A stretch of 39,740 bases of DNA from Actinobacteria bacterium HGW-Actinobacteria-5 (lineage in GTDB: Bacteria; Actinomycetota; Actinomycetes; Propionibacteriales; Propionibacteriaceae), in the NCBI GenBank assembly GCA_002843035.1, contig PHEV01000009.1, forward strand, positions 1 to 39,740, written 5' to 3'. The notes below the pieces were generated by a model, which saw only the letters and a list, made by a program, of their open reading frames with translations, made no database searches and was not told the origin of the DNA. Of this stretch, positions 1-39,740 are shown in pieces. The translations under genes and the position numbers were made by a program. How positions within the stretch are numbered: position 1 is the stretch's first letter; each line of letters begins with the position of its first letter.

Positions 1-159
1 GTGTACGCGCTGACGGCCACCACCGACGACGAGCTGCTGAACATCTCGGTGACGAGCTACCGCGGCCGGGTCACGCTGGGTGCGACGTCGATCGCCCCGC
101 TGCGCTGCTGGGCCCGCGATATCGGAGCCGAGCTCGGTGCGCTCCGGGCGGAGGTGTGA
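1..159 (+). CDS. C-terminal fragment of a probable WS/DGAT-type acyltransferase (5' end outside window)
   Basis: The reading frame is open from the first base and stops with TGA at 157-159, giving 52 visible residues. The stretch [19 protein letters not shown] resembles the last beta hairpin of the C-terminal DUF1298 domain of wax ester synthase/diacylglycerol acyltransferases, where a SY-x-G-x-L/V-x-x-G pattern is typical. Such enzymes join acyl-CoA to long-chain alcohols or diacylglycerol for neutral lipid storage. The catalytic HHxxxDG motif would lie upstream, outside the window, so the family call rests on a short tail only. Another condensation-like acyltransferase is possible. The stop codon overlaps the next start by one base (TGATG), which suggests co-translation. 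Confidence 0.45.
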
Positions 160-626
160 TGGCGCTGTTGTTCGTCCCCGTGACGTTCGTCGAGCTGGCC
201 GAATGGGCGACATCCGGGACTCTCCCCGGGCAGCGGCGTGCGTTCATGGTCACGGCAGGGCTGAGGGCCGCCTTCGAGCCGGAGGACGACGAGGAGGCCG
301 AGCACATCGCGTTGCTGGTCGCCTCGGTCGCTTCCCTGGCCGGGTCCGGCTACCGCCTGGTCGCGGTCGCCGAGGGCGTCGCCCGGGCTGACCGGGAAGG
401 TGACCCCGACTTCGGGGAGGTCGTGGTCACCGGCCTGCCGTGGACAGCGGTGCAGAGCCTCTTCGCCGACGAGTCCGACGTAGGGGGACTTACGGCGGCG
501 GCCGGGGCTGCGGCAGGCTTGCCCCTGTCGCTGGCGTGGGAGGACCCCGCGGTGACCACCCTGCTCGAGCGGGCCGACCTGCTCTGGCACGGGGCGGGGG
601 AATGGCGGGATCTGGGTACCGGTTGA
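159..626 (+). CDS. DUF6912-like conserved actinobacterial protein
   Basis: This 155-residue protein has no signal peptide or membrane segment. The N-terminal strand [14 protein letters not shown], the alanine-rich helix after [11 protein letters not shown], the acidic [13 protein letters not shown] segment and the later RLVAVAEGV and VVVTGLPW strands match the arrangement I know from DUF6912 proteins of Actinobacteria. That family has no assigned function. The ATG at 159 overlaps the stop of the preceding gene by one base (TGATG). A GTG directly before it (156) is an equally open but less likely start. Ku begins 32 bases downstream. The family assignment is by recollection of sequence style, so it is moderate. 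Confidence 0.6.
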
Positions 627-658
627 GCTAACCGGGCTGTCGAGCGGAGGAGGCTGCG

Positions 659-1453
659 ATGCCGAGGTCGATCTGGAAGGGTGCGGTGTCCTTCGGGCTC
701 GTCACCATCCCGGTGAAGGTCTACGGGGCCACCGAGGAGAAGGACATCAGCTTCCGGCAGGTGCACCGCGCCGACCAGGGCCGGATCCGCTACAAGAGGG
801 TCTGTGAGGCCTGCGGCGAGGAAGTGCCGTTCGCGGAGATCGTCAAGGGCTATGAGGCCGCGGACGGCCGGCTGGCCATCCTCGAGCCGGAGGACTTCGC
901 CGACCTGCCCGCCGCCGACGGCAAGGCCGTCGAGGTGGTGCAGTTCGTGGACGTGGACGAGATCGACCCCACCTACTTCGCCCGCACCTACTTCCTGGAG
1001 GCCGAGAAGGTCGGCACCAAGCCGTACGTGCTGCTGCGAGAGGCGCTCGCGGAGACCGGGAAGGCCGCCGTGGTGAAGGTGGCGTTGCGCTCCCGGGAGA
1101 CGCTGGCGTTGATCCGCCCGGTCGGTGAGGTGCTGCGCATGCACACGATGCTGTGGCCCGACGAGCTGCGCGACGGCGGCTTCGCCGCTCCGGCCGACGA
1201 GGTGAAGGTGAACGACGCCGAGGTGGGCATGGCCCGTGCGTTCATCGAGCAGCTCTCCGGCGACTGGGACCCGGCGGCCTTCACCGACGGCTACCGCGAG
1301 GCTCTGGAGAAGGTGATCGAGGCCAAGCTGGACGGCGTCGAGCTTCCGGCCTCTCCGGAGGCGCCGAAGGAGGCCCAGGTGGTCGACCTGGTCGCGGCCC
1401 TCCGTGCGTCCGTCGAGGCGGCGAAGGCCCGACGCGCGGAGGCAGCCAGCTGA
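659..1453 (+). CDS. ku: Ku protein, bacterial non-homologous end joining
   Basis: The 264-residue product begins with the hallmark MPRSIWKGAVSFGLVTIPVK of bacterial Ku. It keeps the conserved DISFRQVH and RIRYKRVCEACGEEV segments and the core strands LALIRPVGEVLRMHTMLW. Ku forms a homodimeric ring on DNA ends and recruits the ligase LigD; its usual length is 250-300 residues, so this gene looks complete. A strong ribosome site (GGAGGAGG, 646-653) lies five bases before the ATG. The C-terminal tail is short and only mildly basic, unlike the long lysine-rich tails of some Ku proteins. No ligD is adjacent. The error-prone polymerase operon lies 2.7 kb downstream. Confidence 0.96.
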   Translation: MPRSIWKGAVSFGLVTIPVKVYGATEEKDISFRQVHRADQGRIRYKRVCEACGEEVPFAEIVKGYEAADGRLAILEPEDFADLPAADGKAVEVVQFVDVDEIDPTYFARTYFLEAEKVGTKPYVLLREALAETGKAAVVKVALRSRETLALIRPVGEVLRMHTMLWPDELRDGGFAAPADEVKVNDAEVGMARAFIEQLSGDWDPAAFTDGYREALEKVIEAKLDGVELPASPEAPKEAQVVDLVAALRASVEAAKARRAEAAS

Positions 1454-1525
1454 CCGTCCACCGGACGCCGATTCGCCCCGATCCAGGAGCGTGAAGCGGT
1501 GGAATCGAGGCACGTCGGGCGGCGG

Positions 1526-1531
1526 TAGAGT
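1526..1531 (+). promoter_or_regulatory. Predicted -10 element of pruA (leaderless)
   Basis: TAGAGT lies exactly six bases before the pruA ATG at 1538. No Shine-Dalgarno sequence fits, so transcription probably starts at or next to the A of the start codon. No convincing -35 box was seen. Confidence 0.5.
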
Positions 1532-1537
1532 CGGGGG

Positions 1538-3172
1538 ATGGACGCGATCACCCAGGTACCGAAGCCGGTCAACGAGCCAGTGCACTCCTACGCCCCCGGC
1601 ACGGCCGAGACGGTGAGCCTCAAGCAGCAATTGGCCTTCCTCGCCGGGGAGCCGGTGGACATCTTCGGGGCGATCGGCGGCGAATGGCGGGCGAACCCCG
1701 GCGCGCCCGTCCACGAGGTGCGGATGCCGTCCGACCACTCCACGTTGCTGGCCCGGGTGCGGCAGGCCTCTGCCGCGGACGCGGCCGCCGCGATCGACGC
1801 CGCGCAGGCCGCGCGGGCCGGCTGGGCGGCCCTGCCGTTCGATGAGCGTGCCGCGGTGTTCCTGCGGGCTGCCGACCTGCTGGCGGGACCCCGCCGCGAC
1901 CTGCTCAACGCCGCGACCATGCTGGGCCAGGGCAAGACGCCGCAGCAGGCGGAGATCGACGCCGCGTGCGAGCTGATCGACTTCCTGCGGTTCAACGTGG
2001 CCTTCGCCCGCGACCTGTACGCGAACCAGCCGATGTCGGCGCCGGGCATGTGGAACCGGATGGACTACCGGCCGCTGGACGGTTTCGTGTACGCGATCAC
2101 TCCCTTCAACTTCACCTCGATCGCCGGCAACCTGCCGACAGCACCCGCCCTGATGGGCAACACGGTGATCTGGAAGCCCGCGCTGACCCAGTCCCTTTCG
2201 GCGCAGTTCTGGATGGACCTGCTCACCGAAGCGGGACTGCCGGCCGGCGTGATCAACATGCTGCCCGGGCACGGGGCCGAGGTGTCCGAGGTGGCGTTGA
2301 AGCACCCCGACCTTGCGGGGATCCACTTCACCGGCTCGACCCGGGTCTTCCAGGGACTGTGGGCCGAGGTCGGGGCGAACATCTCCGGCTACCACGCCTA
2401 CCCGCGGCTGGTGGGGGAGACCGGTGGCAAGGACTTCGTGGTCGCCCACCCCTCCGCTGATCCGACCGCGGTGGTCGCGGCGCTGGTCCGCGGCGCCTTC
2501 GAGTACTCGGGCCAGAAGTGCTCCGCGGCGTCGCGGTGCTACCTGCCGAAGAGCATGTGGGATGCGATCCGCGATCCGCTGGTGGCCGAGGTGGAGGGCC
2601 TGGCCGTCGGCGATGTGCGCGACTTCTCGAACTTCACCTCCGCGGTGATCGACGAGCGCGCGTTCGACAAGCTCTCCGGGGCGATCGAGCGCGCCCGGGC
2701 GTCGTCGGACGCCGAGATCGTCGCCGGCGGCAGCTACGACCGCAGCGAGGGCTGGTACGTCCGCCCGACGCTGGTCACCACGGACAACCCGCGCCAGGAC
2801 GTGCTGACGACGGAGTACTTCGGGCCGATCCTCGGGATCTTCGTCTACGAGGACCGGAAGTATGACGAAGTACTACGGATGGTGGACGAGACGTCGGCCT
2901 ACGCGCTGACCGGGGCGGTGTTCGCGACCGATCGAACCGCGGTCGAGGCGGCGTCGAGGACACTGCGGCACGCGGCCGGCAACTTCTACGTGAACGACAA
3001 GCCGACCGGTGCCGTGGTCGGGCAGCAGCCGTTCGGTGGCAGCCGTGCCTCCGGTACCAACGACAAGGCCGGCTCGCTGTGGAACCTGATGCGGTGGGTG
3101 AGCCCGCGTTCGATCAAGGAGAACCTGCTCCCGCCCAGGACCATCGAGTACCCGCACATGGCCGCGGAGTAG
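1538..3172 (+). CDS. pruA: L-glutamate gamma-semialdehyde dehydrogenase (1-pyrroline-5-carboxylate dehydrogenase)
   Basis: This 544-residue enzyme oxidises glutamate semialdehyde to glutamate with NAD, the second step of proline breakdown and a branch of arginine breakdown. The P5CDH type is shown by the general base E294 in VGETGGKD and the nucleophile C328 in SGQKCSAASR. Further support is the cofactor segment AITPFNFTSIAGNL, the IHFTGSTRVF strand and the C-terminal QQPFGGSRASGTNDKAGS. Length matches the stand-alone bacterial and mitochondrial form; there is no fused proline dehydrogenase and no putB-like gene beside it. The start at 1538 fits a leaderless transcript. It supplies glutamate that the NAD-glutamate dehydrogenase encoded at 19295 could consume. 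Confidence 0.96.
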   Translation: MDAITQVPKPVNEPVHSYAPGTAETVSLKQQLAFLAGEPVDIFGAIGGEWRANPGAPVHEVRMPSDHSTLLARVRQASAADAAAAIDAAQAARAGWAALPFDERAAVFLRAADLLAGPRRDLLNAATMLGQGKTPQQAEIDAACELIDFLRFNVAFARDLYANQPMSAPGMWNRMDYRPLDGFVYAITPFNFTSIAGNLPTAPALMGNTVIWKPALTQSLSAQFWMDLLTEAGLPAGVINMLPGHGAEVSEVALKHPDLAGIHFTGSTRVFQGLWAEVGANISGYHAYPRLVGETGGKDFVVAHPSADPTAVVAALVRGAFEYSGQKCSAASRCYLPKSMWDAIRDPLVAEVEGLAVGDVRDFSNFTSAVIDERAFDKLSGAIERARASSDAEIVAGGSYDRSEGWYVRPTLVTTDNPRQDVLTTEYFGPILGIFVYEDRKYDEVLRMVDETSAYALTGAVFATDRTAVEAASRTLRHAAGNFYVNDKPTGAVVGQQPFGGSRASGTNDKAGSLWNLMRWVSPRSIKENLLPPRTIEYPHMAAE

Positions 3173-3285
3173 CCAGAACAACGATCCTGGAACGCCATCG
3201 GCGCGTCTCCACCAGACTCGCCGCGAGGAATGAGAGCTTTTCTGTTGTGACCGTTCGGGGGGACGGCCACGAAACGGGGGGTGGC

Positions 3286-3768
3286 GTGGACGCCGAACAG
3301 GAGTACCTGCTGCGCAAATTGCTGGAGGGGTATGTGCCCGCTCCGGAACCGCGGTCCGACGTGTCCGGGTCTGCGCGGCAACGCGGTGTGGGCAGGATGT
3401 CCTCCACGCCCGCGATCTGGGCGAAGCTGGATGCCTACGAGCGCGTGTTCTTCTCCGAGGGCGCGACCCTGGAGTATGTCGACGAGCTGGCCGCGCCCTG
3501 GCGGGCGAGCGGACTGACCGCCCCGGAGGTGCAGCAGTGGCTCGACGCCGGGGTTCACCCGGACGAGGCCGAGCTGGCTGCGGCCCTTGCCGGTGCGGGC
3601 TTCGCCCCGCAGGAGGCCCGTCGCACGATGATCCGCTACCGCTCCGACAGTGAATCGATGAACGTGATCAGTGCCGTCCGTGGCCGCTCCGAGCAGGCCG
3701 CCTGGGCGGTCGAACTGCGGCACCGGATCCGAGCGGTCAGCGACAACACGGCCGCGCAGGCCGGCTGA
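3286..3768 (+). CDS. Conserved-looking helical protein of unknown function
   Basis: The protein has 160 residues from the GTG at 3286, which follows a G-run (3276-3281) that can serve as a ribosome site; the frame is open further upstream into pruA, but those codons look non-coding. The N-terminus VDAEQEYLLRKLLEG is helical, followed by a variable Pro/Ser/Arg linker. A predicted all-helical domain from about residue 45 has WAKLDAYERVFF, YVDELAAPWRASGLT and VQQWLDAGVHPDEAELAAAL. The pattern suggests a small helix-turn-helix-like bundle, but no catalytic or metal-binding motif is visible. I do not recognise the family. It precedes the DivIVA-like membrane protein by 21 bases. Confidence 0.7.
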   Translation: MDAEQEYLLRKLLEGYVPAPEPRSDVSGSARQRGVGRMSSTPAIWAKLDAYERVFFSEGATLEYVDELAAPWRASGLTAPEVQQWLDAGVHPDEAELAAALAGAGFAPQEARRTMIRYRSDSESMNVISAVRGRSEQAAWAVELRHRIRAVSDNTAAQAG

Positions 3769-3777
3769 CCGTCCGGC

Positions 3778-3783
3778 TAGGGT
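3778..3783 (+). promoter_or_regulatory. Predicted -10 element (leaderless) of the DivIVA-like gene
   Basis: TAGGGT sits six bases before the ATG at 3790, and no Shine-Dalgarno sequence is present. The gene is therefore probably transcribed separately from the one just upstream. Confidence 0.5.
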
Positions 3784-3789
3784 CGAGCC

Positions 3790-4155
3790 ATGCAGCTCGG
3801 GGCCCTCGGTGTGGTCATGGTGGCGGCGCTGATCCTCGTCCTGATCGTTTTCTGGGCGCGGACGCGGAGGTTTTCCCTGGGTCCGACCCTGCGGATCGAC
3901 CTGCGGAACGGCTTTCCCGTGGTACGGCGCAACGGCTACGACTCCACCGATGTCGATGCCCTGATGGACCGGGTCTACGGCCTCGCGGCGAGCGAGGAGG
4001 GCAGGGCGGAGGCGCTGGAACTGACCCACTCCGCGCGGTTCGGCCTGGCCAGGCGCGGAGGCTACGACTCCCGTGTGGTTGACCTGCACGTGGACGCGAT
4101 GCTCGTCGCCCTGCAGACCGGACGCGAGCTGCCGCCGCGGCCCGGCTATCGGTGA
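3790..4155 (+). CDS. Small membrane protein with two DivIVA-like motifs
   Basis: The 121-residue protein starts with one membrane helix (about residues 5-22) followed by WARTRRF, so the remainder is expected in the cytoplasm. Two copies of a DivIVA-type motif follow: F42-PVVRRNGYDSTDVDALMDRV and F84-GLARRGGYDSRVVDLHVDAM, about 42 residues apart. In DivIVA/Wag31 proteins such F-x5-GYD-x3-VD segments form the lipid-binding N-terminal turn, usually once and before a long coiled coil. Here the coiled coil is missing and the turn is duplicated behind a membrane anchor. A role at the membrane near the division or growth site is possible but only inferred. Confidence 0.7.
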   Translation: MQLGALGVVMVAALILVLIVFWARTRRFSLGPTLRIDLRNGFPVVRRNGYDSTDVDALMDRVYGLAASEEGRAEALELTHSARFGLARRGGYDSRVVDLHVDAMLVALQTGRELPPRPGYR

Positions 4156-4164
4156 TCCTGCCGC

Positions 4165-4193
4165 TTGACGAAATCGAACGGGTGTTCGATCAT
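4165..4193 (+). promoter_or_regulatory. Predicted promoter of the mutasome operon
   Basis: TTGACG (4165-4170) and GATCAT (4188-4193) are separated by 17 bases. The -10 ends six bases before the GTG at 4200, so the transcript is probably leaderless. There is no Shine-Dalgarno sequence. Confidence 0.6.
4174..4189 (+). promoter_or_regulatory. LexA-binding SOS box of the imuA'-imuB-dnaE2 operon
   Basis: The sequence TCGAAC-GGGT-GTTCGA is a perfect 6-4-6 palindrome equal to the mycobacterial LexA consensus TCGAAC-N4-GTTCGA. It fills the spacer between the predicted -35 and -10 and covers the first two bases of the -10, so bound LexA would exclude RNA polymerase. Cleavage of LexA after DNA damage should switch on all three downstream genes. 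Confidence 0.93.
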
Positions 4194-4199
4194 CGATAG

Positions 4200-4886
4200 G
4201 TGACGGACGCGGATCTCTCCAAGGGTGAACTCCTGGAGCGGCTGCGCGCCCAGGTGACCTCGCGGGAGGCGCGCCTGCGGCCGTCCCCGTACCCGGCGCC
4301 GGCGGAACTCGTCGGGCTGCTGGACGGTGGCCTGAAGCCCGGTGCTGCCTACTCCCTCGACACCTCCGGGGCACTGCTGGCGGCGCTGCTGGCCGGCCCG
4401 TCCGCCGACGGCCACTGGTGCGCAGTGGTGGGCGTCCCCGAGTTCGGTGCGGAGGCCGCAGGGCACGCCGGGGTGGTGCTCGACCGGCTGGTGCTGGTGC
4501 CCGACCCCGCAGACCAGTGGCTGGCCGTCACCGCGGCCCTGGTCGAGGCGGTGCCGGTGGTGGCCGTCCGCCCGTACGGGCGGGTGCGGGAGGCTGATGC
4601 GGCCCGGCTCGCGTCCCGGCTGCGCGACCGGGGCTCCGTCCTGCTGGTCGACGGTGCCTGGCCGCGCGCGGAGGCCCGGGTGACGCTGGGCGAAGCGTGC
4701 TGGTCGGGGGTCGGGCCGGGGCACGGCTACCTGAACAGTCGTGAGGTGACGGTGACGGTCAGCTCGCGCCGTCTCCCCGCGGCCCGCAGCGTCCGGCTCG
4801 TGCTGCCCTCGCCCGACGGACGGCTGGCACCGATCGATCGTCCCGTCGTGGCAGAGCCCGCGGCCGTCCTGCGGGCGGTGGGCTGA
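4200..4886 (+). CDS. imuA': ImuA' (RecA-like accessory protein of the mutasome)
   Basis: The 228-residue protein has a degenerate RecA-like fold: a leading helix ELLERLRAQVTSREA, then ELVGLLDGGLKPGAAYSLD where RecA would have its Walker A loop, but without the GKT/S residues. It then has beta strands with WCAVVGVPEFGAEA and SVLLVDGAW. In mycobacteria ImuA' joins ImuB and DnaE2 in an SOS-induced complex for translesion synthesis and mutagenesis; it has no known catalytic activity. The GTG start lies 11 bases after the SOS box and has no ribosome site, fitting a leaderless message. The stop overlaps the imuB start by one base (TGATG). The call rests on sequence style plus the diagnostic gene order. 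Confidence 0.9.
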   Translation: MTDADLSKGELLERLRAQVTSREARLRPSPYPAPAELVGLLDGGLKPGAAYSLDTSGALLAALLAGPSADGHWCAVVGVPEFGAEAAGHAGVVLDRLVLVPDPADQWLAVTAALVEAVPVVAVRPYGRVREADAARLASRLRDRGSVLLVDGAWPRAEARVTLGEACWSGVGPGHGYLNSREVTVTVSSRRLPAARSVRLVLPSPDGRLAPIDRPVVAEPAAVLRAVG

Positions 4887-6475
4887 TGAGCACCCGGGTG
4901 GTCGAGCCGACACCCCGGGTGGTCGAGTCTCCCCAGACCCCTCGTGAAGCCGGCGGCGACCGGTGCCTGGTGCTGTGGTTCCCCGGCTGGCCGGTGACGG
5001 CGTGGGCGCTGTCCGAGGGCGCGGACGTCCACCAACCGCTCGCGGTGGTGGTGGCGAACCGGGTGGTGGCCTGCTCGCCGGAGGCGTCCGCGGAAGGCGT
5101 GGTGACCGGCCAGCGGCGCAGGGAGGCCCAGTCCCGGTGCCCGACCCTGCGGGTGCTGCCCGCCGACGAGGCAAGGGACAACCGGGAGTTCGCCGCAGTC
5201 CTCGACTGCGTCGAGCAGCTGGTTCCCGGGGTGCAGGTGGTCCGCCCGGGGGTGTGCGCGCTGCGCTCGCGCGGGTTCGCCAGTTACGTGGGCAGCGAGG
5301 CGGAGGCCGCGGAGGTGTTGCTGGAGTCCGTCGTCACGACCCTGGACATCGCCACCGGACGGGCGGGGGTCGCCGACGGCCTGTTCGCCGCGCTGCAGGC
5401 CGCCTACGCCGGTGACCCGGTGCGCGTCGTGCCGTCCGGGGAGTCGGCGGCGTTCCTCGCCCCGCTACCGGTCAGCCGGCTCGGCGACGAGACGCTGACC
5501 ACGCTGTTGCCGCGGCTCGGCGTGCACACCCTCGGCGGCTTCGCAGCGCTGGGGCCGACCGCGGTTCGCGACCGGTTCGGCCAGCACGGACTGCGCCTGC
5601 ACACGCTGGCGTCCGGTGCGGACCCACGGGTCGTGCAACCGCGCGTCCCGCCGCCCGAGCTGGTCCGGCAGATCGCGTTCGAGCCGCCGCTGTCCCGGAT
5701 CGACCAGGTGGCGTTCACGGCGCGCTCGACCGTGGAGCAGTTCATCGCAGGGCTGTCCGCAGCCGGGCTGGCCTGCACCGAACTGCGGATCGAGTTCACC
5801 GGCGACCTGGACGAGTTCGTCGCCCGCACCTGGGGCACCCCGGGCATGTTCGACGCCCCGGCCGTGGTCGACCGGATCCGCTGGCAGCTGCAGGCAGCGG
5901 CGGGCGACCAGCTGGGCAGCGCGGTCACCGGCATGCGGCTGGAGCCGGTCGTGGTCGACGCCCTGGCCAACCACGTTCCCGGGCTGTTCGGCACCGGGAC
6001 CGACGAGCGGGTGCACCACGTGCTATCCCGGGTGCAGGGCATGCTCGGCCATGACGGGGTGCTCACCCCCCGGATCGGCGGCGGACGCTGGCTCGCCGAG
6101 CGCCAGGAGCTGGTGCCGTGGGGCGACCGGCCTTCGCCGGCCTCACCCTCCGCTCCCTGGCCGGGCAGCCTGCCCGACCCGTTGCCGACGACGGTGTTCG
6201 CCGAGCCGAGGCCGGTGCACCTGCTCACCGCGGGCGGACGCGGGGTGGCCGTCGACGACCGCGGCATGCTGCACGACGTGCCCACCCAGTTGCGGGACGG
6301 GGAGGAGCGGCGCACGGTGATCGGCTGGGCCGGTCCGTGGCCGATCGATGAGCGGTCCTGGGATCCGGTCCGACACAGGCGGGCGAGCCGCTTCCAGGTG
6401 GTCGACGGCACGGGCACGGCGTGGCTGCTGGTGCTACAGGGTTCCCACTGGTGGGCCGAGGGGCGGTACGACTGA
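4886..6475 (+). CDS. imuB: ImuB, catalytically inactive Y-family polymerase of the mutasome
   Basis: The 529-residue protein follows the Y-family plan from about residue 27 (CLVLWFPGWPVTAWAL), but the metal-binding acidic residues are absent. The usual D-x-D/N of motif I is replaced by FPGW, and the SDE motif by PGVCALRSRG. It therefore should act as a scaffold, not as a polymerase. In mycobacteria ImuB bridges the beta clamp to DnaE2 and ImuA'; QELVPWG (407-413) is a candidate clamp-binding motif, though weaker than QLPLWG. Residues 2-15 hold a duplicated RVVE segment encoded by a direct repeat, apparently an added N-terminal extension. It overlaps both neighbours by one base. Confidence 0.94.
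   Translation: MSTRVVEPTPRVVESPQTPREAGGDRCLVLWFPGWPVTAWALSEGADVHQPLAVVVANRVVACSPEASAEGVVTGQRRREAQSRCPTLRVLPADEARDNREFAAVLDCVEQLVPGVQVVRPGVCALRSRGFASYVGSEAEAAEVLLESVVTTLDIATGRAGVADGLFAALQAAYAGDPVRVVPSGESAAFLAPLPVSRLGDETLTTLLPRLGVHTLGGFAALGPTAVRDRFGQHGLRLHTLASGADPRVVQPRVPPPELVRQIAFEPPLSRIDQVAFTARSTVEQFIAGLSAAGLACTELRIEFTGDLDEFVARTWGTPGMFDAPAVVDRIRWQLQAAAGDQLGSAVTGMRLEPVVVDALANHVPGLFGTGTDERVHHVLSRVQGMLGHDGVLTPRIGGGRWLAERQELVPWGDRPSPASPSAPWPGSLPDPLPTTVFAEPRPVHLLTAGGRGVAVDDRGMLHDVPTQLRDGEERRTVIGWAGPWPIDERSWDPVRHRRASRFQVVDGTGTAWLLVLQGSHWWAEGRYD
4893..4927 (+). repeat. Direct repeat inside the start of imuB
   Basis: CCCGGGTGGTCGAG occurs twice, at 4893-4906 and 4914-4927, with a 21-base period. It encodes TRVVEP and PRVVES at the N-terminus of ImuB, ahead of the conserved domain. 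GGTCGAG-type motifs of this style are common dispersed repeats in Propionibacteriales and Nocardioides genomes (recollection, not searched). Confidence 0.65.
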
Positions 6476-9400
6476 TGGGGTTCAACAACCCGCCGATGAC
6501 GTGGCGCACGCTGGAACGCACGCTGAGCAGTCCCGACCGGCTCAACCGGGTGCCGGCGCAGGACGTCCCGGTCTCCTGGCGGCGAGGTCCGTATGTGCCG
6601 CCGCCCATCGAGCGTCCGGACGACGCGGTGCCCTACGCCGAACTGCACGCCCACTCGTCCTTCTCCTTTCTGGACGGTGCGTCCGGTCCGGCCGAACTGG
6701 CCGAGGAGGCGGAGCGGCTCGGCCTGCACGCCCTGGCGATCACCGACCACGACGGCCTCTACGGCATCGTCCGGTTCGCCGAGGCGGCCGAGACCATGCA
6801 CCTGAAGACGGTGTTCGGCGCCGAGCTCTCGCTCGACCTGCTCGCGCCGCAGGCCGGGCAGCCCGACCCTGCCGGTTCGCACCTGTTGGTGCTGGCGGCA
6901 GGGGAGGAGGGCTACCACCGGCTGGCCGCGGCGATCACGCACGCCCAGCTCGCCGGTGGTGAGAAGGGGCGGCCCACCTACGACCTGGACGACCTGGCCG
7001 CCCGCGCCGACGGGCACTGGGTGGTGCTGACCGGCTGCCGCAAGGGCGCGGTGCGGCAGGCGTTGCGCAGGGACGGGGCCGAGGCCGCCGGACGCGAGCT
7101 GGACGAGCTGGTCGCGTTGTTCGGCCCCGAGCGGGTGTTCGTCGAGCTCAACGACCACGGCGCGCCGCTCGACTCCACCCACAACGACGCGCTGGCCGCG
7201 CTGGCCGCCATCCGCGGTCTGCCGACGCTGGCCACCGGCAACGTCCACTACGCCACCCCGGCACAACACCCACTCGCACAGGCGGTGGCCGCCGTCCGGG
7301 CCAACCGCAGCATGGACGCCCTGGACGGATGGCTGCCGGCCGCCGGGACGGCCTTTCTGCACACAGGGGCGGAGATGGATGCACGGTTCGCCCGCTATCC
7401 CGGCGCGGTTGCCCGCACCGTCGCGCTGGCCGACGAGCTGGCGTTCCCGCTGCGCAGGGCGAAGCCAGCCCTGCCGAAGCAGGAGGTGCCCGACGGGCAC
7501 ACCCCGATGAGCTGGCTGCGGCAGCTGGTCTGGGAGGCCGTGCCGTCCCGCTATCCCGACCTGACGCCGGCGAACGCCGAGCGGATCGAACGGGAGCTGG
7601 CGGTGATCGAGGCCAAGGACTTCCCCGGCTACTTCCTGATCGTGCACGACATCGTGGCCGAGGCCCGCCGCCGCGGCATCCTGTGCCAGGGCCGTGGGTC
7701 CGCGGCGAACTCTGCGGTCTGCTACCTGCTGAACATCACCGCCGTCGACTCGATCGCCTTCGACCTGCCGTTCGAGCGGTTCCTGTCGGCGTTGCGCGAC
7801 GAGGAGCCCGACATCGACGTGGACTTCGACGCCGACCGGCGCGAGGAGATCATCCAGTGGGTGTTCGCCAGGTACGGACGCGAGCGGGCCGCGCAGGTCT
7901 GCAACGTGATCCAGTACCGGCCGAAGAACGCCGTCCGTGACATCGCCCGGGCGCTCGGGTACAGCCCCGGCCAGGGCGATGCCTTCGCCAAGCAGGTGGA
8001 ACGGTGGGGGTCGTCGCTGGCCGCGGACGCGCACGAGCTACCCGGGCCGGTGGCCGACCTGGCCACCCAGCTGCTGAAGGCCCCCCGGCACCTGGGCATC
8101 CACTCCGCCGGCATGGTGCTCACGGAGCGCCCGGTGGGGGAGGTGGTGCCGATCGAGCACGCCCGGATGGAGAACCGCACGGTGATCCAGTGGGACAAGG
8201 ACGACGCCGCCTGGATGGGCCTGGTGAAGTTCGACCTGCTCGGGCTCGGCATGCTCGCCGCGATGCAGCACAGCTTCGACGCGATTCGCGGCGCGACCGG
8301 TGAGGAATGGGAGCTGGCGACGCTGCCGAAGGAGGAGCCGGGCGTCTACGACATGCTCTGCCGGGCCGACTCGATCGGGGTGTTCCAGGTGGAGTCGCGC
8401 GCCCAGATGGGGCTGCTGCCGAGGCTCCAGCCGAGGCGGTTCTACGACCTGGTGATCCAGATCGCGCTGATTCGTCCCGGCCCGATCCAGGGCGGCGCCG
8501 TGCATCCGTTCGTGCGCCGCAAGCTGGGTCGCGAACCGGTCACCTACCCGCACCCGAGGCTGGAACCGGTGCTGAAGCGGACCCTGGGCGTGCCGGTGTT
8601 CCAGGAACAGCTGATGCAGATGGCGATGGCGGTGGGCGACTGCAGCGGCGAGGACGCCGACCTGCTGCGCCGCGCGATGGGCTCCAAGCGCGGCCTGGAG
8701 CGGATCGAGTCGTTGAAGGCCAAGCTGTACGAGGGCATGGCCCGCAACGGCCTGGTCGGGGCGGAGGCCGACCACCTCTATGCCCAGATCCAGGCGTTCT
8801 CGAACTTCGGTTTCGCCGAGTCGCACTCGCTGAGCTTCGCGCTGCTGGTCTACGCGTCCAGCTGGCTGAAGCTGCACTATCCCGCAGCATTCCTCGCCGG
8901 GCTGTTGCGCGCGCAGCCGATGGGCTTCTACTCCCCGGCCACCCTGGTCACCGATGCGAAGCGCCACGGCGTGAACGTGCTACGTCCCGACCTGGTCTGG
9001 TCCGGGGTGGACGCCGGGCTGGAGTTCGAACCCACTGCCGGATCCCGAGACGTTCGATTCGACGGGGATCGGGAACGACTGGTCGAAGGACCGACCGGCC
9101 TCGACTCCTGCCTCGAGCGCCAGCAACCACCCGTCGGGGAGTTCGATGCGTCCGCTCCCGACACCTCCGCCACCCATCGCAGGGACGGCAGCTTCGCCGT
9201 CCGGCTGGGGCTGGCCGGCGTCCGGGGGATCGGAAGGGACGTGGCGGGCCGGATCGTCACCGAACGGGAGGCGCACGGCGCCTACGCCTCAATGGAGAAC
9301 CTCGTTCGCCGTACCGGGCTGACCGCAGAGCACCTGGAGGCGCTGGCGGCGTCCGGGGCGCTGGAGTGCCTGGGCCTGACCCGGCGGCAGGCGCTGTGGC

Positions 9401-9897
9401 GGGCGGGCAGCGCGGCGCTGGACCAGCCGGGCTCGTTGCCGGGCACGCTGATGGATTCACAGCCGTTGTTGTTCGACGACCCGTCCCCGGTCGAGGTGCT
9501 CGCCGACGACCTGTGGGCCACCGGGGTGAGCACCGGCGACCACCCGATCGGCCAGTTGCGCGAGGAGCTCTCGGCGCGGGGCGTGCTGAGCACGGCCGAT
9601 CTCGCCACGGCCGAGCCGGACCGCCGGGTGGAGGTGGGGGGCCTGGTCACGCACCGGCAGCGTCCGGCGACCGCGTCCGGGATCACCTTCCTCAGCCTCG
9701 AGGACGAGCACGGTCTGGTGAACGTGGTTTGCTCGGTGGGGGTGTGGCAGCGGTTCCGCCGGGTCGCCCGCTCCTCCCCGGCGCTGGTGGTGCGCGGCAA
9801 GCTCGAACGCTCCGAGGAGGGCGTGGTGAACGTGGTTGCCGACCATCTCGAGCCATTGCCGATCATGGTCGTGCACAGGTCGCGGGACTTCCACTAG
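6475..9897 (+). CDS. dnaE2: DnaE2, error-prone DNA polymerase III alpha-type subunit
   Basis: The 1140-residue polymerase performs SOS-induced mutagenic lesion bypass. A PHP domain opens with AELHAHSSFSFLDG (55-68) and AITDHDGLYG. The C-family palm contains CQGRGSAANSAVCYLLN, then EEPDIDVDFDADRREE with the catalytic aspartates D448 and D450, and D587 in KFDLLGLGML. The tail holds helix-hairpin-helix and OB-fold segments (VEVGGLVTHRQRPAT, ITFLSLEDEHGLVNVV) and the family-typical end SRDFH. A roughly 50-residue insertion (about 851-903) interrupts the region before LGLAGVRGIG. The ATG at 6475 overlaps the imuB stop by one base. Length and tail distinguish it from the replicative DnaE1. Confidence 0.97.
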   Translation: MGFNNPPMTWRTLERTLSSPDRLNRVPAQDVPVSWRRGPYVPPPIERPDDAVPYAELHAHSSFSFLDGASGPAELAEEAERLGLHALAITDHDGLYGIVRFAEAAETMHLKTVFGAELSLDLLAPQAGQPDPAGSHLLVLAAGEEGYHRLAAAITHAQLAGGEKGRPTYDLDDLAARADGHWVVLTGCRKGAVRQALRRDGAEAAGRELDELVALFGPERVFVELNDHGAPLDSTHNDALAALAAIRGLPTLATGNVHYATPAQHPLAQAVAAVRANRSMDALDGWLPAAGTAFLHTGAEMDARFARYPGAVARTVALADELAFPLRRAKPALPKQEVPDGHTPMSWLRQLVWEAVPSRYPDLTPANAERIERELAVIEAKDFPGYFLIVHDIVAEARRRGILCQGRGSAANSAVCYLLNITAVDSIAFDLPFERFLSALRDEEPDIDVDFDADRREEIIQWVFARYGRERAAQVCNVIQYRPKNAVRDIARALGYSPGQGDAFAKQVERWGSSLAADAHELPGPVADLATQLLKAPRHLGIHSAGMVLTERPVGEVVPIEHARMENRTVIQWDKDDAAWMGLVKFDLLGLGMLAAMQHSFDAIRGATGEEWELATLPKEEPGVYDMLCRADSIGVFQVESRAQMGLLPRLQPRRFYDLVIQIALIRPGPIQGGAVHPFVRRKLGREPVTYPHPRLEPVLKRTLGVPVFQEQLMQMAMAVGDCSGEDADLLRRAMGSKRGLERIESLKAKLYEGMARNGLVGAEADHLYAQIQAFSNFGFAESHSLSFALLVYASSWLKLHYPAAFLAGLLRAQPMGFYSPATLVTDAKRHGVNVLRPDLVWSGVDAGLEFEPTAGSRDVRFDGDRERLVEGPTGLDSCLERQQPPVGEFDASAPDTSATHRRDGSFAVRLGLAGVRGIGRDVAGRIVTEREAHGAYASMENLVRRTGLTAEHLEALAASGALECLGLTRRQALWRAGSAALDQPGSLPGTLMDSQPLLFDDPSPVEVLADDLWATGVSTGDHPIGQLREELSARGVLSTADLATAEPDRRVEVGGLVTHRQRPATASGITFLSLEDEHGLVNVVCSVGVWQRFRRVARSSPALVVRGKLERSEEGVVNVVADHLEPLPIMVVHRSRDFH
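9022..9183 (+). repeat. Putative in-frame repeat-derived insertion in dnaE2
   Basis: Residues about 850-903 of DnaE2 have no counterpart in the family pattern as I know it, where the hydrophobic strand is followed closely by the RLGLxxVR motif. The DNA is rich in TTCGA, GGTCGAA and CCTCGA half-sites in both orientations, like the GGTCGAG repeats at the imuB start. The frame stays open. This is an inference from family knowledge. Confidence 0.4.
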
Positions 9898-9951
9898 TGC
9901 ACCGGGAGGCTCGGACGTCTCCGTTCGCCGTCGCCACGCGCGGTCGACGCC

Positions 9952-9957
9952 TAGCAT
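9952..9957 (+). promoter_or_regulatory. Predicted -10 element (leaderless)
   Basis: TAGCAT lies six bases before the ATG at 9964 with no ribosome-binding site between, so the small gene downstream is probably leaderless and separate from the mutasome operon. Confidence 0.5.
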
Positions 9958-9963
9958 GAGCAC

Positions 9964-10218
9964 ATGGACGAACCGAACGGCCGAGTCGAGGAACTGAAGG
10001 CCCAGGCGGCCCAGCTCCGGGTGGGCGCCATCGAGGCCAACCGGAGCCTGATCGCGGAGTTGCAGGGCGTCTGGCACGAGCTGAACGAACTCGCCGCCGG
10101 CCAGCCCGACGTGCGCAGAATCTGCGACCACATCGCAGCCGACATCGCCCGGCTGGAGAAGCTCGATCTCGCCCTCGACACCGAGTGGCTCGCGGAAGCG
10201 AAGCACGCCCGTCCCTGA
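9964..10218 (+). CDS. Small helical protein of unknown function
   Basis: This 84-residue protein is almost entirely helical: VEELKAQAAQLRVGAIEANRSLI, AELQGVWHELNELAAG and a last helix DIARLEKLDLALDTEWL. The spacing of leucines and alanines suggests a short antiparallel helical hairpin or coiled coil. There is no signal peptide, metal site or DNA-binding motif that I recognise. Codon use matches the neighbours, with G or C strongly preferred in the third position, which supports it being a real gene, as does the well placed TAGCAT promoter element. It lies 66 bases after dnaE2. Confidence 0.65.
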   Translation: MDEPNGRVEELKAQAAQLRVGAIEANRSLIAELQGVWHELNELAAGQPDVRRICDHIAADIARLEKLDLALDTEWLAEAKHARP

Positions 10219-10341
10219 ACCCGGCCCCTGGGCCACGCAATGCCGCGCGAACGCGAAGTTGTGCCGAGCCCGTGAGCCTGTTCCGGCGGCTCCCGCGGGT
10301 GTTGGCTGGAGGTGGTACCTCGGCGACGGTGAGGGGGCACG

Positions 10342-11457
10342 ATGTCGAACCTGTATTCGGGGATCCGCAGGATCCAGGACCAGGCCCAGCGGGACCGCTG
10401 CGCGCAGCGCCTGCTCGCGATGCGGCAGCGGCTGGCCCCGCTGCGGGCCCGTCGATCGGACTCCACGCTGCTCCTGGCAACGTGGAACATCCGCGACTTC
10501 GGCGCGGGGCGGTTGAACCCCAGCCCGCGGTTACCGGAGACCTTCTTCTACCTGGCCGAGATCGTGTCCTGTTTCGACCTGGTCGCGCTGCAGGAGGTGA
10601 ACCGGAAGCTGGACGACTTCGAGCGGCTGGTCGACATCCTCGGGCCCGGCTGGGACTACATCCTGACCGACACCACAGAGGGAACCTCCGGCAACGGCGA
10701 ACGGATGGCGTTCCTGTACCGCAGGGACAAGGTCCGCTTCGCCAGGATCGCCGGCGAGATCGTGCTGCCGCAGGGCCAGACCATCGTCTCCGGCGAGAAG
10801 GTGATGCCGCCCGACCAGGCCGACCCGAACGACCCCGCCTCCGATGCGAGCGGGGCGGACACCGGCCAGCAATTCGCCCGGACTCCGTTCCTGGTGGCGT
10901 TCCAGGCCGGCTGGTTCCGGTTCAACCTCTGCACGGTGCACATCTACTACGGGACGGAGAGCGGGGCGGGGCTGCAGCGCCGGATCGGCGAGATCAGGGC
11001 GCTGGTGGATTTCCTTGCCCGCCGGCAGGACGCGGAGAACCGCGGGCTGGCCAGGCCCCAGTCCACCCAGAACTACATCCTGCTAGGCGACTTCAACGTG
11101 GTCAGCCCGCAGCACGAGACCATGGCCGCCCTGCTCCGCAAGGGGTTCCGGGTGCCCGAGCAGATCGACGCGGAGCACCTGCCCGACCGCAACCACTTCT
11201 ACGACCAGGTTGCCGTGCGGGTGAAGGATCCCCGGTTCCTCACCACCGACGGCGGCATCGTGGACGTCTACGCCGACGTGTTCACCGACGACGACCTGGA
11301 CCTCTACCTGCCCGAGATCCCGGACACCGTGAAAGGGCCGAGCCCCCTGGCGCGTTTCCAGCGCTGGCGCACCTGGCAGATGTCGGACCACAGTCCGCTC
11401 TGGGTGCAGGTCCAGACCGACTACTCCGACAGCTACCTCGCCGACATCACCACCTAG
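10342..11457 (+). CDS. Endonuclease/exonuclease/phosphatase (EEP) family protein
   Basis: The 371-residue protein shows the DNase I-like EEP fold. The metal-binding pieces appear in order: LLLATWNIRDFG (Asn), LVALQEVNRK (Glu), GNGERMAFLYRRDKV, FNLCTVHIYYG, ILLGDFNVV (Asp, Asn) and the C-terminal SDHSPLWVQV (Asp, His). Members of this superfamily hydrolyse phosphodiesters in nucleic acids, phosphoinositides or sphingomyelin, and sequence alone does not tell which substrate applies. No signal peptide is present; the first 40 residues are a basic helix with many Arg and Gln, so it is probably cytoplasmic. A GAGGGGG ribosome site (10331-10337) precedes the ATG. The repeat cluster follows directly after its stop. 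Confidence 0.88.
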   Translation: MSNLYSGIRRIQDQAQRDRCAQRLLAMRQRLAPLRARRSDSTLLLATWNIRDFGAGRLNPSPRLPETFFYLAEIVSCFDLVALQEVNRKLDDFERLVDILGPGWDYILTDTTEGTSGNGERMAFLYRRDKVRFARIAGEIVLPQGQTIVSGEKVMPPDQADPNDPASDASGADTGQQFARTPFLVAFQAGWFRFNLCTVHIYYGTESGAGLQRRIGEIRALVDFLARRQDAENRGLARPQSTQNYILLGDFNVVSPQHETMAALLRKGFRVPEQIDAEHLPDRNHFYDQVAVRVKDPRFLTTDGGIVDVYADVFTDDDLDLYLPEIPDTVKGPSPLARFQRWRTWQMSDHSPLWVQVQTDYSDSYLADITT

Positions 11458-11458
11458 C

Positions 11459-11550
11459 GGACCAGATCGGGGACGGTTCCGAACCCGGTCCACTCCGACA
11501 ACGTGGACCAAGTTGGGGACGGTTCCGAACCCGGTCCACTCCGACAACGT
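11459..11550 (+). repeat. Two tandem 46-base repeats with internal hairpins
   Basis: Units at 11459-11504 and 11505-11550 are identical in 43 of 46 positions. Each contains GGGGACGGTTCCGAAC, and GGTCCAC then GTGGACC with a 9-base loop (11487-11509 and 11533-11555), able to fold into a 7-bp hairpin. Only two copies exist and they abut, so this is not a CRISPR array. Confidence 0.9.
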
Positions 11551-11583
11551 GGACCGAGTTCGGAACCGTCCCCAACTCGGTCC
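11551..11583 (+). repeat. Inverted-repeat hairpin closing the repeat cluster; possible terminator
   Basis: GGACCGAGTT (11551-11560) pairs perfectly with AACTCGGTCC (11574-11583) over a 13-base loop, and the loop is itself the reverse complement of the core in the two preceding tandem units. It lies 93 bases after the EEP gene stop and could end transcription there, although no T-run follows. Confidence 0.7.
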
Positions 11584-11716
11584 GGGTACGCAACGTTGCC
11601 CGCCCGCCGCCGGGTGGCTGCAACCTGCCGTTCACGTGCGGCAGGTACGATTTCCCCGAACGACGCAGGAACGACCCGCTTCCCGGCCACCGGCCGAGCC
11701 TGCCCGGAAGGACCCC

Positions 11717-12658
11717 ATGAGCCCGACAACCAGGCCCGAGAGGCGCCGCCTCCGGCGCACGCTTGCCGTCCTTGCGGTTGCCTCGGCGTTCCTCGTCGCT
11801 GGCTGCGCCCGCACCCCGGTCGGTCCGACCCAGGGCGCGTTCGGAAGTGCTGAGGAGGCCTCGCCCACGCCCAGCGTGATCCCGTCCTCGCCCCCGATCG
11901 CACCCACGCCGCCGTCCACGATCCCCCCGACGCCGAAGCCCACGCCCACGGACCCCTGGGACGCGCTGAGCAAGAAGACGAAGAAGGAGTTCAAGGGCTG
12001 CATCGACAAGACCGTCGGTCCGGGGTCGTCCGGCAGTTGCGCGCTGCTGGTGATCAAGAAGCTGAAGGCCGCCAAGTTCTATCCCTGGGCCACCACGAGC
12101 CGGATCAACTCCACCAGTGGCGCGAACGCGATCCTGAACTACCAGCGCTCGCGCGGGCTGACCCCGACCGGATTCGTGAAGAAGAAGACCTGGCTGGCCC
12201 TTGCGTCCAAGGCGCCCGCACTGCCCGTCACCCTGCCGAAGACGTGCCGGGCCAAGGGCATCGTCATCTGCGTCGACCAGTCCCACCGCAAGCTGTTCTG
12301 GTTGAAGAACGGCAAGGTCGTCAAGACCGTGAAGGTGCGGCTGGGCGGCTACAACTACCTGAAGAAGAAGGACCAGAAGAAGGGCGAGTGGCGGGTGTAC
12401 CCGACCGCCAACGGCACCTGGAAGGTCTTCGACAAGCAGGTCGACCCGGCGTCCGAGAACTACGGCTCGGGCGCGATGCCGTACAGCACGATGTTCTACC
12501 CCGACATGTACGTGCACTACTCGCCCGGCTTCCATGCGGTGGGGTACGCGGGTTCCAGCCACGGCTGCGTGAACGTGGGTAGCCTCACCGACGCGATCTG
12601 GATCTTCAAGCACACCCCGATCGGCACGAAGGTGCACATCTTCACGCTGAAGGCCTGA
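11717..12658 (+). CDS. L,D-transpeptidase (YkuD) lipoprotein
   Basis: The 313-residue protein begins with RRRLRR, a hydrophobic stretch and the lipobox FLVAGC with the lipidated cysteine at position 30. A Pro/Ser/Thr-rich spacer (about 45-80) follows, then a peptidoglycan-binding-like helical domain (INSTSGANAILNYQRSRGLTPTG). Last comes the YkuD domain with the catalytic SSHGCVNVG, His282 and Cys284. It should sit on the outer face of the membrane and form 3-3 cross-links, or anchor proteins, in peptidoglycan. The start is set by GGAAGGA (11706-11712) four bases before the ATG; the frame is open further upstream only through the repeats. The lysine-rich centre is unusual for so GC-rich a gene. 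Confidence 0.93.
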   Translation: MSPTTRPERRRLRRTLAVLAVASAFLVAGCARTPVGPTQGAFGSAEEASPTPSVIPSSPPIAPTPPSTIPPTPKPTPTDPWDALSKKTKKEFKGCIDKTVGPGSSGSCALLVIKKLKAAKFYPWATTSRINSTSGANAILNYQRSRGLTPTGFVKKKTWLALASKAPALPVTLPKTCRAKGIVICVDQSHRKLFWLKNGKVVKTVKVRLGGYNYLKKKDQKKGEWRVYPTANGTWKVFDKQVDPASENYGSGAMPYSTMFYPDMYVHYSPGFHAVGYAGSSHGCVNVGSLTDAIWIFKHTPIGTKVHIFTLKA

Positions 12659-12665
12659 ACCGACG

Positions 12666-12695
12666 CCGGCCGGTCGGGCCAGCAAGCCGGGCCGG
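12666..12695 (+). terminator. Possible terminator after the L,D-transpeptidase gene
   Basis: CCGGCC (12666-12671) and CGG pair with CCG and GGCCGG (12690-12695) across a 9-base loop, with a three-base bulge. It starts 8 bases after the stop codon, but no T-run follows, so function is uncertain. Confidence 0.3.
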
Positions 12696-12734
12696 GGGAC
12701 AGACCTGCGTATGGTCGCGGTCATCCTGCGGGGC

Positions 12735-12740
12735 TAGCCT
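12735..12740 (+). promoter_or_regulatory. Predicted -10 element of the beta-propeller dehydrogenase gene
   Basis: TAGCCT lies 30 bases before the ATG at 12771, giving a leader of about 23 bases that carries the ribosome site GGAGG (12760-12764). This gene thus has a conventional leader, unlike many others here. Confidence 0.4.
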
Positions 12741-12770
12741 GAGGCCGCCCCTCGCCCCTGGAGGTCCCCG

Positions 12771-13901
12771 ATGGCCACGCCGCTGTCATTCCGCCTCGCC
12801 TTGCCCACCCTGCTCCTCGCGCTGAGCGTCCCCGCGGTGGCGCCCGTACCCGTCGCCGTCGCGGACGAGCCGACCTACGCCGTGACGCCCGTGGTCACCG
12901 GGCTCGCGATCCCGTGGGATCTGACCTGGGTCGGGGACCTGATGCTCTTCGACGAGCGGGCCGGACGCCTGTGGTCGAAACGCGGGGACGCCGCGCCGCA
13001 GGCGGTCGAGTTGCCGCTGCCGCCCCTGTTCGTCCACTCCGAGGGCGGACTGCTCGGCCTGGTCGCGGATCCGGACGCGGCCGCCAACGGCTACTTCTAC
13101 ACCTGCATGTCGGTGGCGAAGAGCACCGGCAAGGCGTCCGACGTCCAGGTCTGGAAGTGGCAGCTGACCAGCGACACCACTGCCGTGAAGGTGAAGACCC
13201 TGGTCAGGGGGATCCCGATCGGGCACGGCCGGCACAACGGCTGCCGGCTGCGGTTCCGCTCCGGCGACCTGCTCTACATCGGCACCGGGGACGCGGCCAA
13301 GGGCACCAACCCGCAGAACCTGAAGTCGCTGGGCGGCAAGGTGCTCCGGGTGCACAGCGACGGAACGATCCCGAGGTCCAACCCCTACTACCGCAAGGGC
13401 GGCAACGCCCGGTACGTGTGGAACTACGGGCACCGCAACATCCAGGGCCTCGCCCTGCAGCCGGGAACCACCACGCTGTGGTCGGTCGAGCACGGCACAA
13501 ACCGCGACGACGAGGTGAACCTCGTCGTCAAGCGGGGCAACTACGGCTGGAGCCCGACCCCGGGCTACAACGAGAAGCGGTCGATGACCGACCGCAAGCG
13601 TTACCCGAAGGCGATCCGGGCGGCGTGGAGCTCGGGCTACCCGACGGTGGCGACGAGCGGGGCGACGTTCCTGTCCGGACCGCAGTGGGGTGCCTGGGAC
13701 GGCGTCCTGGCCGTGGGGCTGCTGAAGGGCCAGGGCATCCTGCTGTTCGGGGTGTCAGCCACGCACAAGGTCACGGAGCTGGGTCGGATCGTCACCGACC
13801 ACGGTCGGATCCGGACCGTGCAGCAGGGGCCTGACGGCGCCTTGTACTTCACCACCTCCAACGGCAGCGACGATGGGGTCTACCGGCTCGTCCTCGGCTG
13901 A
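12771..13901 (+). CDS. Secreted PQQ-type sugar (sorbosone/glucose) dehydrogenase-like beta-propeller
   Basis: The 376-residue protein carries a signal peptide (hydrophobic core 9-24, likely cleavage after AVA31). The mature part reads as a six-bladed propeller of the soluble glucose dehydrogenase/sorbosone dehydrogenase family: VVTGLAIPWDLTWV, GGLLGLVADPD, NGYFYTCMSV, GRHNGCRLRF, LLYIGTGDAA, SLGGKVLRVHSDGTIPRSNPYY, WNYGHRNIQGLAL and VEHGTNRDDEVNLV. In characterised relatives the His before NG and the GHRN and HGTNRDDE loops bind PQQ and calcium, and all are present. Oxidation of a sugar aldehyde outside the membrane is likely, but substrate and in vivo cofactor cannot be read. Its stop is four bases from the end of the convergent SMP-30 gene. 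Confidence 0.88.
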   Translation: MATPLSFRLALPTLLLALSVPAVAPVPVAVADEPTYAVTPVVTGLAIPWDLTWVGDLMLFDERAGRLWSKRGDAAPQAVELPLPPLFVHSEGGLLGLVADPDAAANGYFYTCMSVAKSTGKASDVQVWKWQLTSDTTAVKVKTLVRGIPIGHGRHNGCRLRFRSGDLLYIGTGDAAKGTNPQNLKSLGGKVLRVHSDGTIPRSNPYYRKGGNARYVWNYGHRNIQGLALQPGTTTLWSVEHGTNRDDEVNLVVKRGNYGWSPTPGYNEKRSMTDRKRYPKAIRAAWSSGYPTVATSGATFLSGPQWGAWDGVLAVGLLKGQGILLFGVSATHKVTELGRIVTDHGRIRTVQQGPDGALYFTTSNGSDDGVYRLVLG

Positions 13902-13905
13902 GGGC

Positions 13906-14763
13906 TCAGTTCGAGGGCCAGCCCGCGCGCGGTGCGGGTGCGGGGGATGACCAGACGGTGCCGTGCCAGTCCTGCTGCCGGCCGAGCCCTGCCGCGCCCG
14001 GCCAGCTGGCGCCGACCACGAACAGCGTGCTCGCGTCGGTTCCGCCGAGCATGCAGGCGAACGCCCCTCGATCGAACTCGACCCGATCGAGGACGGTGCC
14101 GCCCTCGGCGACCCGGACGCATTGCGAGTGCGGCACGTCGGCGTACCAGACCGCCCCGGTGGCGTCGATCGTGATGCCGTCGGGAGGATCCTCGCCGAGA
14201 TCGGCGAACACCCGGCGGTCGGTGAGCGAGCCGTCGGCGGTGATCGTGAATGCGGTCAGGCGTTGCCGATACGACTCGGCGACGATGAGGGTGCGATTGT
14301 CGGGGCTGATCGCCATCCCATTGGGGAAGTCGAGGTCATCGGCGACAACCCGTACATCGCCCGGACCGGAGACCAGGGCGATCCGCCCGGACGCAGGCCC
14401 GCCCTCGGGCGCGGTGCTGCCGAACGGCGCGTTGGGGCTGTTCACCCAGGCGTTGCCGCGGCCGTCCACCACGATGTCGTTGGCGCCCAGTTCGGACAAC
14501 GCCCGCAGGTCCGCGTACGGCGCCAGGGTCCCGTCCGGCGAGAGCGCGAGCAGGCTGCAGGTCGCCGCGGAGACGACCAACGGGGTGCCGTCGGGCAGGA
14601 AGTCGAAGCACAAGGGCAGCGAGGCGTGCTCGGCCATGACCTCGACCCTCCCGTCCGGTCGCAGTCGGTGGATTCGACCGGCGGTCCAGTCGGCGAACCA
14701 CAGCATGCCGGCATGCCAACGCGGCGATTCGAGCAGACCGTAGCCGGAGGCGAGGACGGGCAT
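13906..14763 (-). CDS. SMP-30/gluconolactonase/LRE family protein
   Basis: The 285-residue protein is a six-bladed propeller with the pattern of SMP-30/regucalcin lactonases: GLLESPRWHAGMLWFADW (Glu metal ligand), GTPLVVSAATCSLLAL, ELGANDIVVDGRGNAWVNS (Asn and Asp), LDFPNGMAISPDNRTLIVAES and PPDGITIDATGAVWYAD. Relatives hydrolyse sugar lactones using one divalent cation. Because the neighbour is a secreted sugar-oxidising propeller that would yield such a lactone, a shared pathway is plausible, although the two genes converge and this protein has no signal peptide. The ATG was chosen because homology begins at once with VLASGYGLLESPRW; an upstream in-frame extension looks non-coding. Confidence 0.87.
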   Translation of the reverse strand: MPVLASGYGLLESPRWHAGMLWFADWTAGRIHRLRPDGRVEVMAEHASLPLCFDFLPDGTPLVVSAATCSLLALSPDGTLAPYADLRALSELGANDIVVDGRGNAWVNSPNAPFGSTAPEGGPASGRIALVSGPGDVRVVADDLDFPNGMAISPDNRTLIVAESYRQRLTAFTITADGSLTDRRVFADLGEDPPDGITIDATGAVWYADVPHSQCVRVAEGGTVLDRVEFDRGAFACMLGGTDASTLFVVGASWPGAAGLGRQQDWHGTVWSSPAPAPRAGWPSN

Positions 14764-14851
14764 GCCAGACAGTGTGGCGCGGCGGGGGTGGCGGTACGCA
14801 AGGGTCTGACCCGGGGCACCTGTGCGCACGGCGGGTGTCCGTGCGTCCGCC

Positions 14852-14857
14852 TAGGAT
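14852..14857 (+). promoter_or_regulatory. Predicted -10 element (leaderless) of the VOC gene
   Basis: TAGGAT lies seven bases before the ATG at 14865, with no ribosome site between, so a leaderless transcript is likely. Confidence 0.5.
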
Positions 14858-14864
14858 GCCGCCC

Positions 14865-15221
14865 ATGGCTATCGCACGATTCCCCAGCGTGGTGCTGGAC
14901 TGTCCCGACGCGGACGCGCTCGCCCGGTTCTACGCGGCGATGCTGGAGTGGAAGATCGAGGTCGACGACGGCTGGGTCGATCTCCGTGCCGAGGACGGAC
15001 AGTGCATCTCGTTCCAGTCCGTCGAGGATTACCGCGCACCGGTCTGGCCGGGCCAGGACGTGCCCCAGCAGCTCCACCTGGACTTCGTGGTGGACGACCT
15101 CGATGAGGGCGAGGCCGCGGTGCTCGCGCTCGGCGCGACCAAGACCGAGTACCAGCCGGGCACCACGTTCCGGGTCTTCCTCGATCCGGCCGGGCACCCG
15201 TTCTGTCTCTGCCTCACCTAG
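14865..15221 (+). CDS. VOC (glyoxalase/bleomycin-resistance fold) family protein
   Basis: The 118-residue protein has the two beta-alpha-beta-beta-beta modules of the vicinal oxygen chelate fold: FPSVVLDCPDADALARFYAAML opens the first, and HLDFVVDDLDEGEAAVLALGA with FRVFLDPAGHPFCLCL forms the second. The metal-site positions can be partly seen (His in QLHLDFVV, and the final DPAGHPFCL). Members act as isomerases, dioxygenases or drug-binding proteins; this short single-domain type is mostly uncharacterised, and substrate cannot be inferred. The frame is open upstream of 14865, but homology begins at this ATG and the -10 element supports it. Confidence 0.87.
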   Translation: MAIARFPSVVLDCPDADALARFYAAMLEWKIEVDDGWVDLRAEDGQCISFQSVEDYRAPVWPGQDVPQQLHLDFVVDDLDEGEAAVLALGATKTEYQPGTTFRVFLDPAGHPFCLCLT

Positions 15222-15248
15222 GGGTGGTCGTCGGCAGCGGCGGGCTGC

Positions 15249-15254
15249 TAGCGT
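15249..15254 (+). promoter_or_regulatory. Predicted -10 element of the RIO kinase transcript
   Basis: TAGCGT would start transcription near 15261, giving a leader of about 146 bases before the kinase start at 15407, far longer than for most genes here. Two tiny reading frames lie in the leader. Confidence 0.45.
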
Positions 15255-15260
15255 TCCGGT

Positions 15261-15281
15261 GTGCGCGAAAGGCGCTGTTGA
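15261..15281 (+). CDS. Possible leaderless mini-ORF in the RIO kinase leader
   Basis: GTG six bases after the TAGCGT element opens a six-codon frame (V/M-R-E-R-R-C) ending in TGA. The placement equals that of the leaderless genes elsewhere in the window, so ribosomes may load on it. Its composition, three Arg and one Cys codon, is suggestive but could be chance. Confidence 0.25.
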   Translation: MRERRC

Positions 15282-15305
15282 GCCTCGTTGAAGGGAGGTC
15301 GTGAC

Positions 15306-15368
15306 ATGTCACCCATTGTCGTGGGGTTGGTTTCGATCGCCCATTCATCTGAGGCTCCCGCTGCCTGA
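15306..15368 (+). CDS. Possible 20-residue leader peptide upstream of the RIO kinase
   Basis: An ATG at 15306 is preceded by the strong ribosome site GGGAGG (15293-15298) with a seven-base spacer. The frame encodes a mildly hydrophobic peptide starting MSPIVVGLVS and ends with TGA 38 bases before the kinase TTG. The ribosome site is better than the kinase's own start, so translation of this frame could influence kinase expression. It is too short for coding statistics. Confidence 0.4.
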   Translation: MSPIVVGLVSIAHSSEAPAA

Positions 15369-15406
15369 CTGATCGCCCGGGTGCCTCCTCCTGTAGGAGA
15401 AAACCC

Positions 15407-16261
15407 TTGTCACACCCTTCTTCGTCCTTCGAATGGGACGAACTGCAGTTCCGCGCGCTCTCCGAGGACCTCGCTGCCGACCAGCGCTGGTCCACCTGGG
15501 GTTCCGTCGAGCGACTCTGCCGCGGACCCGAACCCCGGCCAGCCTGGCTGGTCACGTCATCCGCCGCGATCGACACCGATCTCGGCATCCTGAAGACCGG
15601 CAAGGAGGCCGACGTCGCCCTGCTGGAACGAGCCGTCCCCGGTGATCCCGGGCAGGCCTGCCTGCTCGCGGCGAAGCGGTACCGCAGCACCGACCACAGG
15701 CTCTTCCACCGTGATACCGGCTACACCGAGGGCCGCCGGATCCGGAACAGCCGCGACACTCGCGCGATGGCCCGCAAGTCCAGCCACGGCCGCGAGGTCG
15801 AGGCGGGCCTGTGGGCGCGGGCCGAGTGGGACGCGCTGAAACGGCTGTTCGCGGCCGGCGTCCCGGTGCCGTACCCCGTCCAGATCGACGGCCGCGAGAT
15901 CCTGATGGAGTTCATCACCGATCAGGAGGCGGCCGCGCCCCGGCTGCACCAGACCCGTCCGACAGCCTCGGAGCTCGATTCGCTGTTCACCCAGCTGCTG
16001 GACGCCCTGCGGAGGATGGCCGGGCTCGGCGTCGTCCACGGCGACCTGAGCCCGTACAACACCCTGGTCGCGGGCGCGAGTGATCCGGATCCCAGACTGG
16101 TGATCATCGACGTGCCACAGCTGGTGGACCTGGTCGCCAACCCGAACGCCTACGAGTTCCTGCACCGCGACTGCACGAACATGGCGGCCTGGTTCACGGC
16201 CAGGGGAAGGGAGGTGGACGCAGAGGAGCTGTTCGGAGACATTCTCGGACATGCCTGGTGA
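15407..16261 (+). CDS. RIO1-family atypical serine/threonine kinase
   Basis: The 284-residue protein has the RIO kinase core: an ATP-binding strand pair with ILKTGKEADVALLE, the catalytic lysine in LLAAKRYR, the loop GVVHGDLSPYNTLV with the catalytic Asp and Asn, and IIDVPQLVDL replacing the DFG motif, as is usual for RIO1. Archaeal and eukaryotic relatives act in small ribosomal subunit maturation. Bacterial members are poorly studied, so a ribosome role is only an analogy. The TTG start is chosen from AGGAGA (15395-15400) six bases ahead and no earlier good start. The ribosome site can pair with CTCCT at 15385-15389 in a small hairpin. The 3' end is followed after 34 bases by a membrane microprotein. 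Confidence 0.9.
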   Translation: MSHPSSSFEWDELQFRALSEDLAADQRWSTWGSVERLCRGPEPRPAWLVTSSAAIDTDLGILKTGKEADVALLERAVPGDPGQACLLAAKRYRSTDHRLFHRDTGYTEGRRIRNSRDTRAMARKSSHGREVEAGLWARAEWDALKRLFAAGVPVPYPVQIDGREILMEFITDQEAAAPRLHQTRPTASELDSLFTQLLDALRRMAGLGVVHGDLSPYNTLVAGASDPDPRLVIIDVPQLVDLVANPNAYEFLHRDCTNMAAWFTARGREVDAEELFGDILGHAW

Positions 16262-16283
16262 GGGCCCGGACCGATCGGGCAGG

Positions 16284-16289
16284 TAGCGT
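16284..16289 (+). promoter_or_regulatory. Predicted -10 element (leaderless) of the membrane microprotein
   Basis: TAGCGT lies six bases before the GTG at 16296, and no ribosome site is present. Confidence 0.45.
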
Positions 16290-16295
16290 GGAAGC

Positions 16296-16496
16296 GTGCC
16301 ACACCCCAGCACCCTGGCCGATGAGGCCGAATCCCGCCTACCCCGACGATCCTTCCGGGACGCGTTGCCCACCCTGCTCAGCGGCAGCATTGCCACCTTC
16401 CTCCTGGCGTTCCTCCTCGTCCTGGGGTTGGTCGGCCTGGTCGCTGGGTTGTTCGTGGTCCTCGTCTCGGCACTGACCGGCCACAGCCTGTTCTGA
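16296..16496 (+). CDS. Membrane microprotein of unknown function
   Basis: The 66-residue product has a charged N-terminus (DEAESRLPRRSFRDAL) followed by one very hydrophobic segment, about residues 32-58 (ATFLLAFLLVLGLVGLVAGL), and the short end SALTGHSLF. It should be a single-span inner-membrane protein. I do not recognise a family. Support for being real comes from the precisely spaced promoter element, the clean hydrophobic profile and the fit between the upstream and downstream genes. It could be co-regulated with the RIO kinase, but the promoter element argues for separate transcription. Confidence 0.55.
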   Translation: MPHPSTLADEAESRLPRRSFRDALPTLLSGSIATFLLAFLLVLGLVGLVAGLFVVLVSALTGHSLF

Positions 16497-16599
16497 CCCG
16501 TCTGTAGGGGCCCTCCGCCCTGGCGATGGGCCGAATTGCGGCTATGCCGGGGCCCGGGCCCGAACCTACGCTGCGAGGGGTTCCAGAACGGGGTGTGCC

Positions 16600-17400
16600 A
16601 TGGTCGACGCACGGATCGCCGAGTTCCGCAGGCTGCACGAGTCGGGGTGCTTCGTGATGCCGAACCCCTGGGACGCCGGCAGCGCACGCGCGCTCGCCGG
16701 CATGGGGTTCACCGCGCTCGCGACGACCAGCGCGGGCTTCGCGTGGTCGGTGGGCCGCCCGGACAACAGCATCGGACGCGAGGAGACCCTGGCGCACCTG
16801 CGCGTGATCGCCGGTGCCGTGGACCTGCCGGTGAACGCCGACTTCCAGGGTGGGTTCGCCGCCGAGCCGGAAGGGGTGGCGGCGAGCGTGGACCTGGCGG
16901 TGCAGACCGGCGTCGCCGGGCTGTCGATCGAGGACTTCTCCGGTGACCCGGCCGATCCGCTCTTCGAGCCGGGGCTCGCCGTCGAGCGCATCCGCGCGGC
17001 CAGGGCCGCGATCGACAGCAGCGGGACGGGGGTGGTGCTGACCGCCCGCACGGAGGGGTTCGTCTGGGATCGTCCGGACATCTACGACGCCGTCCGGCGG
17101 TTGAGCGCCTACGCCGAGGCCGGTGCGGACTGCCTGTACGCGCCCTGGATCAGCTCGCACGAACACGTAGCCGCGATCGTCGCGGCGGTCGCGCCGAAGC
17201 CGGTCAACCTGCTGGTCAACAAGCCCTTCATCACCCTGGCCGAGGCCGCAGCCCTCGGCGTCCGGCGGATCAGCGTGGGCGGGATGCTGGCCAAGACCGC
17301 GTGGCGTGGCTTCCTCGCTGCGGCGACCGAGATCGCCGAGCTCGGCACCTTCTCCGCTTTCGCCGACCTGCCCGACCTCAACACGCTGCTCGAGTCGTGA
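16600..17400 (+). CDS. Isocitrate lyase/phosphoenolpyruvate mutase family protein
   Basis: The 266-residue protein has the family's modified TIM barrel: CFVMPNPWDAGSARAL, ALATTSAGFAWSVG, PVNADFQGGFA (Asp for magnesium), GVAGLSIEDFSG (Glu-Asp), VVLTARTEGFV (the Arg of the substrate loop) and KPVNLLVNKP. The KKCGH-type catalytic loop of isocitrate lyase and methylisocitrate lyase is absent. This subgroup, common in actinobacteria, is usually labelled carboxyvinyl-carboxyphosphonate phosphorylmutase-like or oxaloacetate-decarboxylase-like, without proven substrate. It probably makes or breaks a C-C or C-P bond next to a carboxylate. The ATG at 16600 matches the expected beginning of the barrel; the ribosome site is weak. 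Confidence 0.87.
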   Translation: MVDARIAEFRRLHESGCFVMPNPWDAGSARALAGMGFTALATTSAGFAWSVGRPDNSIGREETLAHLRVIAGAVDLPVNADFQGGFAAEPEGVAASVDLAVQTGVAGLSIEDFSGDPADPLFEPGLAVERIRAARAAIDSSGTGVVLTARTEGFVWDRPDIYDAVRRLSAYAEAGADCLYAPWISSHEHVAAIVAAVAPKPVNLLVNKPFITLAEAAALGVRRISVGGMLAKTAWRGFLAAATEIAELGTFSAFADLPDLNTLLES

Positions 17401-17418
17401 TGCGGTCCGGTGATCGGT

Positions 17419-17424
17419 GAGGAT
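17419..17424 (+). promoter_or_regulatory. Weak predicted -10 element (leaderless) of the DinB-fold gene
   Basis: GAGGAT is six bases before the ATG at 17431. It is poorer than the others, and the intervening GGAGG is too close to the start to be a good ribosome site. Confidence 0.3.
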
Positions 17425-17430
17425 GGAGGC

Positions 17431-17934
17431 ATGACCTGGACAGCCCCGAGCGTGACCCGCGACGACTTCCCACTCGACCTGCCCGAGCGCCAGTCGCTGC
17501 AGGCGTTCATCACCTGGCACCGGCAGACCCTGCTGTGGAAGCTGGCCGGGCTGACCGGTGAGCAGCTGGCCACCCGGGCGGTCCCGAGCTCGAACCTGAC
17601 CCTGCTCGGCATCGTGCGGCACATGGCGGAGGTGGAGCGACACTGGTGGCGGCACCGCGTCGCCGGTGAGGACGTGCCCAGCCTGTACGCCGACGACGAG
17701 GAGTGGGATGCGCTCGATCCCGAACGAGCCGCACAGGACTACCAGCAGTTGCTCCGCGAGTGGCCCGCCGTGGACGCGGCGGCCGCGCGGTACGACCTGG
17801 ACCACACCTTCGACCGCCGCGGGGAGACCTGGTCGGTGCGCGCGCTCTATCTGCATCTGATCGAGGAATGGGCCCGGCACAACGGCCACGCCGACCTGAT
17901 CCGGGAGGCGATCGACGGGGCGACCGGCGAGTAG
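17431..17934 (+). CDS. DinB-superfamily (DUF664-type) protein
   Basis: The 167-residue protein is a four-helix bundle of the DinB/YfiT-like metal-binding type. The first helix is ERQSLQAFITWHRQTLLWKL. Then come the DUF664 signature SNLTLLGIVRHMAEVERHWWRH and the last helix LYLHLIEEWARHNGHADLIREA. The three histidines expected to hold a metal ion are visible in WHRQT or VRHMAE and in RHNGHAD. Relatives in Actinobacteria are often mycothiol-dependent S-transferases, but DUF664 proteins as such are uncharacterised. Length is normal. It lies 30 bases after the PEP-mutase-type gene. Confidence 0.85.
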   Translation: MTWTAPSVTRDDFPLDLPERQSLQAFITWHRQTLLWKLAGLTGEQLATRAVPSSNLTLLGIVRHMAEVERHWWRHRVAGEDVPSLYADDEEWDALDPERAAQDYQQLLREWPAVDAAAARYDLDHTFDRRGETWSVRALYLHLIEEWARHNGHADLIREAIDGATGE

Positions 17935-17959
17935 CCCTCCGCCGGCCCGTGCACCCCTG

Positions 17960-17965
17960 CACAAT
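17960..17965 (+). promoter_or_regulatory. Predicted -10 element (leaderless) of the YwaF-type gene
   Basis: CACAAT, four of six matches to TATAAT, is six bases before the GTG at 17972, with no ribosome site between. Confidence 0.4.
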
Positions 17966-17971
17966 GAGCGC

Positions 17972-18724
17972 GTGAGGTGGAGTTGGGAGGAGTTCTTCCT
18001 CCGGCAGAACCAACCGGCCTCTGACGGCACCGGCTTCGGCCTGTTCTCCGCCGTCCACCTGGGTGTGCTCGCCCTGCTGGCCGTCGGCGTGGCCGTACTG
18101 GTCGTCGGCTATCGCCGGGCGGACGCGGGTCGGCGGCGGCGGGTGCGCGTCGTGGTCGGGTGGGCCGTGCTGATGCTGGAGGTGCTGCGTCAGGTCGCCT
18201 ACCTGGCCAGCGGCACGTACACGGCGGACATCCTGCCGTTGCACGTCTGCGGGATCGCCGCTGTCGCCGTCTTCGTGGACGCGCTGCGACCCAATCGGTG
18301 GACGGGCGACTTCCTCTACGCCGTGGGCTGGTGGGGCGCTCTGGCCGCCGACCTGTTCCCGGACTGGGCCGACCGTCCCATCCTCAACATCTTCACGTGG
18401 CAGAGCTTCTCGATCCACGCGCTGATCCTCGGCTACGTGCTGATGCTCCTGGTCGGCGGCGACCTGGTTCCCGATCTGCGCAACCTGTGGCGGGTGGCGG
18501 TGCTGACCGCGGTGTTCGCGTCGCTCGGTGCGCTCGCCAACCACGCGTGGGGGACCAACTTCTGGTTCCTCAACACGGGGGCGCCCGGGTCGCCGTTGCA
18601 GGGCATCCAGGATCTGTCCGGCAGCTTCTACATTCCCGTCCTGATCGTCTTGATCATGATCTTGTGGACGTTGCTCTACCTGCCGTGGGCGGTGCGTGCG
18701 CACCGGAGGGCGGCCGCGTCCTGA
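17972..18724 (+). CDS. TIGR02206/YwaF-type integral membrane protein
   Basis: The 250-residue protein has about six membrane helices, for example HLGVLALLAVGVAVLVVGY, VLMLEVLRQVAYLASG, LPLHVCGIAAVAVFVDAL, SIHALILGYVLMLLVGG, AVLTAVFASLGALANHAW and IPVLIVLIMILWTLLYLPW. The ILPLHVCGI segment, the WQSFSIHAL helix and NHAWGTNFWFLN are the conserved points of the TIGR02206/YwaF family, whose function is unknown. The histidines and polar residues buried in the membrane hint at transport or an enzyme active site, which is speculation. It converges on the DUF2505 gene, with 42 featureless bases between the two. Confidence 0.85.
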   Translation: MRWSWEEFFLRQNQPASDGTGFGLFSAVHLGVLALLAVGVAVLVVGYRRADAGRRRRVRVVVGWAVLMLEVLRQVAYLASGTYTADILPLHVCGIAAVAVFVDALRPNRWTGDFLYAVGWWGALAADLFPDWADRPILNIFTWQSFSIHALILGYVLMLLVGGDLVPDLRNLWRVAVLTAVFASLGALANHAWGTNFWFLNTGAPGSPLQGIQDLSGSFYIPVLIVLIMILWTLLYLPWAVRAHRRAAAS

Positions 18725-18766
18725 AGGGCGCACCGGGGGGAGGATCTCGGCCTGAACTGACCGGGA

Positions 18767-19246
18767 CTACCTCTCCAGGTACTCGTCGCCGACGCGCTGC
18801 TGGATCTCCAGTGCCTCCAGCAGCAGGGGGGCGGCCTGCCTGGCCAGGCCGGGCCCGAGGAACGGGACGTTCACGGTGAGTTCGCCGTCGTAGGAGAGCA
18901 CCGCGCCACGACCGCCCTTGGCGAGGGTGACGGCGCCGATCAGTTCGGCCGGCAGCCCCTCGACGGTGATGTGTGCCGCGCCATGGCGGGAGGGGCCCAC
19001 CCCGTCCGGCTCCCAGGTGATCTGGTCGACGATCGTCATCGTCGGTCCCGCGAGCCGGCTCACCACGGACGGGGTCGGCATCACCCGTCGGGTGGAGGTG
19101 CGCAGCCCGTCCACGTCGACCTCGTGCTCCAGCGGATCGGTCGCCAGGCAGACCGCGCGCAGGAAGACCCGGTCGGTGAGCATCGCGAACACGGTCGGGA
19201 CCGGCGCGGCGAAGTCGTTCGTGGCGTGTATCTCCATGTCGCCCAT
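18767..19246 (-). CDS. DUF2505 (SRPBCC-like) family protein
   Basis: The 159-residue protein starts MEIHATNDFAAPVPTVFAMLTD, the usual opening of the DUF2505 branch of the START/SRPBCC helix-grip fold, and continues with LRTSTRRVMPT, WEPDGVGPSRHGAAHITVEG, and a closing helix GLARQAAPLLLEALEIQQRVGDEYL. Such proteins enclose a hydrophobic pocket and may bind lipids or other small ligands; no ligand is known for DUF2505, which is almost restricted to Actinobacteria. An ATG three codons downstream is an alternative start. The gene is divergent from the glutamate dehydrogenase, sharing a 48-base intergenic region. Confidence 0.88.
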   Translation of the reverse strand: MGDMEIHATNDFAAPVPTVFAMLTDRVFLRAVCLATDPLEHEVDVDGLRTSTRRVMPTPSVVSRLAGPTMTIVDQITWEPDGVGPSRHGAAHITVEGLPAELIGAVTLAKGGRGAVLSYDGELTVNVPFLGPGLARQAAPLLLEALEIQQRVGDEYLER

Positions 19247-19257
19247 TGTGGCGTGGA

Positions 19258-19263
19258 TAGGGT
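19258..19263 (+). promoter_or_regulatory. Predicted -10 element of the NAD-glutamate dehydrogenase gene
   Basis: TAGGGT lies 31 bases before the GTG at 19295. The short leader that results contains the ribosome site AAGGAG (19284-19289), five bases before the start. Confidence 0.4.
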
Positions 19264-19294
19264 GGACGAGGCGTCAAGCTGCGAAGGAGCAGGC

Positions 19295-22200
19295 GTGTCC
19301 AGTCTCGTGCCGGGAAGTTCGGCGGGGTTGCGTGAGTCTCTCGGATCGGCCGCTGTTGCGGCAGGGCCGCCAGACCTGCTCGGAGCCGGCCTGGTGGCCG
19401 CCTACCTCCAGCACGTGCCCGACCCCGACCTGGTCGGCATCGACGCGACCACCCTCGCCGCGACCGTCGGGGCACACCTCTCCCTCGGACGCACCAGGGC
19501 GCCCGGCGAACACCTGCTCCGCGTGGTCCCGCCGGGCGCGCTCCCCGGGATCGGCGGGGACGGCTCCGCGCTGGCCCTGCTCGTCACCGATGATCGGCCG
19601 TTCCTGGTGGACACCATCACGATGGAGCTCACCAGGCAGGACTGGAGCGTGCGAAGGCTGTTCCACCCCCAGTTGCGCGTCTCCCGGGACGCCGCCGGTC
19701 GCCTCGACGAACTCGACGCGGGCGCGGACGGGTTGCCCGAGTCCTGGATCGCGGTGGAGATCTACCCGCCGCTCGGCGAGGCGGCCGACCTGCTCGCGGA
19801 CACCCTCGTGGCGGGGCTCCTGCGGGTGCTCGACGCCGTCGCGGTCGTGGTCGACGACTGGCAGCCGATGTTGGCCCGGGCGCGCTCGGCCCGCGCCGAG
19901 CTCCAGACCGACCCCGGCGCCGAGGCGGCCGAGGCCGTGGCGTTGCTGGACTGGCTCGCGTCCGACAACTTCCTGTTCCTGGGCTGCGCCGACTACACCC
20001 TGGCCGGCGACCGGCTGGTTCCCGTTCCCGGTACCGGGCTCGGCCTGCTCACCGACGTCAGCGACCCGGATTCCACCACGGTGCCCGCAGCCGGAGAGCA
20101 CGACCCCCTGGTCCTGCTCCGGGATCCGCGACGGTCGCCCGTGCACCGCCCGGTCTACCTCGAACACGTCGCCGTGCGCCGCTACGACGCCGACGGCGCC
20201 CTCGCCGTGGAGCACCGCTTCCTCGGCCTGCTGGCTGCCTCTGCGTACACCGAGTCGGTGGCGAACATCCCCGTCCTCGCGGCCAAAGCGGAACGGCTGC
20301 TGGTCGGATCGGGGTTCGAGCCGCACTCTCACGGCTGGAACGCGGTCCGGCAGGTGATCGCCACCTACCCTCGCGACGAGTTGTTCGAGGCCACCATCGA
20401 CGAACTGGCCCCGATCGTCGCCTCGGTCGCGGCACTGCGTGAGCGCCGGCAGACCAGGGTCTTCCTGCGTCGCGCCCGCTACGGCAGCTTCGCCACGGCG
20501 ATCGTGTACCTGCCGCGGGACCGGTTCAACACCGACACCCGACTGCGGATCCAGCAGATCCTGCTCGACCGGCTCGGCGGGGAGGAACTGGAGTACAGCA
20601 CGCTGGTCAGCGAGTCGGTGCTGATCCGGCTGTTCTTCGTCGTCCGGCTGGGCCCCGACGCGCCCGCGGGCCCGGACGCCGAACGGATCGCGGGCGAGAT
20701 CTCCGCGGCGACCAGGAGCTGGGAGGACGACTTCGTCGCCCTCGTCGACGCGCTGCCCAGCGAACAGCGTGGCGTGGAGTTCAGCGAGGCCTACACCGCG
20801 GACTACCCGCCCGAGGTCGCCGTGGCCGACCTCGCCCTGGCCAACCAGTTGCGGGGGCCGGACGACCTGCGACTGGCCCTCACGGCACCGCTGGAAGCTG
20901 ACGACCCGTCCGACCTGCGCCTGAAGGTGATCTCGCACCGCTCGATGTCGCTGACCCAGGCCATGCCGCACCTGAGCGTCCTCGGCGCCGAGGTGATCGA
21001 CGAGCGCCCCTACAGCTGGGATCTGCGTGGCAGCCGGGTGATGGTCTACGACTTCGGGCTGAAGCTGCCGGCCGACCTGTCCGAGACTGCCCACGTGGTG
21101 GGGCTGCGGCAGCGGTTCATGGATGTGTTCCGGGCGTCCTGGACGGGCCGCTGCGAAGCCGACGACCTGAACCGCCTCGTCGTCGCGGCCGGGCTCGACT
21201 GGCGGCAGGTGAGCTGGATGCGCGCCGTCTCGCGGTACCTGCAGCAGGCCGGGGTGCCGTTCAGCCAGCCCTACCTGGCCACCGCGTTGAACGCTCACCC
21301 GGAGATCGCCGCAGGGCTGGTGTCCGCGTTCGCGACCAAGTTCGACCCTGACCTGGTCCTGTCCGAGGATGAGCGCGCCGCGAAGCTGGAGGCTGTCCGA
21401 GCGCGCCTGGCCGCCGAACTGGACGCCGTCGCGAGTCTCGATCATGACCGGATCCTGCGGGCCTTCCTCGCTGTGGTCGACGCGTGCGTGCGCACGAACG
21501 CCTTCACCGGGACCGAGACGCTCGCGGTGAAGGTCCTGCCCGCCCAACTGCCGCTGCTGCCCGAGCCCAGGCCGGCGTTCGAGGTGTTCGTCTACTCGCC
21601 GCGGGTCCTTGGCGTCCACCTGCGCTTCGGCGCGATCGCCCGGGGCGGACTGCGCTGGTCGGATCGACGCGAGGACTTCCGCACCGAGGTGCTCGGGCTG
21701 GTGAAGGCCCAACTGGTGAAGAACACGGTGATCGTGCCCAGCGGCGCGAAGGGCGGCTTCGTGCCGCAGCAGCTACCGCCGGTGTCCGATCGCTCCGCCT
21801 GGCTGGCCGAGGGCAAGACCTGCTACCGGCTGTTCGTCGACGCACTGCTCAGCGTCACCGACAACATCGTGGACGGTGTAGTGGTGCCGCCCGACCGGGT
21901 GCGGCGCTACGACGGCGACGACCCGTACCTGGTGGTGGCGGCCGACAAGGGCACGGCCACCTTCTCCGATCTGGCCAACCAGGTGTCGGTGGGTCGCGGC
22001 TACTGGCTGGGCGACGCCTTCGCGTCCGGCGGGTCGAGCGGCTATGACCACAAGGCGATGGGCATCACCGCCCGCGGCGCGTGGGAGTCGGTGAAGCGTC
22101 ACTTCGCCGAGCTGGGCCTCGACCCGGCGACCGATGAGTTCACCTGCGTCGGCATCGGTGACATGGCCGGCGACGTGTTCGGGAACGGCATGCTGCTCTC

Positions 22201-24031
22201 GGACCGGATGCGGCTCGTGGCGGCGTTCAACCACCAGCACGTGTTCCTCGACCCCAACCCCGATCCGGCGGCGTCGTTCGCCGAGCGGAAGCGGCTGTTC
22301 GACCTCCCCGGCTCGACCTGGGCCGACTACGACCCCGCCCTGGTCTCCCCGGGGGGCGGGGTGTACCGCCGCGACGCCAAGTCGGTACCGGTCAGCGACG
22401 GCGTGCGGGCCGTGCTCGGGCTCCCGGCAGGCACCGTCCGGCTCACTCCGGCGGAGCTGATCAGCGCCATCCTTCGCGCCCCGGTCGACCTGCTGTTCAA
22501 CGGCGGCGTGGGCACCTTCGTGAAGGCGTCCACGGAGTCCCACGCCGAGGCGGGCGACAAGGCGAACGATGCGGTGCGCGTGGACGGCGGTCAGGTGCGG
22601 GCGCGCTGCGTCGCCGAGGGCGGCAACCTGGGCTTCACCCAGCGTGGCCGGATCGAGTACGCCCAGTCGGGCGGGCGGATGAACACCGACTTCATCGACA
22701 ACTCGGCCGGCGTGGACACCTCCGACCACGAGGTGAACATCAAGATCCTGCTGGCGCCAGAGGTGGCCTCCGGGCGGCTGACCGGCCAGGCGCGGGACGT
22801 GTTGCTGGCGTCCATGACCGACGAGGTTGCGCGGCTCGTGCTGGCCCACAACTTCGACCAGAACCTCGCCCTGGCGAACGCGATGTACCGGCGCACGGTG
22901 CTGGCCGGCCAACACGAGGCCTGGATGCTCACCCTTGAGGACGACGGCCTGCTGGACCGGGCGCTCGAGGCACTGCCGACCAGCGCGGAGATGGCGTCCC
23001 GGATCGCCTCCGGTGAGGGGCTGACCCGCCCCGAGCTGGCGGTGCTGCTGTCGTACACGAAGATCGTGCTCGACCGTTGGGTGCTGGCCTCCGACCTGCC
23101 CGACGACCCGTATCTGGCCGACCGGCTGGTCCAGTACTTCCCCGAGCCGCTGCGGGAGCGGTACGCCGACCGGATGCCGGGCCACCGGCTGGCCAGGGAG
23201 ATCATCGCCACGGTGGCGGTGAACCGGTTCGTGAACAGCCAGGGCATCACCGCCTATCACCGGCTCTCCACCGAGACCGGCGCAGGGATCGCCGACATCA
23301 TCCGGGCGCAGCTGGCGTCCCGGGCGATCTTCGCGGTCGGCCTGGACGAGGTGCGGCTGCGGCGCAACGCCGGAGTCGGCGCCGCGGACGCCACGGCGTT
23401 GCGGGTCACCCTGCGCCGGATGGTCGAACGATCTACCCGGTGGCTGCTGCACCACCAGCGCGGCCCGCTCGACGTGGCCGCGACGGCGGCGGCATACGGT
23501 CCGCAGATCGCCGCACTGCGTCCTGAGCTTGCCCGGCTGCTCACCGGCGAGCAGGCGGAGGCGGCCCAGGCGTATCAGCAGCGCTGGGAGAAGGCGGGAC
23601 TGCCGGAGGAACTCGCGGTCACCGTGTCCACCACCAGCCAGGCGCACACGCTGCTCAGCGTGGTGGAGGTCGCCGGACGGCTCGGCCTCGAACCGCTCCG
23701 GGTGGCGGAGGTGCACTACCGGCTGGCCGCGGCCGTCGGGCTCGACGAGCTCGTCGCAGGGGTGGACGGGCTGCCCCGCCAGGTGCGGTGGGATGCGATG
23801 GCCCGGGCAGCGCTGCGTGACGAGCTGCTCGCCGCCCACGCCGAACTCACCGCGGAGGTGCTTGCCGGGGCCGATCCGGACGGGGCGCCCGAGGCCCTGA
23901 TCGAGGCGTGGCTGGCGTCCCATCCAGGCTGTGCGGGTCGGATCGAGACGATTCACCACCTCGCCGACGGTCCCGCCGACGTGGCCCGGATGAACGTGGG
24001 GCTCGCGCAGGTGCGCTCGATGCTCGCCTGA
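19295..24031 (+). CDS. gdh: NAD-specific glutamate dehydrogenase, large (about 170-180 kDa) class
   Basis: The 1578-residue enzyme deaminates glutamate to 2-oxoglutarate and ammonia with NAD. The long N-terminal half belongs to the family-specific regulatory region. The catalytic core is unmistakable: RFGAIARGGLRWSDRREDF (about 775-795), GLVKAQLVKNTVIVPSGAKG with the active lysines, then VGIGDMAGDVFGNGMLLSD (about 950) for the nucleotide fold, DLLFNGGVGTFVKAS (about 1065) and IEYAQSGGRMNTDFIDNSAG. The GTG start is fixed by AAGGAG five bases ahead; the frame is open for another 108 codons upstream, but that stretch is antisense to DUF2505. In mycobacteria this class is inhibited by the FHA protein GarA, under control of PknG; a PknG-type locus lies 10 kb downstream. 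Confidence 0.96.
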   Translation: MSSLVPGSSAGLRESLGSAAVAAGPPDLLGAGLVAAYLQHVPDPDLVGIDATTLAATVGAHLSLGRTRAPGEHLLRVVPPGALPGIGGDGSALALLVTDDRPFLVDTITMELTRQDWSVRRLFHPQLRVSRDAAGRLDELDAGADGLPESWIAVEIYPPLGEAADLLADTLVAGLLRVLDAVAVVVDDWQPMLARARSARAELQTDPGAEAAEAVALLDWLASDNFLFLGCADYTLAGDRLVPVPGTGLGLLTDVSDPDSTTVPAAGEHDPLVLLRDPRRSPVHRPVYLEHVAVRRYDADGALAVEHRFLGLLAASAYTESVANIPVLAAKAERLLVGSGFEPHSHGWNAVRQVIATYPRDELFEATIDELAPIVASVAALRERRQTRVFLRRARYGSFATAIVYLPRDRFNTDTRLRIQQILLDRLGGEELEYSTLVSESVLIRLFFVVRLGPDAPAGPDAERIAGEISAATRSWEDDFVALVDALPSEQRGVEFSEAYTADYPPEVAVADLALANQLRGPDDLRLALTAPLEADDPSDLRLKVISHRSMSLTQAMPHLSVLGAEVIDERPYSWDLRGSRVMVYDFGLKLPADLSETAHVVGLRQRFMDVFRASWTGRCEADDLNRLVVAAGLDWRQVSWMRAVSRYLQQAGVPFSQPYLATALNAHPEIAAGLVSAFATKFDPDLVLSEDERAAKLEAVRARLAAELDAVASLDHDRILRAFLAVVDACVRTNAFTGTETLAVKVLPAQLPLLPEPRPAFEVFVYSPRVLGVHLRFGAIARGGLRWSDRREDFRTEVLGLVKAQLVKNTVIVPSGAKGGFVPQQLPPVSDRSAWLAEGKTCYRLFVDALLSVTDNIVDGVVVPPDRVRRYDGDDPYLVVAADKGTATFSDLANQVSVGRGYWLGDAFASGGSSGYDHKAMGITARGAWESVKRHFAELGLDPATDEFTCVGIGDMAGDVFGNGMLLSDRMRLVAAFNHQHVFLDPNPDPAASFAERKRLFDLPGSTWADYDPALVSPGGGVYRRDAKSVPVSDGVRAVLGLPAGTVRLTPAELISAILRAPVDLLFNGGVGTFVKASTESHAEAGDKANDAVRVDGGQVRARCVAEGGNLGFTQRGRIEYAQSGGRMNTDFIDNSAGVDTSDHEVNIKILLAPEVASGRLTGQARDVLLASMTDEVARLVLAHNFDQNLALANAMYRRTVLAGQHEAWMLTLEDDGLLDRALEALPTSAEMASRIASGEGLTRPELAVLLSYTKIVLDRWVLASDLPDDPYLADRLVQYFPEPLRERYADRMPGHRLAREIIATVAVNRFVNSQGITAYHRLSTETGAGIADIIRAQLASRAIFAVGLDEVRLRRNAGVGAADATALRVTLRRMVERSTRWLLHHQRGPLDVAATAAAYGPQIAALRPELARLLTGEQAEAAQAYQQRWEKAGLPEELAVTVSTTSQAHTLLSVVEVAGRLGLEPLRVAEVHYRLAAAVGLDELVAGVDGLPRQVRWDAMARAALRDELLAAHAELTAEVLAGADPDGAPEALIEAWLASHPGCAGRIETIHHLADGPADVARMNVGLAQVRSMLA

Positions 24032-24105
24032 GCGGGTACCACCGGCCCGCTCCGCCGACGGTGACCGCGGCGGGCGACGGTGCGAAGCGAATCGCTGAGG
24101 GGCCG

Positions 24106-24111
24106 TAGGCT
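24106..24111 (+). promoter_or_regulatory. Predicted -10 element (leaderless)
   Basis: TAGGCT lies six bases before the GTG at 24118, with no ribosome site, so the phosphotransferase-like gene downstream is probably leaderless. Confidence 0.5.
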
Positions 24112-24117
24112 GCCGGG

Positions 24118-25020
24118 GTGGTCACCGAACTCGAGGACTGGTGCGAGCGCGAACTGGGATCCGGTTCGGCCGAGGTGTTCTTCCGGGCCGACTCGATGTC
24201 GTCGGTGTCCGGCGTGCGTCTCGCCGACGGACGCCGGATCGCGCTGAAGGTCAGGACGGCGTCCGACCGGGTGCTGGCCTGTGCGCAGGCCCACCGAACG
24301 GCGACCTCAGCCGGCATCGATGCGCCCGAGCTCCTCGCCGGACCCGACCAGCTCCGGCCGGGCGTCTGGGTCAGCGCGGAGACCTGGCGGCCGGAAGGCT
24401 CGGAGCGACCGCCGGGCGACCCGGTCGCTGCCTACACCGAGCTCAGCCACCGCCTGATCGTCGCGCTCGCCGGCATGGATCCCTCGCGATTCGCGCCGCC
24501 ACCACCCTGGGCGTGGTACGACCACGGCAGTCCTGGCCGCGTGTGGGCGCCGGCAGCGTCGAAGCGGTGGGATCCCGAGTCGCCGGTCGTGCCGGGACGC
24601 TTTCGCCGGCTGGCCGCAGCCGCGCGGGACCGGCTGCTCGCCGAGACGCTGCCGTCGGTGGTCGGGCACTCGGACCTCAACGGGCTCAATGTGCGCTGGG
24701 CCGACGGTCCGATCGTCCACGACTGGGATTCCCTCACCGGCCGCCCCGAATGCGTCCTGGCGGGGATCGTCGCGGCGAACCACGTGGAGCTCCCGGGCGC
24801 GGGTGCGATCGCGGACCTGTCCGGAACGCAGGCGGCGCTCGCGCGGTATCAGGAGCTGCGTCCGTTCAGCGCGGTGGAGGTGGAGCTCGCCTGGGCCGCG
24901 GGGGTCTGGGTGGCCGCGTACAACGCAGCCTTCGAGTATCTCCACGGCGGTGCCGGGGCGGTGGCAGCGCAGCTTGACCGGGACGGGGCGCAACGGCTTC
25001 GACTCGCGGGCTGCGCGTGA
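24118..25020 (+). CDS. Aminoglycoside phosphotransferase-fold (APH) family protein
   Basis: The 300-residue protein has the small-molecule kinase fold: a strand with RRIALKVRTASDRVLAC carries the ATP lysine, VVGHSDLNGLNVRW gives the catalytic Asp and Asn of the Brenner loop (H-x-D-x4-N), and IVHDWDSLTGRPE is the metal-binding DxD-type motif. The C-terminal helices carry ELAWAAGVWVAAYNAAFEYL. Such kinases act on aminoglycosides, choline, homoserine, fructosamine and others. There is no resistance context here and the neighbours are a PHP phosphoesterase and trpS, so a metabolic substrate seems more likely than a drug. The downstream PHP gene starts at most 20 bases after its stop, suggesting a pair. 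Confidence 0.82.
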   Translation: MVTELEDWCERELGSGSAEVFFRADSMSSVSGVRLADGRRIALKVRTASDRVLACAQAHRTATSAGIDAPELLAGPDQLRPGVWVSAETWRPEGSERPPGDPVAAYTELSHRLIVALAGMDPSRFAPPPPWAWYDHGSPGRVWAPAASKRWDPESPVVPGRFRRLAAAARDRLLAETLPSVVGHSDLNGLNVRWADGPIVHDWDSLTGRPECVLAGIVAANHVELPGAGAIADLSGTQAALARYQELRPFSAVEVELAWAAGVWVAAYNAAFEYLHGGAGAVAAQLDRDGAQRLRLAGCA

Positions 25021-25024
25021 TGGG

Positions 25025-25030
25025 CAGGAT
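25025..25030 (+). promoter_or_regulatory. Possible -10 element (leaderless) of the PHP gene
   Basis: CAGGAT is seven bases before the ATG at 25038. Translation by read-through from the upstream gene, using the ATG at 25020, is an alternative, so this element is uncertain. Confidence 0.3.
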
Positions 25031-25037
25031 GGGTGAC

Positions 25038-25889
25038 ATGCGCATCGACCTGCACACGCACAGCTCGATCTCCGACGGGACCGACACACCTGAGGAACTG
25101 GTCGCGGCCGCGGTGTCGGCCGGCGTGGACGTGATCGGGCTGTGTGACCACGACACGTTCGACGGGCTGGACGCGGCCGGTGCGGCGGGGGAGCGGCTCG
25201 GCGTCCGGGTGGTGCGGGGGATCGAGATCTCGGCGGAGCACCGCGGTGTGTCGGTACACCTGCTCGGCTACGGCTGCCGGGTCGAGGACGGCCCGCTGGA
25301 CGACGAACTGGCCAGGATCAGGGAGGGCCGGACGGGCCGCATCCCCGCGATGCTGGACCGGCTGGCCGCGGCGGGCATGCCGATCGACGACGTGCTGGAC
25401 GACTTCGTCGGGGACAGCCCCTCGGTGGGGCGTCCCCATCTTGCCGACGCGATGATCGCCAAGGGCTACGTGAGCGACCGCAGGGAGGCGTTCGACTCCT
25501 ACCTGGCCGACGGGGGGCCGATGTTCGTCGCGCGCTATGCGACGCCGCTCGAGGTCGGCCTCGACCTGGTCCGCGCCGCGGGCGGAGCGAGCGTGATCGC
25601 GCATCCCTGGGGACGGGTGAGTCGCGACCAGCTGCCGCCGGTACTGCTGGCCGGGCTGGCCCGATCCGGGCGCCTCGACGGGCTGGAGGTGGACCACCAG
25701 GACCACGACACCGCGACCCGGACCGAGTTGCGCGCCCTTGCGGCGGACCTGGGCCTGCTGGCGACCGGGTCGTCGGACTACCACGGGACCGGCAAGCAGG
25801 ACCACGACCTTGCCTGCAACACCACGGCACCGGATGTGCTGGATGAGCTCACCGCCCGTGTCGCCCGGCGCGGTGGCCGGTTCGTGTGA
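25038..25889 (+). CDS. PHP-domain metal-dependent phosphoesterase (YciV/TrpH-like)
   Basis: The 283-residue protein has all PHP motifs: MRIDLHTHSSISDG (His-x-His), VIGLCDHDTFDGL (DHD), VRGIEISAEH (Glu), VIAHPWG (His) and LATGSSDYHG (Asp-x-His), which bind two or three metal ions. The whole layout is that of YciV/RNase AM and related nucleoside bisphosphate phosphatases, which remove phosphates from short RNA ends or 3',5'-bisphosphates. The exact substrate here is an inference. The chosen ATG gives the standard family beginning; an earlier ATG at 25020, overlapping the previous stop in TGATG, would add six residues. It precedes the trpS attenuator. Confidence 0.88.
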   Translation: MRIDLHTHSSISDGTDTPEELVAAAVSAGVDVIGLCDHDTFDGLDAAGAAGERLGVRVVRGIEISAEHRGVSVHLLGYGCRVEDGPLDDELARIREGRTGRIPAMLDRLAAAGMPIDDVLDDFVGDSPSVGRPHLADAMIAKGYVSDRREAFDSYLADGGPMFVARYATPLEVGLDLVRAAGGASVIAHPWGRVSRDQLPPVLLAGLARSGRLDGLEVDHQDHDTATRTELRALAADLGLLATGSSDYHGTGKQDHDLACNTTAPDVLDELTARVARRGGRFV

Positions 25890-25935
25890 CCGGCGTCGGC
25901 TCTCGCCGACGTGCGGGACGGACCGGCGCCGGTGG

Positions 25936-25941
25936 TAGATT
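25936..25941 (+). promoter_or_regulatory. Predicted -10 element of the trpS transcript
   Basis: TAGATT lies six bases before the GTG of the Trp-rich leader peptide at 25948. The spacing equals that of the leaderless genes in this window, so the leader peptide itself appears to be leaderless. Confidence 0.6.
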
Positions 25942-25947
25942 GTCGGC

Positions 25948-25980
25948 GTGCAATCGGGAACCTGCTGGTGGCGGCCGTAG
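25948..25980 (+). CDS. Leader peptide of the trpS attenuator, with tandem Trp codons
   Basis: GTG-CAA-TCG-GGA-ACC-TGC followed by TGG-TGG, CGG, CCG and TAG encodes MQSGTCWWRP. Two adjacent Trp codons in ten is far above expectation and sits directly in front of a tryptophanyl-tRNA synthetase gene. A ribosome stalled for lack of charged Trp-tRNA would cover the hairpin strand that overlaps the last codons. There is no ribosome site; the GTG is expected at the 5' end of the RNA. Confidence 0.82.
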   Translation: MQSGTCWWRP

Positions 25981-26037
25981 CGGCGGCCCGTCCCTGATTC
26001 CCACAACCCACGGCCGTCCGTCGCAGGCGGCCGTTTT
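25966..26037 (+). promoter_or_regulatory. Transcription attenuator of trpS
   Basis: Four mutually exclusive strands can be seen. Strand 1 (GGCCG, 25973-25977) overlaps the end of the leader peptide and pairs with strand 2 (CGGCC, 25984-25988). Strand 2 in longer form (25982-25991) can instead pair with strand 3 (26010-26018) in nine pairs with one bulged C, forming an antiterminator. Strand 3 (ACGGCCG, 26010-26016) pairs with strand 4 (CGGCCGT, 26028-26034), which runs into TTTT. Ribosome stalling at the Trp codons would mask strand 1, favour 2:3 and allow trpS transcription. Ribosome-mediated attenuation of a trpS gene is known in Streptomyces coelicolor (trpS1). Confidence 0.8.
26010..26037 (+). 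terminator. Intrinsic terminator of the trpS attenuator
   Basis: ACGGCCG and CGGCCGT form a perfect 7-bp GC-rich stem around an 11-base loop, and the last stem base begins a TTTT run (26034-26037). It lies 40 bases upstream of the trpS start. Confidence 0.8.
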
Positions 26038-26076
26038 GCGTGCCTGAGCCGGGTGGCGACCCAGTCGAGGAGAACG

Positions 26077-27201
26077 ATGTCCGAACAGACCACGAGCGTG
26101 GCCGACACTGCCGGTGACGACCTCGCGCAGTCGACGTCCGAGGCGTCGCTGCGTCGCACCGAGGCGCGCAGCGCCGAGATCGAGGCGCAGATCGCCCAGG
26201 ACCCGACCGGGTTCCGCGTGATGACCGGCGACCGGCCCACCGGCAACCTGCACCTCGGCCACTACTTCGGCTCGCTGGCCAACCGGGTTCGGATCCAGGA
26301 CGCGGGCGTAGAGACCTTCATCCTGATCGCCGACTACCAGGTGATCACCGACCGCGACGGCACCGGTCCGATCCACGAGCGGGTCATGGGCATGCTGGCC
26401 GACTACCTCGCCATCGGTCTCGACCCCCGTCGCACCACCATCTACGCCCACTCCGCAGTTCCCGCGCTGAACCAGCTGCTGCTGCCGTTCCTCTCGCTCG
26501 TGACCGACGCTGAACTACGCCGCAACCCCACCGTGAAGGCGGAGTTGGAGGCCACCGGCGATCGACCCATGTCGGGACTCCTGCTCACCTACCCCGTGCA
26601 CCAGGCCGCGGACATCCTGTTCTGCAAGGCCAACCTGGTTCCGGTCGGCAGGGACCAGCTGCCGCACCTGGAGCAGACCCGGGTGGTCGCCCGCCGTTTC
26701 GACGAGCGCTACGGACGGGTCGACCCGGCCCGTCCGGTGTTCCCGCAGGCCGAGGCGCTGCTCAGCAAGGCGTCCACGGTGCTCGGCCTGGACGGCACCA
26801 AGATGAGCAAGTCCAAGGGCAACGTGATCGAGCTCGGCATGGACGCCGACACGACCGCGAAGCTGATCAGGAAGGCCGTCACCGACTCCAACCGGCAGAT
26901 CACCTACGATCCGGAGAACCGTCCGGAAGTCTCCAACCTGCTGATGCTCGCCTCGCTGTGCACCGGACGCGACCCGGTCGAGATCGCCGACGAGATCGGG
27001 GACGGCGGCGGTGGCGGCCTGAAGAAGCTGGTCACCGAGTCGGTCAACGAGTTCTTCGCGCCGATCCGCGCGCGGCGGGTCGAACTGGCGGCCGATCCCG
27101 GCTACCTGATCGACGTGCTGCGCAAGGGCAACGCCCGCGCCAACGAGGTGGGTGACGCCACCCTGGCCGAGGTGCGCGCGGCCATGAACATGGTCTACTG
27201 A
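26077..27201 (+). CDS. trpS: Tryptophanyl-tRNA synthetase, TrpRS-II-like type
   Basis: This 374-residue class I synthetase charges tRNA-Trp. Its HIGH-type motif is H59-LGH62 in GDRPTGNLHLGHYFGS, and the second signature is KMSKS (242-246). The opening MTGDRPTG differs from the F-SG-x-QPSG of the common bacterial enzyme: R53 stands where the usual enzyme has Gln. The RPTG form is the one I associate with auxiliary enzymes such as Deinococcus TrpRS II and the indolmycin-resistant TrpRS1 of Streptomyces coelicolor. About 45 extra residues with Ala, Ser and Glu precede the catalytic domain. The ATG follows GAGGAG (26067-26072); an in-frame GTG at 26053 is less likely. An attenuator controls it. 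Confidence 0.95.
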   Translation: MSEQTTSVADTAGDDLAQSTSEASLRRTEARSAEIEAQIAQDPTGFRVMTGDRPTGNLHLGHYFGSLANRVRIQDAGVETFILIADYQVITDRDGTGPIHERVMGMLADYLAIGLDPRRTTIYAHSAVPALNQLLLPFLSLVTDAELRRNPTVKAELEATGDRPMSGLLLTYPVHQAADILFCKANLVPVGRDQLPHLEQTRVVARRFDERYGRVDPARPVFPQAEALLSKASTVLGLDGTKMSKSKGNVIELGMDADTTAKLIRKAVTDSNRQITYDPENRPEVSNLLMLASLCTGRDPVEIADEIGDGGGGGLKKLVTESVNEFFAPIRARRVELAADPGYLIDVLRKGNARANEVGDATLAEVRAAMNMVY

Positions 27202-27218
27202 CGCCGCCAGGCGGCGTT
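27201..27218. terminator. Bidirectional terminator between trpS and the helicase gene
   Basis: ACGCCGC (27201-27207) and GCGGCGT (27211-27217) form a perfect 7-bp stem with the three-base loop CAG, beginning in the last base of the trpS stop. It sits in the 28-base gap between convergent genes. The T-run is only two bases, so efficiency is uncertain. Confidence 0.45.
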
Positions 27219-27229
27219 GCCGGGACGCG

Positions 27230-28786
27230 TCAGGACGCGTCGGACGGCGTGCCGCCCTGGCCGCCTTCACCGCCGGAACGACGCCGACGACGACGGCGGT
27301 TGCGGGACGCGCCGGTGCTGGCCGCCTCGGCGTCGCCGGCCGGAGCCGGGGCGCCCTCGGGGGCGTCTCCGGCCACACCGGCCGCACCGGCAGCACCGTC
27401 GACGAACTCCCCGTTGCGCAGCCTGCGCCGGGTGCGTTCGCGCTGGGGCCGATCCTTGCGCTCCCCGTGGTCCTTGTGGTGGCCGTCCTTGTGGCCGTCC
27501 TTGTGGTGGTCACGGTGCTCGCGCGGCGGGGCGTCCACCAGCCGGCCTCTGGTGCCCTCGGGGATGCCGAGGTCGCTGAACAGGTGTGCCGAGGTGGAGT
27601 ACGTCTCGGGGATCTCCGGGAAGTCCAGCTCGAGTGCGCGGTTGATCACCTTCCAGCGGGTGACGTCCGCCCAGTCGACCAGCGTCACCGCGGTGCCCTT
27701 CGCGCCAGCGCGGCCGGTGCGGCCGATCCGGTGCACGTAGGTCATCTCCGAGTCGGGGCACTCGTAGTTGATCACGTGGCTCACGTCGGTGATGTCGATG
27801 CCGCGAGCCGCGACATCGGTGGCGACGAGCACGGAGACCTTGCCGTCACGGAACTTCTTCAGCGCCTTCTCCCGGGCGACCTGATTCAGGTCGCCATGGA
27901 TGGAGGTCGCCTTGAAGCCGCGATCCTCGAGTTCGTCGGCCAGCCGTTGGGCGGCCCGCTTGGTGCGGGTGAAGATCATCGTCCGGGTGCACTCGGGCGC
28001 CCGCAGGATGCGTCCGACGATCTCCGGCTTGTCGAGATCGTGCGCCTGGTAGACGAACTGGGTCGTGTCCGGGACGGTCAGCTGCGCGTCGTGGCTCTCC
28101 GCGCGCACGTTCACCGGCTGGTTCAGGTGCATCCGGGCCAGCGCGACGACCGCGGCCGGCATCGTCGCGCTGAACAGCAGCGTCTGGCGCGACTTCGGCG
28201 TCTTGGAGATCAGACGCTCGACGTCGGGCAGGAAGCCGAGGTCGAGCATCTCGTCGGCCTCGTCGAGCACCAGCACGCGTACGTGCGAAAGGTCGAGGGA
28301 GCGGCGGTTCGCCAGATCGAGCAGGCGTCCGGGGGTGCCGACGACGACGTCGACGCCGGACTCGAGGGCATCGAGCTGGGTCTCGTAGCCGACCCCGCCG
28401 TAGACGGTGAGCACCCGCGCCTCGCGCACGGTGGACGCGTCGGCGAGGTCGCGGGCGACCTGCAGCGCGAGTTCACGGGTGGGGCACATCACCAGCGCCT
28501 GGGGTGCGCCCGGCACGAGCAGGTCGGCGTACTCCGGGTCGGTGGGGACGGCGATGCGCTGCAGCAGGCTGACGCCGAAAGCCAGCGTCTTGCCGGTGCC
28601 GGTGCGCGCCTGGCCGATCATGTCGGTGCCGGCGATCGCGATCGGGATCGCCAGCGACTGGATCGGGAACGGGCTGAGGATGCCCAGCTTCGCGAGGGCT
28701 TCGCTGATCTCGGGGATGACACCCAGGTCGGCGAACGTGAGTTCGGGAACGACCGCGGGCAGGGTCTCGGTGGTGATATCGGTCAG
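27230..28786 (-). CDS. DEAD-box RNA helicase, probably starting at CTG
   Basis: From the CTG at 28786 the product has 518 residues. The Q motif F18-ADLGVIPEISEAL to FPIQ43, Walker A ARTGTGKT (60-67), VLDEADEMLDLGF, the SAT motif in LFSATMPA and the final HRIGRTGR define an ATP-dependent DEAD-box helicase, likely for RNA and ribosome assembly or cold adaptation. The basic tail contains HKDGHKDGHHKDH and RNRRRRRRR, typical RNA-binding extensions. No ATG, GTG or TTG lies in frame between the TAA at 28796-28798 and Met56, and starting at Met56 would lose the Q motif. AAGG lies seven bases before the CTG. A sequencing frameshift is the main alternative. Confidence 0.9.
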   Translation of the reverse strand: MTDITTETLPAVVPELTFADLGVIPEISEALAKLGILSPFPIQSLAIPIAIAGTDMIGQARTGTGKTLAFGVSLLQRIAVPTDPEYADLLVPGAPQALVMCPTRELALQVARDLADASTVREARVLTVYGGVGYETQLDALESGVDVVVGTPGRLLDLANRRSLDLSHVRVLVLDEADEMLDLGFLPDVERLISKTPKSRQTLLFSATMPAAVVALARMHLNQPVNVRAESHDAQLTVPDTTQFVYQAHDLDKPEIVGRILRAPECTRTMIFTRTKRAAQRLADELEDRGFKATSIHGDLNQVAREKALKKFRDGKVSVLVATDVAARGIDITDVSHVINYECPDSEMTYVHRIGRTGRAGAKGTAVTLVDWADVTRWKVINRALELDFPEIPETYSTSAHLFSDLGIPEGTRGRLVDAPPREHRDHHKDGHKDGHHKDHGERKDRPQRERTRRRLRNGEFVDGAAGAAGVAGDAPEGAPAPAGDAEAASTGASRNRRRRRRRSGGEGGQGGTPSDAS

Positions 28787-28898
28787 GGTCTTGCCTTATC
28801 TGTTGCTGCAGCCGGCTACGGCGCAGTCATATCGGACCGCCGGCGGCGCGCGTTCAGCCGCTCAAGGCAGGCACGCACAACTGATGTGCTGCGGTGAC

Positions 28899-28904
28899 AG
28901 TCTA
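28899..28904 (-). promoter_or_regulatory. Predicted -10 element of the DEAD-box helicase gene
   Basis: On the minus strand TAGACT would start RNA near 28892, giving a leader of about 106 bases before the CTG. The leader holds a four-codon frame, ATG-ACT-GCG-CCG-TAG (28816-28830). Long leaders are usual for cold-inducible DEAD-box genes, but no known element was recognised. Confidence 0.35.
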
Positions 28905-28944
28905 GCGTGCCCGGCTTCCTCACTCGCAGCGGGCACGTCGGGGC

Positions 28945-28950
28945 TAGCCT
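28945..28950 (+). promoter_or_regulatory. Predicted -10 element (leaderless)
   Basis: TAGCCT lies seven bases before the ATG at 28958, with no ribosome site. The region 28787-28957 thus holds two divergent promoters. Confidence 0.5.
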
Positions 28951-28957
28951 GAAACGC

Positions 28958-29944
28958 ATGGACGTCGTGGACTGGCTGCTCGACGGCGAGCCTGCCGTCG
29001 AGCTGGCGACCCGCGTCCGGCTGCTCGGCGAGGACGCGGCATCACCGCTCTGCGTGGACCTCCGCCGGCGGCTGATGGTCGAGGGCACGGTGCCGGCCAT
29101 CCTCGCCGCGCAGGGACCTGACGGGCACTGGGGAGAGCGGGACCGGTTCTACACGGCCAAGTACACCGGCACCGTGTGGTCCCTGCTGATCCTCGCCGAG
29201 TTCGGCGCGGACGGATCCGATCCACGGATCCGCGCCGCCATCGAGGCCATCCTGGCCGACAGCCGGCACCCCGCGTCCGGCGCCTTCGGCATGAGCAGGT
29301 CGCGGCGTGACGGCGGGGGTACGGGCGCTTCTGTGATCCCGTGCCTCACCGGCAACATGGCCTTCGCCCTTCTGCGGCTCGGCCAGGCAGAAGACCCGCG
29401 GGTGCGCGCGACGATCGACTGGATCACCACCTACCTGCGCTTCGACGACGGGGACGGCCCGGCACCCACCGGCTGGCCCTACGACACCTACGAGATGTGC
29501 TGGGGACGCCACACCTGCTCGATGGGCATCGTGAAGGCGCTGAAGGCGTTGGCGGAACTCCCGGAACCGCGACGCACGCCAGCGGTCCGCGACACGATCG
29601 CCTCCGCCGCCGAGTGGCTGCTCGTCCACCACGTGCACAAGCGCAGCCACGACCTGGCGAAGGTTTCGAAGCCGGGCTGGACGAAGTTCGGGTTCCCCCG
29701 GATGTACCAGACCGACGCGCTGGAGATCCTGCTCCTGCTCACCCGGCTGGGGTACGCCGACGAACGCATGGACGAGGCGCTCGACCTCGTGGCGGCCAAG
29801 CGCGACGATTCCGGACGCTGGCTGCTGGAGGACACCTTCAACGACCGGTTCGTCACGGCCGTCGAGACGCGACGCGAACCCAGCCGCTGGGTGACCCTGC
29901 ACGCACTCGAGGTGCTGGCAGCCCGGTCCGCGCGGGCGTGCTGA
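28958..29944 (+). CDS. Alpha/alpha-toroid (prenyltransferase/squalene cyclase-like) repeat protein
   Basis: The 328-residue cytoplasmic protein is built of helical pairs in the style of terpenoid cyclase/prenyltransferase toroids: ILAAQGPDGHWGERDRFYTAKY, TVWSLLILAEFGADGSDPRI, GNMAFALLRLGQAEDPRV, TDALEILLLLTRLGYADERM and DSGRWLLEDTF. The QW-like G-x-W segments fit, but the DxDD acid motif of squalene-hopene cyclases and the zinc ligands of prenyltransferases are not evident. A striking YEMCWGRHTCSMG segment holds two cysteines and a histidine. Members of this group are often mislabelled in databases; I know of no proven function. Confidence 0.75.
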   Translation: MDVVDWLLDGEPAVELATRVRLLGEDAASPLCVDLRRRLMVEGTVPAILAAQGPDGHWGERDRFYTAKYTGTVWSLLILAEFGADGSDPRIRAAIEAILADSRHPASGAFGMSRSRRDGGGTGASVIPCLTGNMAFALLRLGQAEDPRVRATIDWITTYLRFDDGDGPAPTGWPYDTYEMCWGRHTCSMGIVKALKALAELPEPRRTPAVRDTIASAAEWLLVHHVHKRSHDLAKVSKPGWTKFGFPRMYQTDALEILLLLTRLGYADERMDEALDLVAAKRDDSGRWLLEDTFNDRFVTAVETRREPSRWVTLHALEVLAARSARAC

Positions 29945-29956
29945 GCCGGACTCGGA

Positions 29957-30181
29957 TCAGACGGTGCCGAAGCCGACCGGACGGGTCTTCTCCTGACCGA
30001 GGTCGATGTAGGCGATCTTGTCGGCGGGCACGAGCACCCGGCGTCCCTTCTCGTCGGTGATGGCGAGCATGGTGCCGTCGGCGAGGGCCTTGCGCAGGTC
30101 GGTCTCGACCTCGGCGCCGGTGGCCTCGGTCTCGACCGTGAGCTCACGGGCCACGTGCTGAATGCCGATCTTGATCTCCAC
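29957..30181 (-). CDS. DUF3107 family protein
   Basis: The 74-residue protein matches DUF3107, a small family conserved through Actinobacteria and sometimes called an ATP-binding protein without clear support. It reads MEIKIGIQHVARELTVET, then a helix EVETDLRKALADGT, and strands MLAITDEKGRRVLVPADKIA and YIDLGQEK, a compact beta-rich fold. The GTG start is preceded by GAGGAGG with a five-base spacer, one of the best ribosome sites in the window. It is converging with the toroid gene, with 12 bases between. Its function is unknown. Confidence 0.92.
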   Translation of the reverse strand: MEIKIGIQHVARELTVETEATGAEVETDLRKALADGTMLAITDEKGRRVLVPADKIAYIDLGQEKTRPVGFGTV

Positions 30182-30208
30182 CGGTTCCTCCTCGTTGTCG
30201 CGCTCGCC

Positions 30209-30214
30209 AAGCTA
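30209..30214 (-). promoter_or_regulatory. Predicted -10 element of the DUF3107 gene
   Basis: TAGCTT on the minus strand lies 27 bases ahead of the GTG at 30181, leaving a leader of about 21 bases that carries the GAGGAGG ribosome site. Confidence 0.4.
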
Positions 30215-30271
30215 CCAGCGGGAGTGGTGAGAGCGGACCCTCGTACGCCGAGAGCGCAACGGGCGGACCCG

Positions 30272-30362
30272 GTGTGGACGAAAAGGAGAACCGTCCCCTA
30301 ATCGGCCAACGGGCGCGGGGGCGTGTGGACGAAAAGGGGACGGTTCTCCCTTTCGTCCAACG
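30272..30362. repeat. Inverted and direct repeat pair with GGGGACGGTTC core
   Basis: GTGTGGACGAAAAGG begins two units at 30272 and 30323. The first continues with GGAGAACCGTCCCC (30285-30298), the exact reverse complement of GGGGACGGTTCTCC (30336-30349) in the second. Within the second unit GGACGAAA (30327-30334) also pairs with TTTCGTCC (30351-30358). The element fills the gap between the end of the FHA gene and the start of DUF3107 and may end transcription of the long signalling operon. Confidence 0.88.
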
Positions 30363-30368
30363 GGAAGA

Positions 30369-31247
30369 TCAGCCGGCGAGCGCTTCCTTCTCGTCGTCGG
30401 TGGCGCGGCGGATGACGATCCTGGTCCAGGCACCCACGTAGATGCGCTGGCCTGGAGTGAGCTCGACGCGTCCCTGGGGGATCGGCATCGCCGGCAACGG
30501 ACCGGCGGCACCCCCGACGAACGTGCCGTTGGCCGAATCGAGATCCTCGATCCACCAGCGGGTGCCATCCGTGGTGAGCATGGCGTGGCGGCGGCTGCAC
30601 CCGGTGTCGAGCTCGCAGTCGACGTCGGGGAAGATGCCGCGGCTGTGTGAGACCCGGCCGATCAGGTTGCTCTCCTTCACCAGCGGCACGATGTCGGGCA
30701 GGCCGGGGGAAGGAAGCGGGTCGGTGGAGCCCTGGGCGGAGTACCAGTCCGGGTCGATCCACAACTCGGCGACCCATTCCACCGCGGGACGAGCCGGTGC
30801 GAGCGCGGCCTGTGCCGGTGCTTCCGCCTCGTGCGGCGCCGGCGACTCCGCCTCGAAGACGGCCTCGGGGTCGCCTTCGGTGACCACGTCGTGGGTCACG
30901 GCTGCGTCGTGGGGCCCCGGTGCCGCGACCGCCATCTCCGGGACCGCGGGGTCGGGAGCAGGCAGGGGCACCGCACCCGTTCCGGGGACGGGGTCCGGCG
31001 TGGGCAGACCGGGCCAGGACACCGCGGGAGCTGCCGGCATCGCGCCGGTGGTGAAGTCGAAGCCGCACGCCTCGCAGAACAGCGCGTCCGCAACGTTCGC
31101 GGTCTGGCAGTGCGGGCACACCACCGGGGTGGGCGCGGCCTGCGGCGCGACGGGCGCAGGGGACGCCTGCGCCGCGGACACCGGCAGTCCGCAGGTGTCG
31201 CAGAAGTCGGTCTGGCTCGTCTCGTGCCCGGCCGGACAGATCGGCAT
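30369..31247 (-). CDS. FHA-domain protein with two N-terminal zinc ribbons
   Basis: The 292-residue protein starts with two zinc ribbons (C4, H8, C16, C19 and C44, C47, C58, C61). A long Pro/Ala-rich linker follows, then an FHA domain from about residue 190: G197-R198, S218-RRH221 and N240-G241 are the phosphothreonine-binding signature residues. It should read phosphothreonine on a partner. In mycobacteria the FHA protein GarA is phosphorylated by PknG on an ETTS motif ahead of its FHA domain; that motif is not seen here, so it is at best a functional analogue. Its start lies two bases beyond the VWA stop, which places it as the last gene of the minus-strand operon. Confidence 0.92.
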   Translation of the reverse strand: MPICPAGHETSQTDFCDTCGLPVSAAQASPAPVAPQAAPTPVVCPHCQTANVADALFCEACGFDFTTGAMPAAPAVSWPGLPTPDPVPGTGAVPLPAPDPAVPEMAVAAPGPHDAAVTHDVVTEGDPEAVFEAESPAPHEAEAPAQAALAPARPAVEWVAELWIDPDWYSAQGSTDPLPSPGLPDIVPLVKESNLIGRVSHSRGIFPDVDCELDTGCSRRHAMLTTDGTRWWIEDLDSANGTFVGGAAGPLPAMPIPQGRVELTPGQRIYVGAWTRIVIRRATDDEKEALAG

Positions 31248-31248
31248 G

Positions 31249-32529
31249 TCAGCCCCTGATCCTCGTGGTCTTGGTCGAAGCCGTGTCCAGCGCCATCTCG
31301 TCTGCCTTCTCCACGGCCTTCTTCAGCCTCACGGTACCCGTCCGGGCGTCCGCGATGTCGACGACCTTCCGCAGTTTCGAGGTGGCCTCTGTATTGCCGC
31401 TCTCCGTGGCCAGCTGGACGGCGCGGCCCAGCTTGGTGGTCGCGGTCGCCTCGTCGCCGACCGCCTTCGCCGCGAGCCCCTCCTGGATCACCTGGGCGAG
31501 CTCGGCCTGCCCGGTGTAGTGCGCCACCTCGGGATTGATCTGGGCGGTGAGGTTCGTATCCGCCGACCACTTGGCCTTGACCAGGCCCTGGGTGAGCAGG
31601 TCGGGCCCGACCGCCAGCTGGACGCGCGCGGCCAGCTGCTCCTGGCCGACCGACTTTGCGGCGAGCCGTACCGCGACGTGGTAGTCGCGCTCCTCGTCGG
31701 CCCACGCGCCGGTCGGGTAGCTCATCGTGAGCTGGTTCACCGGCGTGCCGCGGTGGGTGAGGTCTTCGACCGTGGGGGAGACCTGGCGGATGAACAGCAC
31801 CTGCGCGCCCTGCGGGATCCATACCCGCAGGTCGGCGTTGGCCACGCCGCGAGCCATCGACTGGCGCATCAGCTCGGCGAAGACCGCACTCATCTGGCCG
31901 GGATCACCGATGATGTCGACCGTGCCCAGCATCGCCTGGGCGATCTTGCGGATCTCGGCCACCTTCCAGTCCACGCCGACCCCGCGGGCGTCCACCTGGA
32001 AATCGCCCGCGCAGTTGGCGATCGCCTGGTCGAGCTGCGTGGCGGTCTCGTTGTGGTTCTCGCCGTCGGTGAGCAGGATGACGTGCTTCTGGGCGATGTT
32101 CCCGATCGAGGCGAACAGCGCCTTGCACAGGTTCAGCCAGGTGCCCATCGCGGTGCCGCCCTCGGCGCGGAAGAAGCTGATCGCGCGCCGGGCCTCGGCC
32201 CGCGTCCTGGCGTCCATCCGGACCATGCCCGCCCCGGTCTGCACCATCGGGTAGGCGAGGTAGGCCTTGTGGTTGCCGGCGACCACGGCGAAGTAGGTGC
32301 CGTCGAGGATGTTGTCCAGCGCGATCATGGCCGCCTGCTTGGCCGCGTTCATGTTGGCGACGCCCATCGAGCCGGACGTGTCGACCACCACGATCTCACC
32401 GGCGTCGCCGCTCCCGGTTCGCCCGGCCGATCCGGCGCCGGTGCAGCGGATCGTCACGATCGCGCTGACGTCGGTGCCGCCGTCGGGCAGGAACTCGTTC
32501 TGGTAGACGGCGGAAGTGAACTCAGCCAT
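31249..32529 (-). CDS. VWA-domain protein (TerY-like), probable phospho-signalling partner
   Basis: The 426-residue protein has a von Willebrand A domain with a complete metal-ion-dependent adhesion site: VVVDTSGSMG (D50, S52, S54), a threonine in EGGTAMGTW and the aspartate in ILLTDGENHNE. No signal peptide or membrane span is present, so it should act in the cytoplasm as a ligand-binding or scaffold protein. The C-terminal third is helical and rich in Ala and Lys (KAVGDEATATTKLGRAVQL), resembling a repeat domain. Cytoplasmic VWA proteins coupled to a kinase and a PP2C phosphatase are known from TerY-type triads. The ATG overlaps the PP2C stop by eight bases; an upstream in-frame extension is unlikely. 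Confidence 0.92.
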   Translation of the reverse strand: MAEFTSAVYQNEFLPDGGTDVSAIVTIRCTGAGSAGRTGSGDAGEIVVVDTSGSMGVANMNAAKQAAMIALDNILDGTYFAVVAGNHKAYLAYPMVQTGAGMVRMDARTRAEARRAISFFRAEGGTAMGTWLNLCKALFASIGNIAQKHVILLTDGENHNETATQLDQAIANCAGDFQVDARGVGVDWKVAEIRKIAQAMLGTVDIIGDPGQMSAVFAELMRQSMARGVANADLRVWIPQGAQVLFIRQVSPTVEDLTHRGTPVNQLTMSYPTGAWADEERDYHVAVRLAAKSVGQEQLAARVQLAVGPDLLTQGLVKAKWSADTNLTAQINPEVAHYTGQAELAQVIQEGLAAKAVGDEATATTKLGRAVQLATESGNTEATSKLRKVVDIADARTGTVRLKKAVEKADEMALDTASTKTTRIRG

Positions 32530-33766
32530 GCTGCGGCTGCTCCTTGTCTTCTTCGGTGGGGGCCGCACCCAGAGTACCGGGCGAACCGGGCGCCGCCGGG
32601 GCCGGGACCCGCGCGAGCGCCACAGTCACGTTGTCGTGCCCTCCCTGGCCGTTCGCCCAGGTGGTGAGGTGCTGCGCGACCGCGAGCGGGTCGGTGCCGG
32701 TGGGCAGCTGGGCGGCGAGCTCGTCCGGTGTCGAGGCGTAGTTCCACAGGCCGTCCGTGCAGACCACGAGCCAGCCGGGCTCGGTGACCTGCAGGACGCC
32801 TGTTCGCGGGACCGTGTCGACCGAGTCGCGGCCCAGCCATTTGGTGATCGCGTGGGCGCGGGGGAGCGCCTCGGCCTCCTCCCGGGGCATGCCCTCGGCG
32901 ATGAACGCCTGGGCCATCGAGTCGTCGAGGCTGAGCAACTGGTGCGCGGTCTCGCCGAGGAAGTACACGCGCGAGTCGCCGAGGTTCGCGAAGTGGACTC
33001 GATCACCCACGACCACGGCGGCGGCGAACGTGGCGGAGGCGGCATTCGTGCTGTCCGCAGCGGTGGTCGCGATCACGGCGCGGTTGGCCTCGGCGACGGC
33101 CTCGACCAGGGCCTGGGCCATCGCGGCGTCCTCGCCCTGCTCGCCGGCCACCACCGACGAGCTGCGGGCCGTGAGCACGTCGCAGGCGCGCCCTGCGGCG
33201 GCCATCGCGGCCACGTCGGAGTCGATACTGGTGGAGACGCCGTCGCAGACCACGAGCACGGCACGGGTGCCCTCGGCCCACAGGGCCATCGCGTCCTCGT
33301 TGCGGTGGTGCTGGATGCCGCGGTCGCAAACACCGCCCACCCAGGGGCCAGGAGCCACGGCGAAGTGGTCGCGCAGGCTGGGCGCCTTCGCCCCGCACGT
33401 CTGGCAGTAGCCGTCGGCGCCCACCGTGCCGCCGCAGGCCGGGCAGGCGATCACCTGGCTGGCCCGGGAACCGAGCCGTCTGGTCTGGGCGGACACGTCC
33501 CCGGAAGGAGTGGCAGGTGCGGCGGGGGCTGCAGTGGGTAGCAGCGGACCGCCGCAGGCCTCGCAGTACCAGGCGGCCGGGTCGACCGGCTGCCCGCAGC
33601 TGGGACAGCTCGACCCGGTGGGAACCGCGCCCGGCATGCCCGGGGTCGCCGGCTGCGCCGGTTCGGCCACCAGCCCGCGATCCGGCTCCCCGGGCGCCGG
33701 TGCGGCGGCGGGGTTCGGCTCGCGGGGCTGGCCCTGGTCCATGACAGGCCACTCGGGTTGGGTCAC
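32522..33766 (-). CDS. PP2C-type serine/threonine phosphatase with two zinc ribbons
   Basis: The 414-residue protein carries a proline-rich start, two zinc ribbons (C54, C57, C68, C71 and C108, C111, C121, C124) and a PP2C domain from about residue 130. Metal-site motifs are VCDRGIQHHRNEDAM, VLVVCDGVSTS, ANLGDSRVYF, VVCTDGLWNY and GGHDNVTVAL. The usual DGxGG is DGVST here, but the metal aspartates are kept, so an active phosphatase is expected. It likely reverses the work of the adjacent kinase. The GTG at 33766 makes a GTGA overlap with the kinase stop and follows GGAG at six bases; a GTG four codons earlier is the alternative. Confidence 0.93.
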   Translation of the reverse strand: MTQPEWPVMDQGQPREPNPAAAPAPGEPDRGLVAEPAQPATPGMPGAVPTGSSCPSCGQPVDPAAWYCEACGGPLLPTAAPAAPATPSGDVSAQTRRLGSRASQVIACPACGGTVGADGYCQTCGAKAPSLRDHFAVAPGPWVGGVCDRGIQHHRNEDAMALWAEGTRAVLVVCDGVSTSIDSDVAAMAAAGRACDVLTARSSSVVAGEQGEDAAMAQALVEAVAEANRAVIATTAADSTNAASATFAAAVVVGDRVHFANLGDSRVYFLGETAHQLLSLDDSMAQAFIAEGMPREEAEALPRAHAITKWLGRDSVDTVPRTGVLQVTEPGWLVVCTDGLWNYASTPDELAAQLPTGTDPLAVAQHLTTWANGQGGHDNVTVALARVPAPAAPGSPGTLGAAPTEEDKEQPQHG

Positions 33767-36072
33767 AGCAGGCTCCACGGACGCAGGGAGTTGGCCACGT
33801 CGACGTACCCGGCGCGGACCTCAGGGATCTCGGCGAGCCTGCCCAGCTCGCGGTAGCTGGCCACCAGCTGGTCACGGATCATGCCCGGGGTGTGGGTCTG
33901 GCCGCCGAGCTTGAGCGAGTTGGTTCCGGCCAGGGCGAGGGCGCGCCGGTAGAGCAGCGCACGGTACTCGGCGTCGGTCTTCGGGTCGAGCTTCGCCTGC
34001 GCGAGCGCCCGGAAGGCCTCGTCCAGCCCGGCGGCGTCCCTGGCCAGCGAGACCAGGTGCTGGGCCTTGAGCCGCTGCGACTCCGGGTAGCCGCGGGACG
34101 TGCTCGGCACCAGTTCGAGCGCGGCGAGCGAGCCGGGCAGGTCGTTGCGGGCAGCCCGCACCCGCGCGAGGCCGAAGGCCGCCGGCGTCACGTACGCCGC
34201 GTCCGTGCTCGCACAGGTTCGGTAGAGCGTCTCCGCGATGTCGAGTTCACCGCCGAGCTCACAGGCCACGGCGAGGGCCAGTTTCGGGGCGAGCTCGCCC
34301 GGCACCTGCCCGTACACGGCGTTGAACGAACTCTGCGCGGTGCGGTAGTCGCGAGCCTGGAGGGCGCCCAGCCCGGCCAGCCAGACCGCGCGCCACTCCC
34401 ACGGGTCGTTGCTGAGCAGTCGCCGGACGCACTCGTCCACCAGCTGGGCGTTGTTGGCCTCGAGCGCGGCCTGTCCGCGGGCGAGCAACACTCCGGGGGA
34501 GAGGGACGGCGGCGCCGACAGGGCGGCGAGTCGCTGGACCGGATCCTCCGCGCTGATCCGGGACAGCCAGGCCGCCTGCGGGTCGGACGGGTCGGGGCGC
34601 AACTGCGGCAGCTGCCGCTGCCCGTGCTGCTCGCTGGCCACCGTGGGGCCTTCGAACAGCATCGACGTGGACGTGGTGGTGCCGACCCCGGGGGTGGCGT
34701 CCGCCACGACCTCGCGCAGCACACCGAGCATCTGCAGCCGAAGCTCTTCGGCGGAGGTGAAGCGGTCGTTCGGGTCGATGGCGCAGCTCTTGAGCAGCAA
34801 CCGGTACAGCGAGTCGTGCGCCGCGAACGCGGGCAGTTCTTCCGCGGGCGGGATCTTGAACTCGTAGGTGCTCTGGTAGCCGGGGACGTCCGAGGTGAGC
34901 ACCAGCAGCGTCCGGCCCACCGTGAAGATGTCCGAGGCGATGGACGGCCCGAGCGTGGCCACCTCGGGAGCCTGGTAGCCGACCGTGCCGTAGATCGCCG
35001 AGTCCTCGTCACCGATGTGACGCACGCCGCCGAGGTCGATCAGCTTGAGCGAGTCACCCACCTGGATCACGTTGTCGGGCTTGAAGTCGCAGTACAGCAG
35101 GCCCAGTTCGTGCAGGTACCCGAAGGCGGGCAGGATCTCGATCAGGAACGCCAGCGCCTGGTCGACCGGCAGCGGGTTGCTGACGCCGTTGTTGGTGGTC
35201 ATCCGCTGCTTGAGCAACTGCTTGAGCGAGCGGCCGCCGACGTACTCCATCACGATGTAGCCGGCGTCGTCGTGGGTGACGAAGTTGTAGATCTCCACGA
35301 TCAGCGGGTGCTCCACCCTGGCCAGGAACCGCTGCTCGCCGATCGTCGCGGCCACCGCGTCGGCGTCCCCGGCATTGAGCAGGCCCTTCAGCACCACCCA
35401 GCGTCCGGACACGTTGCGGTCCTGCGCCAGGTAGATCCAGCCCATCCCGCCGTGGGCGAGTGCGCCGACGACCTCGTACTGGTTGGCGACCACGTCGCCG
35501 GGGTGCAGCTTCACCGTGAACGAGTAAGGCGCGCCGCAGGACGGGCAGAAGCCCTCCGAGCGCGACTCGACCTGGTCGCCGCCCTGGCCGACCTTGGTCC
35601 CGCACCGCGGGCAGACCCGCGCGTCGAGGGGCACCTCCGGGTTGGCGAGTACCGCCTTGGTCGGGTCGATCGCCGGAGCCGGCGGTACCCGGGTGAGCCC
35701 AGCCCCGATCCGGCCACTGGTCAGGCGGTCGGCGCTGGTGTGCCGGGTCGGCCGCCCGCCGAACGAGGTGGCCCTGGCCGAGCCGAGCGCCGTCGAACCG
35801 AGGTGGATCGACGTCCGGGTTGCGGTGGAGCCGGGAGAGGCCGGGGTGGCCGCGGCCGGCGCGGGCGGGACGTCGGGCGAGCCGCACACGTCGCAGTAAC
35901 CGTCGATGATGTGGCCCGGGCACCCGGGCTGGCGGCAGGCGCCGGTGGATCGGGTGGACGGACGCGCGCCCGGCGCGCCGTGACCGGCCGGCATCGACAC
36001 CCCCGGCATGCCGCAGACGTCGCAGTAGCCGTCGACGATCGTTCCGGTGCAGCCGGGCTGGAGGCACTTCAT
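33763..36072 (-). CDS. pknG: PknG-type serine/threonine protein kinase with zinc ribbons and TPR domain
   Basis: The 769-residue protein has the PknG layout. Rubredoxin-like cysteines C154, C157, C176 and C179 precede the kinase, which holds GALAHGGMGWIYLA, the lysine K229 in VVLKGL, YCDFKPDN and LIDLGGV in place of DFG. A C-terminal TPR-like region from about 520 contains LAGLGALQARDYRTAQSSFN. PknG is a soluble kinase that senses amino acids and redox state and steers glutamate metabolism in mycobacteria. Unlike that enzyme it has two extra ribbons (C3, C8, C17, C20 and C46, C51, C60, C63) that are near copies of each other. The ATG overlaps the preceding stop by four bases (ATGA). Confidence 0.95.
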   Translation of the reverse strand: MKCLQPGCTGTIVDGYCDVCGMPGVSMPAGHGAPGARPSTRSTGACRQPGCPGHIIDGYCDVCGSPDVPPAPAAATPASPGSTATRTSIHLGSTALGSARATSFGGRPTRHTSADRLTSGRIGAGLTRVPPAPAIDPTKAVLANPEVPLDARVCPRCGTKVGQGGDQVESRSEGFCPSCGAPYSFTVKLHPGDVVANQYEVVGALAHGGMGWIYLAQDRNVSGRWVVLKGLLNAGDADAVAATIGEQRFLARVEHPLIVEIYNFVTHDDAGYIVMEYVGGRSLKQLLKQRMTTNNGVSNPLPVDQALAFLIEILPAFGYLHELGLLYCDFKPDNVIQVGDSLKLIDLGGVRHIGDEDSAIYGTVGYQAPEVATLGPSIASDIFTVGRTLLVLTSDVPGYQSTYEFKIPPAEELPAFAAHDSLYRLLLKSCAIDPNDRFTSAEELRLQMLGVLREVVADATPGVGTTTSTSMLFEGPTVASEQHGQRQLPQLRPDPSDPQAAWLSRISAEDPVQRLAALSAPPSLSPGVLLARGQAALEANNAQLVDECVRRLLSNDPWEWRAVWLAGLGALQARDYRTAQSSFNAVYGQVPGELAPKLALAVACELGGELDIAETLYRTCASTDAAYVTPAAFGLARVRAARNDLPGSLAALELVPSTSRGYPESQRLKAQHLVSLARDAAGLDEAFRALAQAKLDPKTDAEYRALLYRRALALAGTNSLKLGGQTHTPGMIRDQLVASYRELGRLAEIPEVRAGYVDVANSLRPWSLL

Positions 36073-37196
36073 CGGGTCCTCCGGGAGAGGTAGTCCAGCT
36101 GCGCGGAGAACGCGGCGAGCAACTGCTGCGTGACCGGCAGGACGACCGGCGTGGCGGCCAGCGCGCTCTGGATCGCCGGGACCAGCGCGACCAGTTGGGG
36201 ATCCGTGGCGTGGCCGAGCGCCGCAGCCTTGGCCTGCAGGGCCGGCAGCAGCGCGGCGGTCGCGTCCCGGTCGGCCAACGTCTTGGCCAGCGCGGTGTGG
36301 ATCTCGGTGAGTTGGGTGTCCACCCGGGTCAGGGCGTCCACGTACCCGCCCAGCGCGGCCCGCGTGTTGGGCACCGGTCCCAGCCCGGCGACGCTCGGCA
36401 CCACGGCGGCGGGGGCCGGCCAGACGGCCGCGGCGACCTGAGCCGAGAGAGCGCGTACCGCCTGCTCGCGGGCGGAAGCCTCGGCGAGCTGGTCACGCGC
36501 CCTGGTGAGCAGATCACGGGCCTCGCGGCGCTGGGACGCCCCGACGATCAGGTCGCGTTCCAGCCGCGCCGCGTCGATCTCGAGGCTGCCGAGCAGGCCC
36601 CCGATGTCGCCGCCGCGTTGCCGCTTGTCGGAGAGGTCCTGGAGGCGTGCGGCGAGGGCGGCGAGCTTCGCCTGGGAGCCGGGGGCGAGCACCGGCGGCT
36701 CGAGCTTCACCTGGTCGCGGATCCGCTCCAGTTGTGCGCGCAGGTCGCGCAGCCGGATCTGCTGCTGCTCGGCGTTCGGGTCGGTGTTGAGCCGGGTGCG
36801 CAACTGCGCGACCAGTGCGTCGCACAGGCGCCCGGCCTCGGGCAGGGAGACCGCCATCGACTGCAGCTGGGCGACCTCGCTGCCCGCGGTGTCGAGGCGT
36901 CCCCAGATCAGGGCGGAGAGCCGCTCCAGTTCCTGCTGTCCCACCCGGCCCGAATCCCAGGTGGCCAGGAGCAGGTTCTGCCGGGTCTTCGCCGCCTGCC
37001 ACAGGGCGAGAGCCAGGCCCATGTCGCCGGTGAGCTCCGCCTGCCGGCCCGAGCCGACGATCTGCTCGTCGAGCGCGTCCAGCTCGGCCCTACGCTCACC
37101 GAGCCAGGCGTCCAGCTTGCCGAGGTAGTTGAGCAGGTCGGCCGCGCGGGCTGCGACGCCGAGGCTGCCGGGGGCGGCGGGGGAGACGGTACTCAT
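36069..37196 (-). CDS. Coiled-coil protein of unknown function in the kinase operon
   Basis: The 375-residue protein is nearly all helix: LLNYLGKLDAWLGERRAEL, LDALDEQIVGSGRQAEL, EQQQIRLRDLRAQLERIRD, AARLQDLSDKRQRG and LLTRARDQLAEASAREQ. A proline-valine segment (about 270-290, WPAPAAVVPSVAGLGPVP) separates it from a C-terminal helical bundle. There is no signal peptide, membrane span or catalytic motif. It overlaps the GlnX-like gene by four bases upstream and the kinase by four bases downstream (ATGA both times), so it is made together with them. A link between membrane sensor and kinase is the natural guess, but the family is not known to me. Confidence 0.8.
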   Translation of the reverse strand: MSTVSPAAPGSLGVAARAADLLNYLGKLDAWLGERRAELDALDEQIVGSGRQAELTGDMGLALALWQAAKTRQNLLLATWDSGRVGQQELERLSALIWGRLDTAGSEVAQLQSMAVSLPEAGRLCDALVAQLRTRLNTDPNAEQQQIRLRDLRAQLERIRDQVKLEPPVLAPGSQAKLAALAARLQDLSDKRQRGGDIGGLLGSLEIDAARLERDLIVGASQRREARDLLTRARDQLAEASAREQAVRALSAQVAAAVWPAPAAVVPSVAGLGPVPNTRAALGGYVDALTRVDTQLTEIHTALAKTLADRDATAALLPALQAKAAALGHATDPQLVALVPAIQSALAATPVVLPVTQQLLAAFSAQLDYLSRRTR

Positions 37197-38479
37197 CGGT
37201 ACTCCCTGAGCCGCTGGTAGAGGCCGAGGACGCCCAGGGCCGCGCCGACCAGGGCGATCAGGATCACGAGGACCAGCTGGATGACCAGGGTTGCGCGGGC
37301 GCTGGTCGGCGCGGAGGACGCGACCGTGACCGCGCTGTCGGAGACGTCGCGCGCGGTGTCACGGACCGTCTGGGCCGCAGCGGAGAGAGACTTCTTGGCG
37401 GTGTCGGTCAGCGCGGTCGCGGCCGCCTTCCATTCGCCCTTCGACATCTGGGTGTCGAGGGCGTCCCGGGCGTCGGTGAAGGTGCTCAGGCCGGTCAGGT
37501 TCTCCTTGTTCGCCGCGACCGTCGCCGACTTCACCTCCCGGGTCTGGTTGGCCCGGGCGGCCGCGTCCCAGGTCTGGGTGAGCACGGCCGTGGTCAGGAC
37601 CTGCTGCGCGGCGTCGAGGTGCTGGACTGCCGCGGAGGTGTTCACCACGCGGGAGAACTGGGTCGACCGGCTGGTGTCCGACGCGCTGATGGCGGCGCCC
37701 TGGGCTGCCGCGGTGATGCTGAGTAGCGCGAGCAGGGCGACGACGGCGGCGGCGAGCCCGAGGTTGACCACGCGGTGGCTGCGCTGCGCCACGACCCAGG
37801 AGGCCCACACCACGACCGCGACCATGGCGAGGCAGACCAGCCAGACCGCGGGGGTGCCCTGGCTCCAGGGTCTGGCGTCCGCCTCCGCGGCGAGTTGCGC
37901 CTGAAGATCGTCGAGCTGGCCGAGCAGGGCGTCGAGCTGCTTCTGGGCGACGGCCAGGCGGGGCAGGGCCTGGGCGCGAGGGGAGCCGACGGCGGAGGCA
38001 AGGGTGAGCGAGTATCGCAGGGTGTCCCCGCCGATGGCTTGCAGCGCCTCGGCGTCCTGGGGCCGGTCCTTCGCCGACTCGACCAGGAGGCCGGACGCTG
38101 CGACGACCTGGTCGATCGCCGCCGTGGCGTTCGCGCCGCTTGCCGTCTCACCGAGGATCACGCTCACCTTCGCGAGCCGTGCCGCGGCGCTGAGGTCGTG
38201 CTGCACTTCTCCGAGCCGGGCGTACTGCTGGGCCAGGTTCGGCGCGGAGGCGAGGTCACCGCGCAGGTCGGCGATCACCCAGACGCTCATCGCTCCGGCG
38301 ATGAGCACGGCCAGCGCGACCACCACCTGCAGGCGCTGCAGCAACCATGGCGTCCGGCTCGGCACCGGCGTGGCGATGTCGAAGGATGGCGTGCCGGAGG
38401 GCACGGGCGGGATGCCGGTCGGCGCGGTTCGTGCGGGCGTCGGGCCCGGAGCCGCGACAGGCGCGGGTGCCTGGCTCAC
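37193..38479 (-). CDS. GlnX-like four-span membrane sensor protein
   Basis: The 428-residue protein has a proline-rich cytoplasmic start and four membrane helices at about 50-70, 207-227, 236-258 and 398-420. Two predicted helical extracytoplasmic domains of about 135 residues lie between helices 1-2 and 3-4. That topology and its position just upstream of a PknG-type kinase recall GlnX of mycobacteria and corynebacteria, which with the binding protein GlnH passes amino-acid availability to PknG. No glnH is in the window, although it could lie beyond the right edge. Sequence identity with GlnX cannot be judged here. The GTG start forms a GTGA overlap with the AAA+ stop. Confidence 0.75.
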   Translation of the reverse strand: MSQAPAPVAAPGPTPARTAPTGIPPVPSGTPSFDIATPVPSRTPWLLQRLQVVVALAVLIAGAMSVWVIADLRGDLASAPNLAQQYARLGEVQHDLSAAARLAKVSVILGETASGANATAAIDQVVAASGLLVESAKDRPQDAEALQAIGGDTLRYSLTLASAVGSPRAQALPRLAVAQKQLDALLGQLDDLQAQLAAEADARPWSQGTPAVWLVCLAMVAVVVWASWVVAQRSHRVVNLGLAAAVVALLALLSITAAAQGAAISASDTSRSTQFSRVVNTSAAVQHLDAAQQVLTTAVLTQTWDAAARANQTREVKSATVAANKENLTGLSTFTDARDALDTQMSKGEWKAAATALTDTAKKSLSAAAQTVRDTARDVSDSAVTVASSAPTSARATLVIQLVLVILIALVGAALGVLGLYQRLREYR

Positions 38480-39740
38480 GGCTGCACCACCGGCGGTGCG
38501 GGGAACTCGACAGGCGGGATGGGGCCCGCGGACTCGGGCGGGGTGAGGTGGGTCGGGTCGTCGTCGCGGGCCGGTTCCGGGGCGGGCGGGGTGTCGTCGA
38601 TGAGGTCGCCGGGGATCAGCGTGCGGAGCTGCTCCAGGGTGGGCTCTGCGACCTCGCGCAGCCGCCAGGCGTGGCGCCCGACCGCGGCCTCCAGCAGGTT
38701 GCGCGCGTAGCGACCGTTGCCGAAGTTCTCGTCGCGCACCTGCTCGGCCAGCTGGCGGTTGAACTCCTCGATCACGCCCTCGCCGAGGTCGTAGTCGGAC
38801 TTTGACGCCATGTGGCCGAAGATGGCCCGCAATTCCTCGTCGGTGTAGTCCTCGAAGTCGATGGTGGTGCGGAACCGGCTGGCCAGGCCCGGATTGTTCT
38901 GGATGAACTGCGCCATCGGCACCGGGTAGCCGGCCACGATCACGACGAGATCGTCGCGGTGGTCCTCCATCTCCTTGACCAGGGTGTTGATCGCCTCCTC
39001 GCCGTACTGGTCGCCGTTGAGGGAGTAGGCCTCGTCGATGAACAGGACGCCGCCGTAGGCCTTGGCTGCGACCTCCGCGGTCTTGATCGCGGTCTGGCCG
39101 AGGTAGCCGGCCACCAGCTCGGAACGGTCGACCTCGACCAGTTGGCCCTTGCTGAGCAGGCCGATCGCCTTGTAGATACCCGCGACGAGCCGGGCAACCG
39201 TGGTCTTGCCGGTGCCGGGGTTGCCGACGAAGATGAGGTGCCGGGTGATCGTCGGGCTCTTCAGGCCGGCCTTGGTGCGCATCGCGTCGACGCGCAGGAT
39301 CGCGGTCTGGCGGCGGATCTCGGTCTTCACCCGGGCCAGGCCGATCAGCTCATCGAGCTCGGCCAGCCACTCCTCGACGGTCTTCTCCGGCTCCTCGGGC
39401 TGCTCGGGCTCGGGCTCGGAGGATTCGGCGGCGGCGGGCTGGGCGGGCTCGCCGGCCACCGGCGTTGCGCCGGCGGACGGAGTAGTCGCGCCCGGCACGC
39501 TCGAACCCAGCGTGGGGGTGGGGAACGGCATCCCGCTCAGGCCGGGGAAGGCACCCCCCGCCCGCGGGTCGAGGCGGCTCACGTCGAGCAGTTGCTGCTG
39601 ATTGCTCGCGGACAGCCGGGACAACACGTCGGTGAGGATGGCGGGGGCCTGCCGGAGGAACTCGCGCTGGGCCTCCTCGTCGGAAGCGGGTGCCGGCGTG
39701 GGCGTGGACGGGTGGCCGCCGGCACGGGGAAGCTGCGCGG
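38476..39740 (-). CDS. AAA+ ATPase of the CbxX/CfxQ (EccA-like) family, 5' end outside window
   Basis: At least 421 residues are visible; the frame stays open to the right edge, so the start is missing. A disordered Pro/Glu/Ala-rich part is followed by the acidic helix EKTVEEWLAELDELIGLARVK. The AAA+ domain has Walker A FVGNPGTGKTTVARL, Walker B GGVLFIDEAYSL, a pore-loop region near LVAGYLGQTA and the arginine finger in NPGLASRFRT. CbxX-type ATPases include Rubisco activase CbbX, SpoVK and EccA of type VII secretion; there is no secretion gene here. In this setting it may remodel the signalling proteins, which is an inference. The C-terminus is a proline-rich tail. Confidence 0.9.
   Translation of the reverse strand, partial: AQLPRAGGHPSTPTPAPASDEEAQREFLRQAPAILTDVLSRLSASNQQQLLDVSRLDPRAGGAFPGLSGMPFPTPTLGSSVPGATTPSAGATPVAGEPAQPAAAESSEPEPEQPEEPEKTVEEWLAELDELIGLARVKTEIRRQTAILRVDAMRTKAGLKSPTITRHLIFVGNPGTGKTTVARLVAGIYKAIGLLSKGQLVEVDRSELVAGYLGQTAIKTAEVAAKAYGGVLFIDEAYSLNGDQYGEEAINTLVKEMEDHRDDLVVIVAGYPVPMAQFIQNNPGLASRFRTTIDFEDYTDEELRAIFGHMASKSDYDLGEGVIEEFNRQLAEQVRDENFGNGRYARNLLEAAVGRHAWRLREVAEPTLEQLRTLIPGDLIDDTPPAPEPARDDDPTHLTPPESAGPIPPVEFPAPPVVQP

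Follow-up and report, generated by a model that had tools for sequence, protein, structure and literature searches.

Seven genes at the end of the DNA that we analyzed, encoding an AAA+ ATPase, a GlnX-like sensor, a coiled-coil protein (CC), a PknG-type kinase, a PP2C phosphatase, a VWA protein and an FHA protein, are part of one conserved, ordered unit that is widely kept in actinobacteria. The reading that we favor, at somewhat better than even odds, is that this cluster is an expanded PknG signaling system with a VWA-FHA switch that would act via Thr421 of the VWA protein.

A Coupled Gene Set Conserved across Actinobacteria

The window (i.e., the whole stretch of 39,740 nucleotides) is an entire contig (C247) of a Propionibacteriaceae genome, and its end truncates the AAA+ gene. 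The features are as follows.

38476..39740, minus strand: AAA+ ATPase (SpoVK/CbxX/EccA-like), 5' end cut; PF00004 63 bits, PF17866 57.7 bits
37193..38479, minus strand: diverged GlnX-like membrane sensor; NF058618 57 bits over residues 43-428 (cut-off 250)
36069..37196, minus strand: CC, conserved and all-helical, directly 5' of the kinase gene; in 28/57 family genomes
33763..36072, minus strand: PknG-type Ser/Thr kinase with N-terminal CxxC motifs, rubredoxin, kinase and TPR domains; Pfam and PknG structure 2pzi
32522..33766, minus strand: PP2C phosphatase with N-terminal double zinc ribbon; PF13672 52 bits, PF12773 29.9 bits
31249..32529, minus strand: VWA protein, predicted ArnB-like three-domain fold (vWA, beta-sandwich, C-terminal helical domain); PF18571, PF00092
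31252..31302, minus strand: tail at the VWA C-terminus, DEMALDTASTKTTRIRG, with a proposed phospho-motif (Ser418, Thr421); alignment of 119 sequences
30369..31247, minus strand: FHA protein, N-terminal zinc ribbons and C-terminal FHA domain, ArnA-like; PF00498 41.6 bits

A preliminary description of this DNA had reported six minus-strand genes with start-stop overlaps, followed one base on by the FHA gene, and this was borne out when the junctions were read from the sequence. The AAA/GlnX junction is GTGA, GlnX/CC and CC/kinase are both ATGA, kinase/PP2C is GTGA at 33763-33766 (the PP2C start being set at GTG 33766, which overlaps the kinase stop), and PP2C/VWA is ATGGCTGA at 32522-32529, while the VWA and FHA genes are separated by one base. 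We placed the VWA start at Met 32529, where the frames of many relatives also open, and not at the longer frame start at 32568. All seven genes have a third-codon-position GC of 0.88-0.95, in a contig with 69-75% GC. A scan of 29800-39740 returned no sigma-70-like promoter and no minus-strand terminator-like match, little power being expected in high-GC DNA. One terminator-like match was seen on the plus strand in the same scan.

In relatives, the order is TelA, a ~190-aa protein, AAA+, GlnX, GlnH, CC, PknG, PP2C, VWA and zinc-ribbon FHA. Among the 64 named loci with enough flank (16 of 80 were left out because the contig end is too near; L156 carries 3,860 masked bases), the complete ten-gene set is found in 44, and 8 more lack GlnH alone. 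TelA heads the cluster in 55 of these loci, CC is present in 60 and GlnH in 49. The identical 28 of 57 family genomes have CC, VWA and PknG, and a seven-gene core without TelA/AAA+ is found in other families. The preliminary description had asked whether the genes are rarely adjacent in relatives; this check was run and did not refute that description, gene order being kept across many families. The arrangement is not peculiar to the source genome. The cluster is old and widespread and can include as many as three further genes (GlnH, TelA and the ~190-aa protein), which went unseen in that description, while the coupled set, the GlnX-like sensor, the PknG-type kinase, the PP2C, the VWA and the FHA were correctly recognized.

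The order is not invariant. In L110, L127 and L170, the VWA-FHA pair lies 3.5-8.7 kb away from PP2C, and a search of the upstream strand revealed no kinase in L159 and L180, so the link between VWA/FHA and PknG is not absolute. Stretches from f4 have no TelA or AAA match, and in f79 loci L185, L186, L189 and L190, GlnX-GlnH is placed behind the other genes. A CC start four bases inside the stop of the preceding gene is possible in 41 of 60 relatives' loci, as counted by a script that selected whichever start came closest to such an overlap. In L083, a frame break mimics a CC-kinase fusion; this locus was kept in analysis A2 and left out of A3, A4, A5 and the folding set. A weak CC match in L197 (G534), with no cluster gene around it, was taken as false.

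At the upstream end, relatives have the genes for TelA and the ~190-aa protein before AAA+. In the source genome, a different contig (C80) ends with TelA, accompanied by no fewer than the first ~170 residues of the ~190-aa protein. The AAA+ scores 264 bits to TIGR02881, under its cut-off of 422.95, and has a longer relative in L064. XpaC is a neighbor of TelA elsewhere. The guess that the ~190-aa protein is XpaC found no support: 20 members were scanned, and their weak matches included no XpaC family.

The Kinase Is of the PknG Family

The kinase combines rubredoxin (PF16919, 75 bits), kinase (PF00069, 96 bits) and PknG-type TPR (PF16918, 144.5 bits) domains in one chain, all above Pfam cut-offs, and matches the PknG structure 2pzi with an E-value of 3e-131. 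It is therefore a member of the PknG family. In a tree of 45 of the available kinases (L117 and L078 are missing by length, and L080 is a long branch), the kinases of the short GlnX-GlnH-PknG loci of f5 form a clade (100/99) nested inside the group of the larger cluster.

The VWA and FHA Proteins Resemble Archaeal ArnB and ArnA

As for the VWA protein, its AlphaFold2 model (pLDDT 84.5) points to the ArnB fold, with a vWA domain, a beta-sandwich and a C-terminal helical domain. Residues 2-422 superpose on ArnB 8s05_A along the full length of the fold (Z 30.8, rmsd 2.9, 362 aligned) and on 5a8j (Z 26.1, rmsd 3.5, 346 aligned), and the VWA profile scores 540 bits to 4fx5. By sequence, several ordinary VWA proteins outscore ArnB against this profile. 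The closest named VWA, 93% identical, is from a Propionibacteriaceae MAG, and judged by this protein the source lies near members of that family such as Propionicimonas and Micropruina. The likeness of the actinobacterial structure 4FX5 to Arn proteins is already in print, without its gene neighbors in the part of that text available.

The FHA protein, with an N-terminal zinc ribbon (PF13240, 25.1 bits vs. a cut-off of 25) and a C-terminal FHA domain (PF00498, over cut-off) with phospho-Thr pocket residues, resembles ArnA in its sequence features. Among PDB sequences at E <= 0.001, it matches ArnA 5a8i and 8s05_C only, which cover the FHA part. In 115 sequences, the pocket residues Ser218 and Asn240 are invariant (115/115 each) and Arg198 is kept in 111/115, while His221 is kept in 88/115 and is Gln in 27/115.

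The tail of the VWA protein is strongly conserved. Thr421 and Ser418 are each present in 118/119 aligned sequences and Thr422 is Thr in 90/119, in rows that are not independent because some are probably the same genome twice (e.g., L074/L142 and L073/L111). Within the vWA domain, Ser52, Ser54 and Thr126 are conserved to about the same degree as Thr421. The alignment holds VWA proteins of 370-470 aa, the window's included, with the diverged L192, L194, L199 and L200 but without three f4 paralogues that have a zinc-ribbon tail (L079, L081, L082) or shortened frames. The motif that contains Thr421, TTR[IV], resembles the TTRV found in the OdhI-like protein of the source genome.

In the Arn system, kinases are described as phosphorylating C-terminal peptides of ArnB, ETTRR ones among them; the FHA domain of ArnA binds phosphorylated ArnB, the unphosphorylated form is held by the zinc finger of ArnA, and the complex is taken apart by PP2A (PMC6509490, PMC12852372, PMC7472852). 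The bacterial pair shares with ArnA-ArnB of the Sulfolobus archaellum regulatory network the neighboring three-domain VWA and zinc-ribbon FHA proteins, a Thr motif near the C-terminus, and kinase and phosphatase partners. However, these partners are a PknG-type kinase and PP2C in bacteria and ArnC/ArnD and PP2A in archaea, and the bacterial protein has one TTR[IV] motif in its last residues, whereas ArnB has several Thr in its helical domain. Since ArnB phosphorylation is reported to be spread over several Thr, single-Thr-pair mutants still binding or being normally motile after long phosphorylation, a one-Thr switch is not ArnB's way. On sequence support, we propose that the VWA and FHA proteins may bind in a phosphorylation-dependent manner that the phosphatase would reverse.

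The Input Side: GlnX, GlnH, and the Coiled-Coil Protein

GlnX, GlnH and PknG are described as one pathway in Corynebacterium glutamicum and mycobacteria (PMC9769921, PMC6069109), and the preliminary description had likened the present genes to it. Its GlnH was not found in the source genome beyond a best match of just 25% identity, and there were no matches in three same-genus genomes. In the window, the GlnX and CC genes overlap directly, with no GlnH gene between. Four GlnX orthologues from GlnH-bearing family loci score 221-255 bits to NF058618, those in the same position in L062 and L063 (255 and 251 bits) being above the subfamily cut-off of 250, vs. 57 bits for the window's protein. Judged from these matches, GlnH is absent and GlnX diverged in the source lineage, which makes GlnH-bound Asp/Glu an improbable signal.

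Compared with the GlnX-GlnH-PknG operon of mycobacteria and corynebacteria, in which Asp/Glu sensing leads to GarA/OdhI, the cluster likewise has a GlnX-like sensor and a rubredoxin/TPR PknG-type kinase, with an OdhI-like protein encoded elsewhere in the source genome. In contrast to its three genes, there are seven to ten here, with CC, PP2C, ArnB-like VWA and ArnA-like FHA added, and AAA+ and TelA in many lineages. Since GlnH is not encoded with the kinase, the window's set at most works like that system, and we do not file it as a member.

CC has no Pfam, NCBIfam or PADLOC match. Its AlphaFold2 model (pLDDT 92.7, pTM 0.59) has no Foldseek match in the PDB at E <= 0.001, and the best VIA matches, 8fbi (Z 10.5, rmsd 30.6) and EzrA 4uxv (Z 10.1, rmsd 6.8, 236 aligned), are within the chance range that the tool states for long helices. 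Assignment to TelA or another known family was also rejected, 41 relatives giving one stray Pfam match at E <= 0.01 (SpecificRecomb, E 0.006). Beyond families f1, f2 and f75, profile matches are of partial length, mostly C-terminal, at 20-41 bits, and CC of other families aligns with that of the window family by hhalign at 81% probability (E 1.3e-5), with the alignment restricted to the C-terminal 73 columns. Four short f5 loci were examined, and none showed CC close to the kinase.

Alternative Explanations

The cluster could be a plain PknG-OdhI pathway as in mycobacteria and corynebacteria, acting on ODH via OdhI/GarA, with PP2C, VWA, FHA and CC as accessories without output of their own. 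The domains and similarity of the kinase fit this, the PknG-OdhI link is documented in the literature available (PMC8546545, PMC9769921), and the genome itself has ODH and an OdhI-like protein with a TT motif (SGDTTRVIPP; 143 bits vs. a cut-off of 200). The OdhI-like motif was read in 5 of 16 loci, as DTTR, DTTR, DTTR and ETTK in the source genome and its genus and as DTTS in G051, which, like G003, G007 and G049, has an OdhI-like protein and no PknG match found. However, three family genomes, G021, G026 and G043, keep the cluster (L076, L074 and L073; L074 is without AAA and GlnX matches) and have no match to PF16870, the 2-oxoglutarate dehydrogenase family, which means that not every cluster can act through OdhI and ODH. 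The strong conservation of the VWA tail and of most FHA pocket residues also speaks against this explanation, which we regard as unlikely. It is also rather improbable that the genes are co-traveling modules and not one machine, namely TelA-~190-aa-AAA+, GlnX-GlnH, CC-PknG-PP2C and VWA-FHA. The breaks described above for f4, the four f79 loci and L110, L127 and L170 do fall at such borders, but the overlaps in the window join AAA, GlnX, CC, kinase, PP2C and VWA across them, and both the possible CC overlap in relatives and the shared presence/absence pattern in 57 genomes argue for a single unit.

We consider a TerY-P-like stress or anti-phage module, in which kinase, PP2C and VWA would work with a SpoVK-type AAA+, very improbable. 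The kinds of genes are similar, relatives have TelA, triads are reported to accompany SpoVK-like AAA+ ATPases in some CoCoNuT systems (PMC11090510), and the kinase domain matches the PD-T4-6 and mad6 models. However, TerY-P is defined by a kinase with a C-terminal zinc ribbon and a TerY-like VWA, according to the text available (PMC11090510). The kinase here is PknG-type, its C-terminus being the PknG TPR and its zinc motifs N-terminal, and the full-length fold of the VWA protein is ArnB/4fx5-like. The set thus has the PP2C gene (PF13672, 52 bits), the grouping of kinase, PP2C and VWA genes and the nearby SpoVK-like AAA+ of a triad, but differs in kinase architecture and, as far as the fold shows, in VWA type, and the "TerY-type triad" label given earlier does not fit. 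Classification as a defense system was rejected as well: PADLOC matches are limited to kinase, PP2C and ATPase types, FHA, VWA, CC and GlnX being without a match, and a gene order conserved over many genera is unexpected of a defense island.

Discussion

In the expanded PknG signaling system that we favor, GlnX (with GlnH where present) would sense a signal outside the membrane, and CC would relay this signal to PknG or tether the two. PknG would then phosphorylate Thr421 in the TTR[IV] tail of the VWA protein and, in the same genome, the TTRV motif of the OdhI-like FHA protein. The zinc-ribbon FHA protein would sit loosely on the VWA protein and, in the manner of ArnA with ArnB, clamp on upon phosphorylation of the tail, while PP2C would erase the phosphorylation and reset the switch. 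Metabolism would be one output, via OdhI, and the binding partners of the VWA/FHA complex would provide another. Against the OdhI branch stand the three cluster-bearing genomes with no PF16870 match, the genomes with an OdhI-like protein and no PknG match found, and the below-cut-off score of the source genome's OdhI-like protein. A further, optional module would consist of TelA, the ~190-aa protein and AAA+, perhaps remodeling the complex.

A more tentative extension, which we hold to be plausible at somewhat less than even odds, is that an ArnA/ArnB-type switch was the ancestral immediate output of PknG, that CC links GlnX to PknG, and that the mycobacterial three-gene operon is a stripped-down descendant. 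The TTR[IV] tail of the VWA protein would copy the OdhI motif, and one kinase would, if so, drive both OdhI control and a membrane-linked VWA/FHA assembly.

The transfer of the signal from GlnX to PknG has been called still elusive (PMC9769921), and CC, encoded just before the kinase, is a concrete candidate for it. Because one gene set encodes a kinase, a phosphatase, an FHA reader and a VWA protein with a near-invariant Thr in its tail, the substrate question is directly testable with purified proteins. The cluster also gives TelA a genetic setting, and it would connect nutrient signaling by a bacterial kinase with a switch that archaea use in starvation.

A compact gene cluster at the contig end

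The preliminary description had proposed a run of seven minus-strand genes, six of them overlapping. Both the genes and the overlaps are present, with junctions GTGA, ATGA, ATGA, GTGA and ATGGCTGA followed by a one-base gap, and third-codon-position GC is 0.88-0.95 for all seven. This cluster and the other window features discussed here are as follows.

30369-39740 (-), genes for AAA+, GlnX-like, coiled-coil (CC), PknG-type kinase, PP2C, VWA and FHA proteins
30272-30364, just past the FHA stop, a 42-base repeat in two copies (76% alike) with 34-base inverted arms
29957-30181 (-), a 74-aa gene (MEIKIGIQHVAREL...) after the FHA gene
659-1453 (+), a Ku gene
4886-9897 (+), an IMS-family (ImuB-like) gene, then a DnaE-type polymerase gene

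Pfam and NCBIfam identify an AAA+ protein of the SpoVK/CbxX/EccA kind, a weak GlnX match, a kinase that combines the rubredoxin and TPR domains of PknG, a PP2C carrying a double zinc ribbon, a VWA protein with a VWA_3_C domain and an FHA protein with zinc ribbons; neither database assigns a family to CC. Judged by eye in the translations, the catalytic and metal motifs look intact, including what we take to be the vWA DxSxS, the Walker motifs and the CDFKPDN and DLG segments of the kinase.

The AAA+ gene is truncated because the window spans the entire contig C247. Upstream in relatives, the unit goes on with a conserved ~190-aa protein (169-211 aa in 20 aligned members) and TelA (PF05816, 294 bits in locus L064). 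In the window genome, contig C80 closes with TelA and then most of the ~190-aa protein, as would be expected if a contig break fell within the unit. At the other border, the 74-aa gene, which we take to be DUF3107, may be a member of the unit or a fixed neighbor, and a protein with a similar start comes after FHA in L062, L064 and L068. The repeat pair is possibly a terminator or a small repeat element. Elsewhere in the window, the ImuB-like and DnaE-type genes are presumably the usual mutagenic-repair cassette.

The gene order is conserved in the family and beyond

Across 57 genomes from the window's family, CC and VWA each have matches in 28, the PknG TPR domain in 29 and TelA in 33 (29 of these above 290 bits). 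When the lists were compared by eye, the same 28 genomes carried CC and VWA, all with PknG and a high-scoring TelA. G002 (82% complete) has TelA and no CC, VWA or PknG. G029 has a PknG match with no match for CC, VWA or TelA, and is a natural reduced case. A single gene order runs through 27 stretches around CC genes of family genomes other than the window's, with TelA and the ~190-aa protein each in 26/27, AAA+ in 25/27, GlnX in 23/27 (by tblastn), GlnH in 9/27, kinase and PP2C each in 26/27, and VWA and FHA each in 22/27. Two of the five stretches lacking VWA/FHA (L055, L056) run into a contig end; in the other three (L059, L060 and L067, from G014, G006 and G041), VWA lies outside the stretch, ~5-9.5 kb from PP2C.

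We also scanned named genomes with the VWA profile and retained the best 80 of 589 loci, which come from Propionibacteriaceae, Nocardioides, Kribbella, Intrasporangiaceae, Cellulomonas, Promicromonospora, Kineosporia and others; since they were picked via VWA, they are uninformative on its own frequency. Order was counted in the 64 of these 80 whose flanks reach 8.3 kb or more upstream and 0.5 kb or more downstream: 44 carry the full ten-gene set, 8 are short of GlnH alone and 12 are partial, and the order (best matches on the VWA strand) is broken in none.

At class level, the CC profile matches 97 of 393 genomes, 13 near full length and 84 with partial, low-scoring matches, mostly to ~70-150 C-terminal residues. 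In a sample of 20 stretches from 18 of the matching genomes, CC lies upstream of a kinase in 18, 17 of which have VWA too; among the 18, L193 holds a mere kinase fragment and L192 an FHA match between CC and kinase. The order GlnX-GlnH-CC-PknG-PP2C-VWA-FHA occurs in five loci of family f80 (L184, L187, L191, L193, L198) and two of f5 (L182, L183); three f79 loci (L185, L186, L190) read CC-PknG-PP2C-VWA-FHA-GlnX-GlnH, an order shared by L189 (f79) minus PP2C and FHA matches. All ten genes are present in L195 (f75) and the seven in L083 and L084 (f4). Four f80 loci with no PP2C match (L192, L194, L199, L200) look like a diverged second kind. At L079, L081 and L082, a second, distant PknG-like kinase adjoins a VWA protein with C-terminal CxxC pairs in place of the Thr tail, and there is no PP2C match.

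Short, possibly reduced forms and loss of GlnH

In a tree of 45 kinases with paralogues as outgroup, the kinases of four short f5 loci form one clade (100/99). Three of these loci (L085, L086, L089) read GlnX-GlnH-PknG, and L087 has PknG alone within the stretch. Its sister group is the pair of f5 kinases from seven-gene loci (all six, 100/100), and the six nest inside the cluster-type kinases. Read with this outgroup, the nesting suggests that the short operon, short within the stretches examined, is a reduced form; the root depends on long-branched paralogues, and a deeper fork is not well supported (92/87).

A GlnH search of the window genome gives a top match of 25% identity, three same-genus genomes give no match, and the window GlnX and CC genes overlap directly. 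In the family, four GlnH-bearing loci (L062, L063, L064, L069) have GlnX scores of 221-255 bits, and seven without GlnH (the window, L051, L053, L057, L066, L071, L073) have 29-108 bits; L058 is the exception (no GlnH, 204 bits). From these scores, GlnX seems to change after GlnH loss.

The VWA-FHA pair resembles ArnB and ArnA

The AlphaFold model of the VWA protein (pLDDT 84.5) aligns along its whole length with 4fx5 from Catenulispora. Next comes ArnB (8s05_A; Z 30.8, rmsd 2.9, 362 aligned). A paralogue of ArnB, 5a8j, aligns too (Z 26.1, rmsd 3.5, 346 aligned), and both of these matches span all three domains. With the VWA sequence profile, several unrelated VWA proteins rank above the ArnB chain (E 8e-4), and the fold is therefore the stronger evidence for ArnB likeness. 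For the FHA protein, the only PDB sequence matches at E <= 0.001 are ArnA 5a8i (E 5e-5) and the ArnA of the ArnA-ArnB entry 8s05 (E 1e-5), both confined to the FHA part.

According to the Arn papers, the ArnC kinase phosphorylates multiple Thr residues of ArnB's C-terminal helical domain, ETTRR being among the phosphorylated peptides; the ArnA zinc finger holds unphosphorylated ArnB and the FHA domain binds the phosphorylated form; PP2A dissociates the complex; and single Thr-pair mutants of ArnB neither abolish the interaction nor, after long phosphorylation, change motility (PMC6509490, PMC12852372, PMC7472852).

In an alignment of 119 VWA proteins, position 421 holds Thr in 118 sequences and Ser in the remaining one, and Ser418 is retained in 118. 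The window protein has 53 Ser/Thr columns, and Ser52, Ser54, Thr126 and Thr154 are the only others fixed to this degree. The neighboring Thr422 is conserved in 90/119, a Val or Ile occupies position 424 in 102/119, and past residue 417 the model has little structure, with low confidence at the end. The OdhI-like protein of the window genome has SGDTTRVIPP ahead of its FHA domain. OdhI Thr14 is the site of PknG action (PMC9769921) and the GarA motif is ETTS (PMC12321487). We infer that the fixed VWA Thr corresponds to OdhI Thr14, which is the first Thr of its pair. The window genome's OdhI-like FHA protein (L100, on its contig C185) has an N-terminal CxxC zinc-ribbon-like stretch, a feature shared with the cluster's kinase, PP2C and FHA proteins.

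Literature and output of the system

The glnX-glnH-pknG operon is described as conserved in two papers (PMC6069109, PMC8546545); the words "phosphatase" and "von Willebrand" are absent from the text of PMC6069109, as is "PknG" from that of PMC12852372. Among the matches listed, no paper joined PknG with the VWA/FHA/PP2C set or with ArnA/ArnB; most subscription journals lie outside the scope of this search, which is not proof of novelty.

Some family genomes that give no PknG match also have an OdhI-like protein. Three cluster-bearing genomes (G021, G026, G043) give no match to PF16870 and nevertheless keep an OdhI-like protein, so ODH control alone cannot account for the output. These three genomes, with the cluster and no 2-oxoglutarate dehydrogenase match, are well suited to testing for an output that bypasses ODH.
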